A program made the translations under genes and the position numbers. From Methylobacterium radiodurans (lineage in GTDB: Bacteria > Pseudomonadota > Alphaproteobacteria > Rhizobiales > Beijerinckiaceae), in NCBI RefSeq assembly GCF_003173735.1, contig NZ_CP029551.1, positions 5,475,696 through 5,539,695 on the forward strand: DNA of 64,000 nt, written 5' to 3'. Below, in pieces: positions 1 to 64,000 of the stretch. How positions within the stretch are numbered: position 1 is the first letter of the stretch; each line of letters opens with the position of its first letter. The notes under the pieces were generated by a model, which saw only the letters and a list, made by a program, of their open reading frames with translations, was not told the origin of the DNA and did not search any database.

Positions 1-751
1 GCGCCTCCCACAGGGCGACGACGTAGGCCTGGATCGCCTCGCTCGCCCGGATCCCGTGCTGGATCGACGCGGCGATTCCGGAGAGAGCGGTCGGGTCGAG
101 GATGCCGGGTTCGATGTCCGCGACCAGACGCTCGGTGTCGTGGAAGCGCGGATCGAAGGCGAGGGAGCGGCGGATGTCCGCGTTGCGCGGCGCCTCCATG
201 CCGATCTCCATCAGGAAGCGGTCGCGGGCGGCGGCCGGCAGCTCGAAGGTCTCCTCGCGCTCGACCCGGTTGCGGTCGGCGAAGACCTGGAGGTGGGGGA
301 AACGGTACTCGCGGTTGAAGGCGGTCAGGCTGCGCTCGGCCATCAGGCGGAGCAGCAGCGCGTGGACCTGCGGCCGGGCCCGGTTGATCTCGTTGAAGAA
401 GAAGATCGCGAGGTCTTCCGAGGACGCGAGCACGGGGCCGGCCTCGACGCGCGGGCGCCCGTCATCACCCAGATAGGTGTGGTAGACGAGGTCCGTCGGC
501 ATCATGTCGACCGTGCCCTCGACGCGCTCGTAGGCACCGCCCATCGCCCGGGCGACCGCACGCAGCAGCGTGGTCTTGCCGACGCCGACATCGCCCTCGA
601 GCAGGATGTGCCCGCGGGCGAAGACCGCGATCGTCACGAGCCGGACCACCGCCTCCTGCCCGAGCACGGCGCCCGAGACCGCCGCCTCGAAGCGGCGTGC
701 GGCGGCGCGCCAGTCGGTGAGCATCGCGTCGCCGCGGCGAATGTCGTTCAT
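1..751 (-). CDS. mxaR: MoxR-family AAA+ ATPase MxaR, partial
   Basis: Reading leftward from ATG at 751, the frame stays open to the window edge (250 codons), so the C-terminus is outside. A Walker A loop (GDVGVGKTTL, about residue 50) and a Walker B-like segment (IFFFNEINR, about residue 115) identify a MoxR-type AAA+ ATPase. It is the last gene visible in the order mxaF-J-G-I-R, the known position of MxaR in methylotroph mxa operons. Family knowledge: MoxR proteins act as chaperone-like ATPases needed for Ca2+ insertion or activation of methanol dehydrogenase. The gap to mxaI is 46 bp, which fits one transcript. Other accessory genes (mxaS, A, C, K, L, D) would be expected further left but are not in view. 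Confidence 0.93.
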   Translation of the reverse strand, partial: MNDIRRGDAMLTDWRAAARRFEAAVSGAVLGQEAVVRLVTIAVFARGHILLEGDVGVGKTTLLRAVARAMGGAYERVEGTVDMMPTDLVYHTYLGDDGRPRVEAGPVLASSEDLAIFFFNEINRARPQVHALLLRLMAERSLTAFNREYRFPHLQVFADRNRVEREETFELPAAARDRFLMEIGMEAPRNADIRRSLAFDPRFHDTERLVADIEPGILDPTALSGIAASIQHGIRASEAIQAYVVALWEA

Positions 752-797
752 GCCGACCTCCGTGGCGCGCCCGCGCGGGACGCGGGCGCGCGCCCGT

Positions 798-1079
798 TCA
801 GTTCGCGATCTTGGCGACGTCGTACTCGAACTTGCCGGTCTTCTTCGCGTTCTCGACCCGGCGCCTGTTGCGCTCCTCCATCGCCTTGATCGACTCGGCC
901 TGCTTGTTGAGTTCCTTCAGGTCATGCTTGGGATCGTATTTCGTGCCGGCGATCTTCTCGGGGAAGCCGGGCTTCGGCTCCCAGCAATTGCCCGGCGCCT
1001 TGCACTTGGTGCCGTCGTAGGCGAGCGCGGGGCCGGCGAGAGCCAGGGTGGCGCCGAGAGCGATGATCAGGCTGCGCAT
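798..1079 (-). CDS. mxaI: Methanol dehydrogenase small (beta) subunit MxaI
   Basis: 93 residues with a clear signal peptide (about 20 residues, ending AGPALA before YDGTKC) and a lysine-rich, charged mature chain. This is the size and composition of MxaI, the small subunit of the periplasmic alpha2-beta2 PQQ methanol dehydrogenase. Two cysteines near the mature N-terminus (KCKAPGNC) match the conserved disulfide region. It lies between mxaG and mxaR in the leftward operon. The role of the beta subunit in catalysis is not well defined in the family; it wraps around MxaF. The start at 1079 is supported by a purine-rich stretch just upstream. Confidence 0.95.
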   Translation of the reverse strand: MRSLIIALGATLALAGPALAYDGTKCKAPGNCWEPKPGFPEKIAGTKYDPKHDLKELNKQAESIKAMEERNRRRVENAKKTGKFEYDVAKIAN

Positions 1080-1160
1080 GCGTCTTCCTCCTTGGGGCAG
1101 GGTTCTTGGGGGTGGGGTTCTCGTCGCGCCGTCGTTGCGGCGCGGGGCTTCCCTCGGACG

Positions 1161-1754
1161 TCAGTTCTCCAGCGGCTTGCACTGGCCCTTGGCGTCCTGC
1201 GGGATCTTCTCGCCCTCCTTGTAGGGCGTGTAGGCTTTCTTCTGGTCGTCGTTCAGCCAGACGGCGTCGGCGACGGGGCCGGTATAGAGGTGCCGGATCC
1301 AGGCGATGACCTGCAGCACCTCGTCCGGATTCAGGTTCTCGTTGTGCGGGCCCATCATGCCGTTGGCCCCGCCCCAGATGGTGGCGAACAGGCCCGTATC
1401 CTCGGTGTTGGCCGGATAGGTCCAGTAATTGTCGTTGAGGCCCGGTCCGAGCTTGCCCTCGGCAAGATGCCCGTGGCAGCCCGAGCAGGACGTTGCGAAC
1501 AGGCTCTCGCCATTCCTGAGGCAGGACTTGTCGTCGATGTAGAGGTTCTTGCCCGTCTGGAGGAAGGTCTTCACGGCCTGCGTGTCGCGGCCTCCCTCCT
1601 TGCCCTCCGCGGTGTCCAGGGGCTCGCCCGTCACCGTGTTGCGAAGCACGATGCCCGTCTGCGGGCCGGCGCTCGGCTGGGCGAGCGCCGCGAGGCCCGC
1701 CCCGGCGAGCGCGAGGCCAAGGACGGCCGCAAGTGTTGTCTTGACGTCGATCAT
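1161..1754 (-). CDS. mxaG: Cytochrome cL, electron acceptor of methanol dehydrogenase
   Basis: 197 residues with an N-terminal signal peptide (about 25 residues, cleavage near LAQPSA) and one c-type haem site CSGCH at residues 90-94. The methionines around residues 133-134 are candidates for the axial ligand. Position (third gene after mxaF and mxaJ) and size fit cytochrome cL, which takes electrons from PQQ in MxaF and passes them to cytochrome cH and the terminal oxidase in the periplasm. The gene is 81 bp from mxaI and 34 bp from mxaJ, consistent with cotranscription. Confidence 0.96.
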   Translation of the reverse strand: MIDVKTTLAAVLGLALAGAGLAALAQPSAGPQTGIVLRNTVTGEPLDTAEGKEGGRDTQAVKTFLQTGKNLYIDDKSCLRNGESLFATSCSGCHGHLAEGKLGPGLNDNYWTYPANTEDTGLFATIWGGANGMMGPHNENLNPDEVLQVIAWIRHLYTGPVADAVWLNDDQKKAYTPYKEGEKIPQDAKGQCKPLEN

Positions 1755-1788
1755 GCAGGATTCCGGGTCGCTGTCGCGCGGGGGGGGG

Positions 1789-2685
1789 TCAGTTCGACGG
1801 GGGCGTGGTCGGTACGCCGTCCTGCTTCAGGATGGCGGCGATCTGCGGCTTGGCCTTCGCCAGAGCCGCGTCGAGCGCGTCGCGCAGGGCCGTGTCATCC
1901 CGGCGCACGCCCATCGACTGGTCGAAGCTCTGGCGCAGGGGCTGGCCGTCGCTGCGCTTGGTGTCGTCGGGCACGGGCGTCATGCGCAGCGGCACGGTCG
2001 AGTCGCGCACGTAGCGGGCGATATCCGGGGCGAAGGCCACGCCGACATCGGCCTTGCCCTGCGCGACCTCCGAGACCATCCGGGCCGGGTCGATCTGGGT
2101 GTACTGGTTGCGCGGCGCGCGGAAGTTCACCAGCGAGTAGAGGTAGGCCATGTCCTCCTCGTAGCGGCCGATGTCCTTGAGCATCGCCTCGCCGGGGGTG
2201 CCGAAGCCCACCACCATGTGGCCGATATCCTTCAGGCGCGGATCGGACCAAGATTTGATGTCGAGGCCGCTGTCGGCCTTGGTCAGGAAGACGTAGCCCG
2301 AGCGGTAATAGGGCTTGGTCGTCAGCACCCGCGGGTCGTCGCTGTCGAGCCCGACGACCACGTCGCAGGTCTTCTTGTCGAGCCCGTCCCGGACCAAGTA
2401 GATCGCGGGCTTGCCCGACCAGACGAAGACGGGCTTGCGCCCCATCGCTTCGGCGACGGCCGCCGCGATCCTGTTCTCGAGGCCGGAACCGTCCTTTATC
2501 GAGAGTGGCGGCTGCTCGGCGGCGCAGATGCGCAGGGTGTTCGGATCGGCGGGCTGCTCCGCGGGCGAGGCCTGCGCGGATCTCGCCGCCGGCTCCTGGG
2601 CCGCGGCGGTGCCCCCGAGGCAGGCCAGCGCGAGCAGCATGGCGACCGGGCGGGCGGCGCGGGATCGTGCGGTGACGCGCGACAT
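1789..2685 (-). CDS. mxaJ: MxaJ, periplasmic methanol oxidation protein
   Basis: 298 residues with a signal peptide (cleavage near GGTAAA) and a periplasmic solute-binding-protein-like fold: an N-terminal LRICAAEQPPLS strand followed by alternating blocks typical of the SBP family 3 superfamily. Gene order directly after mxaF identifies MxaJ, which is required for methanol dehydrogenase activity and is thought to help assembly or maturation of the enzyme; it is not part of the stable tetramer. A 179-bp gap separates it from mxaF and contains a short tandem repeat at the mxaF end. Confidence 0.95.
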   Translation of the reverse strand: MSRVTARSRAARPVAMLLALACLGGTAAAQEPAARSAQASPAEQPADPNTLRICAAEQPPLSIKDGSGLENRIAAAVAEAMGRKPVFVWSGKPAIYLVRDGLDKKTCDVVVGLDSDDPRVLTTKPYYRSGYVFLTKADSGLDIKSWSDPRLKDIGHMVVGFGTPGEAMLKDIGRYEEDMAYLYSLVNFRAPRNQYTQIDPARMVSEVAQGKADVGVAFAPDIARYVRDSTVPLRMTPVPDDTKRSDGQPLRQSFDQSMGVRRDDTALRDALDAALAKAKPQIAAILKQDGVPTTPPSN

Positions 2686-2839
2686 GGATCGTCTTCCGTT
2701 TCCTCGGGAATTACTCGGCGACGGCGGTGCGGCCGGGCATGGCGTGCCCGCGATGGTCGCACCCGCGCGTCTCGTGGAGGCCCCGCCGGCCGGTGGCCGG
2801 CGGGGGTTCGGCCGGGCTCTTCAGACCCTGTCGGCCGGG

Positions 2840-2873
2840 CTCACTTGCAGGCTCACTTGCAGGCTCACTTGGC
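2840..2873. repeat. 12-bp tandem repeat overlapping the mxaF stop codon
   Basis: The unit CTCACTTGCAGG occurs at 2840 and 2852, with a partial third copy from 2864. The third copy contains the mxaF stop codon. On the coding strand each unit carries an in-frame AAG-TGA, so the last lysine codon plus stop has been copied downstream. It looks like a recent slippage expansion with no effect on the protein. Confidence 0.8.
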
Positions 2874-4748
2874 GGCCTGCTGCTCGTACTCGCCGACGTT
2901 CGGGTTGTCGTAGGGGCCCTTGCCGTCGAGCGAGAACACCATCACGCCGCCGCCCATCTGGGTGTAGTTGGCGAGCTTCTTGAAGGCGCCGACCGCACCG
3001 AGGCCCGCGGTCGGATCGGCGAGGTCGAACACCAGGCCGACGCCCGGCCAGCCGCCGACGCCGTAGTAGATGGCGACGTACTGCGTGCCCTTGTGGTTGT
3101 AGGTGATCGGGTAGCCGATCGCGCCCGACGGCAGCTTGAACTTCCAGAGGAGGTCGCCGTTCTCGGAGTTGCGCGCCTTGATGAAGCCGTCGAGGGTTCC
3201 GTAGAGGACGAGGTCGCCGGCGGTCGCCGTCGTGCCGCCCCAGACCGCGAAGCGCTCCATCTTCTCCCAGTTGAACTTGCCCGTGATCGCGTTGTAGCTC
3301 TTGATCTGGCCAAGTCCCTCGTAGTTCTGCCGATCACCCTTCGGGCCCGGATACATGTTCAGCGTCGCGCCGACGAAGAACTGACCCGCCCGATAGGGCA
3401 GCATGAAGGGCTCCCAATCCATGCAGATGTGGTTGATGCCCATGTAGAAGGCCTGGCGCTTCGGGTCGTACGAGTCGTGGCCCTGGTTGTGGTAGCCCAT
3501 CGCCGAGGGGCAGATGTCCTTGGCGAGATGGTCCATGCGCGTGCCGTATTCGGGGTCGCGCACCGGCTGGCCGGTCTTCAGGTCAACCGACTTGAAGACG
3601 TTGACGGTGTCGTCGATCTTGTTGGCCGAGACCAGCGAGCCGTCCGTGCGGTCAAGGGTGTAGACGATGCCGTTGCGGTCCGGGTGGGTGAGGAGCTTCC
3701 TCATCTTCCCGTCCTTGTCCTTCTGGTCGGACAGCATCATCACGTTGACGCCGGCGTAATCCCACTCGTCGTGGGGCGTCTTCTGGTAGCCGAACTTCGC
3801 CTCGCCCGTGTCGGCGTCGCGGCCGAAGATGGTCATCGTCCACTTGTTGTCGCCCGGCCGCATGGTCTCGTTCCACGGCGCCGGATTGCCGGTGCCGAAG
3901 TAGATCAGGTTCGTGCCGGGATCGTAGGCGTACCAGCCCCAGTTGGTGCCACCGCCGATCTTCCAGGCGTCACCCTCCCAGGTTGCCGTACCGAGGCCCT
4001 TCTGGCCGTAATGGGCGTTCTTGATGTTGAAGTCGTCGGCGAGCAGCAGGTCCTTGTCCGGGCCGGTGGCGTAGGCGCGCCACTTCTGCTCACCGGTCTT
4101 CACGTCGTAGGCGGTGAGATAGCCGCGCACGCCGAGCTCGGCGCCGGACGATCCGATGATGACCTTGTCCTTCACCACGTAGGGCGCGATGGTCAGCGTC
4201 GAGCCGACCTTGATGTCGGAGTTCTCGACCTTCCACACGGTCTCGCCGGTCTCGGCGTTGAGCGCCGCCACGTGGCCGTCGAGTTGGGTCTTCAGGATCA
4301 GGGCCGGGGTCTTGCCGTCACCGGGCCAGTAGGCGAGGCCGCGGTTGACGAGGTCGCAGCAGGCGACCGCGCGGGCGGCCGGGTTCTGCTTGGGCTTGTC
4401 CTGCCAGAGGATCCGGCCCGGATCGTCGAGATCGAGCGCGAACGTATTGTTCGGGAAGGAGGTGTGGACGTACATCTTGTTGCCGACGACGAGCGGCGCG
4501 CCCTCGTGGCCGTTAAGCAGACCGGTCGAGAAACTCCAAGAAACCTTGAGGTTCTTGACGTTGTCCTTGTTGATCTGTGTCAGCTCGCTGTAATTGTTCG
4601 AGTCGTAGTTCTTCCCGGGCATGACCCAGTTATCTTCGCTCTTCGCCATATCGACGAGCTTGTCGTTCGCCTGAGCGGCGGCGGCGAGCGCGAACGGCGC
4701 CACCGCCATCATCGCAACGAGCGAGACCGAATTCATGAGCCTCTTCAT
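2865..4748 (-). CDS. mxaF: Methanol dehydrogenase large (alpha) subunit MxaF, Ca2+-dependent
   Basis: 627 residues with a cleavable signal peptide (about 27 residues, AAAAQA). PQQ enzyme hallmarks are present: the adjacent cysteines C130-C131 (VACCDLV), repeated Trp-docking beta-propeller blades (for example TGETVWK and TGEQKWR), and the catalytic aspartate in DEWDYAGVN (D330). Two residues after that aspartate is alanine (A332), the signature of calcium-type MxaF; lanthanide-type XoxF has a second aspartate there. The enzyme oxidises methanol to formaldehyde in the periplasm and passes electrons to MxaG. It is the first gene of the operon, with a methylotroph-type promoter about 170 bp upstream. 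Confidence 0.98.
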
Positions 4749-4916
4749 ATGCGTCTCCTGGCCATCTCGTTCCGTCTCTCGACCAAGCGGTCACGCGGAA
4801 CCTCTGATCCGGAAGCCTGAAGCAGCCCAAGCCCTTCGGAGGCTCGAAGTATCTATAAGAACATCTCAGAAGAGACTTATCTTATAAAAGCCTTATTACT
4901 GCTTCAGTCCCTTGTA

Positions 4917-4946
4917 TGTCTAGGACCATATGCAGGCCGATGTCTT
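4917..4946 (-). promoter_or_regulatory. mxaF promoter
   Basis: On the minus strand, AAGACA (4946-4941) is separated by 18 bp from TAGACA (4922-4917). This is close to the -35 AAGACA / -10 TAGAAA elements described for the mxaF promoter of Methylobacterium extorquens. It implies a leader of roughly 160 nt before the mxaF ATG at 4748. The leader (4749-4910) is AT-richer than its surroundings. The gap 4749-5117 holds no other gene. Confidence 0.75.
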
Positions 4947-5117
4947 CAGGGAAACGGTTATTTTTCGCCGGGAAGATCCGGCAAATAGCGCCAGTACTTT
5001 TCGCATGCGTCGGCAGAGTTCTTGACCGGATCCGCGCTCCCGTCGAAGAAAGGGTATCGGCGGGGCGTGTCACGCCGGCATCGGGGCCCGCGAACTCGGG
5101 GCTTGGAGGCGTCGCGG

Positions 5118-5954
5118 ATGGGGGAGTCATCGCGCCTGCGTGGGTCGTGCGGGTCGAAGAGCCGGTTCGGGCTCGCGCGGCTCGGCCTCCTGCTCGCCGG
5201 CGCAACCTGCGGGGCCGAGGCGGCGGAGCGGGTGCAGGAGGCCGCGCTCTATCCCCGCGACGGGCGGCGCGAGATGAGCGGCGAGGATTTCAGCCGATAT
5301 CCCGGTGCGGGCACGCTCTGGTGCCGGCGCCGGGACGGCGTGCCGCAGAAGGCTGCCGCCGCTTGGCTCGTCGGCGCACCCGACCTCGTCGTCCTGAACG
5401 CGCACAATTTTCGCGACCGGCGCCTCGCGGAGACGCGCTCCGTTTCCGATTGCTTCTTCCAGATCGGCGGCCGGAACTACGATTTCATCGCGTCTTCGCT
5501 GCGGCTCGGCACGCCCGCGGGCGCGCAGGCGCTGCATATCACCGATGACTGGGCGCTGCTGCGGCTCGCCAGCCCGGCCGCAGATGTGCGCCCGCAGCCG
5601 GTGCCCGACCCGCCCGACCTCTCCGTCGGCCCGGTCGCATTGCCCGTCACGATGGTTTCTCCAGCCGGGCACGAGAACTACCGCGGAGGTGCCAGCCTCG
5701 AATCCTGCACGATCCGGCAGATCGACGCCCCGAGCGAGGACGCGATCCGGCGCGTCCGGCACGATTGCAACGACGGCTACGGCGGCTCCGGGTCCGGGCT
5801 GTTCGATGAAGCCGGGCGGCTTATCGCCCTGCAGAGCGCGTCGCTCTCGATGAACTCGCGCCGCACCTTCGATATCGAGTTCCACTACGGTTCGGCGCTG
5901 TTGTTCGAGGGCGAACTCGCGGCCGCCGTCCGGGCGGCCCTCTCGAAGCGTTGA
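5118..5954 (+). CDS. Secreted trypsin-like serine protease domain protein
   Basis: 278 residues from the ATG at 5118, chosen because it places a signal peptide (hydrophobic LARLGLLLAGA, cleavage near AEA) at the N-terminus; longer starts upstream add unlikely Arg-rich sequence. A trypsin-like triad is visible: His in LNAHNF, Asp in ITDDWALL, and the nucleophile region GYGGSGSGLFD. This resembles chymotrypsin-fold secreted or periplasmic proteases of alphaproteobacteria. It diverges from mxaF and shares the intergenic region. The substrate is unknown. A degenerate member lacking activity is possible, but all three catalytic positions appear intact. Confidence 0.75.
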   Translation: MGESSRLRGSCGSKSRFGLARLGLLLAGATCGAEAAERVQEAALYPRDGRREMSGEDFSRYPGAGTLWCRRRDGVPQKAAAAWLVGAPDLVVLNAHNFRDRRLAETRSVSDCFFQIGGRNYDFIASSLRLGTPAGAQALHITDDWALLRLASPAADVRPQPVPDPPDLSVGPVALPVTMVSPAGHENYRGGASLESCTIRQIDAPSEDAIRRVRHDCNDGYGGSGSGLFDEAGRLIALQSASLSMNSRRTFDIEFHYGSALLFEGELAAAVRAALSKR

Positions 5955-6403
5955 TCCCGGCCTTTCCGCTGCCGCCCCCCTACGGCGGCCTCGTTGCGCG
6001 CGAAAGTTGCCAAATTTTTTCAACAATCGTTCCAGTTTTATTTTGGCCATATTCCAACCATTGCAATCTCCTCTGATCAATAGTGAGCTGAAATGAAGAA
6101 TTTAGTCTCAACAGCGTCCTTCCAGTCGACCCGCTCGGCGGAAAGACGTTGCCATGGCGGCGACAGCGTCGCGGCATCCGGATGAGCGTGGGGACGCATG
6201 TGGACGGCAGTCGGAAAGGTCGATCACCCGACGTCAAGCGTGGCGACGAGGCTGCATCCGCGATGTTCGAGGTGGAGGCGCGGAGGATTGCGGCCTCGGC
6301 AATCTCGGCTCAGGGTCGTGCGACACACGGCCTCTTCTGTCCGGGCACGGCCCGGGAAGACTTCGGATCCTGGCAGGCGGCGCGCCGCTTCCGGAACGCT
6401 CCG
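5955..6403. other. Intergenic stretch without a convincing gene
   Basis: About 450 bases. The first 150 are unusually AT-rich for this genome (runs of T near 6012-6050), which suggests promoter or regulatory DNA. The longer reading frames crossing it have arginine-rich, non-conserved translations and look like chance frames. No RNA gene was recognised. Confidence 0.5.
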
Positions 6404-6940
6404 ATGATCGCGCGGCGCCGCGTCCCCCCAGACCTTGCGCTCACGAGGGCGCTCAAGGGTGCCCGCTCTGGCGCCCTCATGGGTGCCCTCATGGGCGTGT
6501 TCATCGGATGGCCGGGTTTGGGACGTGCCATGAGCGTCGAGGACGGGTCCGACGCGGGGCTCCGGACGGAGGACGCACGGATGGTCCTGGACCTGATCGG
6601 CCGCCACCTGAACAGCCCGGACGCGAAGGTCTCGGCGCTTCGCCGAAGCGAGGGCCGGACGATCTGCGGATCTGTGGACGTGAAGAACCGCGACGGTCTG
6701 TACACGGGACCGCGCGGCTTCGTGGTCGATCTGGCGAACGACACATTCGACCGGGTACCAGACGGACCAGAGCTTCTCAGCGCACGGCCCCGTGCCACCT
6801 ACGAGCGTCTTGAGAGGCAGCGACAACTCTACTTTAGATTGTGCCTCGATCAGCAGTCGGAGAGCCCACCCTGCTCTCAGCGCAAGACTTGGCCTGTGGA
6901 TGACTGGCCCGTTCTGCGCGGCCATCTGGAGGAGGGCTAG
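6404..6940 (+). CDS. Hypothetical secreted or membrane-anchored protein
   Basis: 178 residues from ATG 6404. A hydrophobic segment with two GALMGALMG turns (residues about 23-40) looks like a signal peptide or anchor. The C-terminal part contains CGSVDVKNRDGLYTGPRGF, a pattern seen in small uncharacterised alphaproteobacterial exported proteins. The frame extends upstream to 6149, but that part is compositionally poor, so the later start is preferred. Function unknown. Neighbours give no clear hint. Confidence 0.55.
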   Translation: MIARRRVPPDLALTRALKGARSGALMGALMGVFIGWPGLGRAMSVEDGSDAGLRTEDARMVLDLIGRHLNSPDAKVSALRRSEGRTICGSVDVKNRDGLYTGPRGFVVDLANDTFDRVPDGPELLSARPRATYERLERQRQLYFRLCLDQQSESPPCSQRKTWPVDDWPVLRGHLEEG

Positions 6941-7414
6941 CCAGGGCTCGACAAGCCGCCGGAGCGACCGGGGGGAGGCGTGGAAGCACCGATCGCATCT
7001 CGCGCCGCCCGACGGAGCGGGTCTCTACCGCCCGCCGGCAATGTTCACGCCTTGCGGTCGACCGACATCGGACCGTGCGTTCAGTCCGGCTCCTCCGCTT
7101 CATGCGGCTGCTCATCTCCGCCTTGACCCTTGAGACGACGGAGCGAGAAATTCGAACACCAGCCGGCTCGGCCAGACTATCGCGCGCGGACCTTGCGGCT
7201 CTTGGGGCCGGTCCGGTCCGCCCCCGACGGGCAGGCTCGATCTGTCACCGGAAGTCCGGCGGCATCCCCTCGATGGAGGAGGCGACGGGGACAGCACCGG
7301 AGCTAGGCTCGCCGTCCATTCACCGGCCCGGCACGGGCGGAGCTTCCACACGATGCGGTCCCGTTGCGCGGGCGGGGCTTCTCCGCACCGCCCCCGGATC
7401 GCCTGAGATCCGCC
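6941..7414. other. Intergenic stretch, nothing recognised
   Basis: About 470 bases. Only Arg/Pro-rich chance frames cross it. No repeat, terminator with a T-tract or RNA gene was evident. Confidence 0.45.
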
Positions 7415-7579
7415 ATGGCCTATCTCGCCCTCGCCACCGCAGCCCTGATCCTCGGCACCGGCCTTGCCCAGACCGCAGTGCGGCGCCCGCTCGCGGCCGA
7501 ACGTCTGGAGATGGCGGCCGGCACGCTGCTTGTGACGGGTCTTGCCCTGCTCGGCACCGGCCTTCCGCTCTTCCGCTGA
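7415..7579 (+). CDS. Small membrane protein
   Basis: 54 residues starting MAYLALATAALILG. Two hydrophobic segments (residues about 3-19 and 35-51) flank a short charged linker with RRPLAAER. No family was recognised. It could be a small two-helix inner-membrane protein. It may be longer in frame from 7364 (71 residues), but the added residues are low-quality. Confidence 0.45.
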   Translation: MAYLALATAALILGTGLAQTAVRRPLAAERLEMAAGTLLVTGLALLGTGLPLFR

Positions 7580-7791
7580 CCGGGCTGCAAGTGCCCGGGC
7601 TGCAGGTATCTGCAGGATAGGGCGTGCCAATCTGCGACACGGCGCCAGGAACGCCCGCGCGCGTGGCGGGTTGGATGTCGCCCCGGTCTTGCCTATGACG
7701 GGTCCTATCCCAGGGAAGGATCCGGGTCACCGTCTCCGCGCCCCTGCAGCGCGGCGACGAGCCGCCCTGTCGCCCGCACCCACCCCGATCC

Positions 7792-9285
7792 ATGCCCGAG
7801 GAAGGTTCCCCAGTTTTGAGCGACAGCCGGAACGAGGAGCGGATCAACCGGGAACTCGCCCGGTTCGGCAACGGGCCGGACCCGTTCGCGGCGGCCGTGC
7901 GGACCACACGGATGCCGATGCTGATCACGGATCCGCGCCAGCCCGACAACCCGATCATCTTCGTCAACCGCGCCTTCGAGAGGCTCACGGGCTACACCCG
8001 GGCGGAGATCCTAGGACATAATTGCCGCTTCCTCCAAGGTCCCGAGACCGACCGAGAGGCCGTGTCCCGGATCCGCGACGCGGTCGAGCGCCGGGTCCCG
8101 ATCGAGATCGAACTCCTGAACCATCGCAAGGACGGCTCGGTCTTCTGGAACCGCCTCCTCGTCTCGCCGGTCTTCGACGACGACGGGGAGCTGACCTACT
8201 TCTTCGCCTCGCAGTTCGACGTGACGCTGGAGCGCGACCGGCTGGTCCGCCTTCAGCGCGACCGCGACGCCCTGGAGGCCGAGGTCGGCAAGCGGGCGCT
8301 CGACCTCAGCCGCAGCGAGGAGCGCCTGCGCTTCGCCCTGCGGGCGGGCCGGCTCGGGTCCTGGACCCTCGATCTCGACGCCCGGCGCCTGATGGCCTCG
8401 GACGAGTGCCGGCGGATCTTCGGCGCGAGCCCCGGCGACGCCTTCGGATACGACCAGCTCGTCGCGACGGTGCATCCGGACGACCGGGCCCGGATGCAGG
8501 CCGAGATGGAGCGCTGCATCGCCGAGCGGGCCGACTACGACATCGAGTACCGCATCGTCACGGCCCAGGGCGAGATCCGCTGGCTACTGGTGCGGGGACG
8601 GCCGACCTATCAGGCGGACGGCACGCCGCTCTACATGGCGGGCGTGATCCTCGACTTCACCGACCGGAAGCGGGCGGAGGAGCACCGGGACCTCTTGGCG
8701 CGCGAGCTGAGCCACCGGGTCAAGAACACGCTGGCCACCGTCCAGTCGATCGCCCGGCAGACCCTGCGCAGCGCCGGCTCGGTCGGGGAGGCTGGCACCG
8801 TGCTGGAGGCGCGCATCCAGTCGCTCGCCGCGGCCAACGACGTGCTGACCCGCGAAGGCGGCGACTGGGCGACTCTGGCCGAGGTGGTGACCGCGGCCCT
8901 CAAGCCCTTCGGCGTCGAGCAGACCCACCGGTTCAAGACGGGCGGCCCGAAGATCCAGCTCGCCCCACGGGTGGCCCTGGCCTTCTCGCTCGCCCTGCAC
9001 GAACTCTCGACCAACTCGGTCAAGTACGGCGCGCTCTCCGCCGACGGCGGGCGCGTCCTGGTGAGCTGGGACATCGTGCTAGGCGCGCAGCCGCCCCATC
9101 TCTGGTTCCAGTGGCAGGAGGTCGGCGGCCCGGATGTCTCGGTGCCGGACCGAAAGGGGTTCGGCAGCCGGATGATCGAGTGGGCGCTCGCCAAGGAGAT
9201 CAGCGGCACGGCCGAGATCGAGTACCGACCGCGCGGCCTCGTCTTCGTGGCCGAGGCGCCGCTCCCCGCGATCGTGCAGGAGTAG
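7792..9285 (+). CDS. LOV-PAS HWE-family histidine kinase (blue-light sensor)
   Basis: 497 residues. The N-terminal PAS domain is a LOV photosensor: GHNCRFLQG carries C78, the cysteine that forms the flavin adduct under blue light. A short coiled linker (about 150-185) leads to a second PAS domain (about 190-300). The kinase core is of the HWE/HisKA_2 type, with phospho-acceptor H308 in ELSHRVKNTL and an N-box LHELSTNSVKYGAL. Soluble, cytoplasmic. Such kinases usually signal to separately encoded single-domain or PhyR-type regulators; none is adjacent. A TTG at 7816 preceded by GAGGAAGG is an alternative start that would still keep the LOV domain complete. Confidence 0.9.
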   Translation: MPEEGSPVLSDSRNEERINRELARFGNGPDPFAAAVRTTRMPMLITDPRQPDNPIIFVNRAFERLTGYTRAEILGHNCRFLQGPETDREAVSRIRDAVERRVPIEIELLNHRKDGSVFWNRLLVSPVFDDDGELTYFFASQFDVTLERDRLVRLQRDRDALEAEVGKRALDLSRSEERLRFALRAGRLGSWTLDLDARRLMASDECRRIFGASPGDAFGYDQLVATVHPDDRARMQAEMERCIAERADYDIEYRIVTAQGEIRWLLVRGRPTYQADGTPLYMAGVILDFTDRKRAEEHRDLLARELSHRVKNTLATVQSIARQTLRSAGSVGEAGTVLEARIQSLAAANDVLTREGGDWATLAEVVTAALKPFGVEQTHRFKTGGPKIQLAPRVALAFSLALHELSTNSVKYGALSADGGRVLVSWDIVLGAQPPHLWFQWQEVGGPDVSVPDRKGFGSRMIEWALAKEISGTAEIEYRPRGLVFVAEAPLPAIVQE

Positions 9286-9442
9286 CGCCCGCAGCCGCTC
9301 CCATCGGCACCGCACCTTCGGACTAGCCCGGAGAGGAGAGCAGCCTACCCGTTAAGAAGCGTTACGCTCCGTGCTGCGGCGCGACATGCTCCTGCCCATG
9401 CGCGGTAGCGGATCCGCCACGCCGCGGAGGGAGAGCTTCACC

Positions 9443-10837
9443 ATGCACGTGGCGATCATCGGCGTCGGCTATGTCGGCCTCGTCTCGGGCGCCTGCTTCG
9501 CAGATCTCGGCCACAGCGTGCGCTGCGTCGACCGGGATGCGGGGCGCATCGCGGCGCTCCGGGCGGGGCGGATGCCGATCTACGAGCCGCATCTCGAGGC
9601 CCTGGTCGCCCGCAACGTCGCGGCCGGGCGGCTCGGCTTCGGCACAGACCTCGCAGAGGCGGTGCGCGACGCCGAGGTGATCTTCATCGCGGTCGGCACC
9701 CCGGCGCGCCGCGGGGACGGGCACGCCGACCTCGCCCACGTCTTCGCCTGCGCCCACGAGATCGCGGGGGCGCTCACGGGTTACGCGGTGATCGTCACCA
9801 AGTCGACGGTGCCGGTCGGCACCGGCGACCGCGTCGAGCACATCCTGCGCAGCTTGCGGCCGCAAGCACCCTTCGCGGTGGTCTCGAACCCGGAATTCCT
9901 GCGCGAAGGCGCGGCCATCGCTGACTTCAAGACGCCCGATCGCATCGTTATCGGCACGGCGGACGAGCGGGCGCGGGCCGTGATGCATAACCTCTACCGG
10001 CCGCTGGAGCCCGGCACGCGGATTCTGTTCACGGGCCGCCGCTCGGCGGAACTGGTGAAATACGCCGCCAACGCCTTCCTGGCGCTCAAGATCGGCTTCA
10101 TCAACGAGATGGCCGACCTCTGCGAGCAGGCAGATGCCGATATCCACGACGTCGCCCACGGCATCGGCCTCGACAGGCGCATCGGCGCACGCTTCCTCCA
10201 GGCCGGCCCGGGCTTCGGCGGCTCCTGCTTCCCGAAGGACATCCAGGCCCTGATCAAGTCGGCCCAGGACCTCGGCGCGCCAGCCCGGATCGTCGAGACG
10301 GTGGCGGCGGCTAACGAGCAGCGGAAGCGCCGCATGGCGCGCCGCCTGATCCAGGCCTGCGGCGGCTCGGTGCGCGGGCTGACGATCGGGGTGCTCGGCC
10401 TCACCTTCAAGCCGAACACCGACGACATGCGCGAATCGCCCGCGCTCACGATCATCACGGCGCTCCTCGACGAGGGCGCGGAGGTGCGGGCCTTCGACCC
10501 GGAGGGCATGGCGCAGGCCCGCGCGCTGATGCCGGAGATCACCTACGTCGCAAGCGCCGAGGCGGTGGCCGAGGGCGCGCACGCCCTAGCGCTGATCACC
10601 GAGTGGGACGCCTTCCGGGATCTCGACCTGCCGCGGCTCCGGGGACGGATGGCGGGCGACGTTCTGGTGGATTACCGCAACCTGATCGCGCCGGAAGCGG
10701 CGGCGGAGGCCGGCTTCCACCATATCGGCATCGGCTGCCGCCCCGCCCGGCCGGCGGCGCCGGCGCAGATCGCCCGGGTCCGGGGGAGCCGGCGCGGCGC
10801 GCGGATCGATTCCGAGCTTGCGGCCTCGCCCGCCTGA
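9443..10837 (+). CDS. UDP-glucose 6-dehydrogenase
   Basis: 464 residues from ATG 9443, preceded by a purine-rich GGAGGGAGAG site; the upstream in-frame ATGs have no such site. N-terminal Rossmann motif GVGYVG binds NAD, and the catalytic cysteine lies in GFGGSCFPKD. This is the UDP-glucose/GDP-mannose dehydrogenase family; length and motifs fit UDP-glucose 6-dehydrogenase, which makes UDP-glucuronate for capsule, exopolysaccharide or lipid A sugars. The C-terminus has a basic tail (RVRGSRRGAR). No polysaccharide genes flank it here, so substrate specificity is inferred from the family. Confidence 0.9.
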   Translation: MHVAIIGVGYVGLVSGACFADLGHSVRCVDRDAGRIAALRAGRMPIYEPHLEALVARNVAAGRLGFGTDLAEAVRDAEVIFIAVGTPARRGDGHADLAHVFACAHEIAGALTGYAVIVTKSTVPVGTGDRVEHILRSLRPQAPFAVVSNPEFLREGAAIADFKTPDRIVIGTADERARAVMHNLYRPLEPGTRILFTGRRSAELVKYAANAFLALKIGFINEMADLCEQADADIHDVAHGIGLDRRIGARFLQAGPGFGGSCFPKDIQALIKSAQDLGAPARIVETVAAANEQRKRRMARRLIQACGGSVRGLTIGVLGLTFKPNTDDMRESPALTIITALLDEGAEVRAFDPEGMAQARALMPEITYVASAEAVAEGAHALALITEWDAFRDLDLPRLRGRMAGDVLVDYRNLIAPEAAAEAGFHHIGIGCRPARPAAPAQIARVRGSRRGARIDSELAASPA

Positions 10838-10850
10838 CGGGCCGTGGCGG

Positions 10851-11648
10851 TCAGGTATCCCAGCGCGGCGGGCGCTTCTGCAGAAAGGCGTCGATCCCCT
10901 CGGCCGCCTCGGCCATCAGCATGTTGCGGGTCATGACCGCGGAGGCATCGGCATAGGCCTCCGCGAGGCCGAGTTCGGCCTGCCGTCCGAAGGCCTTCTT
11001 GCCGATCGCCAGAACGCGCGGCGCCTTCGCGGCGATGCGGGCGGCGAGCGCCCGAGCGCCCGCCGCGAGGTCGGAGGCGGGGACCACCCGGTTGACCAGG
11101 CCGATGCGCAGCGCCTCTGCGGCGTCGATCGGCTCGCCGAGGAGCAGCATCTCCATGGCCGCCTTGCGCGGGACCGCCCGCGAGAGGGCGACCATCGGCG
11201 TCGAGCAGAACAGTCCGATCTGCACGCCGGGCGTGGCGAAGCGCGCCTCCTCCGAGCAGATCGCGAGGTCGCAGGTGGCCACGAGCTGGCAACCCGCCGC
11301 AGTGGCGACCCCGTGCACCTGCGCGATCACGGGCTGCGGCAGGCGGGTGATCGCAAGCATCAGGGCCGAGCAGGCCTCGAACAGGGCCCGGACGGAATCG
11401 GCCGAGGGATCGGCCCGCATCTCCTTGAGGTCGTGCCCGGCACAGAAGGCGGGCCCCGCGCCTCGCAGCACCACGACCCGCACCGAGCGGTCGTCGCGGA
11501 TGACGTCGAGCGCGCCGTGGAGCGCCGCCATCAGCCCGCGCGAGAGGGCGTTGCGCGCCGCGCCGCGGTTGAGGGTCAGGGTTGCGATCCCGTCCGCGTC
11601 CTCGCGCAGCAGCAGGGGTTCCGGGACGGATGGCGCGACGGCGGGCAT
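10851..11648 (-). CDS. Enoyl-CoA hydratase/isomerase family protein
   Basis: 265 residues from ATG 11648. The crotonase fold is clear: the oxyanion-hole segment AFCAGHDLKEM near residue 65 and the second conserved block HGVATAAGCQLVATCDLAI. Such proteins hydrate or isomerise acyl-CoA thioesters in fatty-acid or amino-acid breakdown. The version with GHDLKE and few acidic catalytic residues resembles the ECHDC3-like subgroup, whose physiological substrate is uncertain. It converges on the UDP-glucose dehydrogenase gene with only 13 bp between stop codons. The half-length acyl-CoA-synthetase-like gene lies upstream on the same strand. Confidence 0.88.
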   Translation of the reverse strand: MPAVAPSVPEPLLLREDADGIATLTLNRGAARNALSRGLMAALHGALDVIRDDRSVRVVVLRGAGPAFCAGHDLKEMRADPSADSVRALFEACSALMLAITRLPQPVIAQVHGVATAAGCQLVATCDLAICSEEARFATPGVQIGLFCSTPMVALSRAVPRKAAMEMLLLGEPIDAAEALRIGLVNRVVPASDLAAGARALAARIAAKAPRVLAIGKKAFGRQAELGLAEAYADASAVMTRNMLMAEAAEGIDAFLQKRPPRWDT

Positions 11649-11754
11649 CGGGGTACCTCGTTGCAGGAGCCGCGAGCCTAGAGCCGTCCGCGGGCGCACT
11701 GCAATCCGGAGAGCCCGCCCGGCATGGGAGGCCGGCACCCGCGTCGTCGGCGCG

Positions 11755-12549
11755 CTAGCACAGGGTGCCCGGACGCGGGCCGCTCTCAACCACCACGACT
11801 CCGCCGCGCAGGAGGACGCCGCAGGCTTCGGCGACCGCGCGAAACTCCGCGGGGCAGACCTCGATGGCGCGGGGCAAACCGAGGCTCGCGCCCTGAGCCC
11901 AGGCCAGGATCTGCCGGTGGCTCGCCGCCGCCACCGTGGGGGCCGCGCCCCGGTGACCCGAGCAGGCGAGCAGCGCGGCATCGTCGGCACCGACTTCACC
12001 CGGTCCGGCCAGCTCTTCGCCCTCGTATTCGGCCGCCTCGATGTCGATCCGGGCGAAGTCGGCGCCCGGCCCGTGCCAGCGCACTGCCGGCATCTCCGGT
12101 ATCAGCGCCGCCAGGGCCTGGACGCCCTCGGCACAATCGGGATCGGCCACGAGGAGGCGCGGGGCCAGAGAAGCCAGGGTTCGAGCGAGGCACGCGCCGG
12201 AGAGGCTCGCGTCGACGAGCGCAACCCGGGCGCCCGCCAGCGCGAAGCCGAGCCAGAGGGCGAGGCTAGCGGGGCCGTGGCGCATCAGCAGGGCCACGGT
12301 GTTGCCGGACCCGAACCCCTCCGCCTCGGCGTAGCGAGCGTAGCGGGCGAGATCCGCGCCGAACGCGGCATAGCTGGTGCAGCCCGCCGGCCCGGCGAAG
12401 GCCGGGGCCGGGCCGTGCACCGCAGCAGCCTCCGCCACGATCTGCGGAAGGCAGATCTGCGGGCGGAAGGCGGCGAGACCCTGCCGCCCGGCTCCGGGCC
12501 GAATGGTCGGCATCGGAGTGTCGGTGCGGGGGTGAGCGGCGTGCAGCAT
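11755..12549 (-). CDS. Half-length AMP-forming acyl-CoA synthetase-like protein
   Basis: 264 residues that resemble only the N-terminal half of long-chain acyl-CoA synthetases and FATP-like proteins: an N-terminal block with FAGPAGCTSYAAFGADLAR, a middle segment GNTVALLMRHGPASLALWLG, and a degenerate version of the AMP-binding P-loop at CSGHRGAAPTVAAASHRQI, where the family norm is TSGTTGxPKxxxxSH. The catalytic C-terminal half is absent and the gene ends at a TAG with no coding remnant after it. Function is doubtful: it may be a decaying gene or a regulatory or binding-only derivative. An internal start at 12513 is possible. It sits 106 bp upstream of the enoyl-CoA hydratase on the same strand. 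Confidence 0.6.
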   Translation of the reverse strand: MLHAAHPRTDTPMPTIRPGAGRQGLAAFRPQICLPQIVAEAAAVHGPAPAFAGPAGCTSYAAFGADLARYARYAEAEGFGSGNTVALLMRHGPASLALWLGFALAGARVALVDASLSGACLARTLASLAPRLLVADPDCAEGVQALAALIPEMPAVRWHGPGADFARIDIEAAEYEGEELAGPGEVGADDAALLACSGHRGAAPTVAAASHRQILAWAQGASLGLPRAIEVCPAEFRAVAEACGVLLRGGVVVVESGPRPGTLC

Positions 12550-12812
12550 GCGTTTCCAGCCCGGGATTGTGCTTCGTCGCGAGACGAGAGGCCAAGACGT
12601 GCGTCCGAGGTCTTAAGATTTCCCCTCCGGGACGGGTCGAATGCTCGCCGAGAGCCGCGCCCAGCCCTGAACGACGGCTCGCCGGGGCGTGACGACGACG
12701 GCGGATAAAGTCCTGGTGCGCGCACGCGACATCTCGCCCTGCGCACGATGCCGATCTATCCCGGGCACCGTCGAACGGATCGGCAGAATCCGCGAAGCGA
12801 GGAACCCCTGGA

Positions 12813-13268
12813 ATGCACCACCCCTATCGCCCCGCCCGCGCCGCGGCCCTCACGGCAAGCTTGGCCGCCGCCCTTCTCGCCGCCGCGCCGGCAGCGGCGC
12901 AGATCCGCAACGCCCCCGCCCCGCGCGCGCTCGAATTCGCGGCCTACATCTTCGCCGCCTCGAACGTCTGCGGCTACCGCATCGGCACGGAGGCCTTCGA
13001 GGCCCTGCTCGCCAAGCAGAACGCCAGGGCGGAGGACGTTGCCCCGCGCGGCCCCTTCGGCAATCGGGTCCAGACCATGTTCGCGCTGATGTCGAACCAG
13101 ATGGCGCTGAACCGCGAGCAGGCCTGCCTCGCGGTGGCCGGCGAGTACGGCCCCGAGGGCAACGTCGCCAAGAATGTGCTCCTGCCCGCCGAGAGCACCG
13201 TGCAGCCGCCCGCTTCCGGATCCGCGCAGCCGCCCTCTGGCGGGTCCGCCGCGAAGCCCGTGCAGTAG
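12813..13268 (+). CDS. Hypothetical periplasmic protein with Pro/Ser-rich tail
   Basis: 151 residues with a signal peptide (cleavage near PAAAQ, about residue 29). The mature part has two cysteines that could form a disulfide (NVCGYR and QACLAV) and ends in a low-complexity tail rich in Ser, Pro and Gly. No family was recognised. Good upstream spacing but no strong ribosome site. Likely exported. Confidence 0.65.
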   Translation: MHHPYRPARAAALTASLAAALLAAAPAAAQIRNAPAPRALEFAAYIFAASNVCGYRIGTEAFEALLAKQNARAEDVAPRGPFGNRVQTMFALMSNQMALNREQACLAVAGEYGPEGNVAKNVLLPAESTVQPPASGSAQPPSGGSAAKPVQ

Positions 13269-13468
13269 CGGAAGTCAGGGCTACCGGGGGTCTCCCGGAT
13301 GACGGCGCGAAGGATCGGGTGACGGAGCAATTTCGGGCTCTGCAGGCCTCGGGCGAGTCGGTGGCGGGCCAGCGGATCGTGGACTAGGCGACGGCCGACG
13401 GCGTGCTCGAGTAGAATCGGCAAGTCGGCGCCGACAACCAGACCATCTGAGCCGGGGATCCGGGCCCC

Positions 13469-13981
13469 TCAGCGCTCCGGTCCGCCCCCCGTCGCCATCT
13501 TGCGGCGGGCATCCGCCTGGCCGCTGACCGAGCCGTAATACTCGGCGGCGTCGCCGAGCTGCGCCGAGGGCTGGCAGACCGGCGTGCAGGAATAGGAGTT
13601 GCGGTCGAGCGCCCCGCGCTGGACCGTGACCACGGAGGTCTGCGCGGCATCGACCCGGATGGTCGTCTCGGCGATCATCGCGCCCGCGCCGTCGAGGGCA
13701 ATGAGGTTGGTCGAGCCGAAGCTCTTGCCGGTCAGCACGATCACCCCGTTCTTCTGCAGGGTCACGTCGGCGATGATCGGGTTGCCGACGATGATCGTCT
13801 GCGTCCGCTCGGGCAGGCGCATCACCTTGGCGTTGTCGACGAAGACCGTGACGACGGCGGGCGTCTCCGGTGCGGCGCCGACGGCGGAGGCGGTGAGCAG
13901 GAGGCCGGCAACCGGGCCAAGGCGCCGTGCGAGAGCCTTGCGTGCAGGACCCTTGGCGAGGCGGGGCAGGATACGGCGCAT
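13469..13981 (-). CDS. Secretin N-terminal-like (CpaC-type pilus assembly) protein
   Basis: 170 residues from ATG 13981, which gives a basic N-region and hydrophobic signal peptide (LGPVAGLLLTASAVGAA). The mature domain contains VFVDNAKVMRLPERTQTIIVGNP and VLTGKSFGSTNLIALD, the pattern of the pilus assembly N-terminal domain found at the front of CpaC/RcpA secretins. Here it stands alone with a Cys-containing tail (CTPVCQP) and no secretin domain. A periplasmic role is inferred; the Flp pilus genes are not nearby. Confidence 0.75.
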   Translation of the reverse strand: MRRILPRLAKGPARKALARRLGPVAGLLLTASAVGAAPETPAVVTVFVDNAKVMRLPERTQTIIVGNPIIADVTLQKNGVIVLTGKSFGSTNLIALDGAGAMIAETTIRVDAAQTSVVTVQRGALDRNSYSCTPVCQPSAQLGDAAEYYGSVSGQADARRKMATGGGPER

Positions 13982-14186
13982 GGCTCGCGGCACTCTTGGA
14001 CGAAGGCGGGCTCCGGCCGGGCGGCGGCTCCGCAACTCCCGGTCAGAAAAGCGCGGATTGATGAAGGAAGGCCTAAGCCGGCCCGACCTCTCGAACCGGC
14101 TCGCGGCTGATCCTCGACGGCCTCCGGCCTCTGGAGACCCGGTTCGAGGGGGCCGGGCGTCTCACGCTGGAGAACCGGCATCCCGC

Positions 14187-15914
14187 TTATGTGCTCCGGT
14201 CGCGGCCCGAGACGAGCCGCAACTGCGGCGCCGGCCGGCCCGCGAGGGAGGCGGCGACCTTGCGCTCCAACTCGCCGTCCCGGTACGGCTTCTGCACGAT
14301 GCCCTCAACCCCCACTGCCCCGGCCTGGGCCAGGGCGGCGGTGTCGGCGTAGCCCGTGACGAACAGGACCGGGATCTGCGGCCAGCGCTTGCGCAGCTCG
14401 ATCGCGGCCTCGGCCCCGTTCATGCCCGGCATGGCGAAGTCGATGACGACGAGATCGACGCACGGGTCCGCTTCCAGCGCCGCCAGGGCCTGCAGGCCGG
14501 AGGCCGCCTCGCGCACGGCGTAGCCCGCCTCCACGAGACGGGTCACCGTCACCTCGCGCACTCCGGCATCGTCGTCCACGACGAGAAGCGCGGGCCGGGC
14601 TCCCGGCGGTTGCGCGCGCGCGCAATCGACTGCCGCGTCCGCCACCGGCGCGGCCGCCCCTTCCGCCTCGGCGCGGGGCAGGTACACCTTGATCGAGGTA
14701 CCCTCGCCCGGAACCGTGTCGATGCGCAGGCCGCCGCCGGACTGCTTCACGAAGCCGTAGACCTGGGCGAGCCCGAGTCCCGATCCCTTGCCGACCGCCT
14801 TGGTGGTGAAGAAGGGCTCGAAGACGCGCGCCAGAACCTCGGGCGTCATCCCGGTCCCGGTATCGCTGACCGAGACCATCACGTACTCGCCCGGCTGCGG
14901 GTGCTCGGGCCGCGTCGGGCCCGCGCGCACCGTCATGTTGGCGGTCTCGATGGTGAGGCGGCCACCCACCGCCATCGCGTCCCGGGCGTTGATGGCAAGG
15001 TTCAGGATGACCAGCTCGACCTGGGTGGCATCGACGAGCGCCGGCCAGAGCCCGTCGTGCAGCGCGGTCTCGATCCGCACCGCGCCCCCGATGGAGCTGG
15101 TGAGCAGGTCGCGCATCGAGGCGACCGTGCGGTTCAGGCTCACCGGCGTCGGCTCCAGCCGCTGGCGCCGGGAGAAGGCGAGGAGCTGCGCCGTCAGGTT
15201 GGCGCCGCGCGCGGCCGCGCCCCGCATCATGTCGAGGCGCCGGCGCGAGCGCTCGTCGCTCACGGCCCGCTCCAGGAACTCGATATTGCCGGCGATGACG
15301 GTGAGCAGGTTGTTGAAGTCGTGCGCGACGCCGCTGGTCAGCTGCCCCACCGCCTCCAGGCGCTGGGCAAGGCGCAGGGCCTCCTCGATCCGCTCGCGCT
15401 CCGCGATCTGCGCCTCGAGCGCGGCGTTGGCCTCGGCCAGCTCGCGGGTGCGCTCGGCGACGCGGGCCTCAAGCGTGCGGTTCAGGGCCTGCAGGGCAGC
15501 CTCGGCGGCGCGCTTCTCGGCCCTGAGGCGCGCCTCGGCAAGCGCCCGCACGACGATGCGCGGCAGGCGGTCGAGCCGCTGCTTGGTCACGTAGTCGGTG
15601 GCGCCGTTCTTGAGCGCCTCGACCGCGACATCCTCGCCGAGCGTGCCCGAGCAGAACACGAAAGGAGTGTCGGGGCATTGTGCGCCGGCAAGCCCCAGCG
15701 CGCTGAGGCCGTCGAAGGTCGGCAGCACGTAGTCGGCGAGGATCAGGTCGTGCCGGTCCGGCACGGCCTCGGCCGCGAAGGCCTCGCGGCTCATCACCCG
15801 CACGATCCGGACGGCAGGCCCGAGCCGATCAAGCTCGGCCTCGATCAGCTCGGCGTCGAGGTCGCTGTCCTCGAGATGGAGGATGCGCAGCGGCGCGGAC
15901 GCCGCCTCGGTCAG
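14187..15914 (-). CDS. Hybrid histidine kinase with receiver domains at both ends
   Basis: 575 residues if translation starts at the CTG overlapping the previous gene's stop (15914). The nearest GTG (15803) would remove the acidic pocket of the first receiver (LHLEDSDLD, encoded at about 15830-15880). Domain order: receiver with acceptor Asp in LADYVLP; coiled coil (about residues 130-185); HisKA with His in GVAHDFNNLL (about 198); HATPase with DTGTGM and GSGLGLAQVYG; C-terminal receiver with VVDDD and VVIDFAMPGMNG. It is third in an operon after the bacteriophytochrome and its response regulator (4-bp overlap), so it probably relays red-light signals. No ATG fits the complete fold. Confidence 0.85.
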   Translation of the reverse strand: MTEAASAPLRILHLEDSDLDAELIEAELDRLGPAVRIVRVMSREAFAAEAVPDRHDLILADYVLPTFDGLSALGLAGAQCPDTPFVFCSGTLGEDVAVEALKNGATDYVTKQRLDRLPRIVVRALAEARLRAEKRAAEAALQALNRTLEARVAERTRELAEANAALEAQIAERERIEEALRLAQRLEAVGQLTSGVAHDFNNLLTVIAGNIEFLERAVSDERSRRRLDMMRGAAARGANLTAQLLAFSRRQRLEPTPVSLNRTVASMRDLLTSSIGGAVRIETALHDGLWPALVDATQVELVILNLAINARDAMAVGGRLTIETANMTVRAGPTRPEHPQPGEYVMVSVSDTGTGMTPEVLARVFEPFFTTKAVGKGSGLGLAQVYGFVKQSGGGLRIDTVPGEGTSIKVYLPRAEAEGAAAPVADAAVDCARAQPPGARPALLVVDDDAGVREVTVTRLVEAGYAVREAASGLQALAALEADPCVDLVVIDFAMPGMNGAEAAIELRKRWPQIPVLFVTGYADTAALAQAGAVGVEGIVQKPYRDGELERKVAASLAGRPAPQLRLVSGRDRST

Positions 15915-16372
15915 GCGTTCGATGGCCAGCCTCCCCGGTGCGGCGGCGGCTCGTTCAGGAGCGCCCAGAAGACCCCGATCTCCTTGATGGCGGCGAAGAA
16001 CTCATCGAAGGCGACGGGCTTCACCACGAAGGCGTTCACGCCGAGATTGTAGGAGCGCACGACGTCGGTCTCCTCGCGGGAGGAGGTCAGCATGACAACC
16101 GGAATGGCCCGGGTGACCGGATCGGCCTTCACCTTGGCGAGCACCTCCAGGCCATCGACCTTCGGGAGCTTGAGGTCGAGCAGCACCACGGCGGGGTCCT
16201 GCTGCGGCCGTCCCTCGTGGGCGCCGCGCCGGTAGATGAAGTCGAGCGCCTCGGCGCCGTCGCGGCAGATGACGATCTCGTTGGCGAGCTGGCTCGATTC
16301 GAGCGCGGCGAGCGTAAGCTCGATGTCGTTCGGGTTGTCCTCGACGAGGAGGATGGGCTTCAGGGCCGCCAT
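15911..16372 (-). CDS. Single-domain response regulator (phytochrome-associated)
   Basis: 153 residues, almost entirely a CheY-like receiver: acidic pair in LLVEDNPND, phospho-acceptor Asp in VLLDLKLP, Thr/Ser in MLTSS, Lys in VVKPV. This is the Rcp1-like type that receives phosphate from bacteriophytochrome kinases. The ATG (16372) is one base after the TGA of the phytochrome gene (16374-16376), so translation is probably coupled. The 3' end overlaps the putative start of the hybrid kinase. No output domain is present. Confidence 0.93.
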   Translation of the reverse strand: MAALKPILLVEDNPNDIELTLAALESSQLANEIVICRDGAEALDFIYRRGAHEGRPQQDPAVVLLDLKLPKVDGLEVLAKVKADPVTRAIPVVMLTSSREETDVVRSYNLGVNAFVVKPVAFDEFFAAIKEIGVFWALLNEPPPHRGGWPSNA

Positions 16373-16373
16373 C

Positions 16374-18629
16374 TCAGTGCGCCTCCTCCCGGGTCGGCAG
16401 GGTGAAGTAGAAGGTCGCACCCTCGCCGAGGCGGCTCTCGGCCCAGGTCCGGCCGCCGTGGCGCTCCACGATGCGGCGGACATTGGCGAGGCCGATGCCG
16501 GTGCCCTCGAACTCCTCGACCCGGTGCAGGCGCTGGAACACGCCGAAGAGCTTGTCGACATACGCCATGTCGAAGCCGACACCGTTGTCGCGGACGTAGA
16601 ACACGTCCTCGCCCTCGCGCGGCGGCAGCCGGCCGACCTCGATCACGGCCTCCGCCCGGCCGCGGCTGTACTTCAGCGCGTTCGAGAGCAGGTTCTCGAG
16701 GACGAGGCGCAGCATCGCCGGGTCCGCGTAGGCGCGCCCGAGCGGGCCCAACTCCCAGCGCACCGCCCGCTCCGGAGGGACATCGCGCAGGACCTTGCGC
16801 CGGACCTCCTCGACGAGGGCGTTCATGTCGCCAGGCACCCGGTTCAGGGCGTGGCGCCCCATCTGTGAGAAGCTCAGCAGGTTGTCGACGAGCGTGCCGG
16901 CCGAGAAGGCCGCCTCGATGATGGTCTCGACGTAGTGCCGTCCCTTGTCCGAGAGGTTCGGTCCCTCGCGGTTCTTGAGCAGGTTCGCGTAGCCGACGAT
17001 GTGCCGGAAGGGCGCGCGCAGATCGTGGCTAACCGAGTAGGAGAAGGCCTCCAGCTCCTTGTTCGAGCGCTGCAGCTCCTCGCTCATGGCGGCGAGCTCC
17101 TCGGCCCTGCGCAGCACGATGCCGAGGACCGACGCGCGCAGGTCCTTGGCCGCCTCGATCTCCGGGAGCGACCAGGGCATCGAGCGGCCCTTGACCGTCT
17201 CCTTCCAGATCTCGAAGGATTTTCGCGGATGCAGCCGGTCGGGGCCCCCCTCGGGGTCGGGCCGGGCCGCCTTCACCGGGTTGCCGCCCCACTTCACCGT
17301 CCGGACCACCTCCGGCCTGAACCAGAGGATGTAGCTCGCGTAGCGCTTCGAGACCGAGATCGCCAGGAGGCCGCTCGCCCGGTCGGCGAAGTTCTCGGCC
17401 CGCGGGAAGGCCTCGGCCAGGGCCTCGGTCACGAAGACCTCGTCGCTCTCCGCGCGCGCCGACAGCCAGGCGTAGAGGGCGCGCACCGCGCGCTCCGGGG
17501 GCGTCGCGCCAAGGAGCCGGCAGCGGTCGGCGGTGACGATGGCCGCGCCCGAGGCGTTCACGAGCCCGAGCACGTCGTCCGGATGGTTGAGCAGCCCGTC
17601 GACGAAGCTGTCCTCCTCCGCCATGAAGCCGAGGAGGCGGGCCTGCACGGCGCCCAGCGCGAGGCGCTGCTCGGCCTGCTCGCCCCGGACCTTCGCGGAG
17701 AGCTGCAGGGCGAAGATCTGGGTGAGGAAGTCGCAGGCGTTGCGCGCCTGGAGCGGCACGCGCCGCGGCTCCCGGTTGTGGCAGGAGACGAGACCCCAGA
17801 GAGCACCGTCCACCAGGATCGAGACCGACATGGACGCCATCGTGCCCATGTTGCGCATGTACTCGACATGGACCGGCGAGACCGAGCGCAGGACCGACTG
17901 GCTCAGGTCGAGGGGCCGGCCCGCGGGCGTGGTGCCCGGGCGGATCGGCACCGGCGCGTAGCCGGCATCCGGGATGATGCGCAGGCGGTTGCGCCGGTAG
18001 AGCTCGCGCGCCTGGGCCGGGATGTCGGAGGCGGGAAAGCGCAGGTCGAGATAGGAGGGCAGTGCGCCGTTGCCGTCCTCGGCGACGACCGTGCCGTGCC
18101 AATCCCGATCGAACCGGTAGACGAGCGCGCGGTCGAAGCCCGTGACGTGGCGGATGTCCCGGGCGAGGAGTTCACAGAGATCCTCGACGGTCCGGGCCGT
18201 GTGGAGCCGCTGCACGAAGGCGCGCAGCCGCGGCGTGAGCGCATCGAGCCCGGCATCCCCCGAGGCGTCGTCGGTCTCCTCCAACTCCAGCACGAGGAGG
18301 TCGTCGACCCGGTGCGCCGCGACCTCGTAGGCCTGGCGCGTTGAGCCCGCTCCCAGCGTGACGGTGCGCAGGTAGAGGGCGCCGTCCGGCTCACCGCCCG
18401 CCTCAAGATAGCGGCGCGCGAGCGCGGCGAGTTCGGGGAAGGCGCTCTCAAGGGGAGTGCCAACCGAGGCTGCGGGCGGTCCGTTCGCGCTCGCCTGGAC
18501 GACCATCAGGGTTCGGGCGTCGAGCGCGAGCAGGAAACCGTGCGGCTGAACGCTGCCCACGATGTGGATCGGCTCGCGGTCGCAGGCCGACAGATCGATG
18601 CGCCGGGCAGCCTCACTCGCTCGATTCAA
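16374..18629 (-). CDS. bphP: Bacteriophytochrome sensor histidine kinase
   Basis: 751 residues with the complete phytochrome layout. The PAS domain has the biliverdin-binding Cys16 (LSACDREPIHIVGSVQPHG). The GAF domain has the PASDIPAQAR signature, and the PHY domain has a tongue region with W-G-G-N-P-x-K. The HisKA domain carries H535 (YSVSHDLRAP) and the HATPase has DNGVGFD and GTGIGLANVRR. It senses red/far-red light and phosphorylates the adjacent response regulator. First gene of a three-gene coupled operon. The upstream 260-bp gap (18630-18890) should contain the promoter; no element was recognised. A haem oxygenase for biliverdin is not in this window. Confidence 0.95.
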   Translation of the reverse strand: MNRASEAARRIDLSACDREPIHIVGSVQPHGFLLALDARTLMVVQASANGPPAASVGTPLESAFPELAALARRYLEAGGEPDGALYLRTVTLGAGSTRQAYEVAAHRVDDLLVLELEETDDASGDAGLDALTPRLRAFVQRLHTARTVEDLCELLARDIRHVTGFDRALVYRFDRDWHGTVVAEDGNGALPSYLDLRFPASDIPAQARELYRRNRLRIIPDAGYAPVPIRPGTTPAGRPLDLSQSVLRSVSPVHVEYMRNMGTMASMSVSILVDGALWGLVSCHNREPRRVPLQARNACDFLTQIFALQLSAKVRGEQAEQRLALGAVQARLLGFMAEEDSFVDGLLNHPDDVLGLVNASGAAIVTADRCRLLGATPPERAVRALYAWLSARAESDEVFVTEALAEAFPRAENFADRASGLLAISVSKRYASYILWFRPEVVRTVKWGGNPVKAARPDPEGGPDRLHPRKSFEIWKETVKGRSMPWSLPEIEAAKDLRASVLGIVLRRAEELAAMSEELQRSNKELEAFSYSVSHDLRAPFRHIVGYANLLKNREGPNLSDKGRHYVETIIEAAFSAGTLVDNLLSFSQMGRHALNRVPGDMNALVEEVRRKVLRDVPPERAVRWELGPLGRAYADPAMLRLVLENLLSNALKYSRGRAEAVIEVGRLPPREGEDVFYVRDNGVGFDMAYVDKLFGVFQRLHRVEEFEGTGIGLANVRRIVERHGGRTWAESRLGEGATFYFTLPTREEAH

Positions 18630-18890
18630 CTCGGACGTCCTCCTCGAGCGATCGTCTTCCGTCCCTGGATGTCCCTCGGGCTACGGGCACCCGCGCCTCC
18701 CGGGCAGCAAGCGGGCGCTCCGGCAGGCCGGGGCTTCTTCGAAGGCTCTTAGCAGCCGGGGCGCGGCACTCATAGGGAGACCAAAGTGCGGCATCGGGCA
18801 GCCCCGCAGGGTCCTGCCGTGCGTCCGCACTCCCTCAAGCCGGCGACGCCCCGCCGCCAGCGCCGGCGAACGGCCGCAGGGGCCGGCCGG

Positions 18891-20354
18891 CTAGCCGGCG
18901 AGACGCCGGCTGAGCGCTCCGATATAGGTGCGGGCCGTGCCCTTGCAGGCTCGCTTGGCCTCGTAGAGCGCCGCATCGGCGTGGCGCAGGATCTCCTCCC
19001 GCCCCCCGGTGGCGTCGCCGGACCAGGCGACACCGATCGTCCCGGTGACGCTCGCGATCCGGCCCGGCCCGTCGACGATGATGTGCAGGTCGCGCAGCAA
19101 CCTCTGGACCAGCGGGTCCAGGGCCGCCCGCCCTACCGCCGCGGGAACCAGCACCGCGAACTCGTCGCCGCCGAGCCGCGCCGGGGTGCAGGCGGCCAGG
19201 TACGGGGCCCGTAGGCGGTCCGCCACGCGGCGCAGGACCGCGTCGCCCGCGGCGTGCCCAAGGGCGTCGTTGACGGCCTTGAACCCGTCGAGATCGATCA
19301 GCAGGACCGCGACCTCCCGGCCGCGCGCGCGGGCGTCCCGAAGGCCGTCGTCGAGGAGCTGGTTGAACGCCGCTCGGTTCGACAGCTGCGTGAGGTCGTC
19401 GGTGCGGGCGTGGTGCAGCAGCCTCTGCTCCATGCGGTGCCGCTCGGTGATGTCCTGCATCAGGCCGACCAGCGCGGCCGGAATGCCTTTCGAGAGTTCC
19501 AGCTCGCCCATGCAGCGCACGCGCCGCCGGGTGCCCCGCGCGGTGACGAAGTCGATATCCAGGTCGAACGGCTCGCCCGTATCCAGAGCGCGCCTCACCG
19601 CATCGAGAAAGCGCGCCCGGTCGGGCGGCGGGAGGAAGTCCAGAAGTCCCGCCTTCGGCACGCCCGCGCTAACCGGCAGTTCGTGGATGGCGAAGATGCC
19701 GTCCGACCAAGTCGGCCGGCGCTCCTGAAGGTCGTAGCGCCACGATCCCATGTCGGCCATGCGCTCGGCCTGCTTGAACTGCCGGCGCTCGCGCTCGAGG
19801 TGCTCGACCGTGCGGCGAAGGTCCTCGGCGGCCTCGGCGGCCCGGAGCGCGACCCGCCGCGCCTCGAGGAGCGCCTCGGCGGCGCAGGCCAGTTCCGAGA
19901 GGATCGCCAGATCGGCGGCCGACGCGGCTGCGGAGGTCGCGCGGGGCTTGTCGTCCAGCACGCAGAGCGCACCGATGGTCACGGCATCGCCGTCATCGCG
20001 CGAGATGCGGAGCGGCACCCCCGCATAGTACCGGATGCCGGGAGATCCGGTGACATGGGGGCTCGCCGCGAAGCGCGGGTCAAGGCGCGCGTCGGCAACC
20101 ATTAGCGGAGCCTCGGTCTCGAACACCACGGGACAGAAGGCCTGGGCGCGGGGCGTCTCAGGGGCGAGTAGGCCGCAGCGCGCCTTGAACCATTGGCGCT
20201 CGCGATCCACCAGCGTGATCGAGGACATGCTCGTCCCCAGCATGCGTTGGGCGAGCTTGGCCAGCGCGTCGAACGGCCGTTCCGGGGGCGTGTCGAGCAA
20301 CCCGATATCGGCCAGAGCCCTCTGGCGCACCGCTTCCCGCTCGCTGTCCGGCAT
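18891..20354 (-). CDS. GAF-PAS-GGDEF diguanylate cyclase
   Basis: 487 residues from ATG 20354. The frame extends far upstream, but that part lacks conserved sequence, and the domain starts normally with MPDSEREAVRQRALADIGLLD. Order: GAF domain (about 25-165, with CPVVFETEAPLMVADARLDPRF), coiled linker (about 175-215), PAS domain (about 215-320) and GGDEF domain with intact RLGGDEFAVL. It should make cyclic-di-GMP; no EAL domain is present. An I-site RxxD was not confidently seen. Cytoplasmic. Its position beside the phytochrome operon suggests, but does not prove, light-linked c-di-GMP control. Confidence 0.9.
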   Translation of the reverse strand: MPDSEREAVRQRALADIGLLDTPPERPFDALAKLAQRMLGTSMSSITLVDRERQWFKARCGLLAPETPRAQAFCPVVFETEAPLMVADARLDPRFAASPHVTGSPGIRYYAGVPLRISRDDGDAVTIGALCVLDDKPRATSAAASAADLAILSELACAAEALLEARRVALRAAEAAEDLRRTVEHLERERRQFKQAERMADMGSWRYDLQERRPTWSDGIFAIHELPVSAGVPKAGLLDFLPPPDRARFLDAVRRALDTGEPFDLDIDFVTARGTRRRVRCMGELELSKGIPAALVGLMQDITERHRMEQRLLHHARTDDLTQLSNRAAFNQLLDDGLRDARARGREVAVLLIDLDGFKAVNDALGHAAGDAVLRRVADRLRAPYLAACTPARLGGDEFAVLVPAAVGRAALDPLVQRLLRDLHIIVDGPGRIASVTGTIGVAWSGDATGGREEILRHADAALYEAKRACKGTARTYIGALSRRLAG

Positions 20355-20616
20355 GCCGCTCTCCCGCCTCCCCCGCACCTGTAGCGCGTGCCGGTAAACG
20401 GGCCGTTCGAGCCCGAGGCGTGCCCCGCTGGACGTGAGGGCCTCGACCAACCTCGCCGGCACTGCCTTATGTTCGAGCAGATTGCTCAACCGCGTTGCAA
20501 TTTCGGCGCCGACCCGCCAACATCCACTGGTATACCAAGCCCTTCGCCTAGCAGGGCCGTCCGCCCCGCGGGTCGACGGCTCCGGCGGCGGACTGGGCGA
20601 ACGAGGGACGCACGCG

Positions 20617-21768
20617 ATGTCCAACACCGTCGGCTCGCAACCGAAGGCGGGCGGAGGGCCCGGCTTCCGGCTCTTCAGGCCGATCCTGGCGGGAGCGACC
20701 CTGAGGGAGCGGCTGATCGCCTGCCTGGGGGCGCTCGCCGGCATCACCCTGACCGGCCTGATCTGCGGCCTGTTCTTCGGCCAGGGGCCCGACATCCCGC
20801 TCATCGTCGCACCGATGGGGGCCTCGGCGGTCCTGCTGTTCGCCGTGCCCGCCAGTCCCCTCGCCCAGCCCTGGCCGATCATCGGCGGCAACACGATCTC
20901 GGCCTTCATGGGCGTGCTCGCCGCGCGCTTCATCCCGGACCCGGTCGTGGCGATCGGGGTCGGCGTTTCGCTGGCGATCGCCGCGATGTCGCTGACCCGC
21001 TCGCTTCACCCGCCCGGCGGCGCGGCCGCCCTCACGGCGCTCATCGGCGGCCCGGCCGTCACCTCGGCGGGGTTCCTGTTCCCCCTCTTCCCGGTCTGCG
21101 TGAACTCGCTCATCCTGGTCGCGCTCGGCGTCGCCTTCCACCGGATCGCGCGCCGCAACTACCCGCACGTGCCGGTCGCGATCCCGGCCAACACGCACGG
21201 GACGGCCGACCTGCCCGCACCGCTCCGGGTCGGCTTCCGGGCAGAGGATGTCGACGCGGCTCTGCTCGCGCTGAACGAGACGCTGGACATCGACCGGACC
21301 GACCTCGACCGCCTTCTCCGGCAGGTCGAGCACCACGCGCTTGTGCGCGAAGAGGGCGACCTGACCTGCGGCGCAGTCATGTCGCGCGACGTCGTCACCA
21401 TCGGCCTGGACGGCAGCGCCGAGCGGGCGCGGGAGCTTCTGATCGCGCACGACATCCGGACGCTGCCCGTGCTGGAGGCGGACGGGCGCCTCGCCGGAAC
21501 GCTGGGCCTGCGCGAGCTGGCGCGGCACGGCGACAGTGGTGTCGCGCGGGCCATGTCCGACGCCAGGACCGCCGGACCGGACGATCCGGTGGTCGCCCTG
21601 GCCGCGGCCCTGACGGACGGCCGCACCCACGCGGTCGTGGTCGTTGATATAGACAGGCACGTCCTGGGGATCATCACCCAGACCGACCTGCTCGCGACCC
21701 TGACGCGCCTGCTCTCCGGCCGGGCGATCGCCGTTCCCGGTCCATTGCCGCGGCCGGCTCGCGTCTGA
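20617..21768 (+). CDS. HPP family membrane protein with C-terminal CBS pair
   Basis: 383 residues from ATG 20617. The N-terminal half has about four transmembrane helices with the HPP signature (SLHPPGGAAALTALIGG). The C-terminal half holds two CBS motifs (VMSRDVVTIGLDGSAERARELL and THAVVVVDIDRHVLGIITQTDLL). Family members are inner-membrane proteins, some linked to nitrite transport in plants and cyanobacteria; CBS domains usually sense adenine nucleotides. The actual substrate here is unknown. Monocistronic as far as can be seen. Confidence 0.88.
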   Translation: MSNTVGSQPKAGGGPGFRLFRPILAGATLRERLIACLGALAGITLTGLICGLFFGQGPDIPLIVAPMGASAVLLFAVPASPLAQPWPIIGGNTISAFMGVLAARFIPDPVVAIGVGVSLAIAAMSLTRSLHPPGGAAALTALIGGPAVTSAGFLFPLFPVCVNSLILVALGVAFHRIARRNYPHVPVAIPANTHGTADLPAPLRVGFRAEDVDAALLALNETLDIDRTDLDRLLRQVEHHALVREEGDLTCGAVMSRDVVTIGLDGSAERARELLIAHDIRTLPVLEADGRLAGTLGLRELARHGDSGVARAMSDARTAGPDDPVVALAAALTDGRTHAVVVVDIDRHVLGIITQTDLLATLTRLLSGRAIAVPGPLPRPARV

Positions 21769-22896
21769 GCGCGCCCATCGGCCGAACCCAGCTCAGATGT
21801 GAGACCAACCGATGGCGGGCGGATGCGGGCCGCGCTGCCCGCCCTTGGCCCGATCCTTGCTGCGTACATGGTTCCCTGGCGCCGCCATGTCCGCAGGATC
21901 GAGCCGATGCACGATGGGCCGCTACTCCTTCACCTGCTTCACGCTGCCCTGATGGCGTCGAGCATGATGCTCACCTGGCAGGTCTATCGCCTCCGCAAAC
22001 CCTGATCGAGGCGGCCCCTCGTCCGCTAAGCCAGGCAGCGGGTTCACGGCGCAGACCGGCGCGAACGCCACCGAGACCGCGATGGCAGTCCAGCCTACCC
22101 CGGTCCGGACCCTGCGGGACATCGCAGTGGTCGCGGGGGCTCGCCGCCATCGATGCCCACGACCTTTGTCTGGATCCAAATCGCAGTGCGGACGGCATGC
22201 TTCGGCACCTGCGCCGGACGGGCAGCCCGCTCGACGATGTTGCGGCAATTGCAGGCGGCGGCGCGGCGAATTTCAGATCACCGCGGGCGGCGAGATTGCG
22301 GATGAGGCGGATGGCAAGGTGGGCCATCGAGCGACGAGGATTTCCTTGCTGAACAAGGACTATTGGCGGAAGGGGTGTCCGACCCGAGGCATTGATATTG
22401 CTAAGTTTTTTTGATTCTTGGGGACCCTGCCCAAGCAGTTGCCCAAGCAGGCTGCTCACGCTTTTGTTCGTCCAGGTGGACAACTCGGCGGGTAAGAAAA
22501 ATCGTGGTATGGCTTGGGCGCCAGGATTCTCAGCCAAAGCCGAAGGGGTACGACATCAAGGAGTTAGACCCTCGATCACCCGTCTTAAGCGGCATCGGAC
22601 CTAGGGAATGGACCATTGGCGTGGACCTTGGTCAACGCTCGTTCTGGAGCGCTCCACAGCTTGGGGAATGGCGGTGGACCCGCCATTCGCCGAGAGAGCA
22701 AGCTGGCGGTCTGGCCGGAAGCGGACGTTCCGTATGCGACCCAATCCAGCCACCCAAACCGCCATCGGCGCTTCTAGAAAGCGGCCGTTCGTCAGCACTC
22801 CAGCAATTTCGGCTCTGCGCCAGAAGCGAACTCGAGGTATTTGCCCGAAAACAGACTAAGCGTCGAACAATCGGCTGAGCGCCGGACCGATTGGCA
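21769..22896. other. 1.1-kb gap with interspersed-repeat-like DNA and no solid gene
   Basis: No frame here has a convincing translation. A 60-residue frame ending at 22005 (from 21823) has a hydrophobic C-terminus and could be a small membrane protein, but support is weak. Around 22430-22455 the decamer GCCCAAGCAG occurs twice. Around 22720-22800 there are two imperfect copies of GAAAGCGG(A/C)CGTTC, a style of short intergenic repeat common in alphaproteobacteria. The lower GC and lack of genes suggest relic or repeat DNA next to the rearranged segment that follows. Confidence 0.45.
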
Positions 22897-23580
22897 TCAT
22901 TCGAACCTTTCGTCTCGCTCTCTATCCCTCGCCGTCTCCCATTCCCGCTCTCTCGTAACCTCTCGCGCGAGTTGGGCCTTCGCGTCGATCGCGATAGGCA
23001 TGAGGCTCGCTGAGACATCCGTCTCTAAGCTGTCGAGTAGACGAGCGTTCGCCTCCATCACCGCGGCGCGCGAGCCACTCCATCTAGTGGGCCGGAACCG
23101 CTCGACGAACACCACCAGCACGCTCCGGGGGTCGGGCGCATAGGCGAGGAGAGCCTTTGCCTGCTCCGACCAGACCTTGGGCCCACTCTCTTCGGTGCGA
23201 TGCGCGAACGTGACGAACGAGGCCGCAAGGGGATAGCGTCTCTCGCGGTCTTGGTCGCACCACGCAATGAGGTCCTCGCACGAAATTTCGTCCGCCGGGT
23301 TTGACCGGTGATCGAACACGCCAATACCTGCCCGTTGCTGCTGGTCATCTCCCTCAAACAGAGCATCCAGAACGGCTTTTGGCTGGACAGCTAGCAGGGC
23401 CTTCAGGACGTCGTCATTGTCGAACGAGTAGGTCTCGGAGGCGGCCACGGCCCTCTTAAGCCGGCCGGCGACTTCCGCTGCGAGGAGCGTGGCCCCCGGT
23501 CCATTAAGGCAGGCTCGCACGACCCTCGCCAGCTCACGGTCGCCACGCTGGTTGCCCTTCCGAAAGCTGATGCGCCGCAG
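22897..23580 (-). pseudogene. C-terminal remnant of a larger unknown protein
   Basis: The frame reads protein-like from about 23580 leftward (ISFRKGNQRGDRELARVVRA...) to TGA at 22897, but no ATG opens it; the first usable start is GTG 23520 (207 residues). The translation has well-ordered helices (VLKALLAVQPKAVLDALFEGDD, ...CEDLIAWCDQDRERRYPLAASFV) and looks like the tail of a big cytoplasmic protein. Its missing front coincides with the point where the phytochrome gene on the opposite strand also loses its front. It is therefore read as a truncated gene at a rearrangement junction near 23,560-23,600. Function not recognised. Confidence 0.6.
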
Positions 23581-23639
23581 AAGCTCTCGACCACCTGCAG
23601 ACCCTGCGCGGGCCGGACGCGGTCGACCGCATCTTCGGC

Positions 23640-25886
23640 GTGCGCCTCCTGCCCGACCGGCCGCCCTTCGACGTGGCGCTGCACCTGTCCGGCTCGGCCA
23701 TCGTCATCGAGGCCGAGCCGAGCGCGCCCGAGCACCTCAGCGCGGGCAACCTCGTGCGCAGCATGGTCGGGCGCCTGCAGCAGACCGCGGGCTACGACCC
23801 GCTCTGCCGCGAGGCCGCCCGCCAGATGCGCGCGCTCACCGGCTTCGACCGGGTCATGGTCTACCGCTTCGCGCCGGACGGCCACGGCGAGGTCATCGCG
23901 GAGGCCGCGCGCTCCGGCCTCGACCGCTACCTCGGCCTGCACTACCCGGCCTCCGACATCCCGAAACAGGCCCGCGCCCTCTACGAGCGCAACTGGCTGC
24001 GCATCATCGCCGACGTCGGCGCCCCGGCCGCCGCGGTCCTGCCGCAGCGCGACCCCGAGGGCGAGCCGCTCGACCTGTCGCTCTCGACGCTGCGGGCCGT
24101 CTCGCCCATCCACATCGAGTACCTGCGCAACATGGGCGTGGCCGCCTCCTTGTCGGTCTCGATCCTGCGCAACGGCCGGCTCTGGGGCCTGTTCGCCTGC
24201 CACCACATGGAGCCGCGCCACATCTCCCTGGAGCGGCGCACCGCCGCCGAGCTGTTCGGGCAGATGTTCTCCTGGATACTGGAGAGCCGGCAGCGCGAGG
24301 AGGAGGCCGCCCAGGAGGCGCGCTCGCGCGAGATCCACAACCGGCTGATGGGCGCGCTCGCTTCCGGCGTCACCGGCCTGGAGAGCCTGCCCGACTTCGT
24401 CGAGGAACTCGCCGCCATCGTGCCGAGCGACGGGATCGGCCTCTGGGTCAACGGCCAAGTCTTCGTGCACGGCGCGACACCGACCGCCGAGGAGTTTGCC
24501 GGGCTCGTGCGCTTCCTCAACCGCACTGCGGCGAGCCGCGTCTATGCGGTCGACGAGATCGGGCGGACGCACGAGCCCGGCCGCGATTTCACGGAGCGCG
24601 CCGCCGGCGTGCTGGCGGTGCCGGTCTCGCGCACGCCGCGCGACTTCCTGGTCTTCTTCCGCCGCGAAGTCGCGCGGACCGTGACCTGGGCCGGCAACCC
24701 GGAGAAGCCGGCGAGCCTCGGCCCGAACGGGGTGCGGCTCACCCCGCGCAAGAGCTTCGAGGCCTGGACCGAGACCGTGCGCGGGCGCTCGCTGCCCTGG
24801 TCCGAGGTCGAGCTCCGCACCGCGGAGGCGCTGCGCGTCACCTTACTGGAGGTGATCCTGCGCCTGTCCGATTCGGCCGAGCGCGAGCGCAAGGAGGCGC
24901 AGGAGCGGCAGGAGTTGCTCATCGCCGAACTGAACCACCGCGTGCGCAACATCCTCAACCTCATTCGGGGCGTGGTCACGCAGAGCCGCGCCAACGTGGA
25001 CCGGCCCGAGGACTTCACCGCGGTCGTCGGCGAGCGCATCCAGGCGCTGGCCCGCGCCCACGACCAAGTCACCTCCTCCAATTGGGGGCCGGGGTCGCTG
25101 CGCGAGCTCGTGCTCCTGGAGGCCGGGGCCTACCTCGGGAGGAAGGCCGACCGCGTCGTGCTCGACGGCGTCGATGTCTTGCTGGAGCCGCAGGCGTTCA
25201 CGACCGTGGCCCTCGTCGTCCACGAGTTGATGACGAACTCGGCCAAGTACGGGGCCCTTTGCGACAGCGCCGGCCGGGTCGACGTCCGCTGGGAACGCGA
25301 CGCCCTCGACCATCTCGTCATCCATTGGCGGGAGAGCGGCGGCCCGGCGGTGCGGGCGCCGACCCGACGCGGCTTCGGCACCACCATCATCGAGCGCTCC
25401 ATCCCCTACGAGCTCAAGGGCGAGGCCGAGGTGCGCTACGAGCTCACCGGCCTGCGCGCCCGCTTCGTAGTGCCGCCCGCATACGTCCGCTCCGCGCCCC
25501 CGAAGCGGGCCCAGCCGACCCCTCGCGAGCCGGCGCCCGCGACCCGCCTCGACGGCACGGTGCTGGTGGTCGAGGACAACATGATCATCGCGCTTGAGGC
25601 CGAGGAGGTGCTCACCGCCTTGGGCGCGACCGCGGTCGACATGGCGGCTTCGGTCCGGGAGGCGCTGCGCCTGATAGAGGCGTCGCGGCCCGACCGGGCG
25701 GTGCTCGACGTCAACCTGGGCTCCGAGACGAGCGTGCCGGTGGCGCGCCGGCTCGCCGAGCTCGGCGTCCCATTCGCTTTCGCGACGGGCTACGGCGAGA
25801 GCTTCAAGGTGCCGCCCGACCTGGGCGACATCCCGGTGATGAAGAAGCCCTACGGCGCCGACGAGTTACGACGCGCATTCCCCTGA
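23640..25886 (+). CDS. 5'-truncated bacteriophytochrome-like HWE kinase with receiver
   Basis: 748 residues from GTG 23640; the phytochrome-like frame actually opens at 23571 after an in-frame TGA. Order: end of PAS, GAF with PASDIPKQAR, PHY with W-A-G-N-P-x-K, HWE/HisKA_2 with His in ELNHRVRNILN, N-box HELMTNSAKYGAL, then a receiver with VVEDNMI and acceptor Asp in AVLDVNLG. The N-terminal PAS block that should hold the biliverdin-binding cysteine and the PHG motif is missing (about 100 residues). With no recognisable start signal at the junction, this is probably non-functional or chromophore-free. All downstream domains are intact, which indicates a recent truncation. Confidence 0.8.
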   Translation: MRLLPDRPPFDVALHLSGSAIVIEAEPSAPEHLSAGNLVRSMVGRLQQTAGYDPLCREAARQMRALTGFDRVMVYRFAPDGHGEVIAEAARSGLDRYLGLHYPASDIPKQARALYERNWLRIIADVGAPAAAVLPQRDPEGEPLDLSLSTLRAVSPIHIEYLRNMGVAASLSVSILRNGRLWGLFACHHMEPRHISLERRTAAELFGQMFSWILESRQREEEAAQEARSREIHNRLMGALASGVTGLESLPDFVEELAAIVPSDGIGLWVNGQVFVHGATPTAEEFAGLVRFLNRTAASRVYAVDEIGRTHEPGRDFTERAAGVLAVPVSRTPRDFLVFFRREVARTVTWAGNPEKPASLGPNGVRLTPRKSFEAWTETVRGRSLPWSEVELRTAEALRVTLLEVILRLSDSAERERKEAQERQELLIAELNHRVRNILNLIRGVVTQSRANVDRPEDFTAVVGERIQALARAHDQVTSSNWGPGSLRELVLLEAGAYLGRKADRVVLDGVDVLLEPQAFTTVALVVHELMTNSAKYGALCDSAGRVDVRWERDALDHLVIHWRESGGPAVRAPTRRGFGTTIIERSIPYELKGEAEVRYELTGLRARFVVPPAYVRSAPPKRAQPTPREPAPATRLDGTVLVVEDNMIIALEAEEVLTALGATAVDMAASVREALRLIEASRPDRAVLDVNLGSETSVPVARRLAELGVPFAFATGYGESFKVPPDLGDIPVMKKPYGADELRRAFP

Positions 25887-26075
25887 CGGACGTATGGCTG
25901 TTGCACCCAGGGTCACACCGCGATCCCGCCGGCGCTTGGTCAAGGCCGGTCGTGAATGGGTCGCGGTCGGCCTGCCGAGAGGGCAAGGAGGCGGGCCGAC
26001 CGCTATCGCCGACCGCGGGAAGGCGCGGTCGCGCGACCTGTTCCGAGCCGAGGCCCGGATCTCCGAATGGCTCGA

Positions 26076-29000
26076 TCAACCGGCGGGAACGCCTTGTCCG
26101 GCAGGGGCGGCTTGGCCACCCGTCGCCCCCTTCGCCTTCCGTGATCGGAAGGCCCGAGCGATCAGGACGTAGAAGAGCGGGGTTACGAACACCGCGAGCA
26201 CCGTCGCGGTAATCATGCCGCCGAGCACGCCGGTGCCGATGGCCCGCTGGCTGTTCATGCTGGCGCCCGTGGCGATGGCGAGCGGCACCACGCCCAGGAT
26301 GAAGGCGAGCGAGGTCATCACGATGGGCCGGAAGCGCAGCTCGCACGCCTCCAGCGCCGCCTCGTGCACGGAACGCCCCTGCGCCACGAGGTCCTTGGCG
26401 ACCTCGATGATGAGGATGGCGTTCTTCGCCGTCAGGCCGATGACCGTGATCAGGCCGACCTTGAAGTAGACGTCGTTCGGCATGTCGCGCAGCAGCATGG
26501 CGAAGACGGCCCCGACCACGCCGGTGGGCACCACCAGCAGTACGGCGAGCGGGATCGACCAGCTCTCGTAAAGCGCGGCGAGGCAGAGGAAGACGCAGAA
26601 CAGCGCCAAGGCGAGCAGGTAGACCGCCTGGCTGCCCGAGAGCTTCTCCTGCAGCGATTGCCCCGTCCAGGCGAAGTCGAAGCCGGCAGGCAGCTGTCCG
26701 GCAAGACGCTCCATTTCTGCCATGGCGTCGCCGCTGGCGTAGCCGGGGGCCGCGCTGCCGGAGATCTTGATGCTCGGGTAGCCGTTGAAGCCGACCACCT
26801 GCGCCGGGCCCATCGTCCACGAGACCCGGGCGAAGGACTGGAGCGGCACCATCTGCCCCTTCGCGTTGCGGACGTTGAGATCGAGCAGGTCCTCCGCCCG
26901 CATGCGCCGCGACGCCTCGGCCTGCACGATGACCCGCTGCATGCGCGCCTGGTTCGGGAAATCGTTGACGTAGGCCGAGCCGAGGCTTGTCGAGAGCGCG
27001 TCGTTGACGTCGGCGAAGGTGACGCCGAGCGCGTTCGCCTTCTGCCGGTCCAGGGTCAGCTCGATCTGCGGGGCGGTCGGCAGCCCCTCGACGTAGACGC
27101 CCTGCAGGATCGGGCTCTGGCTCGCCGCCTTCAGGAGCTGGTCGCGCGCGGCCGCGAGAGCGGCATAGCCCTGCTGACCCTTGTCCTGCAGGCGGAAGGC
27201 GAAGCCACTGGAGTTGCCGAGCGCCTCGATGGCCGGCGGCGACAGCGACATGGCGATGGCATCAGGCAGGCCCCCCAGCACCGCGTTGGCCCGGGCGCTG
27301 AGCGCCTCGGCGCCGTCGTCGGGCCCACGCTGCTTCCAGTCCTTCAGGGTGACGAAGGAGAGCGCCGCGTTCTGGCCCTGACCCGAGAAGCCGTAACCAA
27401 GGAGCACGACGCGCGTGGCGACCGCCGCCTCGGTCCCGAAATGTGCCTCCATGCGCTTGGCCACGTCGAGGGTGCGCTCGGTGGAGGATTCCGGCGGGGT
27501 CTGCGCGTCGACGATGATGTAGCCCTGGTCCTCGATGGGCAGGAAGCTCGTCGGCATGCGGACGTAGCCCCAGCCCAGCGCCGCGACGAGCGCCGCGTAG
27601 ACAAGGAGCGCGCGCACCGGCCGGCGCAGCATCCCGGCGACACCCGAGCGGTAGGCCAGCGTGCCGGCCTGGAAGCGGCGGTTGAACCAGCCGAAGAAGC
27701 CGCCCTTGGCGTGGCCGTGGCCGGCCTCGACCGGCTTGAGGAGCGTGGCGCAGAGCGCGGGCGTCAGCGACAGCGCCAGGAAGGCCGAGAAGGCGATGGA
27801 GGTCGCCATGCTGACCGCGAACTGGCGGTAGATCACCCCGACCGAGCCGGGGAAGAAGGCCAGCGGCACGAAGACGGCGATCAGGACCGCGGTGATGCCG
27901 ACGATGGCCCCGGTGATCTGGCCCATGGCCTTGCGGGTGGCCTCGCGCGGCGGCAGGCCCTCCTCGGTCATAATGCGCTCGACGTTCTCGACCACGACGA
28001 TGGCGTCGTCGACGAGGATGCCGATGGCCAGCACCATGCCGAACATGGTCAGCACGTTGATGGAGAAGCCGGCCAGCAGCAGGGCGCCGCAGGTGCCGAG
28101 CAGCGCCACCGGCACCACGATGGTCGGGATGATGGTGTAGCGGACGTTCTGAAGGAACAGGAACATGACGGCGAAGACCAGCGCCATCGCCTCGGCGAGC
28201 GTCATCAGCACCTTCTTGATCGACACCTCGACGAAGGGCGTGGTGTCGTAGGGCACCGTGACGCTCACGTTGGCCGGCAGCGTCCTGGAGAGCTGGGCGA
28301 GCTTCGCCTTGACGCCGGTGGCGGCGGCGAGCGCGTTGCCGCCCGGGGCGAGCTGGATGCCGATGCCGGCCGCCGGACGGCCATCGAGGCGGGTCTGCAT
28401 CGTGTAGGACTGGCCGCCGAGCTCGACCTCGGCCACGTCGCGCAGGCGCACGAGCGAACCGTCCGGGTTGGCGCGCAGCACGATCTCCTCGAACTCGGCG
28501 ACGGTGGTGAGCTGCCCCTTCACCAGCACGTTGGCAGCGATGCGCTGGCCTTCCTTCGCCGGCTGGGCGCCGACGATGCCCGAGGCGACCTGCGCGTTCT
28601 GGGCGCCGACCGCCGCCGTGACGTCGCCCGGCGTCATGCCGAAGCCGACGAGCTTCACCGGGTCGATCCAGATGCGCAGCGCCTTCTCGGACGAGAACAG
28701 GGTGGCGCGCCCGACGCCCGGCACGCGTCGCAGTTCGCCGAGGAGACGGCGGGCGGCGAGGTCGCCGAGATCGCTCTCGCTCAAGGAACCGTCCTTGGAA
28801 GAGACGATGACGAACTGGAGGAAGCTGGTGCTGGCCTCCTCGACAATGACGCCCTGCTGGGTGACCGCGCGCGGCAGCCGCGCCTCGATGCGCTTGATCC
28901 GGTTCTGCACCGCGACCGTCGCCTTCGACGGGTCCGAGCCCGGGGCGAAGGAGGCCATGATCTGGGCCATGCCCGACGTGTCGCTGGTCGACTCGAAGTA

Positions 29001-29228
29001 CATCAGCCCCGGGATGCCGTTCAGCTCCTCCTCGATGATGCGGGTGACGCCGTCGTAGAGCCGCTCGGGCGGAGCGCCGGGATAATTGGCCGTGACCTGG
29101 ATCGTGACGGGGGCCACGTCCGGGTACTGCGAGACCGGCAGGAAGGCGATGGAGATGGCCCCCACCAGCATGATGAAGATGGAGACCGCCCAGGCGAAGA
29201 TCGGGCGCTCGATGAAGAAGCGGGTCAT
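26076..29228 (-). CDS. RND-family multidrug efflux transporter (HAE1, AcrB/MexB type)
   Basis: 1050 residues, the full length of the HAE1 family. It begins MTRFFIERPIFAWAVSI, typical of AcrB-like pumps. The transmembrane proton-relay Asp pair lies in GILVDDAIVVVENVERI, and GxGGVGxA-type linkers, large periplasmic loops and 12 transmembrane helices are recognisable. It exports drugs or solvents through an AcrA-type adaptor and an outer-membrane channel using the proton gradient. The adaptor gene immediately upstream (29254 on) is cut, so this pump would need a partner from elsewhere. A gap of 25 bp separates it from that adaptor fragment. Confidence 0.93.
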   Translation of the reverse strand: MTRFFIERPIFAWAVSIFIMLVGAISIAFLPVSQYPDVAPVTIQVTANYPGAPPERLYDGVTRIIEEELNGIPGLMYFESTSDTSGMAQIMASFAPGSDPSKATVAVQNRIKRIEARLPRAVTQQGVIVEEASTSFLQFVIVSSKDGSLSESDLGDLAARRLLGELRRVPGVGRATLFSSEKALRIWIDPVKLVGFGMTPGDVTAAVGAQNAQVASGIVGAQPAKEGQRIAANVLVKGQLTTVAEFEEIVLRANPDGSLVRLRDVAEVELGGQSYTMQTRLDGRPAAGIGIQLAPGGNALAAATGVKAKLAQLSRTLPANVSVTVPYDTTPFVEVSIKKVLMTLAEAMALVFAVMFLFLQNVRYTIIPTIVVPVALLGTCGALLLAGFSINVLTMFGMVLAIGILVDDAIVVVENVERIMTEEGLPPREATRKAMGQITGAIVGITAVLIAVFVPLAFFPGSVGVIYRQFAVSMATSIAFSAFLALSLTPALCATLLKPVEAGHGHAKGGFFGWFNRRFQAGTLAYRSGVAGMLRRPVRALLVYAALVAALGWGYVRMPTSFLPIEDQGYIIVDAQTPPESSTERTLDVAKRMEAHFGTEAAVATRVVLLGYGFSGQGQNAALSFVTLKDWKQRGPDDGAEALSARANAVLGGLPDAIAMSLSPPAIEALGNSSGFAFRLQDKGQQGYAALAAARDQLLKAASQSPILQGVYVEGLPTAPQIELTLDRQKANALGVTFADVNDALSTSLGSAYVNDFPNQARMQRVIVQAEASRRMRAEDLLDLNVRNAKGQMVPLQSFARVSWTMGPAQVVGFNGYPSIKISGSAAPGYASGDAMAEMERLAGQLPAGFDFAWTGQSLQEKLSGSQAVYLLALALFCVFLCLAALYESWSIPLAVLLVVPTGVVGAVFAMLLRDMPNDVYFKVGLITVIGLTAKNAILIIEVAKDLVAQGRSVHEAALEACELRFRPIVMTSLAFILGVVPLAIATGASMNSQRAIGTGVLGGMITATVLAVFVTPLFYVLIARAFRSRKAKGATGGQAAPAGQGVPAG

Positions 29229-29253
29229 GGCGGGCCGGTCCTGTGCGGCTGGG

Positions 29254-29610
29254 TCAGGGCTTCGCGGAGGCGGCGACCGTGCGGCCGCCCTGCCAGGGCA
29301 CCGGGTTCACCGCCATGCCGGGCTGGATCTTCTGGAAGCCCTCGACGACGACGGTCTCGCCGGGCTTCAGCCCGTCCTCGACGATCCAGCCGGCATCGGT
29401 CAGGGCGCCGGTGTGCAGGGGCCGCAGCGCGACGGCCTTGTCCGTGCCGACCACGAAGGCCTGCGCCACGCCGGCGCTTGAGCGCTGGATGGCCTGGGCC
29501 GGGACGATGACCGCACCCGGCAGCGTCCCCTGTGCGACGCGGACGCGCACGTAGGTGCCCGGCAGCAACGCGACCCTTGGATTCGGGAACGTGGCCCGCA
29601 AGGAAGACCT
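29254..29610 (-). pseudogene. C-terminal fragment of RND membrane fusion protein (AcrA type)
   Basis: About 115 codons ending at TGA 29254 match the end of an AcrA/MexA adaptor: LRATFPNPRVALLPGTYVRVRV, then VIVPAQAIQRSSAGVAQAFVV and a C-terminal GFQKIQPGMAV segment. Upstream of about 29,605 this frame loses the adaptor pattern, and another frame carries an amine oxidase. The signal or lipoprotein sequence, hairpin and lipoyl domain are all missing. The fragment has no start of its own except by reading into the unrelated sequence. Confidence 0.8.
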
Positions 29611-30379
29611 TCTCGTTGCGTCCGAGCGGCAGGGCGAAGGCCGCCTCGCGCCAAGGCTCGGTCCCGGGAGGCAGGCGGATCGCGTCGCTGGCCAGGACCG
29701 CGGTCGAGACCGTGAGGATGGCGGCCCCGGCGCGGACGGTGCCGGCGCGGGTGGTGACGGCGACGCCATCCGCCGTCAAATCGATCCGCTCAACCGGGGT
29801 GGCCGGGCGCAGGTCCGTCGAGGACGGCAGGCTGGCGGCGACCAACGTGCCGTAGCCGAGCGGCAGGTTCCAGTTCTTGCCCGTCGCGGCATCGTCGTAG
29901 GCCAGGTAATCGGCGGCCGAGATGTTCTCAGGCCCGACGCCGCTCATGAAGCCGGCGATGGCCCGCACGTAGGCGTTCCAGGCGCCGCCGGGCTCAAGGG
30001 CATCGCTGGCCCGGTCGCTTCCTCCTGCGACCGTGCGGAGCCGCTCCTCCCAGTCGCCGAACGCCTTTCGCGCCGCCTCCTCGCCATCCTCGTCCCAGGC
30101 GATGCCGGGATGCGCCTTCGCCCACGGCGGGTCGCTCCGGTCGACCGGGAAGCCGGATGCCTCGGCGATGCCGACCCATGCGTTGCGGTCGCCCGAGTGG
30201 AGCCACTCGCAGCCGAGGTCGAGCGGGAACCCCTCGAGGTCCTGGGTGTACGCGCGACCCCCGAGGCGCGCCGACGCCTCAAGCAGCAGTACCGCCTTGC
30301 CTTTGGAAGCAAGCCGCCGCGCGGCGCCGATGCCGGCGGCGCCTCCACCCACGATGATGACGTCGTACTCGTTGTACAT
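29590..30379 (-). pseudogene. N-terminal fragment of flavin monoamine oxidase
   Basis: From ATG 30379 (MYNEYDVIIVGGG), an FAD-binding Rossmann motif GGGAAGIGAARRLASKG and the second signature GGRAYTQDLEGFPLDLGCEWLH mark an amine oxidase/NAD(P)-binding family protein. The family pattern runs to about NEKVFLAG (near residue 263) and then stops where the adaptor fragment begins in another frame. The open frame continues to 29225 with Arg-rich nonsense, giving a chimeric product of about 385 residues. The C-terminal FAD- and substrate-binding part is absent, so activity is unlikely. Confidence 0.75.
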
Positions 30380-30494
30380 GCGCCGAAGGTGAGATCGAGC
30401 ATCGCGCGGGACAAGCGGCAGTGCTTGGGGGACTGGCATCGTTCCAGGCGTATAGGCGCTGGGCCGGCCTTCCATCCAGTGGACGATCCTGGCT

Positions 30495-30916
30495 TCAGCC
30501 TGCCTTGCGGTCGTAGCGGCCCTCGTCCCGTGCCTCGAAGTACCGGCCGTGGAAGACGCGGACATCCATCTTCTTCTTGAGCGTGCCCGGCGTGAGCGGC
30601 TCCTTGTGTAGGGTGGCGCCGCGGACCGTCACCGCCCTGAGCACCGGCAGGATCTCCGACGGCGTAAGCGGCCCCGCTCGACGAGGAGCTCGGCTATCTC
30701 CTGCATGACGCGGTCCCAGAACTCCTCGGCGCGGAAACGGTCTAGTTGGTTCTCGACGTTGGCGAGGCGCTCTTGGACGCGGGCGCCCTCGTCCTCGGCG
30801 GTCTTGGTCCGAGCGGCGCGGCGTTCCCAGCCTGAATATCTTGTGTCTCCCGGCTCGACCACTCCGTGCAGAGGCTGCTTGCGAGCGAAGAGCGGCCATT
30901 CCAGCGGTTGTGGCAA
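30495..30916 (-). pseudogene. Frameshifted small hypothetical gene
   Basis: Two overlapping minus-strand frames join into one plausible protein. The first runs from about 30,860 to 30,680 (...ERLANVENQLDRFRAEEFWDRVMQEIAELLVERG). The second runs from there to TGA 30495 (PLTPSEILPVLRAVTVRGATLHKEP...ARDEGRYDRKAG). The switch is near 30,675. Each half reads as coherent helices or basic loops only in its own frame, which suggests a single-base indel. Function not recognised. Confidence 0.5.
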
Positions 30917-31020
30917 AAGGTCCGGAAGTGGCGCCAGCCCGACGGCCAGGGACTCCAGCGCACGAAGATCTACGCGGGATCATCTCGACCACCGGAGCGT
31001 TCCGCTTCGGCACGAGCGCG

Positions 31021-31845
31021 ATGGATAGCGGGACGGATCCGACAATGGGAGTGCGTGAGTGCAAGGGGTTGGCGGTGGTGACGGGCGCCTCCAGCGGCAT
31101 CGGTCTGGAACTGGCGAAGCTCTTTGCAGCTGATAGCTACGACCTTCTGATCGCCGCCCGCAGCGAGCACGTCGACGAGGTGGCCAGCCGGATGCGCGAG
31201 GCCGGAACGTCTGTCGAAGCCTGTCGAGCTGACCTGTCGACACCGGCGGGCGTCGAGACACTGCATGCGGCGATCAAAGCCGCCGAGCGGCCCCTTGAGG
31301 CCATCACCATCAACGCCGGTGTCGGCCTTGGCGGTCCTTTCGTCGAGAACCGCTGGGAAGACGAGCTGAACCTCATGCGGGTCAATGTCGTCGAGACCGT
31401 CCACCTCGCCAAGCTCGTTGTGCCCGGCATGGTCGCCCGGGGCCGCGGGCGCGTCCTATTCACGTCCTCGATCTCCGGCACTACACCGGTGCCGTTCGAG
31501 GCCGTCTACGGCGCCTCCAAGGCCTTCGTCCTCTCATTCGCTGAAGCCATCCGCAACGAACTGCGCGACACCGGCGTCACCGTAACGGCCCTCCTGCCTG
31601 GTCAGACCGAGACCAACTTCTTCCATCACGCCGGCATGGACGACACCAGCATCGGAGCGGGTCCGAAGAGCGACCCGGCCGATGTGGCCAAAGCCGGCTA
31701 CGAGGCGATGATGGCGGGTCGGGAGAAGGTTGTAGCTGGTAGCATCGCGACGCAGTTCGAAGCTGCGGTGCTGAACCGCATCCTGCCCGACTCGATGAAG
31801 GCGGAGCGGCACAGGAAGATGTCCGAGCCAGGCGGCGCAGAGTAG
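31021..31845 (+). CDS. Short-chain dehydrogenase/reductase
   Basis: 274 residues from ATG 31021. Classical SDR features: cofactor loop TGASSGIG near residue 20, NAG in TINAGVG, catalytic Ser in SSISG, and YGASKAF with the catalytic Tyr-Lys. It reduces or oxidises an alcohol/ketone with NAD(P)H; the substrate cannot be told. The ATG was preferred to the longer frame from 30841 because the upstream part is not SDR-like. Stands alone between a decayed gene and the antiporter. Confidence 0.9.
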   Translation: MDSGTDPTMGVRECKGLAVVTGASSGIGLELAKLFAADSYDLLIAARSEHVDEVASRMREAGTSVEACRADLSTPAGVETLHAAIKAAERPLEAITINAGVGLGGPFVENRWEDELNLMRVNVVETVHLAKLVVPGMVARGRGRVLFTSSISGTTPVPFEAVYGASKAFVLSFAEAIRNELRDTGVTVTALLPGQTETNFFHHAGMDDTSIGAGPKSDPADVAKAGYEAMMAGREKVVAGSIATQFEAAVLNRILPDSMKAERHRKMSEPGGAE

Positions 31846-32353
31846 CGGAGGCCTTCGCAGGCCGTCGCCTAGATCTTGCTTATCGATAGCGGGTGAGTTC
31901 CTGCCCCCTTGCGGACATTCGAGGGGCTGCAGCCGAAGGTCCGAATGGGGTCGAGAGCGGTGGCTTAGCCTCTGCCGGCCCAATGTCTGTCGCGGCATGA
32001 GCGGGCGGCGCGCTGGACGCGAGAAATATAGCTGGTGTGAGGACACAGAAGCTCACTTGCTGTGGCCCGCACGGAACACCCGAGTTTGCCGTCCGGTTGC
32101 CCTTGCGAGGCTCCACCCAAGGCTGGCCGCCGGCTGCCGCGCGGGCGACGTGCCGCCGCCCCGGCACTGGAGCGGTTTAATCGCGCAGACGGTTCCGGCG
32201 GACGGACTTTCAGCCGGCGACGGGAACAGGTCCGACTCTCGGCTCAACGGACGGACGCGCCGCAAGCAGGTCCACGAGGTGCCTGAGCGCATCTCTGACC
32301 TTTCCCGACCGGGCAGCTTGTGAGGCTGACCCTCCACCGATGCGAGGGCCACC
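31846..32353. other. Intergenic region with an interspersed repeat copy
   Basis: About 500 bases without a convincing gene. Positions 31897-31953 hold one copy of a 57-bp imperfect repeat (TTGCGGACATTCG ... CGAAGGTCCGAATGGGGTCG) that recurs at 33741-33797 before the insertion sequence. The rest is GC-rich with only Arg-rich chance frames. Confidence 0.6.
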
Positions 32354-33640
32354 ATGATTTCGATCTTCGACCTCGCCGCCCTGCTGCTGACGCTCTCGGC
32401 CCTGTTCAGCTGGCTCAACCGGCGCTTCCTGCCGCTCCCGCACGCCATTGGCCTCCTCATCCTGGGGCTGCTCGCGTCGCTGGTGCTCGTTGCAGTCGAC
32501 CTCGCCTTCCCGCAGCGGCACCTCTACGACGCGCTCACGACGGCGCTCCAGCAGATCGACTTCACCGAGGTCGTGATGAACGGCATGCTGGCCTTCCTGC
32601 TGTTCGCCGGCGCGCTTAATCTCAACCTGCAGGCGCTGCGAGAGCGGGCTTGGCCGGTCGCGACCCTGGCGCTGGTCGGTACGGCGGTCTCGACCGCGGT
32701 GGTGGGGCTCGCTGTCTGGGGCGTGAGTCAGGCACTCGGCCACGCCCTACCGCTCGTCTGGGCCTTAGTCTTCGGCGCTCTGATCAGTCCGACCGACCCG
32801 GTCGCGGTCCTCGCCACGCTCAAGAACGTGCAGGTGCCGCAGGCCTTGGAGGTCGAAATGCAGGGGGAGGCGCTGTTCAACGACGGCGTCGGCGTGGTGC
32901 TGTTCACCGCATTCCTTGGGTTTGCTGCTGCTACTGGTGGCGGCGAGCGAGGCGCGCTCGGCATCGTCGAGTTGCTGTTGGTGGAGGCGGGTGGTGGCAT
33001 CTTGCTCGACCTCGTCACCGGCTACATCGCTTACCGGTCCATGCGCGCCATTGACGACTTTTCCGTCGAGGTGCTGATCACGCTCGCGCTCGTGACCGGC
33101 ACCTACGCACTGGCGCAGAAGCTCGGCACCAGCGGACCGCTCGCCGTGGTTGCGGCCGGGTTGCTGGTGGGAGAGCGGGGCCCTCGCGACGCGATGAGCA
33201 AGCGCACCCAAGGCTACGTCTCTGCGCTATGGACGCTCATCGACGAGGTGCTCAACTCGGTGCTGTTCTTGCTGATCGGCCTGGAGGTGCTCGTCCTGCG
33301 CTTCGATGCATCGGCGCTCTGGCTGGCCGCTGCCGCCGTACCCCTCGTCATCCTCGGGCGCGGCGTAGCGGTCTCGGTTTCCCTGCTCCTACTTCGTTGG
33401 AGCGACGACTCCCTCTCGGCGCGGAACGTGCCGTTCCTGACCTGGGCGGGCGTGCGCGGCGGCATCTCGGTGGCGTTAGCGCTCACCGTGCCTGAGGGCG
33501 AGCACAAGCCGGCGCTGCTCGCCGCGACCTATGCCGTCGTGCTGTTCTCGATCATCGTTCAGGGCTTGACCCTTGGCATCGTCGCCCGTCGGACGGTCAA
33601 TGGTGCGAAAGGCAGTCACAACACACCAGCGCCTTTATGA
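32354..33640 (+). CDS. Sodium/proton antiporter, CPA1 (NhaP) type
   Basis: 428 residues, mostly hydrophobic with about 11-12 transmembrane helices. CPA1 hallmarks are the helix with SPTDPVAVLATLKN, the following EMQGEALFNDGVGVVLF with the conserved Asn-Asp, and GVRGGISVALAL near the C-terminus. Family role: exchange of Na+ (or K+) for H+ across the inner membrane in pH and salt homeostasis. It starts at ATG 32354 after a purine-rich stretch. No cytoplasmic regulatory domain, which is shorter than many NhaP proteins. Confidence 0.93.
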   Translation: MISIFDLAALLLTLSALFSWLNRRFLPLPHAIGLLILGLLASLVLVAVDLAFPQRHLYDALTTALQQIDFTEVVMNGMLAFLLFAGALNLNLQALRERAWPVATLALVGTAVSTAVVGLAVWGVSQALGHALPLVWALVFGALISPTDPVAVLATLKNVQVPQALEVEMQGEALFNDGVGVVLFTAFLGFAAATGGGERGALGIVELLLVEAGGGILLDLVTGYIAYRSMRAIDDFSVEVLITLALVTGTYALAQKLGTSGPLAVVAAGLLVGERGPRDAMSKRTQGYVSALWTLIDEVLNSVLFLLIGLEVLVLRFDASALWLAAAAVPLVILGRGVAVSVSLLLLRWSDDSLSARNVPFLTWAGVRGGISVALALTVPEGEHKPALLAATYAVVLFSIIVQGLTLGIVARRTVNGAKGSHNTPAPL

Positions 33641-33740
33641 CCGATAGGTTGACGTCCGCAGCATCAGCATCCGCCGCGCCGGCAGAAGACGACATCCAAC
33701 AACTTGAGGCTGAAAGTACAGTCAAGCAAGCGAGGAGCCA

Positions 33741-33799
33741 GCTCCTGCCTCATTGCGAACATTCGGCCCATTTTTGGCGAAGGTCCGGATGAGGTGGAT
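33741..33799. repeat. Second copy of the GAACATTCGG/GAAGGTCCG intergenic repeat
   Basis: Aligns base for base without gaps to 31897-31953 (about two thirds identical, with the blocks CATTCG and CGAAGGTCCG conserved). The following part of the repeat (GCGGTGGCTTAGCC at copy 1) appears to resume after the IS as CGGTGGTTTGCAGCC at about 35360, so the insertion sequence seems to sit inside this copy. Confidence 0.55.
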
Positions 33800-35357
33800 A
33801 CTGTGTGAGAACGCGTTTTGGTTTATCGGTGCGGAGCGGAGATGGTGCGCGAGGTGCGGCGTGCTCTCACGCCCGCAGTGTCGTGAGGAGGGGTTCAACT
33901 CTGAGGATCGCCAGCACCCTCTTCAGATTATAGGCCAGGACTTGCAGGCTCATCTCGGTCGCCACGTTTTTCAACCGTCGCGTCCGGAAGTGGGTCGCCC
34001 CCATCCAGCCCTTGAGCGTCCCGAACACGTGTTCGACCGTCTGCCGCCGCGTGCGCATCGCGTGAGGATCCGCGTCGAGCCGGCGCTGCACGGCTTCCAA
34101 GACCGCCTCGTGCTCCCAGCGCGTCACCCGCCGCTCCTTGGCTGGCGTGCAGCGCGCCTTGAGCGCGCAGCCGTGGCAGGCCGTCGTCCAGTAGCGCCGT
34201 AGCGTCAGCCCACCCTCGACATTCGTGTAGCGGTAGGGGAGCTGCTCACCGGCCGGACAGCGGTAGGTATCCGCCTCCGCCTCGTAGACGAAGTCCTGTT
34301 TGCCGAAGCGCCCTTCCGCCTTGGCACCCGAGGTCAGCGGCTTGGGCAGTGTCACCGCGATACCAGCCTGATCGCAGGCTAGGATCTCCTCGCCCGAGAA
34401 GTAGCCGCGGTCAGCCAGCACGCTGAGCGCTTCATGCCCGGTTGCGACCTGGCCCTGGCGGCTCATGTGCACCAGCTGGGTGCGATCGTGCCCGACGTTG
34501 GTGACCTCGTGGGCGACGATCAGATGATGCTCGGTGTCGATGACCGCCTGCACGTTGTAGCCGACCATCCCCGTCCCCTTGCCGCGCGTGGCCATCGCCC
34601 GCGCGTCCGGATCGGTCAGCGAGATCTGCCGGTCGGGGGCGGCTTCGACGAGCGTCTCCATCGCCTGCAGTTCGCGCATCCGCGTCCGCAGGGCGTCCAG
34701 ACGCTCCGCGATGCGCACCTTGCGCACGTGGGCGACCTCGTCCTCCTGGCGATCGGCGGTGTCGAGGGCGGCGAGATAGCGCGCGATGCCGGCCTCAATC
34801 TGCTCGATGCGGCGCCGGACCGCCGCCGGGGTAAAATTGCAATCACGCGTGTTCACCGCTTTGAAGCGGCTGCCGTCGAGAGCCACGGCACCACCGGCCA
34901 GGAGGCCGAGTTGTCGGCGCAGCACCACGAACTGGCGGCACGCGGCCTGGATCGCAGGACCATTATCGCGCCGGAAGTCGGCGATGGTCTTGAAGTCGGG
35001 GGCGAGGCGGCCGGTCAGCCACATCAACTCGACGTTGCGACCGGCCTCACGCTCCAGACGGCGGCTGGAGGTGACTTGGTTGAGGTAACCGTAGAGATAG
35101 AGCTTCAGCAGCGTCGCGGGATGGTACCCGGGCCGTCCGGTCGCGGCCGGCATCATGCTCGCAAAGCCCAGGGCCGTGAGATCGAGCTCGTCTACGAACA
35201 GGTCGACGACGCGCACCGGATTGTCTTCAGACACATAGTCGTCCAACCGGTTCGGCAACAGCGTGACTTGGTGGCGATCCGCACCACAGATGAACCGCGC
35301 CATACACGCCTCCGCTGTCCCGCAGAGACTATCATAACCGCTACGTTTTCACACAGT
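33800..35357 (-). mobile_element. IS1182-family insertion sequence
   Basis: About 1.56 kb bounded by inverted ends: ACTGTGTGAGAACG at 33800 and the complement of CGTTTTCACACAGT ending at 35357 (13 of 14 matching). It contains one full-length transposase. No clear target-site duplication was seen at the flanks, so either the ends extend a little differently or the flanks have changed. Confidence 0.8.
33867..35303 (-). CDS. IS1182-family transposase
   Basis: 478 residues. N-terminal DUF772-type block (GRPGYHPATLLKLYLYGYLN, SRRLEREAGRNVELMWLTGRL) and a DDE transposase core: Asp in VALDGSRFKAVN, Asp in VLADRGYFSGEE and Glu in QTVEHVFGTLKGWMG. A cysteine cluster (CHGCALKARC) lies before the last catalytic segment. 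The reading frame is intact, so the element may be active. Confidence 0.92.
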   Translation of the reverse strand: MARFICGADRHQVTLLPNRLDDYVSEDNPVRVVDLFVDELDLTALGFASMMPAATGRPGYHPATLLKLYLYGYLNQVTSSRRLEREAGRNVELMWLTGRLAPDFKTIADFRRDNGPAIQAACRQFVVLRRQLGLLAGGAVALDGSRFKAVNTRDCNFTPAAVRRRIEQIEAGIARYLAALDTADRQEDEVAHVRKVRIAERLDALRTRMRELQAMETLVEAAPDRQISLTDPDARAMATRGKGTGMVGYNVQAVIDTEHHLIVAHEVTNVGHDRTQLVHMSRQGQVATGHEALSVLADRGYFSGEEILACDQAGIAVTLPKPLTSGAKAEGRFGKQDFVYEAEADTYRCPAGEQLPYRYTNVEGGLTLRRYWTTACHGCALKARCTPAKERRVTRWEHEAVLEAVQRRLDADPHAMRTRRQTVEHVFGTLKGWMGATHFRTRRLKNVATEMSLQVLAYNLKRVLAILRVEPLLTTLRA

Positions 35358-35401
35358 CTCGGTGGTTTGCAGCCGTTCAACGCGCTGCCACACTCGATCC
35401 G

Positions 35402-35956
35402 ATGGACGACGCGATCACAACCGCCTTCGTGCCCCTAATCGGCCTGCCCTGCTGGGGCGTGCAGCGGGGGCACGGCAGCATGCTCACCTTCGAGTTCGGT
35501 CCGCCCTACCTCCTGATAACCGAGCCCTACGTCTCGAACTCGCCCGCGGCCCGGATACGTGAGCGGGCCGCGCAGCGGCACGTCCGTCCCTGCGGGGCGT
35601 GGCACCTGTTCATCTTCTGCTGCCACTGGCGCATCGCCGTGTCCGGCGAGGTGTTGGCGGAGGACGAGAGCCCGGCTGATCTGATCGAGGCCGCGGTGCG
35701 GGTGGGAAATGGACAGAAGCTGACGGCGTTCGCGCTCGACGCGACCACACGCACGACGACGTTCACATTCGATCTCGGGGCAAGCCTGACGACATGGCCC
35801 TACGCGGATGAGATCGACGAGCCGTGGTCGCTGTATCAGCCCGAGGGGCAGGTCCTGACCTACCGAAGCGACGGCTGCCGAAACCTCGGTTCCGACGACG
35901 AGCAGCCCGACCGCCACGTCTGGATACCCGTCCACTTGGACGTGCGTGTCCCTTAG
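35402..35956 (+). CDS. Hypothetical conserved protein
   Basis: 184 residues. Coherent beta-rich sequence with CWGVQRGHGSMLTFEFG, RRHV-type turn, WHLFIFCCHWRI and a C-terminal VLTYRSDG; this pattern occurs in small uncharacterised bacterial proteins. Conserved Trp and Cys residues suggest a compact fold. No function is assigned. It begins about 45 bp after the IS end, so its native promoter may have been displaced. Confidence 0.6.
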   Translation: MDDAITTAFVPLIGLPCWGVQRGHGSMLTFEFGPPYLLITEPYVSNSPAARIRERAAQRHVRPCGAWHLFIFCCHWRIAVSGEVLAEDESPADLIEAAVRVGNGQKLTAFALDATTRTTTFTFDLGASLTTWPYADEIDEPWSLYQPEGQVLTYRSDGCRNLGSDDEQPDRHVWIPVHLDVRVP

Positions 35957-36041
35957 CGCCGGTTACCTGCTCGGGGTGGTTTGTGGACCTTAACAAGCGC
36001 ATGAAGGGGAGTAGATGGCTGCGATTTGGTGAAGCAGAGCA

Positions 36042-36299
36042 ATGCGCTGGATTGTCCTTTTCCACGTAGGCTTATTGTTCGTCCTTCTGTCCTATGTCGC
36101 CGTCGGTGCTTACTCGGTGGGGTTCCGCTCTATGAGGGAGATCGATTTTGACGGCGATGGTTCAACGTCCGTCTCCGAAGTCTTGACCGCGTTAGACGTT
36201 GTGAAGGTTCCCAGCCGGGACAGGCCCGGTTGCATCGAGTATCTCGATGCGAAAGGGGGCACACACGTCTACGCCGTGCGCTGCCCGGAGGTCCGCTGA
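36042..36299 (+). CDS. Small membrane-anchored protein with one EF-hand-like loop
   Basis: 85 residues. An N-terminal transmembrane segment or uncleaved signal (residues 3-24) is followed by a canonical EF-hand loop at D35-E46 (DFDGDGSTSVSE, with D, D, D, S, S and E at positions 1, 3, 5, 7, 9 and 12), and two cysteines near the C-terminus. Probably a periplasmic calcium-binding domain held at the membrane. No family was recognised. Start context is weak but the frame is clean. Confidence 0.55.
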   Translation: MRWIVLFHVGLLFVLLSYVAVGAYSVGFRSMREIDFDGDGSTSVSEVLTALDVVKVPSRDRPGCIEYLDAKGGTHVYAVRCPEVR

Positions 36300-36336
36300 G
36301 GGTCGCAAGCGGCGGTTCCGCCCCGGCGGCCCTGGA

Positions 36337-36711
36337 TCAGCCCCTGAACGCCCAGATCGGGATGCCGCGCGGCATGCCCGGCTTGTCCCGGCGGTAGGCC
36401 AGGTTCCCGTAGCGGATCGTCTTCGCGTCGATCGCCTCGACCTGCCGACCGGTGAGCACCAGCGCGCCGCAATAGTCTGCGCGGCCAGTGCCGATCACCG
36501 GATGGATCGCGAACAGCTCGAGATCCGTCCACCCCAGGTCCACCGCCTGGGCGCCGAAGCGATCGAGGAAGTCGAGGTTCGCGGCGTGCGTCTTCTGCCA
36601 CTGCTCGCCGTAGAGGCCGGGGCACGGGCTCTTCGCCGGGCTCTGGCTCTCGACACCGGAGCGCCAGGTGTAGAGGTCGGAGGTCGAGACGGGGGCGAGG
36701 TGCGCGGACAT
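36337..36711 (-). CDS. Hypothetical protein
   Basis: 124 residues with a coherent sequence: YTWRSGVESQSPAKSPCPGLYGEQW, ...DLELFAIHPVIGTGRADYCGALVL. It lacks a signal peptide or membrane segment. No family was recognised. It is the last chromosomal gene before the integrated element. Confidence 0.55.
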   Translation of the reverse strand: MSAHLAPVSTSDLYTWRSGVESQSPAKSPCPGLYGEQWQKTHAANLDFLDRFGAQAVDLGWTDLELFAIHPVIGTGRADYCGALVLTGRQVEAIDAKTIRYGNLAYRRDKPGMPRGIPIWAFRG

Positions 36712-36849
36712 CGGCGGGGGATACGGGTCGCCCTGTCCGGCCGCTATGCCGCGCCAGCAACAGCTACATGGGACGCGCCGTCAACTGGTGGGGCAGATGG
36801 TGGGGTGAGCCGGCCGTCGAAGCGAATTTCCCTTCTCAGACAAAGGACG

Positions 36850-36867
36850 GTGGCGGAAGGGGTGGGA
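36850..36867. repeat. attL core
   Basis: 18 bases identical to the end of the tRNA-Ser gene at 54518-54535. No tRNA body flanks it here, as expected for the distal end of an element integrated into a tRNA 3' end. Confidence 0.88.
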
Positions 36868-36930
36868 CATTCCGAGCCAACCTCACTGATTCAAATATAA
36901 CAATGACTTAGCCAGGGTGCAGCCGTTCAC

Positions 36931-36950
36931 CTGTAGCGCAAAGCTGTAGC
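36931..36950. promoter_or_regulatory. Integrase arm-type sites, left end
   Basis: Two CTGTAGC heptamers at 36931 and 36944 (13-bp period), 63 bp inside the left core. The same pair with the same period occurs 63 bp inside the right core. This is inferred to be the arm-binding DNA of the element's tyrosine integrase. Confidence 0.65.
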
Positions 36951-36966
36951 ACCGCTGAGGTACGTT

Positions 36967-37617
36967 TCACGCCCCGTCCCCTCTCTCACCTCTCGCAACC
37001 TCCTTCATCATCTCGTCAGGCAACGGTCGCTGAAGCGTCAGCGCGTCCTGTGTCGGTGCCTCAAGCCACATCGCCCACTCCTCAGGCTTGGTCAGCAGCA
37101 CAGGCATTGCCTTGGGATGGACCGGACCGACCACACCATTGGCCTCTGTGGTGAGGAAGGAGAACAGCCGGTGCTCCTCCTCCACCCTGTCAGGGTTCTC
37201 CTTCTTGGTCCCTCTCACGCCCGTCCAGGGCCGCCAGATGCCCGCGAAGGCGAACAGAGGACGATCCTCGTTCAGGGCGAACCACACGGGCGTCTTGCGT
37301 GGCTTGGTGTCGGCGTACTCCGAGAACGAGCTGACGGGCACGAGACAGCGGTACTCAGGCTTCAGCCAGGGCCGCCAATGGGGGCTCTTCACGTTGCGGA
37401 CGTTCGTAACGGGGTGCTCACCGAATGCCTTGGGACCAGGGATGCCCCATCGCATCATCGTCAGCTCGCGACCTTCAGGCGCGTTCCAGACCACCGGGGC
37501 CATCTGGTCGGGGAAGATGCCAGGGAGCGGGGGAAGGTTGCCCGTCTGGTCACGCTCGACCCCGAACGCCTTGCGTAGCTCATCGGGGCCAGCTCTCAGG
37601 CTGTAGAGGTTGCACAT
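36967..37617 (-). CDS. SRAP (HMCES/YedK-like) abasic-site-binding protein
   Basis: 216 residues from ATG 37617, chosen because the catalytic cysteine must be residue 2 (MCNLYSL) after Met removal. Other SRAP features: the Asn in VTNVRN, GRRCLVPVSSFSEY-like block (YRCLVPVSSFSEY), and the conserved His in GPVHPKAMPVLL. Family members form a thiazolidine crosslink with abasic sites in single-stranded DNA and shield them from breakage. It is the first gene inside the left end of the element, read outward. A role in protecting replicating or transferring element DNA is plausible. Confidence 0.9.
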   Translation of the reverse strand: MCNLYSLRAGPDELRKAFGVERDQTGNLPPLPGIFPDQMAPVVWNAPEGRELTMMRWGIPGPKAFGEHPVTNVRNVKSPHWRPWLKPEYRCLVPVSSFSEYADTKPRKTPVWFALNEDRPLFAFAGIWRPWTGVRGTKKENPDRVEEEHRLFSFLTTEANGVVGPVHPKAMPVLLTKPEEWAMWLEAPTQDALTLQRPLPDEMMKEVARGERGDGA

Positions 37618-37675
37618 CCTGTCAGTTCGCTCTGAGGACGCGTTAGGAGCCGCTTCAAGCTCAGCGATGAACACC

Positions 37676-37706
37676 AAAAGGCAGGGAGCGCCTGAAGCCC
37701 CCTGCC
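37676..37706 (-). terminator. Rho-independent terminator
   Basis: On the minus strand, GGCAGGG/CCCTGCC arms (37706-37700 and 37686-37680) are followed by TTTT (37679-37676). It lies 38 bp after the stop codon of the small Gly-rich gene and just before the SRAP start. Confidence 0.6.
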
Positions 37707-37744
37707 CTCTCCTACCTAAATGTCTCTATGCCGATGAAGCGGCC

Positions 37745-37969
37745 TTACTGGGCTTGGCCCTGAGCGCCACCCTGCTGCTTGTCCTTCTTGTTGGCCTTGT
37801 GGTGACCAACGGCACAGCCAGCCGCCGCACCCATCTTGCCATGACCGGCCATGCTGCCCGCTGCACCACCGACGATAGCGCCCTTGATGCAGCCCTTGGC
37901 CTCCGCTGAGCTGACACCCGCCACCATGCCGATAGCGAGACTGGCAGCCAGGATGAGGTTCGTCCTCAT
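37745..37969 (-). CDS. Small exported glycine-rich protein
   Basis: 74 residues from ATG 37969, which gives a signal peptide (LILAASLAIGMVAGVSSAEA). The mature part has a glycine-zipper-like stretch (GAIVGGAAGSMAGHGKMGAAAG) and a Lys/Gln-rich tail. Such proteins insert in or lie against membranes; the function in the element is unknown. Confidence 0.65.
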   Translation of the reverse strand: MRTNLILAASLAIGMVAGVSSAEAKGCIKGAIVGGAAGSMAGHGKMGAAAGCAVGHHKANKKDKQQGGAQGQAQ

Positions 37970-38135
37970 GGTTGTTTCCTCCGATGAACTCGGAAGCTCA
38001 ACTTGAGGCGGAGCAGAACGTTCCCAGCGCAGAGGGGCAGTCAAGATCAAGCTTGACACGCTTCCTTGTGCTTCACGCCTGACGACTAACCCACGACCAA
38101 CCCCTTCCATCCAACTAAATCCCAGGAGGGCATCC

Positions 38136-38513
38136 ATGACCCTCAGGGTCTATACTTTCAATCCCCGTTTGCGAGGCGTCCGGTCAGCCTTCAAGCTCCG
38201 AGGCATGCCCCATGCCGATGACCTCTGGCTGTCGGCCAAGGATGCCGGACAGGCCATAGGCTGGCACCCTGACACGTTCAGACACCGCCGAGAGGTGGCG
38301 CTGGACGGTGACGCTTGGGGCTACGCCACCCTGCCGACAGCCAAGGGGAACCACATGATGGTGATGGTCTCCAGAGGCGCGCTCAGGGCCATGCTGAGTG
38401 GCGTGCGGACGCGTCAGGGTCGGGTGTTCAGGGGTTGGCTGAAGGAAATGCCAGATTTTCCCAATACATTGATCGTTCCACCCCTGGGAACCATTGCACG
38501 GGTGGAAAGGTAA
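38136..38513 (+). CDS. BRO-N-like DNA-binding protein
   Basis: 125 residues. The segment DLWLSAKDAGQAIGWHPDTFRHRRE resembles the start of the BRO-N/antirepressor domain, where a small helical unit follows an F/LWxxAxDxxxxLG-type motif. It has no C-terminal antirepressor domain. ATG preceded by CCAGGAGGGC, a strong ribosome site. It may regulate the element's own genes. Confidence 0.6.
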   Translation: MTLRVYTFNPRLRGVRSAFKLRGMPHADDLWLSAKDAGQAIGWHPDTFRHRREVALDGDAWGYATLPTAKGNHMMVMVSRGALRAMLSGVRTRQGRVFRGWLKEMPDFPNTLIVPPLGTIARVER

Positions 38514-38674
38514 TAAGCAGACAATGTCAGACTGATCTCACATCTCCACTCCAGTTACTAGCCCCGGCGCATGGGCGACCTTCGCTTTCTCGGCTATCCA
38601 TAGGTCGGCCAGCACATCTAAAACCTTCCTACCGCCTCGCAACGAGAACGAGACGAGGCGCTTGGGGATCGAAA

Positions 38675-38929
38675 ATGGCAGTCGCGCTTGGAATCAGCAT
38701 GTACGGCGTTTCCATCAACGTTGAGCTTGGCAATCACTACCTCCACGTTCGCCCTGGCGATTGGGAGTTGAAGGTAGGAGCGCGGACTTGGACGATGCTG
38801 CGGGGACCGTCACCTCTCGATGGAGGCATTTTCCTCCACCACGAAAGCGATGCGTCGAAGTGCCGTGATTGGTGCTGGGAGGAGGTCGGGGACTGGGTGG
38901 CCTTTTGGAGGCGCTGGAAGGCGGTCTGA
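38675..38929 (+). CDS. Small hypothetical protein
   Basis: 84 residues from ATG 38675; the frame is open from 38315 but upstream it overlaps the previous gene. The sequence is compact and Trp-rich (NHYLHVRPGDWELKVGARTWTML, ending WVAFWRRWKAV). No family was recognised. Confidence 0.5.
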   Translation: MAVALGISMYGVSINVELGNHYLHVRPGDWELKVGARTWTMLRGPSPLDGGIFLHHESDASKCRDWCWEEVGDWVAFWRRWKAV

Positions 38930-39043
38930 GAGGCATACCTTCGAAAATCGCCTCATCCAGGCCCTAGCGGCAACCCAATCTCGCAAGCAGCCCCCCTATA
39001 CGCTCGGTCGGCGCCGATTGGCGGGCCATCCAGGGCCAAAATA

Positions 39044-39060
39044 ATTGCCCACTGCACTAG
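39044..39060 (+). promoter_or_regulatory. CACTAG motif copy 1 (phage-promoter-like)
   Basis: ATTGCCCACTGCACTAG, first of four 17-bp copies of ATTRCCCNCYGCACTAG in the element. It lies 51 bp upstream of the ATG at 39112 with the same orientation as that gene, as a promoter would. It resembles the CACTA core of T7/T3/SP6-type promoters. Confidence 0.5.
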
Positions 39061-39111
39061 CCCTACAGGGCGTCATCGACAGCCATGTGGCTGGCATCGA
39101 AAGGCACACCT

Positions 39112-39819
39112 ATGTCTGAAGTCACGATCACTCCCGATCAGCGTAACGAAATGCTCTCTTATGTCTCTCGGGTAGAGGCTCATGTTGCCGCTGACCGCCG
39201 CAAATTGAGAAGCTTGAAAAAGGGAACAACTGAGCACAGCCAGCTTCGAACTAAAATTGATGAGATGGCGCAACGCAATAAAACCTACAGGCAGCAAGTT
39301 GCCCATCTCGCCAGCGGCAAGGCCACGAAGGAAGATGAGAGGAATTTCATCGAAACAGTCTGCCGATGGATAGAAGAAGACCGCCTCCAGCAGCAAAACG
39401 AACTTGCTGAATGGTGCAAGGATCGCCTTGGTGAGGACATGACTGTTCTTCTACCAGATGGCGCCAAAGCACCTGCCTGGAAATTCTGGCTCAGTCAGCG
39501 TGTCTCAACTGCCCCTGAAGCAAAATATCTGACTAATGAGACTGTCCGCGTCAATGCCCTTTATGAGGAGTATGCGCCGGAAGTTCCGAAAGGCGAACGT
39601 TGCCAGAGAGCATTTCGGATTGCACTCAAAAGCATTGACCTTGAGGTGGAGAACTATGAGTTTGATGGCAGCGACATGAAGATATTGATGCTTGCCAACG
39701 GACTTGAAGAAGGGGATTTCGAAATTACGAATGGGCACGATGGGCCGATTGTGCGCTTAGATGCTGAAGCATTGCGTCGCCTGGGGACACCCAAGGGGAT
39801 CAGCACATCGATCAACTGA
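39112..39819 (+). CDS. Hypothetical protein with N-terminal coiled coil
   Basis: 235 residues from ATG 39112 (an ATG at 39085 would add nine). Residues about 10-75 are heptad-like and charged (QRNEMLSYVSRVEAHVAADRRKL...). The C-terminal part is acidic. AT-richer than the host, with codon use unlike the chromosome, so acquired recently. No family was recognised. Downstream of CACTAG motif copy 1. Confidence 0.65.
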   Translation: MSEVTITPDQRNEMLSYVSRVEAHVAADRRKLRSLKKGTTEHSQLRTKIDEMAQRNKTYRQQVAHLASGKATKEDERNFIETVCRWIEEDRLQQQNELAEWCKDRLGEDMTVLLPDGAKAPAWKFWLSQRVSTAPEAKYLTNETVRVNALYEEYAPEVPKGERCQRAFRIALKSIDLEVENYEFDGSDMKILMLANGLEEGDFEITNGHDGPIVRLDAEALRRLGTPKGISTSIN

Positions 39820-39950
39820 GAGGTACACTGGAACGGGCGCCAACCGCTGGCACTCGACGCGGAAGCAGGAGCCCTCCGTCCCGCCTTCCCCACCCCTCGA
39901 TTTGCTGCCAAGCTGCCCCATATCAGCGCGGCTGAAGGCGAGGGGTATCA

Positions 39951-40388
39951 ATGTACGGGCGTGATCTGCGAACCATCACGATAGATGAGTTCCACGCCCC
40001 ATACCTCATCGAGGTCATTCAGGCCGAGATGGACCGCCTCAAGGTCATACAAGACGGCCACAGAGACCGCTGGGAAAAGCCCGAATATGCCAGGGTGAGG
40101 GTGCTGCGGAACGAACTACACCGCGTCTGGAGCCGACTGACGAACGAACTCTACGTGATGGGACCACCATCTCTTGAGGACGTTCAGTTCCTTGAGGAGC
40201 ATATCCAGAGGGTATCCACCGACGTGCCCCGTTCAGCAGGGAATGCGACCGCCTACAGGATCGAGCGGGCGAAGGAGCGGGCCGAGCGGGAAGTCCGAGA
40301 GGCGGAACGTAGAGCCAAGAGGCGGCCACGTAGGCGCTCCTGGCGACCGCCTGTCGTGATCGATGAGCAGCCCTCTACGGGCTCTTGA
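39951..40388 (+). CDS. Hypothetical highly charged protein
   Basis: 145 residues. The N-terminal half is helical with IEVIQAEMDRLKVIQDGH; the C-terminal half is an Arg/Glu-rich helix (RAKERAEREVREAERRAKRRPRRR), likely coiled coil or nucleic-acid-binding. No family was recognised. Confidence 0.6.
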   Translation: MYGRDLRTITIDEFHAPYLIEVIQAEMDRLKVIQDGHRDRWEKPEYARVRVLRNELHRVWSRLTNELYVMGPPSLEDVQFLEEHIQRVSTDVPRSAGNATAYRIERAKERAEREVREAERRAKRRPRRRSWRPPVVIDEQPSTGS

Positions 40389-40597
40389 GTAGCGCCGAAG
40401 GTTTCACCGAAAAAATCTGAGGCGGCATCGACCAATTCGAGTCGGCCAGTTTCCCCCTGCCACCCCCTCTAGACGCGCGTGGTATCCCGCCCGGTATCGC
40501 GCTCAAGCGCACGAGAAAGGCACGCACGGGTGCCTGGAGGATGCGGTGGGATGGTGGAGGTAGAGGCCGCCGTCTCCAGCAGCCCCTACGCGCCTCT

Positions 40598-40879
40598 TCA
40601 GCGGCTCCCTGAGTTGCCCTTAGCGCCCGGTGTCGAGCCTGACCCGGCATCGTTGGCACCCGTGCTGTTGGACGTGCCTGACCGGCTCATGCTGCCCGTA
40701 GAGGGGCCACTACCGGAAGCACCAGGGGATGACCCTGAGCCTGCATCGTTGGCCCCGGTGCTGTTCATGGTGCCCGAGCGGGTCTCACCGGAGCCCTTAG
40801 CGGGGCTGCCCTCAGCGGCGTAGGCGGCTGTGCCGAGTGCCAGCGTGGCGGCTGCGACGATCAAGTCGGATGTCCGCAT
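40598..40879 (-). CDS. Small exported Ser/Gly-rich repeat protein
   Basis: 93 residues from ATG 40879. Signal peptide (IVAAATLALGTAAYA). The mature protein is low complexity with two copies of NSTGANDAGSGS(S/T)PGA. No enzyme features. Comparable tiny exported repeat proteins occur in Methylobacterium chromosomes, so this may be host-derived cargo. Confidence 0.6.
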   Translation of the reverse strand: MRTSDLIVAAATLALGTAAYAAEGSPAKGSGETRSGTMNSTGANDAGSGSSPGASGSGPSTGSMSRSGTSNSTGANDAGSGSTPGAKGNSGSR

Positions 40880-41202
40880 GGCCTTCTCCTTCGACGTTTC
40901 CCTGCCACCTCTTGCGTGGGTGACCTGGGCTAACGCGAGATTGCCATTCCCGTTCAGGAACGACCCGATGTCACATGGCCGTTGGCATGTGGTGTGCAGA
41001 CCAGTCGTGCCCCTCCCAGGTCTCAACCCCAGGGTCGGGGTCGCGGGTCGGCCGGTAAGGCTTCGTCTCCTCTCCCGGTCGGCCCGTCGCGGCTCCCCAC
41101 GATAAGTCCAGAGATCAAGGCATCAGCAGCGTTCAGATACGATCCACACCATCAGCAGCCGTGCCTCTCGCGACTGGTCGATTGCCGGCTATAGATGGGG
41201 TG

Positions 41203-41433
41203 ATGACGAACGGCACAGGCGTTAAGACGCAACGCCTCAAGGCGCACCTGATCATGGTCGAGCGGGCTGGTAAGCGCCGCCGGCTTTATGCAGTGGTGCA
41301 GCCAACCGCTGAGGTCGCTCTAGACGCTGTGCGGGCTGCTTATCCAGGCGCTCAGATCACTCTTGTTGGCGGCTTCGGCAGAGCGTTGACACGCAAGCTC
41401 AAGCTCAAGCGAGACGAGATGCGGAGGGTCTGA
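41203..41433 (+). CDS. Small basic hypothetical protein
   Basis: 76 residues from ATG 41203; a GTG at 41161 would give 90. Very basic, with KRRRLYAVVQPTAEVALDAVRAAYPGA; possibly nucleic-acid binding. No family was recognised. Confidence 0.45.
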   Translation: MTNGTGVKTQRLKAHLIMVERAGKRRRLYAVVQPTAEVALDAVRAAYPGAQITLVGGFGRALTRKLKLKRDEMRRV

Positions 41434-41458
41434 GACGAGTGGTGGGGTCAGCCCTCAG

Positions 41459-41591
41459 CGTTCCAATAGGGCAAGCTCTAGCGGAACGTTCCAGAGGATA
41501 GGCAGAGCGGTTCCAGACAAGTCCCATTGCATTTTGGAACGGGATGAGGCTCTATGTCTAGGAACCTAGTGGAACGACCTAACCCGGAACG
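41459..41591. repeat. Phased GGAAC/GTTCC array upstream of the resolvase
   Basis: GGAAC or its complement occurs at 41460, 41483-41492 (palindrome GGAACGTTCC), 41510, 41536, 41561, 41571 and 41586. Apart from the copy at 41571 the centres are about 25 bp apart (41462, 41488, 41512, 41538, 41563, 41588). The first copies are in one orientation and the last ones in the other. It overlaps the 5' end of the serine recombinase gene; a resolution site or operator is inferred. Confidence 0.6.
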
Positions 41592-42162
41592 CCCCGCCAT
41601 GCTCATTGGATACGCTCGCACGTCCACCCTGGAACAGGAGGCCGGCATAGAGGCTCAGGTTCGTGACCTGACGGCCCTCGGTTGTGAGAAGCTGTTTCGG
41701 GAGCAGGTCTCCTCTGTGGCCCCTCGCAAGCAGCTTGAGGCAGCCGTTGAGTTCGCCCGTCAGGGTGACACGCTGGTAGTCACGAAGCTCGACAGGTTAG
41801 CCCGCAGCGTCACCCACCTGGGGAAGATCATCGAGGCCCTGGAGGCGAAGGGCGTGGCGCTACGCATCGTGAACCTCGGGGTGGATACCTCGACACCCAC
41901 CGGCAAGCTGATGCTCAACGTCCTCGGGGGCGTAGCTCAGTTTGAACGAGAGATGATGCTGGAGCGGCAGCGTGAAGGCATCGCCAAGGCCAAGGCTGAG
42001 GGCGCCTACAAGGGCCGCAAGCCAACCGCGCGGGCCAAGGCGGAGGAGATCAAGGCTCTAGCGGCAGAGGGGCTGAGCATGGGCGCAATCGCCACCAAGC
42101 TGGGGATCGGCAAGGGCAGCGTACACCGGGCGCTGAACTCCAAAGCAGAAACAGGCAGTTGA
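41554..42162 (+). CDS. Serine recombinase (resolvase/invertase family)
   Basis: 202 residues from ATG 41554; ATG 41599 (MLIGYARTST) would give the usual family N-terminus and is equally likely. The catalytic Ser is in YARTSTLEQ, with the conserved LVVTKLDRLARS and the E-helix region. A C-terminal helix-turn-helix (LSMGAIATKLGIGKGSVHRAL) binds DNA. The length is that of Tn3-type resolvases and DNA invertases, which act at paired sites. The phased GGAAC array overlaps its start, so autoregulation or local recombination is likely. Confidence 0.92.
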   Translation: MSRNLVERPNPERPAMLIGYARTSTLEQEAGIEAQVRDLTALGCEKLFREQVSSVAPRKQLEAAVEFARQGDTLVVTKLDRLARSVTHLGKIIEALEAKGVALRIVNLGVDTSTPTGKLMLNVLGGVAQFEREMMLERQREGIAKAKAEGAYKGRKPTARAKAEEIKALAAEGLSMGAIATKLGIGKGSVHRALNSKAETGS

Positions 42163-42268
42163 GGCCACGATCTTGTCGGCCCCCATTACGATAAATAGCG
42201 GCCAGCTTCTCTTCCGCACGAGAATTGCAATTTGCTGGCCTGCCTAGATTGCCGACAAATCGAGATCG

Positions 42269-42748
42269 TCAGAGGCTTTGTTTGTATATGCTGCCCACCC
42301 TGTTTAACCCCAGCTTATCGAAAAAATGATGCGCCTTCTCAGGGTCGATTCCAGTCGTATGCCCCAGGCATAGTTCCTTAGCGCCCTGAGTTTGAGCCCA
42401 CTTTTTGAAACGGCGAATGAGCATCAAGGCGATAACTCCTCCCCTGGCCTTTCTCGGCACGAAAAGGAAAAGGTCTTGAGCGATTCGATCTCTCGAAAAA
42501 AAGTACTCTGAGACGTACCCAAGCAGGATGCCTGACATTCTTCCCCGACGCTTATAAATGAAGCAGACGGTAAATGGACTGGCATTATCGCAAGCCGATT
42601 TCAGCAAGGCTTTGACCTTAGCATCATCGAAACGGATATTTCGGTATATGCTCTCTTGATGAAGGGCTTTGGCAAGTAGGTGAGCTTCGGCAAGCCCGTC
42701 GTCTGTAAGTAGTCTAACCCCGCTGTCTGTGGATACGGGCTTTGACAT
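42269..42748 (-). CDS. GNAT-like acetyltransferase
   Basis: 159 residues from ATG 42748 (an upstream ATG at 42778 is possible). It shows the GNAT pattern: a central strand GILLGYVSEYFFS, DLFLFVPRKARGGVIALMLIRRFKKWAQTQGA as the acetyl-CoA loop and helix, and a C-terminal HHFFDKLGLNRVGSIYKQ typical of GNAT strand 7. Substrate unknown. GNAT genes of this type occur beside phage structural genes. Lower GC than the host. It diverges from the DUF4214 gene. Confidence 0.7.
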   Translation of the reverse strand: MSKPVSTDSGVRLLTDDGLAEAHLLAKALHQESIYRNIRFDDAKVKALLKSACDNASPFTVCFIYKRRGRMSGILLGYVSEYFFSRDRIAQDLFLFVPRKARGGVIALMLIRRFKKWAQTQGAKELCLGHTTGIDPEKAHHFFDKLGLNRVGSIYKQSL

Positions 42749-42825
42749 CGAGAAGTCTCTTGACGGCGCAAAGGGCATCCACCATGGTCTGTCAAGCTTA
42801 AAAATCCGTATACTATGAGGGCGCC

Positions 42826-44565
42826 ATGTGTGGGGGCGGGAGCATATTTGCTGACATTGGGCGGGGGATCGCCCATCTTGGTGGGCAAATTAATGACCAC
42901 ATCATTCAACCAATCGGCCAAGGCATCGCTGCGCTTGGTAGCGGAATCTACAATGGCCTAATTACCCCGATAGTTAATGAGGTTGCCAAGATCGATTGGG
43001 GTCATGTTCTGAAGGAAACTGGTAAGTTTGCCCTAGAGGTTTGGAATACCTTTGTGCAGGGCTTTTCTCGAAATGGCGGATTAAACGAAGGGCAAGAGCC
43101 ATCCATCGATGATGATTGGAATATTGATGGAGGCATCGAGTTTGTTGGGGATCAAATCGAGACAACTGTCGCATTTTATTGGAACAAGATTGAAGATTAC
43201 TATGAAGGCACCAAGAAAAATTTCCAAGATTGGTATGATGAACATGCCAATTGGATGGAAAGGCGGATGGATGAGATTAAAAGAGGCTTCGATTTGCTAT
43301 CCGCCGACGCTGCGAATAATAAAATAACAGAGACAGTCTTTAAGCAGCGGATGGAGAATACTCTTGCTGTATTTAAGGACGAGGTTCAAACGCTGCTAAC
43401 AGATACTAAGGCCGTCATGCTAGCCTCAACGTCGGTTGGCATCGTACCTGTTCAACAGGGCGGCATCGCACATGGCATAGCTTTGAAGGTTGACGACACA
43501 GCGAACCACATCATTACGCTGGAAGAATCGTCTAATGTGTCGTTTGAAGTCTCTGGAATTCCCAGGAAGATAACTGGTCTCACTACCGCTAGCGTTCGCA
43601 CTGGGGGCGAACTCATCGAGTCATACAAAGCTTCTTTCACAGACGGGAGTCACACTGTAACAAAATTTGTTAGCGGAAATGGTAAGTTCTCGGTTGATCT
43701 TTCAGGCTTGCATGGGAATGTAATTGGAAGCCTAGAAGTTCAGAACGTCACTGGATTTAAAGGGGAAGCCTTATCGAACAAACTTACCATTGATACGCAC
43801 TCTCAATACTTTGGTAAGAAATTCTACGATAGCCATAGCCCGGCTGGAGAAGTATATGCGCTCTATAAGGGACTGCTTGGAAGAGAGCCCGATCCTATTG
43901 GCCTATCGGACTGGACTAAGGCCCTAAGCGCGGGAACCAAAGTTCAAGACATCGCTCAGGGTTTCCTACGTTCGCCGGAAGGGCAGGCCCGCGCGGGTGC
44001 GTTGGACAACGCGTCTTTCGTGGAGCAGCTGTACAGCACCACCCTCCATCGGCACTCTGATGCCAACGGCCTTAAGGGCTGGGTGAAGGCTCTGGAAAGT
44101 GGCACGTCCAGGGCGCAAGTTGCCACAAGCTTCGCTCTATCAGACGAGCATGTTAACAGCCTCAAAGGCGCGCTAGATGCTGGCATCTTCGTTCCTGACG
44201 CGGTAGCGGCCAACGTAGCTCGGCTCTACTATGCCGTGCTTGATCGTGCTCCTGACGCCGCTGGTCTTACGGGCTGGACTTCAGCTGTTAAAGGTGGCCA
44301 ATCACTGGAGGCCGTGACGAAGAGCTTCCTTGCGGCTCCTGAGGTACAGGCTAAAACGGCAAAGCTTACGAATTCCCAGTATGTTGACATGATCTATCAG
44401 AACGCGCTTGGCAGGCATGCGGAGCCCAAAGGGCTTGCTGATTGGACTGCCGAACTCGATCATGGTGCATCGCGGGTAGGTGTGACGACAGCAATCGGTC
44501 TGAGTACCGAAGCCCAGAAGCACCACCTTTCTCAGATTGAGATGGGATGGCAGCTCGTTGGCTAA
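42826..44565 (+). CDS. DUF4214-repeat protein with phage-like N-terminus
   Basis: 579 residues. The N-terminus (MCGGGSIFADIGRGIAHLGG, IGQGIAALGSGIYN) resembles the start of some phage virion or tail-associated proteins. Residues 90-200 are helical, about 200-320 beta-rich. From about residue 345 there are four DUF4214 units recognisable by YxxLLGREPDxxGLxDW-type motifs (at about 350, 400, 470 and 525). DUF4214 usually occurs in secreted adhesins and RTX-type proteins. No signal peptide or membrane helix. The first two thirds are clearly AT-richer than the DUF4214 part, which suggests a composite gene. Role unknown. Confidence 0.75.
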   Translation: MCGGGSIFADIGRGIAHLGGQINDHIIQPIGQGIAALGSGIYNGLITPIVNEVAKIDWGHVLKETGKFALEVWNTFVQGFSRNGGLNEGQEPSIDDDWNIDGGIEFVGDQIETTVAFYWNKIEDYYEGTKKNFQDWYDEHANWMERRMDEIKRGFDLLSADAANNKITETVFKQRMENTLAVFKDEVQTLLTDTKAVMLASTSVGIVPVQQGGIAHGIALKVDDTANHIITLEESSNVSFEVSGIPRKITGLTTASVRTGGELIESYKASFTDGSHTVTKFVSGNGKFSVDLSGLHGNVIGSLEVQNVTGFKGEALSNKLTIDTHSQYFGKKFYDSHSPAGEVYALYKGLLGREPDPIGLSDWTKALSAGTKVQDIAQGFLRSPEGQARAGALDNASFVEQLYSTTLHRHSDANGLKGWVKALESGTSRAQVATSFALSDEHVNSLKGALDAGIFVPDAVAANVARLYYAVLDRAPDAAGLTGWTSAVKGGQSLEAVTKSFLAAPEVQAKTAKLTNSQYVDMIYQNALGRHAEPKGLADWTAELDHGASRVGVTTAIGLSTEAQKHHLSQIEMGWQLVG

Positions 44566-44600
44566 TGCATCCTTCTTGCCGACTTGACTTATAGCTTTCA

Positions 44601-44633
44601 GGGAAGCCGCTGCATTGGCTCCGGTGGCTTCCC
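44601..44633 (+). terminator. Hairpin after the DUF4214 gene
   Basis: GGGAAGCC (44601-44608) pairs with GGCTTCCC (44626-44633). There is no T-tract, so termination is only a possibility. Confidence 0.35.
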
Positions 44634-44645
44634 CTCCCCGCGCTC

Positions 44646-45572
44646 ATGGTCCGCGAGATCGGGGGTGAGCCCCGCGTGCTCGATACAGACCTCGCGCGTG
44701 CTCTGGGCATGGAGCGCCCCACCAACATCCGCACGATGATCAAGGGTCTGCGGGAGGAACTAGAGCGGTTCGGGGTTTTACACGCCGAGCGTGCAAATAG
44801 CAGCGACGCGCTCGGTCGCGGACGCCCTGCCACCGCCTACCACCTCAACGAGGAGCAAGCGGCCTACGTCACGATGCACTGCAAGACCGAGAAGGCCACC
44901 GAGGTGAAGGTGCTCCTCGTCAGGGTCTTCACCGCTTGGCGCCACGGCAAGCTCGTCCCGGCCCAGCCGATGCAGTCAGCCATCGACTTCATCAACCCCC
45001 TGGAGACCGCCAAGCTGATCATGGCGGAGATGACCACCAAGACCTCCACCTTCTCGTTCGCTGGCCTCGATCTGCGCTGCGTCACCATCGAGGGCCAGCC
45101 GTTGTTCGTAGCCGAGGACGTGTGCCGCATGACCGGCCTCGAAGGCTACGCGTCGAAGCACACCGCGAAGCTGCCCATCGAGGAGCGCCGGGTGGTGTCT
45201 GCCGCAACTTACGGCACACTCGGCATCTTCAAGCCTAAGCAGCCGAGCGCCACTCTCGTGAGTGAGAAGGGCCTCTACACCCTCGTCATGCGCGCCCAGA
45301 AGGCCAACCCCAAGGCCCGTGAGTTCCAGTCCTGGGTCACCGGAACGGTCCTCCCCACGATCCGCCAGACGGGCGGCTACATCCAGGGCGAGGAGAAGTT
45401 GGCCACGGGGGAGATGACTGAGGAGCAGTTCTTCGCCCTCGCGGTGCTCACGATGCAGGGGCAATTACCCCCCGCACTAGGAAAAACCGCTGGCGACCCA
45501 CCCAGCGCCGCTCCCAGTCCCTGTCGATCACGCTTCAGGACAACGAGCCCCGCGTGCTGGACACGGCCCTAG
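44646..45572 (+). CDS. Phage antirepressor with N-terminal regulator domain and BRO-N domain
   Basis: 308 residues. The N-terminal 95 residues (EPRVLDTDLARALGMERPTNI...GRGRPATAYHLNEEQA) are a phage regulatory domain related to the Rha type. From about residue 135 there is a BRO-N domain (FAGLDLRCVTIEGQPLFVAEDVCRMTGL). The C-terminal 30 residues are unlike a KilAC domain and overlap CACTAG motif copy 2, suggesting a truncated end. Antirepressors switch phage programmes by binding repressors. The next gene is a second copy of the N-terminal domain. Confidence 0.8.
   Translation: MVREIGGEPRVLDTDLARALGMERPTNIRTMIKGLREELERFGVLHAERANSSDALGRGRPATAYHLNEEQAAYVTMHCKTEKATEVKVLLVRVFTAWRHGKLVPAQPMQSAIDFINPLETAKLIMAEMTTKTSTFSFAGLDLRCVTIEGQPLFVAEDVCRMTGLEGYASKHTAKLPIEERRVVSAATYGTLGIFKPKQPSATLVSEKGLYTLVMRAQKANPKAREFQSWVTGTVLPTIRQTGGYIQGEEKLATGEMTEEQFFALAVLTMQGQLPPALGKTAGDPPSAAPSPCRSRFRTTSPACWTRP
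45464..45480 (+). promoter_or_regulatory. CACTAG motif copy 2
   Basis: ATTACCCCCCGCACTAG followed by GAAAAA, inside the 3' end of the antirepressor frame and 73 bp before the GTG of the next gene at 45554. Same orientation as that gene. Confidence 0.55.
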
Positions 45573-45817
45573 CCGCCCAGCTCGGGATGACCAAGCCTGA
45601 GAACATCCGCACGCTCATCAAGGATCACATGGAGGAGCTGGAGGCGTTCGGGGTTGTCTGTCGCCGCCAGATTACCTCCGGTCCCAAAGGCGGGCGGCCC
45701 GGAACGGCCTACTACCTCAACCGGCAACAGGCGCTCCTCATCTGCATCCTCTCGAAGACCGACAAGGCCAAGGAGGTGCGCGCTGAGGTGATTCGGCAGG
45801 ATCGCTCAAGCCATTGA
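45554..45817 (+). CDS. Antirepressor N-terminal-domain paralogue
   Basis: 87 residues from GTG 45554. It repeats the N-terminal domain of the preceding gene (EPRVLDTALAAQLGMTKPENIRTLIKDHMEELEAFGV... GRPGTAYYLN). The conserved domain extends upstream of the GTG by at least three residues (EPR), so the true start may be a non-standard codon nearer the CACTAG motif. It lacks any BRO or KilAC part. It arose by local duplication. Confidence 0.65.
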   Translation: MLDTALAAQLGMTKPENIRTLIKDHMEELEAFGVVCRRQITSGPKGGRPGTAYYLNRQQALLICILSKTDKAKEVRAEVIRQDRSSH

Positions 45818-45847
45818 AGGCAAGAGATCAAACGTCCATACAGACAT

Positions 45848-45864
45848 ATTACCCGCTGCACTAG
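45848..45864 (+). promoter_or_regulatory. CACTAG motif copy 3
   Basis: ATTACCCGCTGCACTAG followed by GAAAAG. In the 215-bp gap before the polymerase-like gene, same orientation. Confidence 0.6.
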
Positions 45865-45922
45865 GAAAAGAGCCGCACTCCATCTGAGATGGGGGGTATC
45901 TGTTTTTTGCGACCCAGCCCGG

Positions 45923-45939
45923 ATTACCCCCTGCACTAG
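45923..45939 (+). promoter_or_regulatory. CACTAG motif copy 4
   Basis: ATTACCCCCTGCACTAG followed by CGAAGA, 75 bp after copy 3 and 93 bp before ATG 46033. Two tandem copies in front of one gene fit a promoter array. Confidence 0.6.
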
Positions 45940-46032
45940 CGAAGACGCGTCAAGCGCCCGTCTCCGCCCACTTCACCCGCCACAGGAACCCCACATGCCG
46001 GAACCACCATGCCGTGCGCCGAGAGGCGTGCG

Positions 46033-47331
46033 ATGAACACCCATGCCCGCCATCGTTGGCTTGACGAGTGGCAGGGAGCAGGAACCCAACGCCTTCGCAG
46101 GATCGTGGACGAAGGTGCGGCCCTTGTCGCTCAGTACGAACGGGAGACCCGACATCGGCAGCGTCAACGTCGTTCAGCAGACCAAGCCAACCACCTCAGG
46201 GCCATCGAAGCGACCGTTTGCAATCTCGCTTATGCCGTGCTGATGCCCCCGCCTACGGGACGCATCGCGCTTCTCACGGGCAACGGTGACAGCGGCTTCA
46301 GTCGGTACGATAGCCCAGCTTTCGGGCGGCCTTTCCGTGACCTCTTGGCGGCCCTCGATGCTATCGGGTGGCTCAGCCTGGAGCGAGGCTACCGAGATCG
46401 GAGCGGAGGCGTTGCCTCGTCCATCGCGCCTACGGCTGTGCTCAAGGCCAAGGTGACAGAGGCGGGCATCTCCCTGACCGACTTCGGACGGATCGAGGGG
46501 GAAGAGGTCATCCTGTTCAGCCGGAAGGTGGTCACAACCCCTGATGGCCCTGCCCGTAAGGAGCTGGTGGAGTACCAAGACACTGCCACGCTCCGAGACC
46601 ATCGCGACACCCTGAGGAGCCTCAACGCCTTCCAGGCTCAGGCAGACATCACCTTCCTGGATGATGGTCTCGGGATGGTGGACCTCCAGAACCGGGTTCA
46701 GCGGAGGCACTTCCTCTGCGACGCGGAGGGACAACCTGATGCGTCTCTTGGAGGGCGCCTCTACGGCGGTGCTTGGCAGAACCTCCAGCGGCACCGGAGG
46801 GGCCACATCAGGATCGAGGGGGGACCCGTCACTCTCTTGGACTACAGCGCAATGGCCCCTCGGTTGGCCTATGCCAGCGTTGGGGTCGAGCCTCCTCCCG
46901 GTGACATCTACGCTCTACCGGGCATCGACCCTGAGCACCGCGAGGCTGTGAAGAAGGCGTTCAACACCCTCCTGTGTGATCCCTTCACCCGGAAGCGGGG
47001 ATGGCCTCAGCCTGAGGACAGTGACCCAAGGCTCCCGCTAGCGTGGTCAGTGCCTCGCTTCAGGGATGCCCTCCTGTCCCGTCACCCAGCCTTGAGCCAC
47101 TGTCTGGGCCGGGGTCTCGCCAAGCAACTCCAGAACACGGAAAGCCTGATCCTCATCGAGGTGATGAGGGAGATGAAGTCCAGGGCTGTCCCTATCCTCA
47201 CCATCCATGACGGTCTTCTCTGTCAATCCCCCAAGGCATCGGAGATAGAGGTGGTGATGAAGGAAGCAGCCCAAAGCATCACCTCATTCAACATCCCTGT
47301 CAGCGTTACTCACCTGCCTGCTGCTGTCTAA
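46033..47331 (+). CDS. Short polymerase-like protein with palm motifs A, B and C
   Basis: 432 residues from ATG 46033, preceded by GAGAGG (ATG 46009 would add eight). The C-terminal half carries three motifs in the order seen in family-A DNA polymerases and T7-type RNA polymerases. Motif A is LLDYSAMAPRLAY (D270), motif B-like is REAVKKAFNTLL (K307-N311), and motif C is ILTIHDGLL (H392-D393). The segment LGRGLAKQLQNTESLILIEVM before motif C resembles the family-A helix with Q...E. The N-terminal 200 residues match nothing recognised; there is no exonuclease domain, and fingers/thumb would be minimal. Related unannotated proteins occur in other proteobacterial elements. Activity (DNA or RNA synthesis) is inferred only from the motifs. 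Confidence 0.65.
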   Translation: MNTHARHRWLDEWQGAGTQRLRRIVDEGAALVAQYERETRHRQRQRRSADQANHLRAIEATVCNLAYAVLMPPPTGRIALLTGNGDSGFSRYDSPAFGRPFRDLLAALDAIGWLSLERGYRDRSGGVASSIAPTAVLKAKVTEAGISLTDFGRIEGEEVILFSRKVVTTPDGPARKELVEYQDTATLRDHRDTLRSLNAFQAQADITFLDDGLGMVDLQNRVQRRHFLCDAEGQPDASLGGRLYGGAWQNLQRHRRGHIRIEGGPVTLLDYSAMAPRLAYASVGVEPPPGDIYALPGIDPEHREAVKKAFNTLLCDPFTRKRGWPQPEDSDPRLPLAWSVPRFRDALLSRHPALSHCLGRGLAKQLQNTESLILIEVMREMKSRAVPILTIHDGLLCQSPKASEIEVVMKEAAQSITSFNIPVSVTHLPAAV

Positions 47332-47493
47332 GGAACACCAAACGACCATATACAGGAACCGTAAGGCAGCAGACTAGGCGGCTCCGCCCTCTTCCAACGA
47401 GCCATGCCCGGCCCACAGCCAAGCAGCCACACTCACAGCACAGTGCGGTGCAGAACTCCCCGTCAGAGCCTGAGGCACAGACGGAGCGACTGC

Positions 47494-47775
47494 ATGGGTG
47501 AGCGTCAACAAGCGGCTGAGGGCGCACGAGTCATCACCTTACCTACTCGGCTGGTGGTCGCAGAGCCTGATGCGGAGTTGGCGTCTCTCATCCAAGTCCT
47601 ACAGGACCAGCTTGTCTTGGCACGAGAGGGTAAGCTGCGCTCCGTGGCTGTGGCAACTGTGTCCACGGACGGCAAGGTGGTGGATACGCACTGGTCTTGC
47701 GAGCACAAGGACATCACGAGCCTCATAGGCAAGCTGACCGTGCTGACGCATGACCTGATGGCCGCTCGGAATTAG
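47494..47775 (+). CDS. Small hypothetical protein
   Basis: 93 residues from ATG 47494. Sequence pattern LVVAEPDAELASLIQVLQDQLVLAREGKLRSVAVATVSTDGKV occurs in small proteobacterial phage and plasmid proteins of unknown role. It follows the polymerase-like gene by about 160 bp and is followed by two terminators. Confidence 0.65.
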   Translation: MGERQQAAEGARVITLPTRLVVAEPDAELASLIQVLQDQLVLAREGKLRSVAVATVSTDGKVVDTHWSCEHKDITSLIGKLTVLTHDLMAARN

Positions 47776-47812
47776 CGCCTACCGAAGCGCACAAGTCCCT
47801 GAACGACCTGTA

Positions 47813-47839
47813 GAGGAGCCCTAACACGGCTCCTCTTTT
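47813..47839 (+). terminator. Rho-independent terminator
   Basis: GAGGAGCC and GGCTCCTC form an 8-bp perfect stem with a 7-base loop, followed by TTTTC. It closes the transcript of the 93-residue gene. Confidence 0.85.
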
Positions 47840-47863
47840 CGTTTGTCCCTATCGAACGTCTTG

Positions 47864-47893
47864 AAGCCCTGGCCTGCACGCCGGGGCTTTTCT
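47864..47893 (+). terminator. Second terminator hairpin
   Basis: AAGCCCTGGC / GCCGGGGCTT arms with one mismatch, followed by TTTCTC. Placed just upstream of the core-protein gene, so that gene must have its own promoter in the next few tens of bases or rely on readthrough. Confidence 0.6.
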
Positions 47894-47915
47894 CATTCAC
47901 ATCCCAAGGAACACC

Positions 47916-50225
47916 ATGAACGATCCCGTCCCATCACAGGGCGCGAGCGAAGGCACCGTGCTGCCCGAACTCAGCGTCACGGCCCCTAAGCAGCCTGTAC
48001 CTGCCACTCCTAAGCTCCCCTCGATGACGCAGGTGGCACCGCCTCAGATGCCACCTCAGGAGCCCGTAGCGACTCCTGTAGAGGCCCCGCCTTCCGGTAA
48101 GCCTCAGCCGCCTGTGGCTACTCCCCCGGCCCCCACGGTGCCCTCAGAGCCCCGCAAACGGGCTGTGGACCTGATGCCCCCTCCAATGCCCGACAGGGCT
48201 CCTATAGACGCCCCCATCACGGGCGCTTCATGGGAACCCGAGCTGGAGCGTTCGGCTGCCTCAGCGGGTGTAGACGCGGGCGTGATGCGCAAGCTGGCGT
48301 CCACGGAGAACGCTACAGGTAACCCGAGACTGAAGGCGGCAACCTCATCGGCCGTGGGCATCTTTCAGATCGTCGGGCCTACGTGGAACGATCTGGCAGC
48401 TCGCTATCCCCAGCTCGGGCTCACCGATCCTCGCGATGCCATTCAGCAGGCCCGTGTGGCTCCCTTCTACATGAGGGAGATCAGCGAGAACCTTCAGCGC
48501 AAGCTAGGGCGCAAGCCTAACGCCGCTGAGATGAAGCTGGGCTGGGTCTTCGGGCCCACGGGTGGCTCCCTCCTGATGGGTGCTGACCCTGACACTCCGG
48601 TTGAGCGCGTGCTGGACCGGAAGGCCATCGACAGCAACCCCGGCATCTTCAAGAACGTCAGGACCGTGGGTCAGCTCTACAACTGGGCTGGTGAGAAGAT
48701 GGGCGAACAGGGGGCACACCCTAAGCCCGCTGTAGACCTCTCTCCGTACCTCGCTCAGGGTAAGGACAGGGACCATCTGGATAGGATGGACTGGGACTTG
48801 AAGTCCCGTCTGGCCAACATGGTGGCTGACATGCCCGAGAACATCCGGGCTAAGTTCCAGATCAACAGCGGCTATCGATCCCCTGAACGACAGGCTGAGC
48901 TGTTCGCTGAGGCTGTCAAGAAGTACGGCTCTGAGGAAGCTGCCCGTAAGTGGGTGGCTCCTCCAGGGAACTCCCAACACAACCACGGTAAGGCCGCTGA
49001 CATCAACATGGGTGGCGACCCTGCGGTGAAGGCATGGATACACGCCAACGCCGCTAAGTACGGCCTTGGGTTCCCTATGGCGCACGAGCCGTGGCACATC
49101 GAGGCCCTGGACGCCCGCTCTACGCGCAACGCCAGGATGGGTCTTCAGGTGGACCCTGCGTCCACTGCAATGCGTGTCCCGTTCACCTTCGAGGACCAAC
49201 GCAAGGCCGCAGAGCAGCGCGAGAGGGAAGCCTACAGCCTCGTTCAGGCTGCCCGTGAGAGTGCTTCACAGGATTGGATGGTCAGCAACATGCTGAAGTC
49301 CAACGGTAAGACCGTCTACGATCCTGGGTATAGCGTCACTCAGGAGACCCTTCAGCGGGATGATGTCAAGGGTCTGCCGCCCTCCTATCTGCCTTATCTC
49401 TCCAAGTCGATGAGTGAGCAGGACTTCAACTTCCGTCTGGCTCAGGCTCAGAAGGACTTTGAGGTGGAGAGGCGCCTTGCTGCGACCCCCTACGGCACTG
49501 CCATCCGCATGGCTGTGGGCATGTACGGGGAGAACGGCCGTAAGGTCCGCATCCTCGGCCTGGAGCAGTGGGAGCCGCAGGTTCGCTCAGCGTTCGAGCA
49601 TGCCATCTCGACGTGGACCAGACGGGCAGTCCAGCAGAACGACCTGGGGCAGATGAACGCCGTCCTGGGGCATCCTGTGGCCAAGGTGGTGACCCAGTTC
49701 CGCAACTTCGTCCTCGGTGCATGGTCGAAGCAAACCCTGTCGGCCCTCCACACCCATGAGCTGAACGACCTCTACGGGTTCATGGCCTCGATGATGTTCG
49801 GGGCGATGGCCTACACCGTTCAGACCAACCTCAGCCTTATCGGTCTGAGTGAGGAGGACCGGGCCAAGGCCGCCTCAGACCGCCTCAGTGACCGCAAGAT
49901 CGCTCAGGCGGGATTCCAGCGTGCCGGTGCATCGTCGCTCATCCCCGGAGCCTTCGACCTGGGGGCAGAGCTGTTCGGGTTCGATCCCCTGTTCAACACC
50001 CGGAGCACGCAGCAGCCCACTGCCGGCCTCATGTCCAACCCCACGGTCGGGTTGCTGGACGGGCTCTACACGGGCGTGAAGGGGTTCACAGGCTCCCTTC
50101 ACGAGGATGGGCATGTGACCAGCGGTGACGTTCGGAACCTCTCCAAGGCCCTGAACGTGCTGCACAACTACCCCGGTATGCTCCAGCTCATAAACACCGC
50201 ATCGTCCCGCTACCCCAGCCAGTAA
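47916..50225 (+). CDS. Phage internal core protein with transglycosylase and VanY peptidase domains
   Basis: 769 residues. The first 90 are Pro-rich and disordered. About 105-240 resembles an SLT lytic transglycosylase: catalytic Glu131 in [11 protein letters not shown] and [14 protein letters not shown]. About 290-405 is a VanY-type D-Ala-D-Ala carboxypeptidase: zinc ligands H355 and D362 ([12 protein letters not shown]) and H390-x3-H394 (HEPWHIE). From about 420 the chain resembles the end of podovirus internal virion proteins ([21 protein letters not shown]..., with hydrophobic [15 protein letters not shown]). Such proteins are ejected with the genome and open the peptidoglycan. The two cell-wall activities in one chain are unusual. 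About half the length of T7 gp16. Confidence 0.8.
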
Positions 50226-50272
50226 GGCGGGTCAGCAACCACCACCATCATCATCACGACCACCATCAACAC

Positions 50273-50303
50273 GGGAGGGGCCTTCGCGGGCCTCTCCCTT
50301 TTT
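50273..50303 (+). terminator. Rho-independent terminator
   Basis: GGGAGGGGCC and GGCCTCTCCC (one G-T pair) form a 10-bp stem with loop TTCGCG, followed by TTTTT. It separates the core protein gene from RNase HI, whose ribosome site (AAGGAGAGC) comes just after. Confidence 0.85.
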
Positions 50304-50323
50304 CATTTCAGAAGGAGAGCATC

Positions 50324-50833
50324 ATGTCAGACGAGACCAACGCCCCAGAGCCAGCACCAGTACGCCACATCACCATCGCCTTTGACGGAGGCTGTCTCGG
50401 GAACCCAGGCCCTGGAGGCTATGCGGCCATCCTGATCAATGACCGCACGGGTAGGGAGAAGATCGTGAAGGGCGGTGAGCCCGAGACCACGAACAACCGG
50501 ATGGAGCTATGGGCTGCCATCGAGGGCCTAAACGCCCTCCGACCGGGCGCCATCGTCCACATGATCGGGGACAGCCAGTACGTCATCAAGGGCATCACGG
50601 AATGGCTGCCCCGCTGGAAGGCTCAGGGCTGGCGTGGAGCGGGCGGTAAGGCTGTCGCGAACGCGGACCTATGGCGAGGGCTTGATGCGGCTGTGGAGCG
50701 GCATGAGAGCGTTGCGTGGACGTGGGTGAAGGGCCACGCTGGACATGTGCTGAACGAGCGCGTGGACAGGATCGCGAACGGGGAAGCCTCACGGAATGGG
50801 TTAGGTTGCAAAAGGTATCGGGCAGATTGTTGA
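50324..50833 (+). CDS. Ribonuclease HI
   Basis: 169 residues. All RNase HI acidic residues are visible: Asp in [17 protein letters not shown], Glu in [12 protein letters not shown], Asp in MIGDSQYVI, and the final Asp in [12 protein letters not shown]. It cleaves the RNA strand of RNA-DNA hybrids. The last 15 residues ([10 protein letters not shown]) depart from the family end, which suggests the 3' end was replaced. In phages such enzymes remove RNA primers. Good ribosome site AAGGAG. Confidence 0.93.
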
Positions 50834-50911
50834 AGGCGCACTTCTTCTACCTAGCTATTTAGCAAGCATGCTTGGATAAAACGACACCAGGATAGCAGTG
50901 GGGAGGGTGCT

Positions 50912-51606
50912 GTGGCATTCGACGAAGAAGCAAAAGCCGTGCAAGAGATTGCTAAGGCATCAGGTAAGGCAATAGATGCAAGCAGAGAGGCTGGAGGCTT
51001 CATTGCACGGTTCATCGAAGGCCCCTTCGCTATCGCATCCGATATCGTTCAAGATCGGCTGCGATACGCACGGTGGGAGCGACAGCAGCGACTCATGGTC
51101 CGAGCAAAAGAGTTCCTCCAGGAGGCCGGCTTGACTGAACCATCTCGCCGGTTGGCCCTGAACATCGCGGTGCCACTTCTGGAAGCCGCAAGCCTGGAGG
51201 AAAACGATGAGCTTCAGGATACGTGGGCCAAGATCCTCGTCAACGCCGCAAACGCAGATAGTGGATCGAGATCAAGCGTGCGTTTATAAGCATTTTAAAA
51301 GATATGGGCTCTTTGGATGTCCGCATCTTAGATGCTATCGTCAAGGCACCAAAGAACGTTACCAATAAGCCGCACTTAGATGGGGCCGTCCCCACTGCTG
51401 AACTGCCTGACGGCTACGCACAGGCGGAGGAGGGAAGCTGGCATCCTGAGCCGCAAGGAGAAGTCGCTATATCAGCATGGAATCTGAACCGACTCGGCTG
51501 TATCGTCCCTACTCTCACGACCGGCGGTATGTCCATCAGGACAGTCTACGCTACTCCGCTAGGGATCGCTTTGGTGCGCGCATGTACGCTTAAGGCACAG
51601 CAGTAG
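50912..51606 (+). pseudogene. Abi-alpha-like (DUF4393) gene split by a frameshift
   Basis: Frame 1 (GTG 50912 to TAA 51289) gives the front of the domain: ...LNIAVPLLEAASLEENDELQDTWAKILVNAANADSG. At about 51,258 the family pattern continues in another frame as WIEIKRAFISILKDMGSLDVRILDAI and runs to TAG 51606. The shift is equivalent to -1. Related proteins are associated with abortive phage infection or membrane defence. As read, the gene makes either a truncated 125-residue protein or, if slippage occurs, a product of about 230 residues. A sequencing error is also possible. Confidence 0.65.
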
Positions 51607-51669
51607 CGCTCTGGATGAGATTATGAGGCAATTTATAATTCAAATGTAGCAATCGCACTGTATCGAGGC

Positions 51670-52572
51670 TCAACATCCTCCAGACTTATGAATTTGACAA
51701 GTTTTGTTATAAATCTTTTCAATTGTGCGATCAACAACCTTTACCAGGTTTCCGAAAGCAGTAATAATTGGCTTGGCTCCTATTGCGCCGCCCGCTTTTA
51801 GACGAACTTCAATACTGAAGGAAAAGCTGTAGTCCAATTCTTGGGGGGAGCTAGTTAGCGCAAAGGTCAAGCGGTTTGAGGTCGAGTCCCATTCATCGCC
51901 ATCGAATCCTGAAACAATCCATCCAGTTCCAGCTCTCATGTGACGCAAATGCGCCGACGCATATGGCTTGCATTCGCAGATTAAGCGATGCTTGTCTGCG
52001 AGGCCGAGTTTATGTAGCTCATATATGAGACCTCCTCCAGGGTCCGCCTTCTCTATGATTGCCCGAACGTCATCGTGCAACTTGCGTGTCTGATCCTTAA
52101 ACCGCTTTGCTTCTCTTTCGACTTCGTCAGCATTTGTCGTGCCAGAGCGCACTGGGAAATAAACGCTCCCATCCGTACGTCCGAGGGATCGAGCGGAAGC
52201 GCATGCGGCATGGTCCAGTGCCTGGCGTAAGTTCTGAACAACGTCAGCTGCTATGGCATTCAAATCTTCCAATGGGGCAGCGTTAATGTGTAGGCAGTGA
52301 GCGTAAGGCGGTTCAAGGGTATTGTGCAATTGGCGTATCATGCCGGATATAATCGAGGTATCAATATGAGGGATGTCCTTCCAGCGCTTGTAGATCGCAC
52401 CGTGATCAGGTGTGAGTAATTCAATCTTACTTTCCACATGAACTTGATTTTTATACTCGTCTAGCGCCGTCGTTAGGCTAGCTATATGATGCTTCGCCCT
52501 TGCGAGTTTGCTCCTAGGACTACGAAATTCACGAATAACAATGCCCGACACAGAAAAATCCTTATTAGTCAA
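51670..52572 (-). CDS. Hypothetical cargo protein next to the integrase
   Basis: 300 residues from TTG 52572. Mostly helical N-terminal half (KLARAKHHIASLTTALDEY...), a central QNLRQALDHAACASARSLGR motif and a beta-rich C-terminal half. No signal peptide. AT-rich. It lies in the slot between the last element gene and the integrase, where cargo such as defence genes is often found, but nothing in the sequence proves a defence role. Proteins with a similar LRxALDHxA motif are widespread and unannotated. Confidence 0.65.
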   Translation of the reverse strand: MTNKDFSVSGIVIREFRSPRSKLARAKHHIASLTTALDEYKNQVHVESKIELLTPDHGAIYKRWKDIPHIDTSIISGMIRQLHNTLEPPYAHCLHINAAPLEDLNAIAADVVQNLRQALDHAACASARSLGRTDGSVYFPVRSGTTNADEVEREAKRFKDQTRKLHDDVRAIIEKADPGGGLIYELHKLGLADKHRLICECKPYASAHLRHMRAGTGWIVSGFDGDEWDSTSNRLTFALTSSPQELDYSFSFSIEVRLKAGGAIGAKPIITAFGNLVKVVDRTIEKIYNKTCQIHKSGGC

Positions 52573-52705
52573 TTATAAGGTATGAATATTTGTGCATCGG
52601 CCTCTGAACGGCACGTAAATTCGGGGCACAAATGGTCATTGGGGGTGTCGCACAACATCGCATCCACGCAGTCGTTCTTTCCACCACGCGCCGTGACTGA
52701 GAAGA

Positions 52706-54421
52706 CTATCTTCGGCCTCTCGGATGAATGTGCAGGTGCGAGAGGTCCAGCTCTGCATAGCGTACCTTCTCGATCTCCCGGTACAGCGTCGAGGCCTTCA
52801 ACCCCTTACCGTAGATGGCCTCCTCTCCTTCACTGTCCCTACGCCACCCTCCAAGCGCCCGAACCCGCTCAAGGCCAATCTCGGCCTCCCTGAGGGCATC
52901 CCGGTAGTTGTGCCTGAAACTGTGAAACGATACCCCGTTCACGTCCATGTCGAGCTTCCCCAGGAAGCGCCGCTTGTCGTTGAACCACTTAGAGAAGGGT
53001 CCAGACAGATAGCCAAGGCTGTCGGGCATCAGCTCGGGAAACAGGCGGCGCTCTCCTTTGGCCTTCATGGCTTCCGCGAACGCTGAGAAGCCGATGCGTT
53101 GCAGCTCGGGATGGATCGGGACGAACCGCTTGCCGGCTTCCGTCTTCACGCGCTTTTTGTCGGCCTCATCAGCCCCAGGCTCACCGGCATCATCAATGAG
53201 GATGACCGGCACACCGTCCAGCACGCTCACGTCATCGGTACGGAGCTGGCAGCACTCCCCAAGCCGCATCCCAGTCCACAACGATAACAGAGGCACCCAG
53301 AAGCGGCCACGTCGAATCACGTTTGGCCCCGGCTTGGCGTACCCTGCCTCGTCATCCTGGCAGCCCGTGTAAAGCGGGGCGTTGAAGATGGCCTTGAGCT
53401 GTGCCGTGCTGAAGGGCTGACGCAGATCACGCTCATCCCGATCATCAGGGAGGGCCAGCCCCTCAGCCGGGTTGCGGATGACCCTCCAGTTTTTCACGCC
53501 CCATTTGAACAGGGCTGAGAGGTTGTGGAGGTAGTTGTTGACTGCCGAAACCCCAAGCCGCTCCAGCTTCTCCGCATCGGCCACCTTCGCGGCCTCCTCC
53601 AGCGACAGCCCAGGAAACCGCTGAGACGCGTTCCGGGGAAGCCGCATGATGACGTTGCGGATACGCTCGCAGTCCATTCGGTGGATGCTGTCCACGGGGG
53701 TCTCCGCCCCCAGCAACTCCCTCATGGCCCTGAAGACAGTCTGATAGGTCTTCAAGGTTCCGGGGGTACGGGTGCGGGTAGGGTCCGACAGGTATGCCTG
53801 TATCAGCTCCTCAACGGTGCAGGAGCGTGGCGACGAGGCTGCTGAGGGTGGCGGTGGGGTCTCGACCACCTCTCCGCGGTTCCTTTGAATGACCCCATCG
53901 GACCACTTCTTCTGAGCCTTCAGCATGGCGAAGCCCAGACGCCGCCATGTCTCCGATCCCTCAGGGGCGGTGAGACCGTGCGCCTTCAAAACGCCTTCGA
54001 CCTCACTCCAAATCGTGTCCATGCTGCCAGTTGCCAGCTCCTTCGCCACCATCGGCGCCACAAGCTCAGCAGCATGGAGCATGCGGTCGAAGCGCTCGGG
54101 GGAAACGCCATTCTGACGCTTGCTTTCGTCATCAGCCAGCAGACGTGACAGCCATGCAGATGCGAAGCGGTCTGCCTCAGCTTGACTGATGGTGTCCTCA
54201 GCCCCGGCCAAGCGACGCCGGGCGGTATCCAACTCCCGATCAAACTCGACCGTCTTCAAGCGGGCGCGTCGAACCGCTTCAGCCCTATCGGCCGTGCCAA
54301 GGGCAATCCACTTCTGCCCGCTTCGGCCTCCAGGGATCACCTCACGCAACTCGGGAGGTACCCAGGCACGAAAGGAGTAGGTGCCATTCTTGCGGCGGAC
54401 GAGACGAGTTTCCAGGCCCAT
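52706..54421 (-). CDS. int: Tyrosine recombinase / element integrase
   Basis: 571 residues. N-terminal arm-binding segment with YSFRAWVPPELR, a long helical middle region, and the catalytic domain: Arg in LWTGMRLGECCQL, His-x-x-Arg in SFHSFRHNYRD, and a candidate Tyr near the C-terminus (EAIYGKGL). Its longer than usual N-terminal region is typical of this alphaproteobacterial island integrase subgroup. It is encoded next to attR in tRNA-Ser and transcribed away from the tRNA. Paired CTGTAGC arm sites lie directly upstream of its start (54435-54454), so it may repress itself. Confidence 0.95.
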   Translation of the reverse strand: MGLETRLVRRKNGTYSFRAWVPPELREVIPGGRSGQKWIALGTADRAEAVRRARLKTVEFDRELDTARRRLAGAEDTISQAEADRFASAWLSRLLADDESKRQNGVSPERFDRMLHAAELVAPMVAKELATGSMDTIWSEVEGVLKAHGLTAPEGSETWRRLGFAMLKAQKKWSDGVIQRNRGEVVETPPPPSAASSPRSCTVEELIQAYLSDPTRTRTPGTLKTYQTVFRAMRELLGAETPVDSIHRMDCERIRNVIMRLPRNASQRFPGLSLEEAAKVADAEKLERLGVSAVNNYLHNLSALFKWGVKNWRVIRNPAEGLALPDDRDERDLRQPFSTAQLKAIFNAPLYTGCQDDEAGYAKPGPNVIRRGRFWVPLLSLWTGMRLGECCQLRTDDVSVLDGVPVILIDDAGEPGADEADKKRVKTEAGKRFVPIHPELQRIGFSAFAEAMKAKGERRLFPELMPDSLGYLSGPFSKWFNDKRRFLGKLDMDVNGVSFHSFRHNYRDALREAEIGLERVRALGGWRRDSEGEEAIYGKGLKASTLYREIEKVRYAELDLSHLHIHPRGRR

Positions 54422-54434
54422 GTGCAGGGGCTAC

Positions 54435-54454
54435 CTGTAGCAACAACCTGTAGC
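54435..54454. promoter_or_regulatory. Integrase arm-type sites, right end
   Basis: CTGTAGC at 54435 and 54448 (13-bp period), 63 bp inside the right core, matching the left pair in sequence, period and distance. They lie between the integrase start and the att core, so they probably overlap the integrase promoter. Confidence 0.65.
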
Positions 54455-54517
54455 ACAGGTGCTGCGTAACCCCTTGGAAGTCAACGCTTCCTGCGCTGAC
54501 AATGGCTTAGGAATATA

Positions 54518-54535
54518 GTGGCGGAAGGGGTGGGA
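54518..54535. repeat. attR core
   Basis: 18 bases identical to 36850-36867; covers the last bases of the tRNA-Ser acceptor/T arm, including the encoded CCA, plus one base. Confidence 0.88.
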
Positions 54536-54608
54536 TTCGAACCCACGGTGGAGTTGCCCCCACGGCGGTTTTCAAGACCGCTGCCTTAAACCGCTCGGCC
54601 ACCCTTCC
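54519..54608 (-). tRNA. tRNA-Ser (anticodon TGA)
   Basis: 90 nt on the minus strand. The 5' acceptor GGAAGGGTGGCCGAG pairs with CCCTTCC before an encoded CCA. The T loop is GGTTCGAATCC. The anticodon loop CTTGAAA places TGA at 54574-54572. A long variable arm (GTGGGGGCAACTCCAC) marks a class II serine tRNA. The 3' end is rebuilt by the integrated element and remains complete. Confidence 0.95.
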
Positions 54609-54692
54609 TGAGGCGCGCAACGCCGCGCGGCGAGCTGCTCCGTGTCTAGGGCGTTGGTGCGCGCAGCGTCAACCGGGGCACCCGCGGAAGGA

Positions 54693-54860
54693 TCAGCAGC
54701 GCAGCCGCAGCAGCGCCTCCAGCGGCAGGGCAGGCTCGTTCAGGAGGAAACGCCAGGCCGGTGCCGTCGCCAGCGCGAGGGCGAGGAACAGGAGGATCCA
54801 AGCACGCGCCGGCACGCCAAGCCGGCCCGGGGGCGCACCGGAAGGCGGAGGCCGCGTCAC
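54693..54860 (-). CDS. Small membrane protein coupled to the DUF2243 gene
   Basis: 55 residues from GTG 54860, whose GTGA overlaps the stop of the DUF2243 gene. One hydrophobic helix (WILLFLALALATAPAW, about 21-36) and a C-terminal NEPALPLEALLRL. The overlap indicates translational coupling, and the two proteins may act together. No family was recognised. Confidence 0.6.
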   Translation of the reverse strand: MTRPPPSGAPPGRLGVPARAWILLFLALALATAPAWRFLLNEPALPLEALLRLRC

Positions 54861-55342
54861 GGGACCGATGCGCGCGTGCGACGCACCAACCATGCGCCCG
54901 CCACGATCATCGCGAGCCCCCAGGCGAGGAAGCCGAGATCCCAGGCGAGCCAGTGGTCTCGCGGCGCCAACTCGTTCACATGGTGCACCCCGAGGAGCTG
55001 ATGATCGACCAGACCCTCGACGAGGTTGAACAGCCCCCATCCAACGAGGACGGCGCCCGCGAAGCGGGCGCTCGACCATGTCACGTGCGGCCGCCGCGCC
55101 GAGCGCCAGAACAGGAACAGGCCCAGCACAACGAACACGTAGGTCGCCGAGTGGAAGATGCCGTCCCAGAGCGTGTTCAGGCGTATGTTGTCGATCGTGT
55201 CGGCCGGGTACCAGTTGCTGAGCATATGGTGCCATTGCAGCACCTGATGCAGCACGATCCCGTCGAAAAAGCCGCCCAGCCCGAGACCGAACAGCAAGCC
55301 GGCGCCGAGCGGGAACGGAATCGGCCGCGCCCGCTCGGCCAT
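54857..55342 (-). CDS. DUF2243 family membrane protein
   Basis: 161 residues with four predicted transmembrane helices. The family pattern is clear: GLGGFFDGIVLHQVLQWHHM, LWDGIFHSATYVFVVLGL, LFNLVEGLVDHQLLGVHHVNE and WDLGFLAWGLAMI. Several conserved histidines (HQ, WHH, DHQ, HHV) suggest metal or haem contact, but the role is unknown. Located beside the tRNA. Confidence 0.88.
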   Translation of the reverse strand: MAERARPIPFPLGAGLLFGLGLGGFFDGIVLHQVLQWHHMLSNWYPADTIDNIRLNTLWDGIFHSATYVFVVLGLFLFWRSARRPHVTWSSARFAGAVLVGWGLFNLVEGLVDHQLLGVHHVNELAPRDHWLAWDLGFLAWGLAMIVAGAWLVRRTRASVP

Positions 55343-55345
55343 CGC

Positions 55346-55573
55346 TCAGTGCGACCGGTCGGAGCGGTCCGGCGCGTGGCCCTGGCCGCTGTGGCGGTGG
55401 TGCCGGTCGCGCTCGCCCCCGCCGCCGGAGACGTGCGAGCGCGTGTCGTTGGTGGGTGAGCCCGGCGCAGGTCCGGAGCGCTGCTCCGCGCGGGGCTTCG
55501 AGGCGTCCTGGTGGCTGCTGCCCGGACCGCCGTGATGGCGGTCGGCCGCCGGGTTCTTGCTCGATGTGCTCAT
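55346..55573 (-). CDS. Small hydrophilic His/Ser-rich protein
   Basis: 75 residues, low complexity and rich in His, Ser, Gly and Arg (SGGGGERDRHHRHSGQGH). No membrane or signal segment. Overlaps the next gene upstream by an ATGA. Possibly disordered stress protein; function unknown. Confidence 0.5.
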   Translation of the reverse strand: MSTSSKNPAADRHHGGPGSSHQDASKPRAEQRSGPAPGSPTNDTRSHVSGGGGERDRHHRHSGQGHAPDRSDRSH

Positions 55574-55755
55574 CGGTCCTGCTGATATCCCTGGTGCGTG
55601 GTGTTCACCTTCGAGTTGCCGGCCTGCCCGACCTTCTCGGGGTCGCGCGCTTGGCTGGAGCCCTTGGGGCCCGTCTCGGTCGGCGCGGCGGCGGCGCTGC
55701 CGGGGCCCTTGTCGGAGCGGTTCGCGGGCGGAACCGGGGGTGGCTTCGTGGTCAT
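55570..55755 (-). CDS. Small disordered Pro-rich protein
   Basis: 61 residues (MTTKPPPVPPANRSDKG...), Pro/Ala/Gly-rich; it overlaps the preceding small gene by four bases, so both are likely one transcript. No family was recognised. Confidence 0.5.
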   Translation of the reverse strand: MTTKPPPVPPANRSDKGPGSAAAAPTETGPKGSSQARDPEKVGQAGNSKVNTTHQGYQQDR

Positions 55756-55788
55756 CGGATCTCCGTTGTCGAAGGGTCGGGAACAGGT

Positions 55789-56094
55789 TCAGGGCCGGGT
55801 GCTGGGATTGCTGATGCGCTCCAGATTCTCCGGCGGGGTCTCGGCCTCCGTCGCCTCGACCGAGGCGATGCTGCCGCCACCCGTCGCGTCGCGGCGCGGG
55901 AAGCCGGAGGCGATGCGGGCCATCTCGGCCTGCCAGTCGGGGCTCTCGGCCATCCCCTGCTGCAACCGCGCGGGGCGGGCGACGTCGCGCGCCTCGTCCT
56001 GTCCGAGGTCCTGGCCGTTGCGGTCGGCATAGGCGTCGAAGCTGCGCAGCGAATCGTGCGGCTCGGCCGCGTCGGGCCGCGTCTTCGGATCCAT
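55789..56094 (-). CDS. Small hydrophilic hypothetical protein
   Basis: 101 residues, acidic and Asp/Glu-rich (MDPKTRPDAAEPHDSLRSFDAYADRN), with no signal. It heads the leftward run of small genes, and an EcfG-like promoter lies about 190 bp upstream. Function unknown. Confidence 0.6.
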   Translation of the reverse strand: MDPKTRPDAAEPHDSLRSFDAYADRNGQDLGQDEARDVARPARLQQGMAESPDWQAEMARIASGFPRRDATGGGSIASVEATEAETPPENLERISNPSTRP

Positions 56095-56419
56095 GGCGGT
56101 TCTCCCTGATGCGTCTCGCGGCGGCCCGCGCCGGGACCGCGCTCGCTCAAAGAGCCAACGCCGGGCCGGGGGCAGGGTTCATCGCGGAGGCGAACGTTTC
56201 CGCAAGGTCAGAGCCGCAGATCCTCCAAGACAAAATGAAGATGATCCATGATTAGGAACGAGCACAGCGAGCGACCGCCATCGTCGCTGCGGGCAAATTG
56301 TTCCAGAAAGACCGGCGGATAAATTCGCGACAGCCCCGCTTGCTCTGCCGGGTCGCGCAGCCATCTTGGTTCGCCTGACGCCCGCCGGTCAGGCGGCGGG
56401 GCGAAGACGGAGGATGATC
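56095..56419. other. Divergent intergenic region between small stress-like genes
   Basis: About 325 bases between a leftward and a rightward small gene. The middle part (56210-56330) is AT-richer. It contains the possible EcfG promoter at 56280-56304 (minus) and no convincing frame. Confidence 0.5.
56280..56304 (-). promoter_or_regulatory. Possible EcfG (general stress sigma) promoter
   Basis: GGAAC (56304-56300) - 16 bp - CGAT (56283-56280) on the minus strand. The known alphaproteobacterial consensus is GGAAC-N16/17-CGTT, so one base of the -10 differs. It points towards the leftward run of small hydrophilic genes. Confidence 0.35.
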
Positions 56420-56776
56420 ATGGCGAACGCCAGCAAGACCAGCATCGGCCCGGGCGCCCAGGGCAAGCAGTCCGGCACCGGCGCGATGACCGATCTGCCG
56501 GAGGGGATCCTCCCCGAGAACATTGTGCTGTCCAACCGCGACAAGAGCCAGCACACCGACCAGCGCGGCCTCGACAGCAAGCACGTGCAGACCGAGCAGT
56601 ACCAGGACCATGCCGGCAACCGGCTGGACGCAGGCGGTGCCGAGGGCTCCGAGGAGGGCGAAGGTACGGAGGCGCGCGCGGCCGGAGGCCGGGCGGGCAA
56701 CACCAGCGGCCTCGCCAATCCGATGACCGACCTCTCAGGCGACGAGAGCAGCCTGAAGCGGCGCCAGCACGGCTGA
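56420..56776 (+). CDS. Small acidic/Gly-rich hydrophilic protein
   Basis: 118 residues from ATG 56420 (GGAGG is six bases upstream; ATG 56414 sits too close to it). Gln-, Gly- and Asp-rich with GGAEGSEEGEG and NTSGLANPMTDLSGDESS. No membrane or signal segment. Likely disordered. Function unknown; its neighbours suggest the stress response. Confidence 0.6.
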   Translation: MANASKTSIGPGAQGKQSGTGAMTDLPEGILPENIVLSNRDKSQHTDQRGLDSKHVQTEQYQDHAGNRLDAGGAEGSEEGEGTEARAAGGRAGNTSGLANPMTDLSGDESSLKRRQHG

Positions 56777-56885
56777 CCGACGGAGCGGACGGCGCGGAAC
56801 AATCGGCTGCGCCGGCCGCCTGTTCAGGACGACAGGAGCGGCGGCCCCGGACAGGGATCCGGGTCGCCCGGGAGGACGAGGTCGC

Positions 56886-57674
56886 ATGGACATCTGGCAG
56901 CTCATCGAGAACGACCACGCGAACATCGCGCAGCTGATCCACGAGACGCCGAACGCCCTGAACGGTCCGGGGGTGGTGCGCAGTCGCGAGCGGCTGCTCG
57001 GCGACCTGATCGACGAACTCGACCGGCACGGTGCGGCGCTCGCCGCCAGCCTCTTCCCGCCGCTGCGGCGGGATCCACGCACCGCGCGGCTCGTGGACGA
57101 GCTCGCGCACGAGCACACCGCCTACATGCGCGACCTCAGGGCGCTCGCGCGGCGCGGCGGCGGGACCTCCGGCTGGCTCAACCGCTTCGAGGACGTCACC
57201 TACGCGGTCGACCAGTGCCTGCACCGCCACGTGCACGAGTTGGCGCCCGCGGCGCGCGAGCGACTCTCCGCCGATGCCGTCGAGCGGGCCGGCCACGCCT
57301 ATGTCCGGGCGAAGATCGAAGCCCTGCGCCGGCGGGGCGACGGCCTGCTGGCGGGCGCGGACCTCGTCGGTGCCGGTGCCGCGGCCGGTGCGGCGATCGC
57401 CGCGGTCGCCGGTCTCGCGCTGCTGGCCTGGCGCCTCGCCGCGCGGTCGCGGCACGCACCCGAGAGCTCGTCCGGGAACCGGTATGGCCGGCCGTCCAGC
57501 CGCTCGGGTATCGGTCGCGGTCAGTCGCTCTCGGACCGGGCGGCGGACGCGGCGCCGGGCCAGCGGCGCGAGAGCGAGGATCCGTGGGCGCGCCAGGAAC
57601 GGCTCTTGGACGAGGCGATCGAGGAAACTTTCCCGGCCAGCGATCCGATCGCACCGAAGCGGATCACCCGCTAA
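56886..57674 (+). CDS. Hemerythrin-like protein with C-terminal membrane helix
   Basis: 262 residues. The first 145 resemble a hemerythrin/HHE domain: MDIWQLIENDHANIAQLIHET, DRHGAALAASLFPPL and HEHTAYMRDLRAL, with histidines placed as in HHE iron sites. One hydrophobic stretch (GAAAGAAIAAVAGLALLAWRLA, about 158-180) could anchor it. The C-terminal part is disordered and ends in EETFPASDPIAPKR, a motif found in many small alphaproteobacterial stress proteins. A role in oxygen, NO or iron sensing is inferred from the family. Confidence 0.75.
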   Translation: MDIWQLIENDHANIAQLIHETPNALNGPGVVRSRERLLGDLIDELDRHGAALAASLFPPLRRDPRTARLVDELAHEHTAYMRDLRALARRGGGTSGWLNRFEDVTYAVDQCLHRHVHELAPAARERLSADAVERAGHAYVRAKIEALRRRGDGLLAGADLVGAGAAAGAAIAAVAGLALLAWRLAARSRHAPESSSGNRYGRPSSRSGIGRGQSLSDRAADAAPGQRRESEDPWARQERLLDEAIEETFPASDPIAPKRITR

Positions 57675-57723
57675 ACGCCGCAGCTCCGCGGAGAACGCGA
57701 CGTTCTTTCTAAAGTACGAGCGG

Positions 57724-57744
57724 AGGGGATAAGTTTCATCCCCT
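57724..57744 (+). terminator. Hairpin after the hemerythrin-like gene
   Basis: AGGGGAT and ATCCCCT form a perfect 7-bp stem with a 7-base loop, followed by TCAGC. Without a longer T-tract its terminator function is uncertain. Confidence 0.4.
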
Positions 57745-57950
57745 TCAGCATGCAAATGGAGAAGATCGTTCCAGTCGTCGACTTCAGATCGCGCGAATGC
57801 GAGCTACAAGTGGGCAATGATGGTCGTGGACGGCACAGATCACCCGTTGCGTTCGCGGCGCAGGCAGCTTGACTTCGTTCTGTAAAACGAACACCTGAAG
57901 GGCCTCTACCCCCGGTCGCGCCCCGACGCGCCGGCTCTCTGGAGGCCTAC

Positions 57951-59000
57951 GTGACCGATCTGCGCGCTCACCATCCCGCCGCGACCGCCCGTCGGATGCG
58001 CCGCCTCGCCTGCGCGCTGGCGCTCGCCGCCCTGCTGCCGGCCGGCGCCGCGCGGGCGCAGTCCGAGCTTCTCAACGTCTCGTACGACCCGACGCGCGAG
58101 CTCTACCGCGACATCAACGCGGCCTTTGCCGAGGAGTGGAAGGCCAAGACCGGCGAGACCCTGGCGGTGCGCGCCTCGCACGGCGGCTCGGGCTCGCAGG
58201 CCCGCACGGTGATCGACGGCGTGCCGGCCGACGTGGTGACGCTCGGCATCCCCTCCGACATCGACGCCATCGCCCGGATCTCGAAGAAGATCGATCCGAA
58301 CTGGCGCACCAAGCTCCCGAACGAGGGCCTGCCCTACACCTCGACGGTGGTCTTCCTCGTCCGCAAGGGCAACCCGAAGGCCGTGAAGGACTGGTCGGAC
58401 CTCGCCAAGCCCGACGTCAAGGTGATCACCCCGAACCCGAAGACCTCGGCCGGCGGGCGCTGGAACTTCCTGGCTGCCTGGGGCTACGCCTACGACCGCG
58501 AGGGCAAGGACACCGACAAGGCCAACGCCTTCGTGGGCCAGCTCTACAAGAACGTGCCGGTGCTCGACACGGGCGCGCGCGGCTCCACCGTTACCTTCGC
58601 CCAGCGGGGCCTCGGCGACGTGCTGCCCACCTGGGAGAACGAGGCCTTCCTGGTGCTGCAGGAGTTCGGCGCCGACAAGTTCGACATCGTGGTGCCGCCG
58701 ACCTCGATCTACGCCGAGCCGCCGGTCGCACTCGTGGACGCCAACGTCGATTCCAAGGGCACCCGCAAGCAGGCCGAGGCCTACCTGCAGTTCCTCTACG
58801 GCGACCGGGCGCAGGCGATCTTCGCCAAGCACCGCTACCGCCCGCTGAAGCGCGAGGCCGCCGACCCGAAGGACCTCGCCCTCCTGCCCGAGGTGAAGCT
58901 GTTCAAGATCGAGGACATCCAGGGCAGCTGGGACGACATCCAGAAGCGGAACTTCGACAACGGCGGCCTGTTCGATCAGCTCAGCAAGGCCGGCCGCTGA
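57951..59000 (+). CDS. Sulfate ABC transporter substrate-binding protein
   Basis: 349 residues from GTG 57951, which has GGAGG just upstream; ATG 57996 is a weaker alternative. Signal peptide ends near ARAQS. Sulfate-binding signature blocks: LLNVSYDPTRELYRDIN, HGGSGSQARTVIDG, and GARGSTVTFAQRGLGDVLPTWENEA. It captures sulfate in the periplasm for the CysTWA importer encoded next. First gene of a four-gene operon, sulfate-starvation regulation likely but no operator was recognised in the 276-bp upstream gap. Confidence 0.95.
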   Translation: MTDLRAHHPAATARRMRRLACALALAALLPAGAARAQSELLNVSYDPTRELYRDINAAFAEEWKAKTGETLAVRASHGGSGSQARTVIDGVPADVVTLGIPSDIDAIARISKKIDPNWRTKLPNEGLPYTSTVVFLVRKGNPKAVKDWSDLAKPDVKVITPNPKTSAGGRWNFLAAWGYAYDREGKDTDKANAFVGQLYKNVPVLDTGARGSTVTFAQRGLGDVLPTWENEAFLVLQEFGADKFDIVVPPTSIYAEPPVALVDANVDSKGTRKQAEAYLQFLYGDRAQAIFAKHRYRPLKREAADPKDLALLPEVKLFKIEDIQGSWDDIQKRNFDNGGLFDQLSKAGR

Positions 59001-59007
59001 CCGCATC

Positions 59008-59880
59008 ATGACCGCATCGACCCAGCCCCGCCGGCAGGCCAGGACCCGCTGGCGCTTCCGCCGGCCCAGCGTGCTCCCGGGCTTCGGGATCACCTTCGGC
59101 TACACCATCCTGTGCCTCTCGCTGGTGGTGCTGATCCCGCTGGGCGCGCTGGTGGTGCGCGCCTCCGGGCTCGGCCTCTCGGGGATCCTAGAGGTCGCCG
59201 CCGACCCGCGCGTGGCGAGCGCGCTGAAGATCAGTTTCGGCGTCTCGCTACTGGCCGCCCTCACGGCCTCGGTGTTCGGCTTCCTGGTGGCCTGGGTGCT
59301 GACCCGCTACCGCTTCCCCGGCCGCCGGATCGTGGACGCGGTGGTGGACCTGCCCTTCGCGCTCCCCACCGCGGTCGCGGGCATCGCGCTCGCGCAGGTC
59401 TACGCGCCGAACGGCATCGTCGGCGCGCAGCTGGAGAAGATCGGCATCAAGGCGGCCTACACCCCGGTCGGCATCTTCATCGCGATGGTGTTCATCGGCC
59501 TGCCCTTCGCGGTGCGGACCGTGCAGCCGCTGATCGCCGAGATCGACAAGGAGGTCGAGGAGGCCTCCGCCACGCTCGGCGCCAGCCGCCGGGCGACACT
59601 CTGGAAGGTGGTGCTGCCGCCGCTGATCCCGGCGGTGCTGACCGGCTTCGCGCTCGCCTTCGCCCGAGGGGTCGGCGAGTACGGCTCGATCATCTTCATC
59701 GCCGGCAACCTGCCCTACGTCTCCGAGATCGCGCCGCTCCTCATCGTGATCAAGCTGTCGGAGTACGACTACGCGGGCGCCGCCGCGATCGCCACGATCA
59801 TGCTCGGGATCTCGTTCCTGACGCTGCTCGCCATCAACCTGATCCAGGCTTGGAGCCGCCGGAGGTTCGGCTATGTCTGA
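59008..59880 (+). CDS. cysT: Sulfate ABC transporter permease CysT
   Basis: 290 residues with six transmembrane helices and the permease EAA loop ([30 protein letters not shown]). Starts 7 bp after the binding-protein stop. Forms the inner-membrane channel with CysW. PALP-like [13 protein letters not shown] block is typical of CysT. Confidence 0.95.
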
Positions 59881-60766
59881 GACCGCCGCCACGACCTTCG
59901 CGGCCGTGCCCGCCAAGCCCGACACGCCGCGCAGCGCCGTCACCGAGGGGCGCGCGGTGCGCTGGACCCTGATCGCGATCGCGGTCGTGTTCCTGGCGCT
60001 CTTCTTGGTGCTGCCGCTGGTGACCGTCTTCGTCCAGGCCCTGTCGAAGGGGTTCGAGACCTACCTCGCCACCTTCCGCGAGCCGGACGCGCTCTCGGCG
60101 GTGCGGCTGACCTTGATCGTCGCGGCCATAGCGGTGCCGTTCAACCTCGTCTTCGGCATCGCGGCCTCCTGGGCGATCGCCAAGTTCGAGTTCCCGGGCA
60201 AGAGCCTGCTCGTCACGCTGATCGACCTGCCCTTCTCGGTCTCGCCGGTCGTGTCGGGCCTGATCTACGTGCTGGTCTTCAGCGCGCAGGGCGTGTTCGG
60301 CGCCTTCTTCGTGCAGCACGGGATCCAAGTGCTGTTCGCGGTCCCCGGCATCGTGCTGGCGACGATCTTCGTCACCTTTCCGTTCGTGGCGCGCGAGCTG
60401 ATCCCGCTGATGCAGGAGCAGGGCACCGCCGAGGAGGAGGCCGCGCTGACGCTCGGCGCCTCCGGCCTCTGGGCCTTCCTCACCGTCACGCTCCCCAACA
60501 TCCGCTGGGGGCTCCTGTACAGCGTCCTCCTCTGCAATGCCCGGGCGATGGGCGAGTTCGGCGCGGTCTCGGTCGTGTCGGGTCACATCCGCGGCCTCAC
60601 CAACACGATCCCGCTCCACGTGGAGATCCTCTACAATGAGTACAACTTCGTCGCGGCCTTCGCCGTCGCCTCCCTCCTCGCCGGCCTCGCCCTTGTCACG
60701 CTCCTCATCAAATCCGTCCTCGAGTGGCGCTACGCAGGCGAACTCGCAGCCGGCGGCCGGCATTAG
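59873..60766 (+). CDS. cysW: Sulfate ABC transporter permease CysW
   Basis: 297 residues, six transmembrane helices, EAA loop ([31 protein letters not shown]) and the CysW-type [16 protein letters not shown] block. Its ATG overlaps the cysT stop by 8 bp. Cotranscribed and coupled to cysT. Confidence 0.95.
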
Positions 60767-61814
60767 CGGGCGCCCCTCGACGGCGATCCGCGTCGAGGGC
60801 CTGTCGAAGACCTTCGACACGGCCGCGGTGCTGCACGATTTCGACCTCGACGTGCGGGCGGGCGAGCTCTTGGGGCTGCTCGGCCCCTCGGGCTCGGGCA
60901 AGACGACGCTCCTGCGCATCATCGCGGGGCTCGACTTCCCCGACCGCGGCCGCGTGCTCTTCGGCGGCGACGACGCCACCGGCCTGCCCGTGCAGAAGCG
61001 GGCGGTGGGCTTCGTCTTCCAGCACTACGCCCTGTTCAAGCACATGAGCGTGGCCGACAACATCGCCTACGGACTGAACGCCCGGAAGCGCGCGGAGCGC
61101 CCCGAGAAGGCCGAGATCAAGCGCCGGGTCGGCGACCTGCTCGATCTGATCAAGCTCTCAGGGTTCGCCGACCGTTACCCGTCACAGCTCTCGGGCGGCC
61201 AGCGCCAGCGCGTGGCGCTCGCCCGCGCCCTCGCGGTCGAGCCGCGGGTGCTGCTCCTCGACGAGCCTTTCGGGGCGCTCGACGCCCAGGTGCGCAAGGA
61301 CCTGCGCCGCTGGCTGCGCGAGATCCACGACCGCACTGGCCAGACCACGATCTTCGTGACCCACGACCAGGACGAGGCGCTGGAACTCTCCGACCGCGTC
61401 GCGGTGCTGGACCGGGGCCGGCTGGAGCAGGTCGGCACGCCGGACGAGGTGCAGGACAACCCGGCCTCTGCGACCGTGCTGAAGTTCTTAGGCGACGCCG
61501 TCGAGGTCGAGGCTATCGCCGAGGGCGGGCAGGTGCGGGTCGACGGCCGGCCCGTGCCGGGCGTCGTCGCGCCCGCCGGCCTGATCGGCCCGGTGAAGCT
61601 CTACGTGCGGCCCTGGCAGTTCCAGCTGACCGACCCCGCCGGGGCGCATCTGCACGGGACGGTGCGCGCCTCGCACCGCAGCCAGGGCCGCCAGCGCATC
61701 GAGGTCGAGCGGGGCCCTGGCCGTCCGCTGCTCGTCGAGGATTTCGACGGTGAGCGCTACGCGGCCGGCCACCCGGTGGGCCTCAGGATCGTCGGCGGAT
61801 ACGTCTTCGCCTGA
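60762..61814 (+). CDS. cysA: Sulfate ABC transporter ATPase CysA
   Basis: ABC ATPase: Walker [11 protein letters not shown], signature [15 protein letters not shown], Walker [14 protein letters not shown]-loop THDQDEA, and a C-terminal TOBE-like regulatory part. The normal N-terminus ([12 protein letters not shown]) begins with no ATG, GTG or TTG nearby. ATT at 60762, overlapping the cysW stop, would give 350 residues, the family length; the nearest ATG (60636) would add a 42-residue Ser/Pro-rich extension inside cysW. The ATT start is a choice from context only. It energises sulfate/thiosulfate import. Confidence 0.93.
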
Positions 61815-61828
61815 CTGCCGGGCATGCC

Positions 61829-61852
61829 CCCTCCCCCCTCCGCGGGGGAGGG
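61829..61852. terminator. Shared terminator hairpin between cysA and agmatinase gene
   Basis: CCCTCCCCC and GGGGGAGGG arms with a 6-base loop. It lies between two convergent stop codons (61814 and 61866) and could serve both. No T-tract, so strength is uncertain. Confidence 0.5.
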
Positions 61853-61865
61853 AGAGTGTCGCGCC

Positions 61866-62870
61866 CTACCCTGTGCCCGTCCGCCGGGCCGCCACCGCAT
61901 CCGCGAGCAGGCACAGGATCTCGAAGGCGAGCTGCCCGCCGGCCAGCGCCGTCATCCCGGAGGGGTCGAGCGGCGGCGCCACCTCCACGAGGTCCGCGCC
62001 GACGAGGTCGAGGCCGCGCAGCGCCCGCACGAGGTAGAGCGCCTCGCGGGCGGTGAAGCCGCCGATCTCCGGCGTGCCGGTGCCGGGCGCGTAGGCGGGG
62101 TCTAGCGCGTCGATGTCGAAGCTGAGATAGGCCGGCCCCGCGCCCACGATGGCGCGCGCCTCGGCGACGATCTCCGGTAGCCCGCGGGCGACCGCCTCCT
62201 CCATCGTGACGATGCGGATGCCTTGCGCGCAGGCCCAGTCGCGCTCGTCCGCCGCGTCCATGCTGCCCCGGATGCCGATCTGCACGCAGCGGCGCGGGTC
62301 GAGCACGCCGTCCTCCACCGCCCGTCGGAAGGGCGTGCCGTGGGTGAGACGGGTGCCATCGTACTGCGCGTCGTCCGTGTCGCTGTGGGCGTCGATGTGG
62401 ACGAGCCCGAGCGGGCGCCCCCGCCCGAGCGCGCGCAGGATCGGATAGGTGACCAGATGGTCGCCGCCGACCGCGAAGGACACGACGCCCCGCTCTCGCA
62501 GACCTGCGAAGACGCCTTCGATCCGCCGGCAGGTCTCGGCCGCGTCGATCGGGTTGACCGGCACGTCGCCGAGATCGGCGCAGGCGGCGAGCGCGTAGGG
62601 CGCGATCCCGCTCGCGTGGTTGACCATGCGGGTGCCGGTCGAGGCCTCGCGCACGCCCCGGGGGCCGAGCCGCGCACCGGGCCGGTTCGTGGTCGCGCCG
62701 TCGAACGGGATGCCGACGAGCCCGATCTCGACGCCGTCGGCCGATTCGGGCGACCGCACCGGCAGCCGCATGAAGCTCGCCAGCCCGGCGAATCGCGGCG
62801 TCTCCATGCCGGAGGCCGGCCGGAAGCGGGCGATGCGCGCGGCGTCGGCCTCGCTGACGCGGTGGGGCAT
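61866..62870 (-). CDS. Agmatinase/ureohydrolase family protein
   Basis: 334 residues. Mn2+-binding motifs of the family are intact: GGDHL, IDAHSDTDD and SFDIDALDPAYAPGTGTPE. The enzyme hydrolyses a guanidino compound to urea plus an amine; agmatinase and guanidinobutyrase/guanidinopropionase cannot be told apart by eye. About 334 residues is typical. Convergent with cysA and unrelated to it. Urease or polyamine genes are not in the window. Confidence 0.88.
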   Translation of the reverse strand: MPHRVSEADAARIARFRPASGMETPRFAGLASFMRLPVRSPESADGVEIGLVGIPFDGATTNRPGARLGPRGVREASTGTRMVNHASGIAPYALAACADLGDVPVNPIDAAETCRRIEGVFAGLRERGVVSFAVGGDHLVTYPILRALGRGRPLGLVHIDAHSDTDDAQYDGTRLTHGTPFRRAVEDGVLDPRRCVQIGIRGSMDAADERDWACAQGIRIVTMEEAVARGLPEIVAEARAIVGAGPAYLSFDIDALDPAYAPGTGTPEIGGFTAREALYLVRALRGLDLVGADLVEVAPPLDPSGMTALAGGQLAFEILCLLADAVAARRTGTG

Positions 62871-63117
62871 GGGGGTCTCCGCCTGCGCGTTTTCGCTGTT
62901 GGACCAGCATCATCCGGGTGGGGGCCGGCCGGATCAACCCGCTGGCGCACCGGCATCCCCGCGTTGACGCGCGGGCCTCGCCTGTCTATAGAGCGCGCTC
63001 TGCCGGAGCGGAGCGTTCGCGCGCTGCGGCTTCGCTATTGCCTGATAACCTGCACGCGTTGACCGACCCCCGGTATGCACCGGCCCGTCGGTATCGCCCG
63101 ACGAGACGAGGATGCCC

Positions 63118-63399
63118 ATGGCCAACACCACGTCGGCCAAGAAGATGACCCGCAAGATCGCCAAGCGCACGGCGATCAACCGCTCCCGCCGCTCCCGCAT
63201 GCGGACCTTCATCCGCAAGGTCGAGGAGGCGATCGCCGCCGGCGATTCCGCCGTCGCCGCCGACGTCCTGCGCACCGCGCAGCCCGAGATCATGCGCGCT
63301 GCTCAGAAGGGCATCGTTCACAAGAACACCGCCTCCCGCAAGGTCTCGCGCCTCGCGGCCCGCGTGAAGGCTCTCTCGGCGGCCCCCGCCGCCGCCTGA
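63118..63399 (+). CDS. rpsT: 30S ribosomal protein S20
   Basis: 93 residues from ATG 63118, which gives the usual [13 protein letters not shown] start; ATG 63112 lies in the AGG purine stretch and adds only two residues. Very basic, helical, with [20 protein letters not shown] and [13 protein letters not shown]20 binds 16S rRNA helices early in 30S assembly. Followed by a strong terminator. Confidence 0.97.
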
Positions 63400-63431
63400 G
63401 GCCTCCGCGGATCCATCGCGGTCCAGAGATC

Positions 63432-63459
63432 AAGCCCGGCCCTCGCGCCGGGCTTTTTT
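63432..63459 (+). terminator. rpsT terminator
   Basis: AAGCCCGGC / GCCGGGCTT 9-bp stem, loop CCTCGC, then T6. A textbook intrinsic terminator 32 bp after the rpsT stop. Confidence 0.92.
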
Positions 63460-64000
63460 GTGCGCGCTGTCCAGCCGGACCGCCGCGCGACCTCCCCCTC
63501 TGCCGGGAAGAAGCCTTTGCGGGTCTCACCTGGCCCGAAAGCGGATCGCGCCTCACCCGTTCGGATTTCCGATGTCCTGATGCGCCGCCGAGGCAGCCCG
63601 ACTCGATTCCCACCCAATGCTCTCCGCGCCCGACACCCTTCGTTTACCCTGTCGGTGATTGCCCGATCGCGGCCCGCGCCGGCTGTACGCACCCGGGTCC
63701 GGATCCGGTCCGGTCGAGGCGAAGGTCCCGCCCATCGATTCATGAGCCGGACCAAGACGATAGAGCCCCGTTGCACATCGTCTCACACACAACCGGCTGC
63801 CCCGGCGGCACTGTCCCCGCAAGTCCCACTGTTAAAACCCGGGTAGGTCTTTGTTGATAGCGTCCGAGCATCGACGAATGTCGGCGGCGGAGGCCTTGAC
63901 TCTCCCCGTTATCTGCGCCCTGCCCGTATTCGCGGGGCTCCAAGCGTAGTGTTGCGTACGTCCCGCCGGCGGTCCTCCGTCCTCGGGGCGAGGAGAGCGA
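63460..64000. other. Intergenic region after rpsT
   Basis: About 540 bases to the window edge with no convincing gene; the longest frame (63460-63846) is Arg/Pro-rich with no recognisable domain. In related alphaproteobacteria rpsT precedes dnaA, so the next gene may be dnaA and origin elements may lie here, but no clear DnaA box (TTATCCACA) was found. Confidence 0.4.

Follow-up and report, generated by a model that had tools for sequence, protein, structure and literature searches.

Features of the element

The window, which is the whole 64,000-nucleotide stretch of a Methylobacterium chromosome analysed here, contains a 17.7-kb element located in a tRNA-Ser gene and associated with 18-bp repeats, and four copies of a 17-bp motif sit within this element (Table 1). 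As in phage satellites, an integrase and att-like repeats in a tRNA gene are present; an empty integration site was sought in relatives, but none was shown, the flanks not being collinear. The preliminary description had reported four gap-free 17-mers on one strand, three of them within 480 bp and two in tandem directly before a polymerase-like gene, and all of this was confirmed, as the four copies lie on the strand of the genes, three are found within 476 bp, and copies 3 and 4 form the tandem pair. Copies 1, 3 and 4 are intergenic, copy 2 overlaps the end of the Ant-like ORF upstream of the Rha-like ORF, and the second G that follows TAG is missing from copies 1 and 4. The distance of 51 bp previously given between copy 1 and its gene is right if the start is the ATG at 39112, which is supported by the homologue of this gene in a related element (L103), where a site bearing the L103 version of the core (CGGACCACTAGGA) is found at the equivalent upstream place.

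Table 1 Features of the element (positions within the window; promoters, starts and terminators are predictions)
Feature	Position	Strand	Remarks
att-like repeat, second copy	36850..36867	+	identical to GTGGCGGAAGGGGTGGGA; far end of the element
Putative promoter, copy 1	39044..39060	+	ATTGCCCACTGCACTAG; predicted start 39060 (+/-2)
Gene of unknown function behind copy 1	39112..39819	+	50% relative in L103
Serine recombinase (resolvase/invertase type)	41554..42162	+	relatives in 56/101 loci
Rha/Bro-N antirepressor-like ORF	44646..45572	+	tail runs through copy 2
Putative promoter, copy 2	45464..45480	+	ATTACCCCCCGCACTAG then GAAAA; predicted start 45480; matrix score 35.3
Second, short Rha-like ORF	45554..45817	+	below Pfam cut-off
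Putative promoter, copy 3	45848..45864	+	ATTACCCGCTGCACTAG then GAAAA; predicted start 45864; matrix score 30.4
Hairpin then T run, terminator-like candidate	45878..45894	+	between copies 3 and 4
Putative promoter, copy 4	45923..45939	+	ATTACCCCCTGCACTAG; predicted start 45939; matrix score 25.2
Compact family A DNA-polymerase-like protein	46033..47331	+	PHROG 4756, function unknown
Small ORF after the polymerase-like gene	47404..47775	+	59% relative over 80 residues in L083/L131
Intrinsic terminator-like hairpin (9 pairs) with T tail	47812..47836	+	after the small ORF
Shortened T7 gp16-like internal virion (ejection) protein	47916..50225	+	transglycosylase-like and VanY peptidase domains
RNase H	50324..50833	+	
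Tyrosine integrase	52706..54421	-	
att-like repeat	54518..54535	+	GTGGCGGAAGGGGTGGGA; at tRNA 3' end
tRNA-Ser(tga)	54519..54608	-	presumed integration target

The ORF of the polymerase-like gene opens at 46009, and the start at 46033 was taken from homologues. Among the structural matches listed, the protein showed a right-hand fold with motifs A, B and C of family A DNA polymerase, and in an alignment of 17 sequences D278, R311, K315 and H400 were invariant and D401 nearly so (N in L067). It has a compact family A DNA-polymerase fold and is, judged from its sequence, a putative DNA polymerase; the window and most relatives keep the ORF intact. When this protein was searched with tblastn, no phage records and three plasmid records were found, while a distant member of the family was found in 121 phage records (of Rheinheimera, Vibrio and Shewanella); in viral contigs, no relatives were confirmed with single-protein queries and three loci were found with an alignment query. 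The terminator-like candidate between copies 3 and 4 belongs to a region with 10 such sites, close to the shuffled number (mean 7.5).

The gene content of 101 loci with a polymerase-like gene (six known duplicates removed) was screened by tblastn (1e-5) with proteins of the phages RHEph01 and Lo5R7ANS. T7-like DNA polymerase, primase-helicase, portal, capsid, tail-tube and large terminase were found in none of the 101 loci within the fetched stretches, which vary in length and include some short contigs, so that very divergent or farther genes could escape. In the window's element, no T7-like RNA polymerase, capsid, portal, tail-tube or large terminase genes, as would mark an Autographiviridae prophage, were found. 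Full-length ORFs for gp14, gp15 and gp16 are present in L108.

Occurrence of the motif in the genome and in related elements

Within the window, a scan allowing up to 3 mismatches returned four matches, each with 0 mismatches. Shuffled sequences gave a mean of 1.2 and a maximum of 6 matches at the same tolerance, and since 4 of 100 shuffles reached four, the tolerant count is weak by itself and the weight lies in all four copies being perfect. A search for copies scattered over the chromosome (5,539,695 bases), set beforehand, recovered only these four at up to 1 mismatch in the 5.54 Mb, against 0 for the reversed pattern; at up to 2 mismatches it added one 2-mismatch match 2.3 Mb away, all being on the + strand, and the reversed pattern gave 12. 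About 0.01 perfect copies would be expected in the genome by arithmetic. In 297 other genomes of the family, 14 had a single 1-mismatch match each and none had several. A wider matrix run over the whole window (score >= 8) found one extra weak + site (39377, score 11.2) and nothing on the minus strand.

A matrix built from the four window copies only was used to scan 19 relatives from -3500 to +500 of the homologous gene. At a score of at least 12, 15 sites were found on the gene's strand and none on the opposite one (shuffles: mean 1.9, maximum 5), distributed over 9 of the 19 relatives, and at a score of at least 10 the numbers were 21 and 2 (mean 6.65, maximum 11). GGAAAA or GGAGAA recurs 3' of the motif in relatives, although these positions lie outside the window-only matrix. 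No convincing site was detected in five of the 19 (L109, L113, L116, L122 and L072), L108 has a marginal site only, and the sites in L104 and L105 stand out with a refined matrix only. This refined matrix, built partly from the hits in relatives and therefore partly circular, gave 30 sites at a score of at least 14 on the gene's strand between -3500 and 0 of 97 loci, 0 anywhere on the other strand and 3 in other stretches. The plain consensus with up to 3 mismatches yielded 20 sites on the gene strand and 6 on the other in L102-L184. A count table of 22 sites fits a single asymmetric conserved block, some 17-23 bp long, that ends at the predicted start. In two Ancylobacter elements (L110 and L111), three exact CACTATAGG cores were found, all on the gene strand and two of them approximately 235-250 bp upstream of the gene, and none in the remaining 13 loci of the same scan.

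Similarity among sites is higher within an element (0.744) than between elements (0.640; 30 hand-aligned sites from 12 elements), a difference reached in 0 of 5000 permutations, in 24 of 5000 when the window's copies were left out, and in 96 of 5000 when the ATTA box was left out as well. An ATTA-anchored search for pairs in seven relatives found two pairs at the lowest score and 0 on the reverse strand, which is not convincing, and in a de novo repeat search of relatives the matches listed were dominated by coding repeats.

Comparison with promoters of T7-like phages

Sites homologous to the window motif are present in the phages Pasto, RHEph01 and vTRX32-1, all of which carry a T7-like RNA polymerase. 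Rhizobium phage Pasto (MT708545), which also has an integrase, contains five + sites at a score of at least 15, two of them inside ORFs; the best, GATTACCCCGCACACTAGGA, shares with the window the ATTACCC box, the CACTAGGA core, the spacing and the orientation along the genes. Unlike the window's copies, these sites are part of a complete phage with an RNA polymerase gene; they are not annotated as promoters in the record, and no account of them was found in open-access papers. RHEph01 has five intergenic + sites at a score of at least 12 and 0 on the other strand, one of them about 90 bp upstream of its RNA polymerase gene, and vTRX32-1 has six + sites at a score of at least 14. In Paadamvirus RHEph01 and in vTRX32-1 the box, the distance to the start G and the intergenic position are the same as in the window, whereas the core is CTTAAG instead of CACTAG, and both are complete phages with their own polymerase. 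Table 1 of PMC11475235 gives the RHEph01 motif (ATTACCCCTCCCTTAAGCAAAG) as a predicted promoter of this phage; the RHEph01 polymerase-promoter pair was among 26 tested, of which 8 were active, and no mention of it as active was found in that paper.

For LUZ100, whose phage promoters were annotated from ONT-cappable-seq (PMC10134795), 7 of the 8 carry ATTACCACACAG and end at about base 17-19 counted from that A; they share the ATTACC box with the window and differ in the core (ACACAGNNNTGGA). The T7 promoter, quoted in the same paper as TAATACGACTCACTATAG, resembles the window's sites in its CACTA core, AT-rich upstream end and purine start. The Ancylobacter relatives carry the T7 core CACTATAGG itself; the window's core passes directly from CACTA into G. 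Lo5R7ANS gave one weak match (9.9), which is not convincing. Across 111 Methylobacterium genomes a full-length T7-like polymerase gene occurs only once (in G335), with two weak matrix matches nearby (10.9 and 9.3; L093), and none was found in a T7-like prophage stretch (L094); a de novo search of two such stretches found no promoter-like family, L094 yielding masked bases only.

Search for the RNA polymerase and a helper phage

The preliminary description had placed the cognate polymerase either on the element or on a helper phage. The second option agrees with the lack of any PF00940 match (phage-type RNA polymerase) in this genome, and the first is disfavoured by the family A DNA-polymerase fold of the polymerase-like protein. 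It is quite likely, judging from these comparisons, that the cognate RNA polymerase is supplied by another phage. Exact-pattern scans of viral contigs did not turn up a helper phage with the variant seen in the window: two scans yielded 17 and 42 contigs with one match each, which does not exceed chance by our estimate. Among these 59 viral stretches, one (L237) has a single site together with T7-like relatives of portal and exonuclease, in five nothing but a weak (24%) capsid match was found, and 14 have a second site at a score of at least 13 on one strand, mostly without T7-like matches. Several ATTACCCNCYGCACTAG copies in a T7-like phage on Methylobacterium would identify the helper.

Discussion

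The sites are best read as T7-like promoters because the related elements, the CACTATAGG cores, the sites in T7-like phages with an RNA polymerase gene of their own and the LUZ100 register (PMC10134795) agree. The earlier suggestion that the copies are promoters for a single-subunit phage-type polymerase thus gains support from the same-strand, same-place motif in related elements, and it is very probable that all four are T7-type promoters. Taken jointly with an outside T7-like phage polymerase and an element that replicates as a satellite, this reading is the best explanation available, to which we give a probability of roughly 0.7. The promoters would form a subclass with the ATTACC box at -16 to -11 and the start at the motif's final G (Table 1). 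Copy 1 would drive the 39112 gene, copy 2 the Rha-like ORF, and the tandem pair the compact DNA-polymerase-like gene up to the terminator at 47836. Since no cognate RNA polymerase was found in the genome, the element would be read upon the entry of a T7-like (Autographiviridae) phage, whose RNA polymerase would recognise the promoters; the element would then copy its own DNA with its own small polymerase, acting as a satellite of such phages. Promoter activity, the outside polymerase, the replication role and the satellite life cycle are what we infer from gene and motif comparisons, and the promoters are what suggests helper dependence in excision, replication or packaging.

Several other readings have to be weighed. 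The sites could be relic promoters, left by a temperate T7-like prophage after loss of the genes for its RNA polymerase, capsid and packaging; we consider this unlikely, with the satellite reading somewhat favoured over it. Its appeal lies in the T7-like gp16, present yet shortened, in Rha/Ant pieces that look truncated, in two Methylobacterium relatives where fragments of a T7-like RNA polymerase gene lie close to the polymerase-like gene, and in the integrase-bearing T7-like phages known from related hosts. A decayed prophage accords poorly, however, with the finding of T7-like replication, structural and terminase relatives in the fetched stretches of 0 of 101 loci and of the serine recombinase in 56, with the intact polymerase-like ORF, with promoters that persist as tandem pairs, and with the full-length gp14, gp15 and gp16 ORFs of L108. 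It is very unlikely that a minimal single-subunit RNA polymerase is encoded by the polymerase-like gene itself, one that would read the promoters described here and, in the manner of phage RNA polymerases, switch on its own expression: the sites do lie upstream of this gene in relatives, a phage promoter precedes the RNA polymerase gene in RHEph01 and LUZ100 too, and the promoter variants track gene relatedness to some extent by eye, but the fold is that of a DNA polymerase.

That the motif serves the element as an operator, a recombination site or a replication iteron is about equally improbable. Repetition of this sort is visible in L070, with seven degenerate copies (score >= 8) between -1297 and -906, mostly in 32-34-bp steps, and a few further copies by eye, and in L117, with two copies 33 bp apart; yet the motif is non-palindromic, has a single orientation and a purine-rich stretch downstream, takes the T7 core in L110 and L111, and is spread singly upstream of genes in complete T7-like phages. 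Finally, the motif reads LPxALGK in one frame, in which R and Y, the two-fold positions of the motif, are third codon positions, but chance or a coding remnant is contradicted by conservation in relatives of several genera and by TTA, GCA and CTA codons that stay fixed despite a GC-rich genome, and has hardly any probability left.

If the element is a satellite, it resembles the P4-like, PICI and PICMI satellites in having an integrase and a tRNA att site, in being small, in having no capsid genes found and in its presumed helper dependence. It would differ from them, as far as its genes tell, in having a T7-like phage as helper and the RNA polymerase of this helper as trigger. More tentatively, T7-like phages may be parasitised by a family of integrative satellites, widespread in Alphaproteobacteria and so far undescribed, that would stay silent because T7-type promoters control its replication gene, take the helper's RNA polymerase as an alarm, copy itself by means of its compact family A DNA polymerase and, in certain members, place its own gp14-gp15-gp16 ejection proteins into helper virions. 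In open-access papers we found no published account of such an element, nor of satellites for which a T7-like helper's RNA polymerase acts as the trigger.

The presence of T7-type promoters, in a chromosome that yielded no matching polymerase gene, points directly to dependence on another phage, and the element therefore probably wakes once a cell contains a T7-like virus. Promoter variants specific to single elements may record the phage polymerases met by each host lineage, and they offer new promoter-polymerase pairs for testing.

Motif copies and their element

The four 17-mers of the preliminary description, which had read them as probable phage RNA-polymerase promoters, were recovered without mismatch at 39044, 45464, 45848 and 45923, all on the + strand, and the whole-genome scan that it had proposed (5.54 Mb) returned only these copies at ≤ 1 mismatch and one extra match at two mismatches. 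A single 1-mismatch match occurred in 14 of 297 other genomes of the organism's family, none of which carried several copies at this threshold. The copies lie inside an element delimited by an 18-bp direct repeat, with a tyrosine integrase adjoining the tRNA-Ser gene that holds one repeat copy. A serine recombinase, Rha/Bro-N antirepressor-like ORFs, the polymerase-like gene, RNase H, and a shortened T7 gp16-like protein are encoded there. A hairpin with a T run (45878–45910) lies between the tandem putative promoters 5′ of the polymerase-like gene. AT-rich cargo (42269–44565) comprises a gene with DUF4214 repeats, beside which stands a divergent ORF, acetyltransferase-like by eye.

The polymerase-like protein (46033–47331) had no Pfam or NCBIfam match. 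Together with 100 other loci it forms a compact (~430 aa) family A DNA-polymerase-like family, spanning Alphaproteobacteria and some other groups and often near serine recombinases and integrases. Matches were present in 55 of 397 genomes of the organism's family; a further scan of genomes confirmed 100 stretches, of which 80 loci were kept.

Motif sites in related elements

A first matrix, built solely from the window's four copies, was scanned from −3500 to +500 of the polymerase-like gene in 19 relatives (protein identity 39–66%; 42% over part of the protein for L122 in another comparison). At score ≥ 12, 15 sites were found on the gene's strand vs. 0 on the other (gene-strand shuffles, mean 1.9), and at ≥ 10, 21 vs. 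2 (shuffles, 6.65). Nine of the 19 had a site at ≥ 12; five had no convincing site and the M. jeotgali locus only a marginal one. GGAAAA or GGAGAA, bases outside the matrix, recurs 3′ of the motif in relatives. A refined matrix, partly built from these hits, gave 30 gene-strand sites vs. 0 on the other strand at score ≥ 14 (−3500 to 0, 97 loci) and 3 sites elsewhere, and the plain consensus with ≤ 3 mismatches gave 20 vs. 6 in loci L102–L184. Paired sites, 44–75 bp apart, are frequent before the polymerase-like gene (window, L103, L107, L114) and lie farther upstream in L102 and L112. Degenerate promoter-like copies are arrayed in one non-coding stretch of L070 (~11100–11650, minus strand), several at 32–34-bp steps.

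The T7 core GCTAAYACCCCACTATAGGA occurs in three gene-strand copies in two Ancylobacter elements, two of them ~235–250 bp upstream of the polymerase-like gene. In L103, core CGGACCACTAGGA is common to one paired site 5′ of the polymerase-like gene and the site 5′ of the gene related to that at 39112 in the window; the other paired site is different. Among 30 hand-picked and hand-aligned sites, similarity was higher within than between elements (0.744 vs. 0.640; 0/5000 permutations; 24/5000 without the window's sites, 96/5000 also without the ATTA box), to which tandem duplication may contribute.

Sites and polymerases in phages and Methylobacterium

RHEph01 has five intergenic + strand sites at score ≥ 12, the first ~90 bp upstream of its RNA polymerase gene, and Table 1 of PMC11475235 gives its predicted promoter as the same motif. 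That study reports 8 of 26 polymerase-promoter pairs as active, the RHEph01 pair not being named among these in the text sections at hand. Six sites at score ≥ 14 were found in vTRX32-1, described as induced from a lysogen (PMC8631192), and five at ≥ 15 in Pasto, which has two further sites on each strand at 8–10. Lo5R7ANS had one weak match, and of two T7-like prophage stretches, L093 had two weak matches and L094 none.

In the LUZ100 record, ATTACCACACAG lies within 7 of 8 phage-promoter features, which end at base 17–19 counted from A, probably the transcription start; the window motif's final G is base 17. PMC10134795 states that three of these eight fell short of its threshold and were retrieved manually. 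A strong window-type site in LUZ100, AATTACCCCCACTACTAGGAGAAATG (position 1088, early region, score 23.7), differs from this phage's own annotated phage promoters.

Phage-type RNA polymerase matches occurred in 5 of 111 genomes of the genus (full-length in one) and in 4 of a set of 55; by profile, the window's genome had no match. Short ORFs (239–309 aa) in three Methylobacterium genomes match ~residues 395–531 of T7-like RNA polymerase, close to the polymerase-like gene in two; in L091 a second ORF matches ~residues 233–391.

Coordinates of repeats, phage-related ORFs and Pasto motif sites
Feature	Location	Strand	Remark
18-bp direct repeat, first copy	window 36850–36867		
18-bp direct repeat, second copy	window 54518–54535		3′ end of tRNA-Ser gene
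Full-length T7-type gp16 ejection protein	L110:1721–5473		
Full-length T7-type gp15 ejection protein	L104:12899–15619		
Pasto sites in/at intergenic gaps	11880, 21996, 42178	+	score ≥ 15
Pasto sites within ORFs	25071, 32515	+	score ≥ 15
RNA-polymerase-fragment ORFs	L091:12292–15064; L092:8256–8975; L188:1105–2034		

Satellite or relic

The element could depend on an outside T7-like phage or be a decayed T7-like prophage. After removal of six known duplicates, the fetched stretches of 101 loci with the polymerase-like gene contained no relatives of T7-like portal, capsid, tail-tube or large terminase (0/101), nor of T7-like DNA polymerase or primase-helicase (0/101). Serine recombinase relatives were present in 56, those of gp16 in 3, gp15 in 3 and gp14 in 1. 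Two loci had RNA polymerase pieces, and SSB and a tail-fibre-like relative occurred in 1 each. L108 (M. jeotgali) carries full-length gp14, gp15, and gp16 ORFs (186, 845, and 1322 aa; 12351–19527). In the three elements with full-length ejection proteins (L108, L110, and L104), neither capsid nor terminase genes were detected. Searches of open-access papers found no account of T7-like-phage satellites with such promoters. We tentatively favour reading the element as a satellite of a T7-like phage rather than as a relic.
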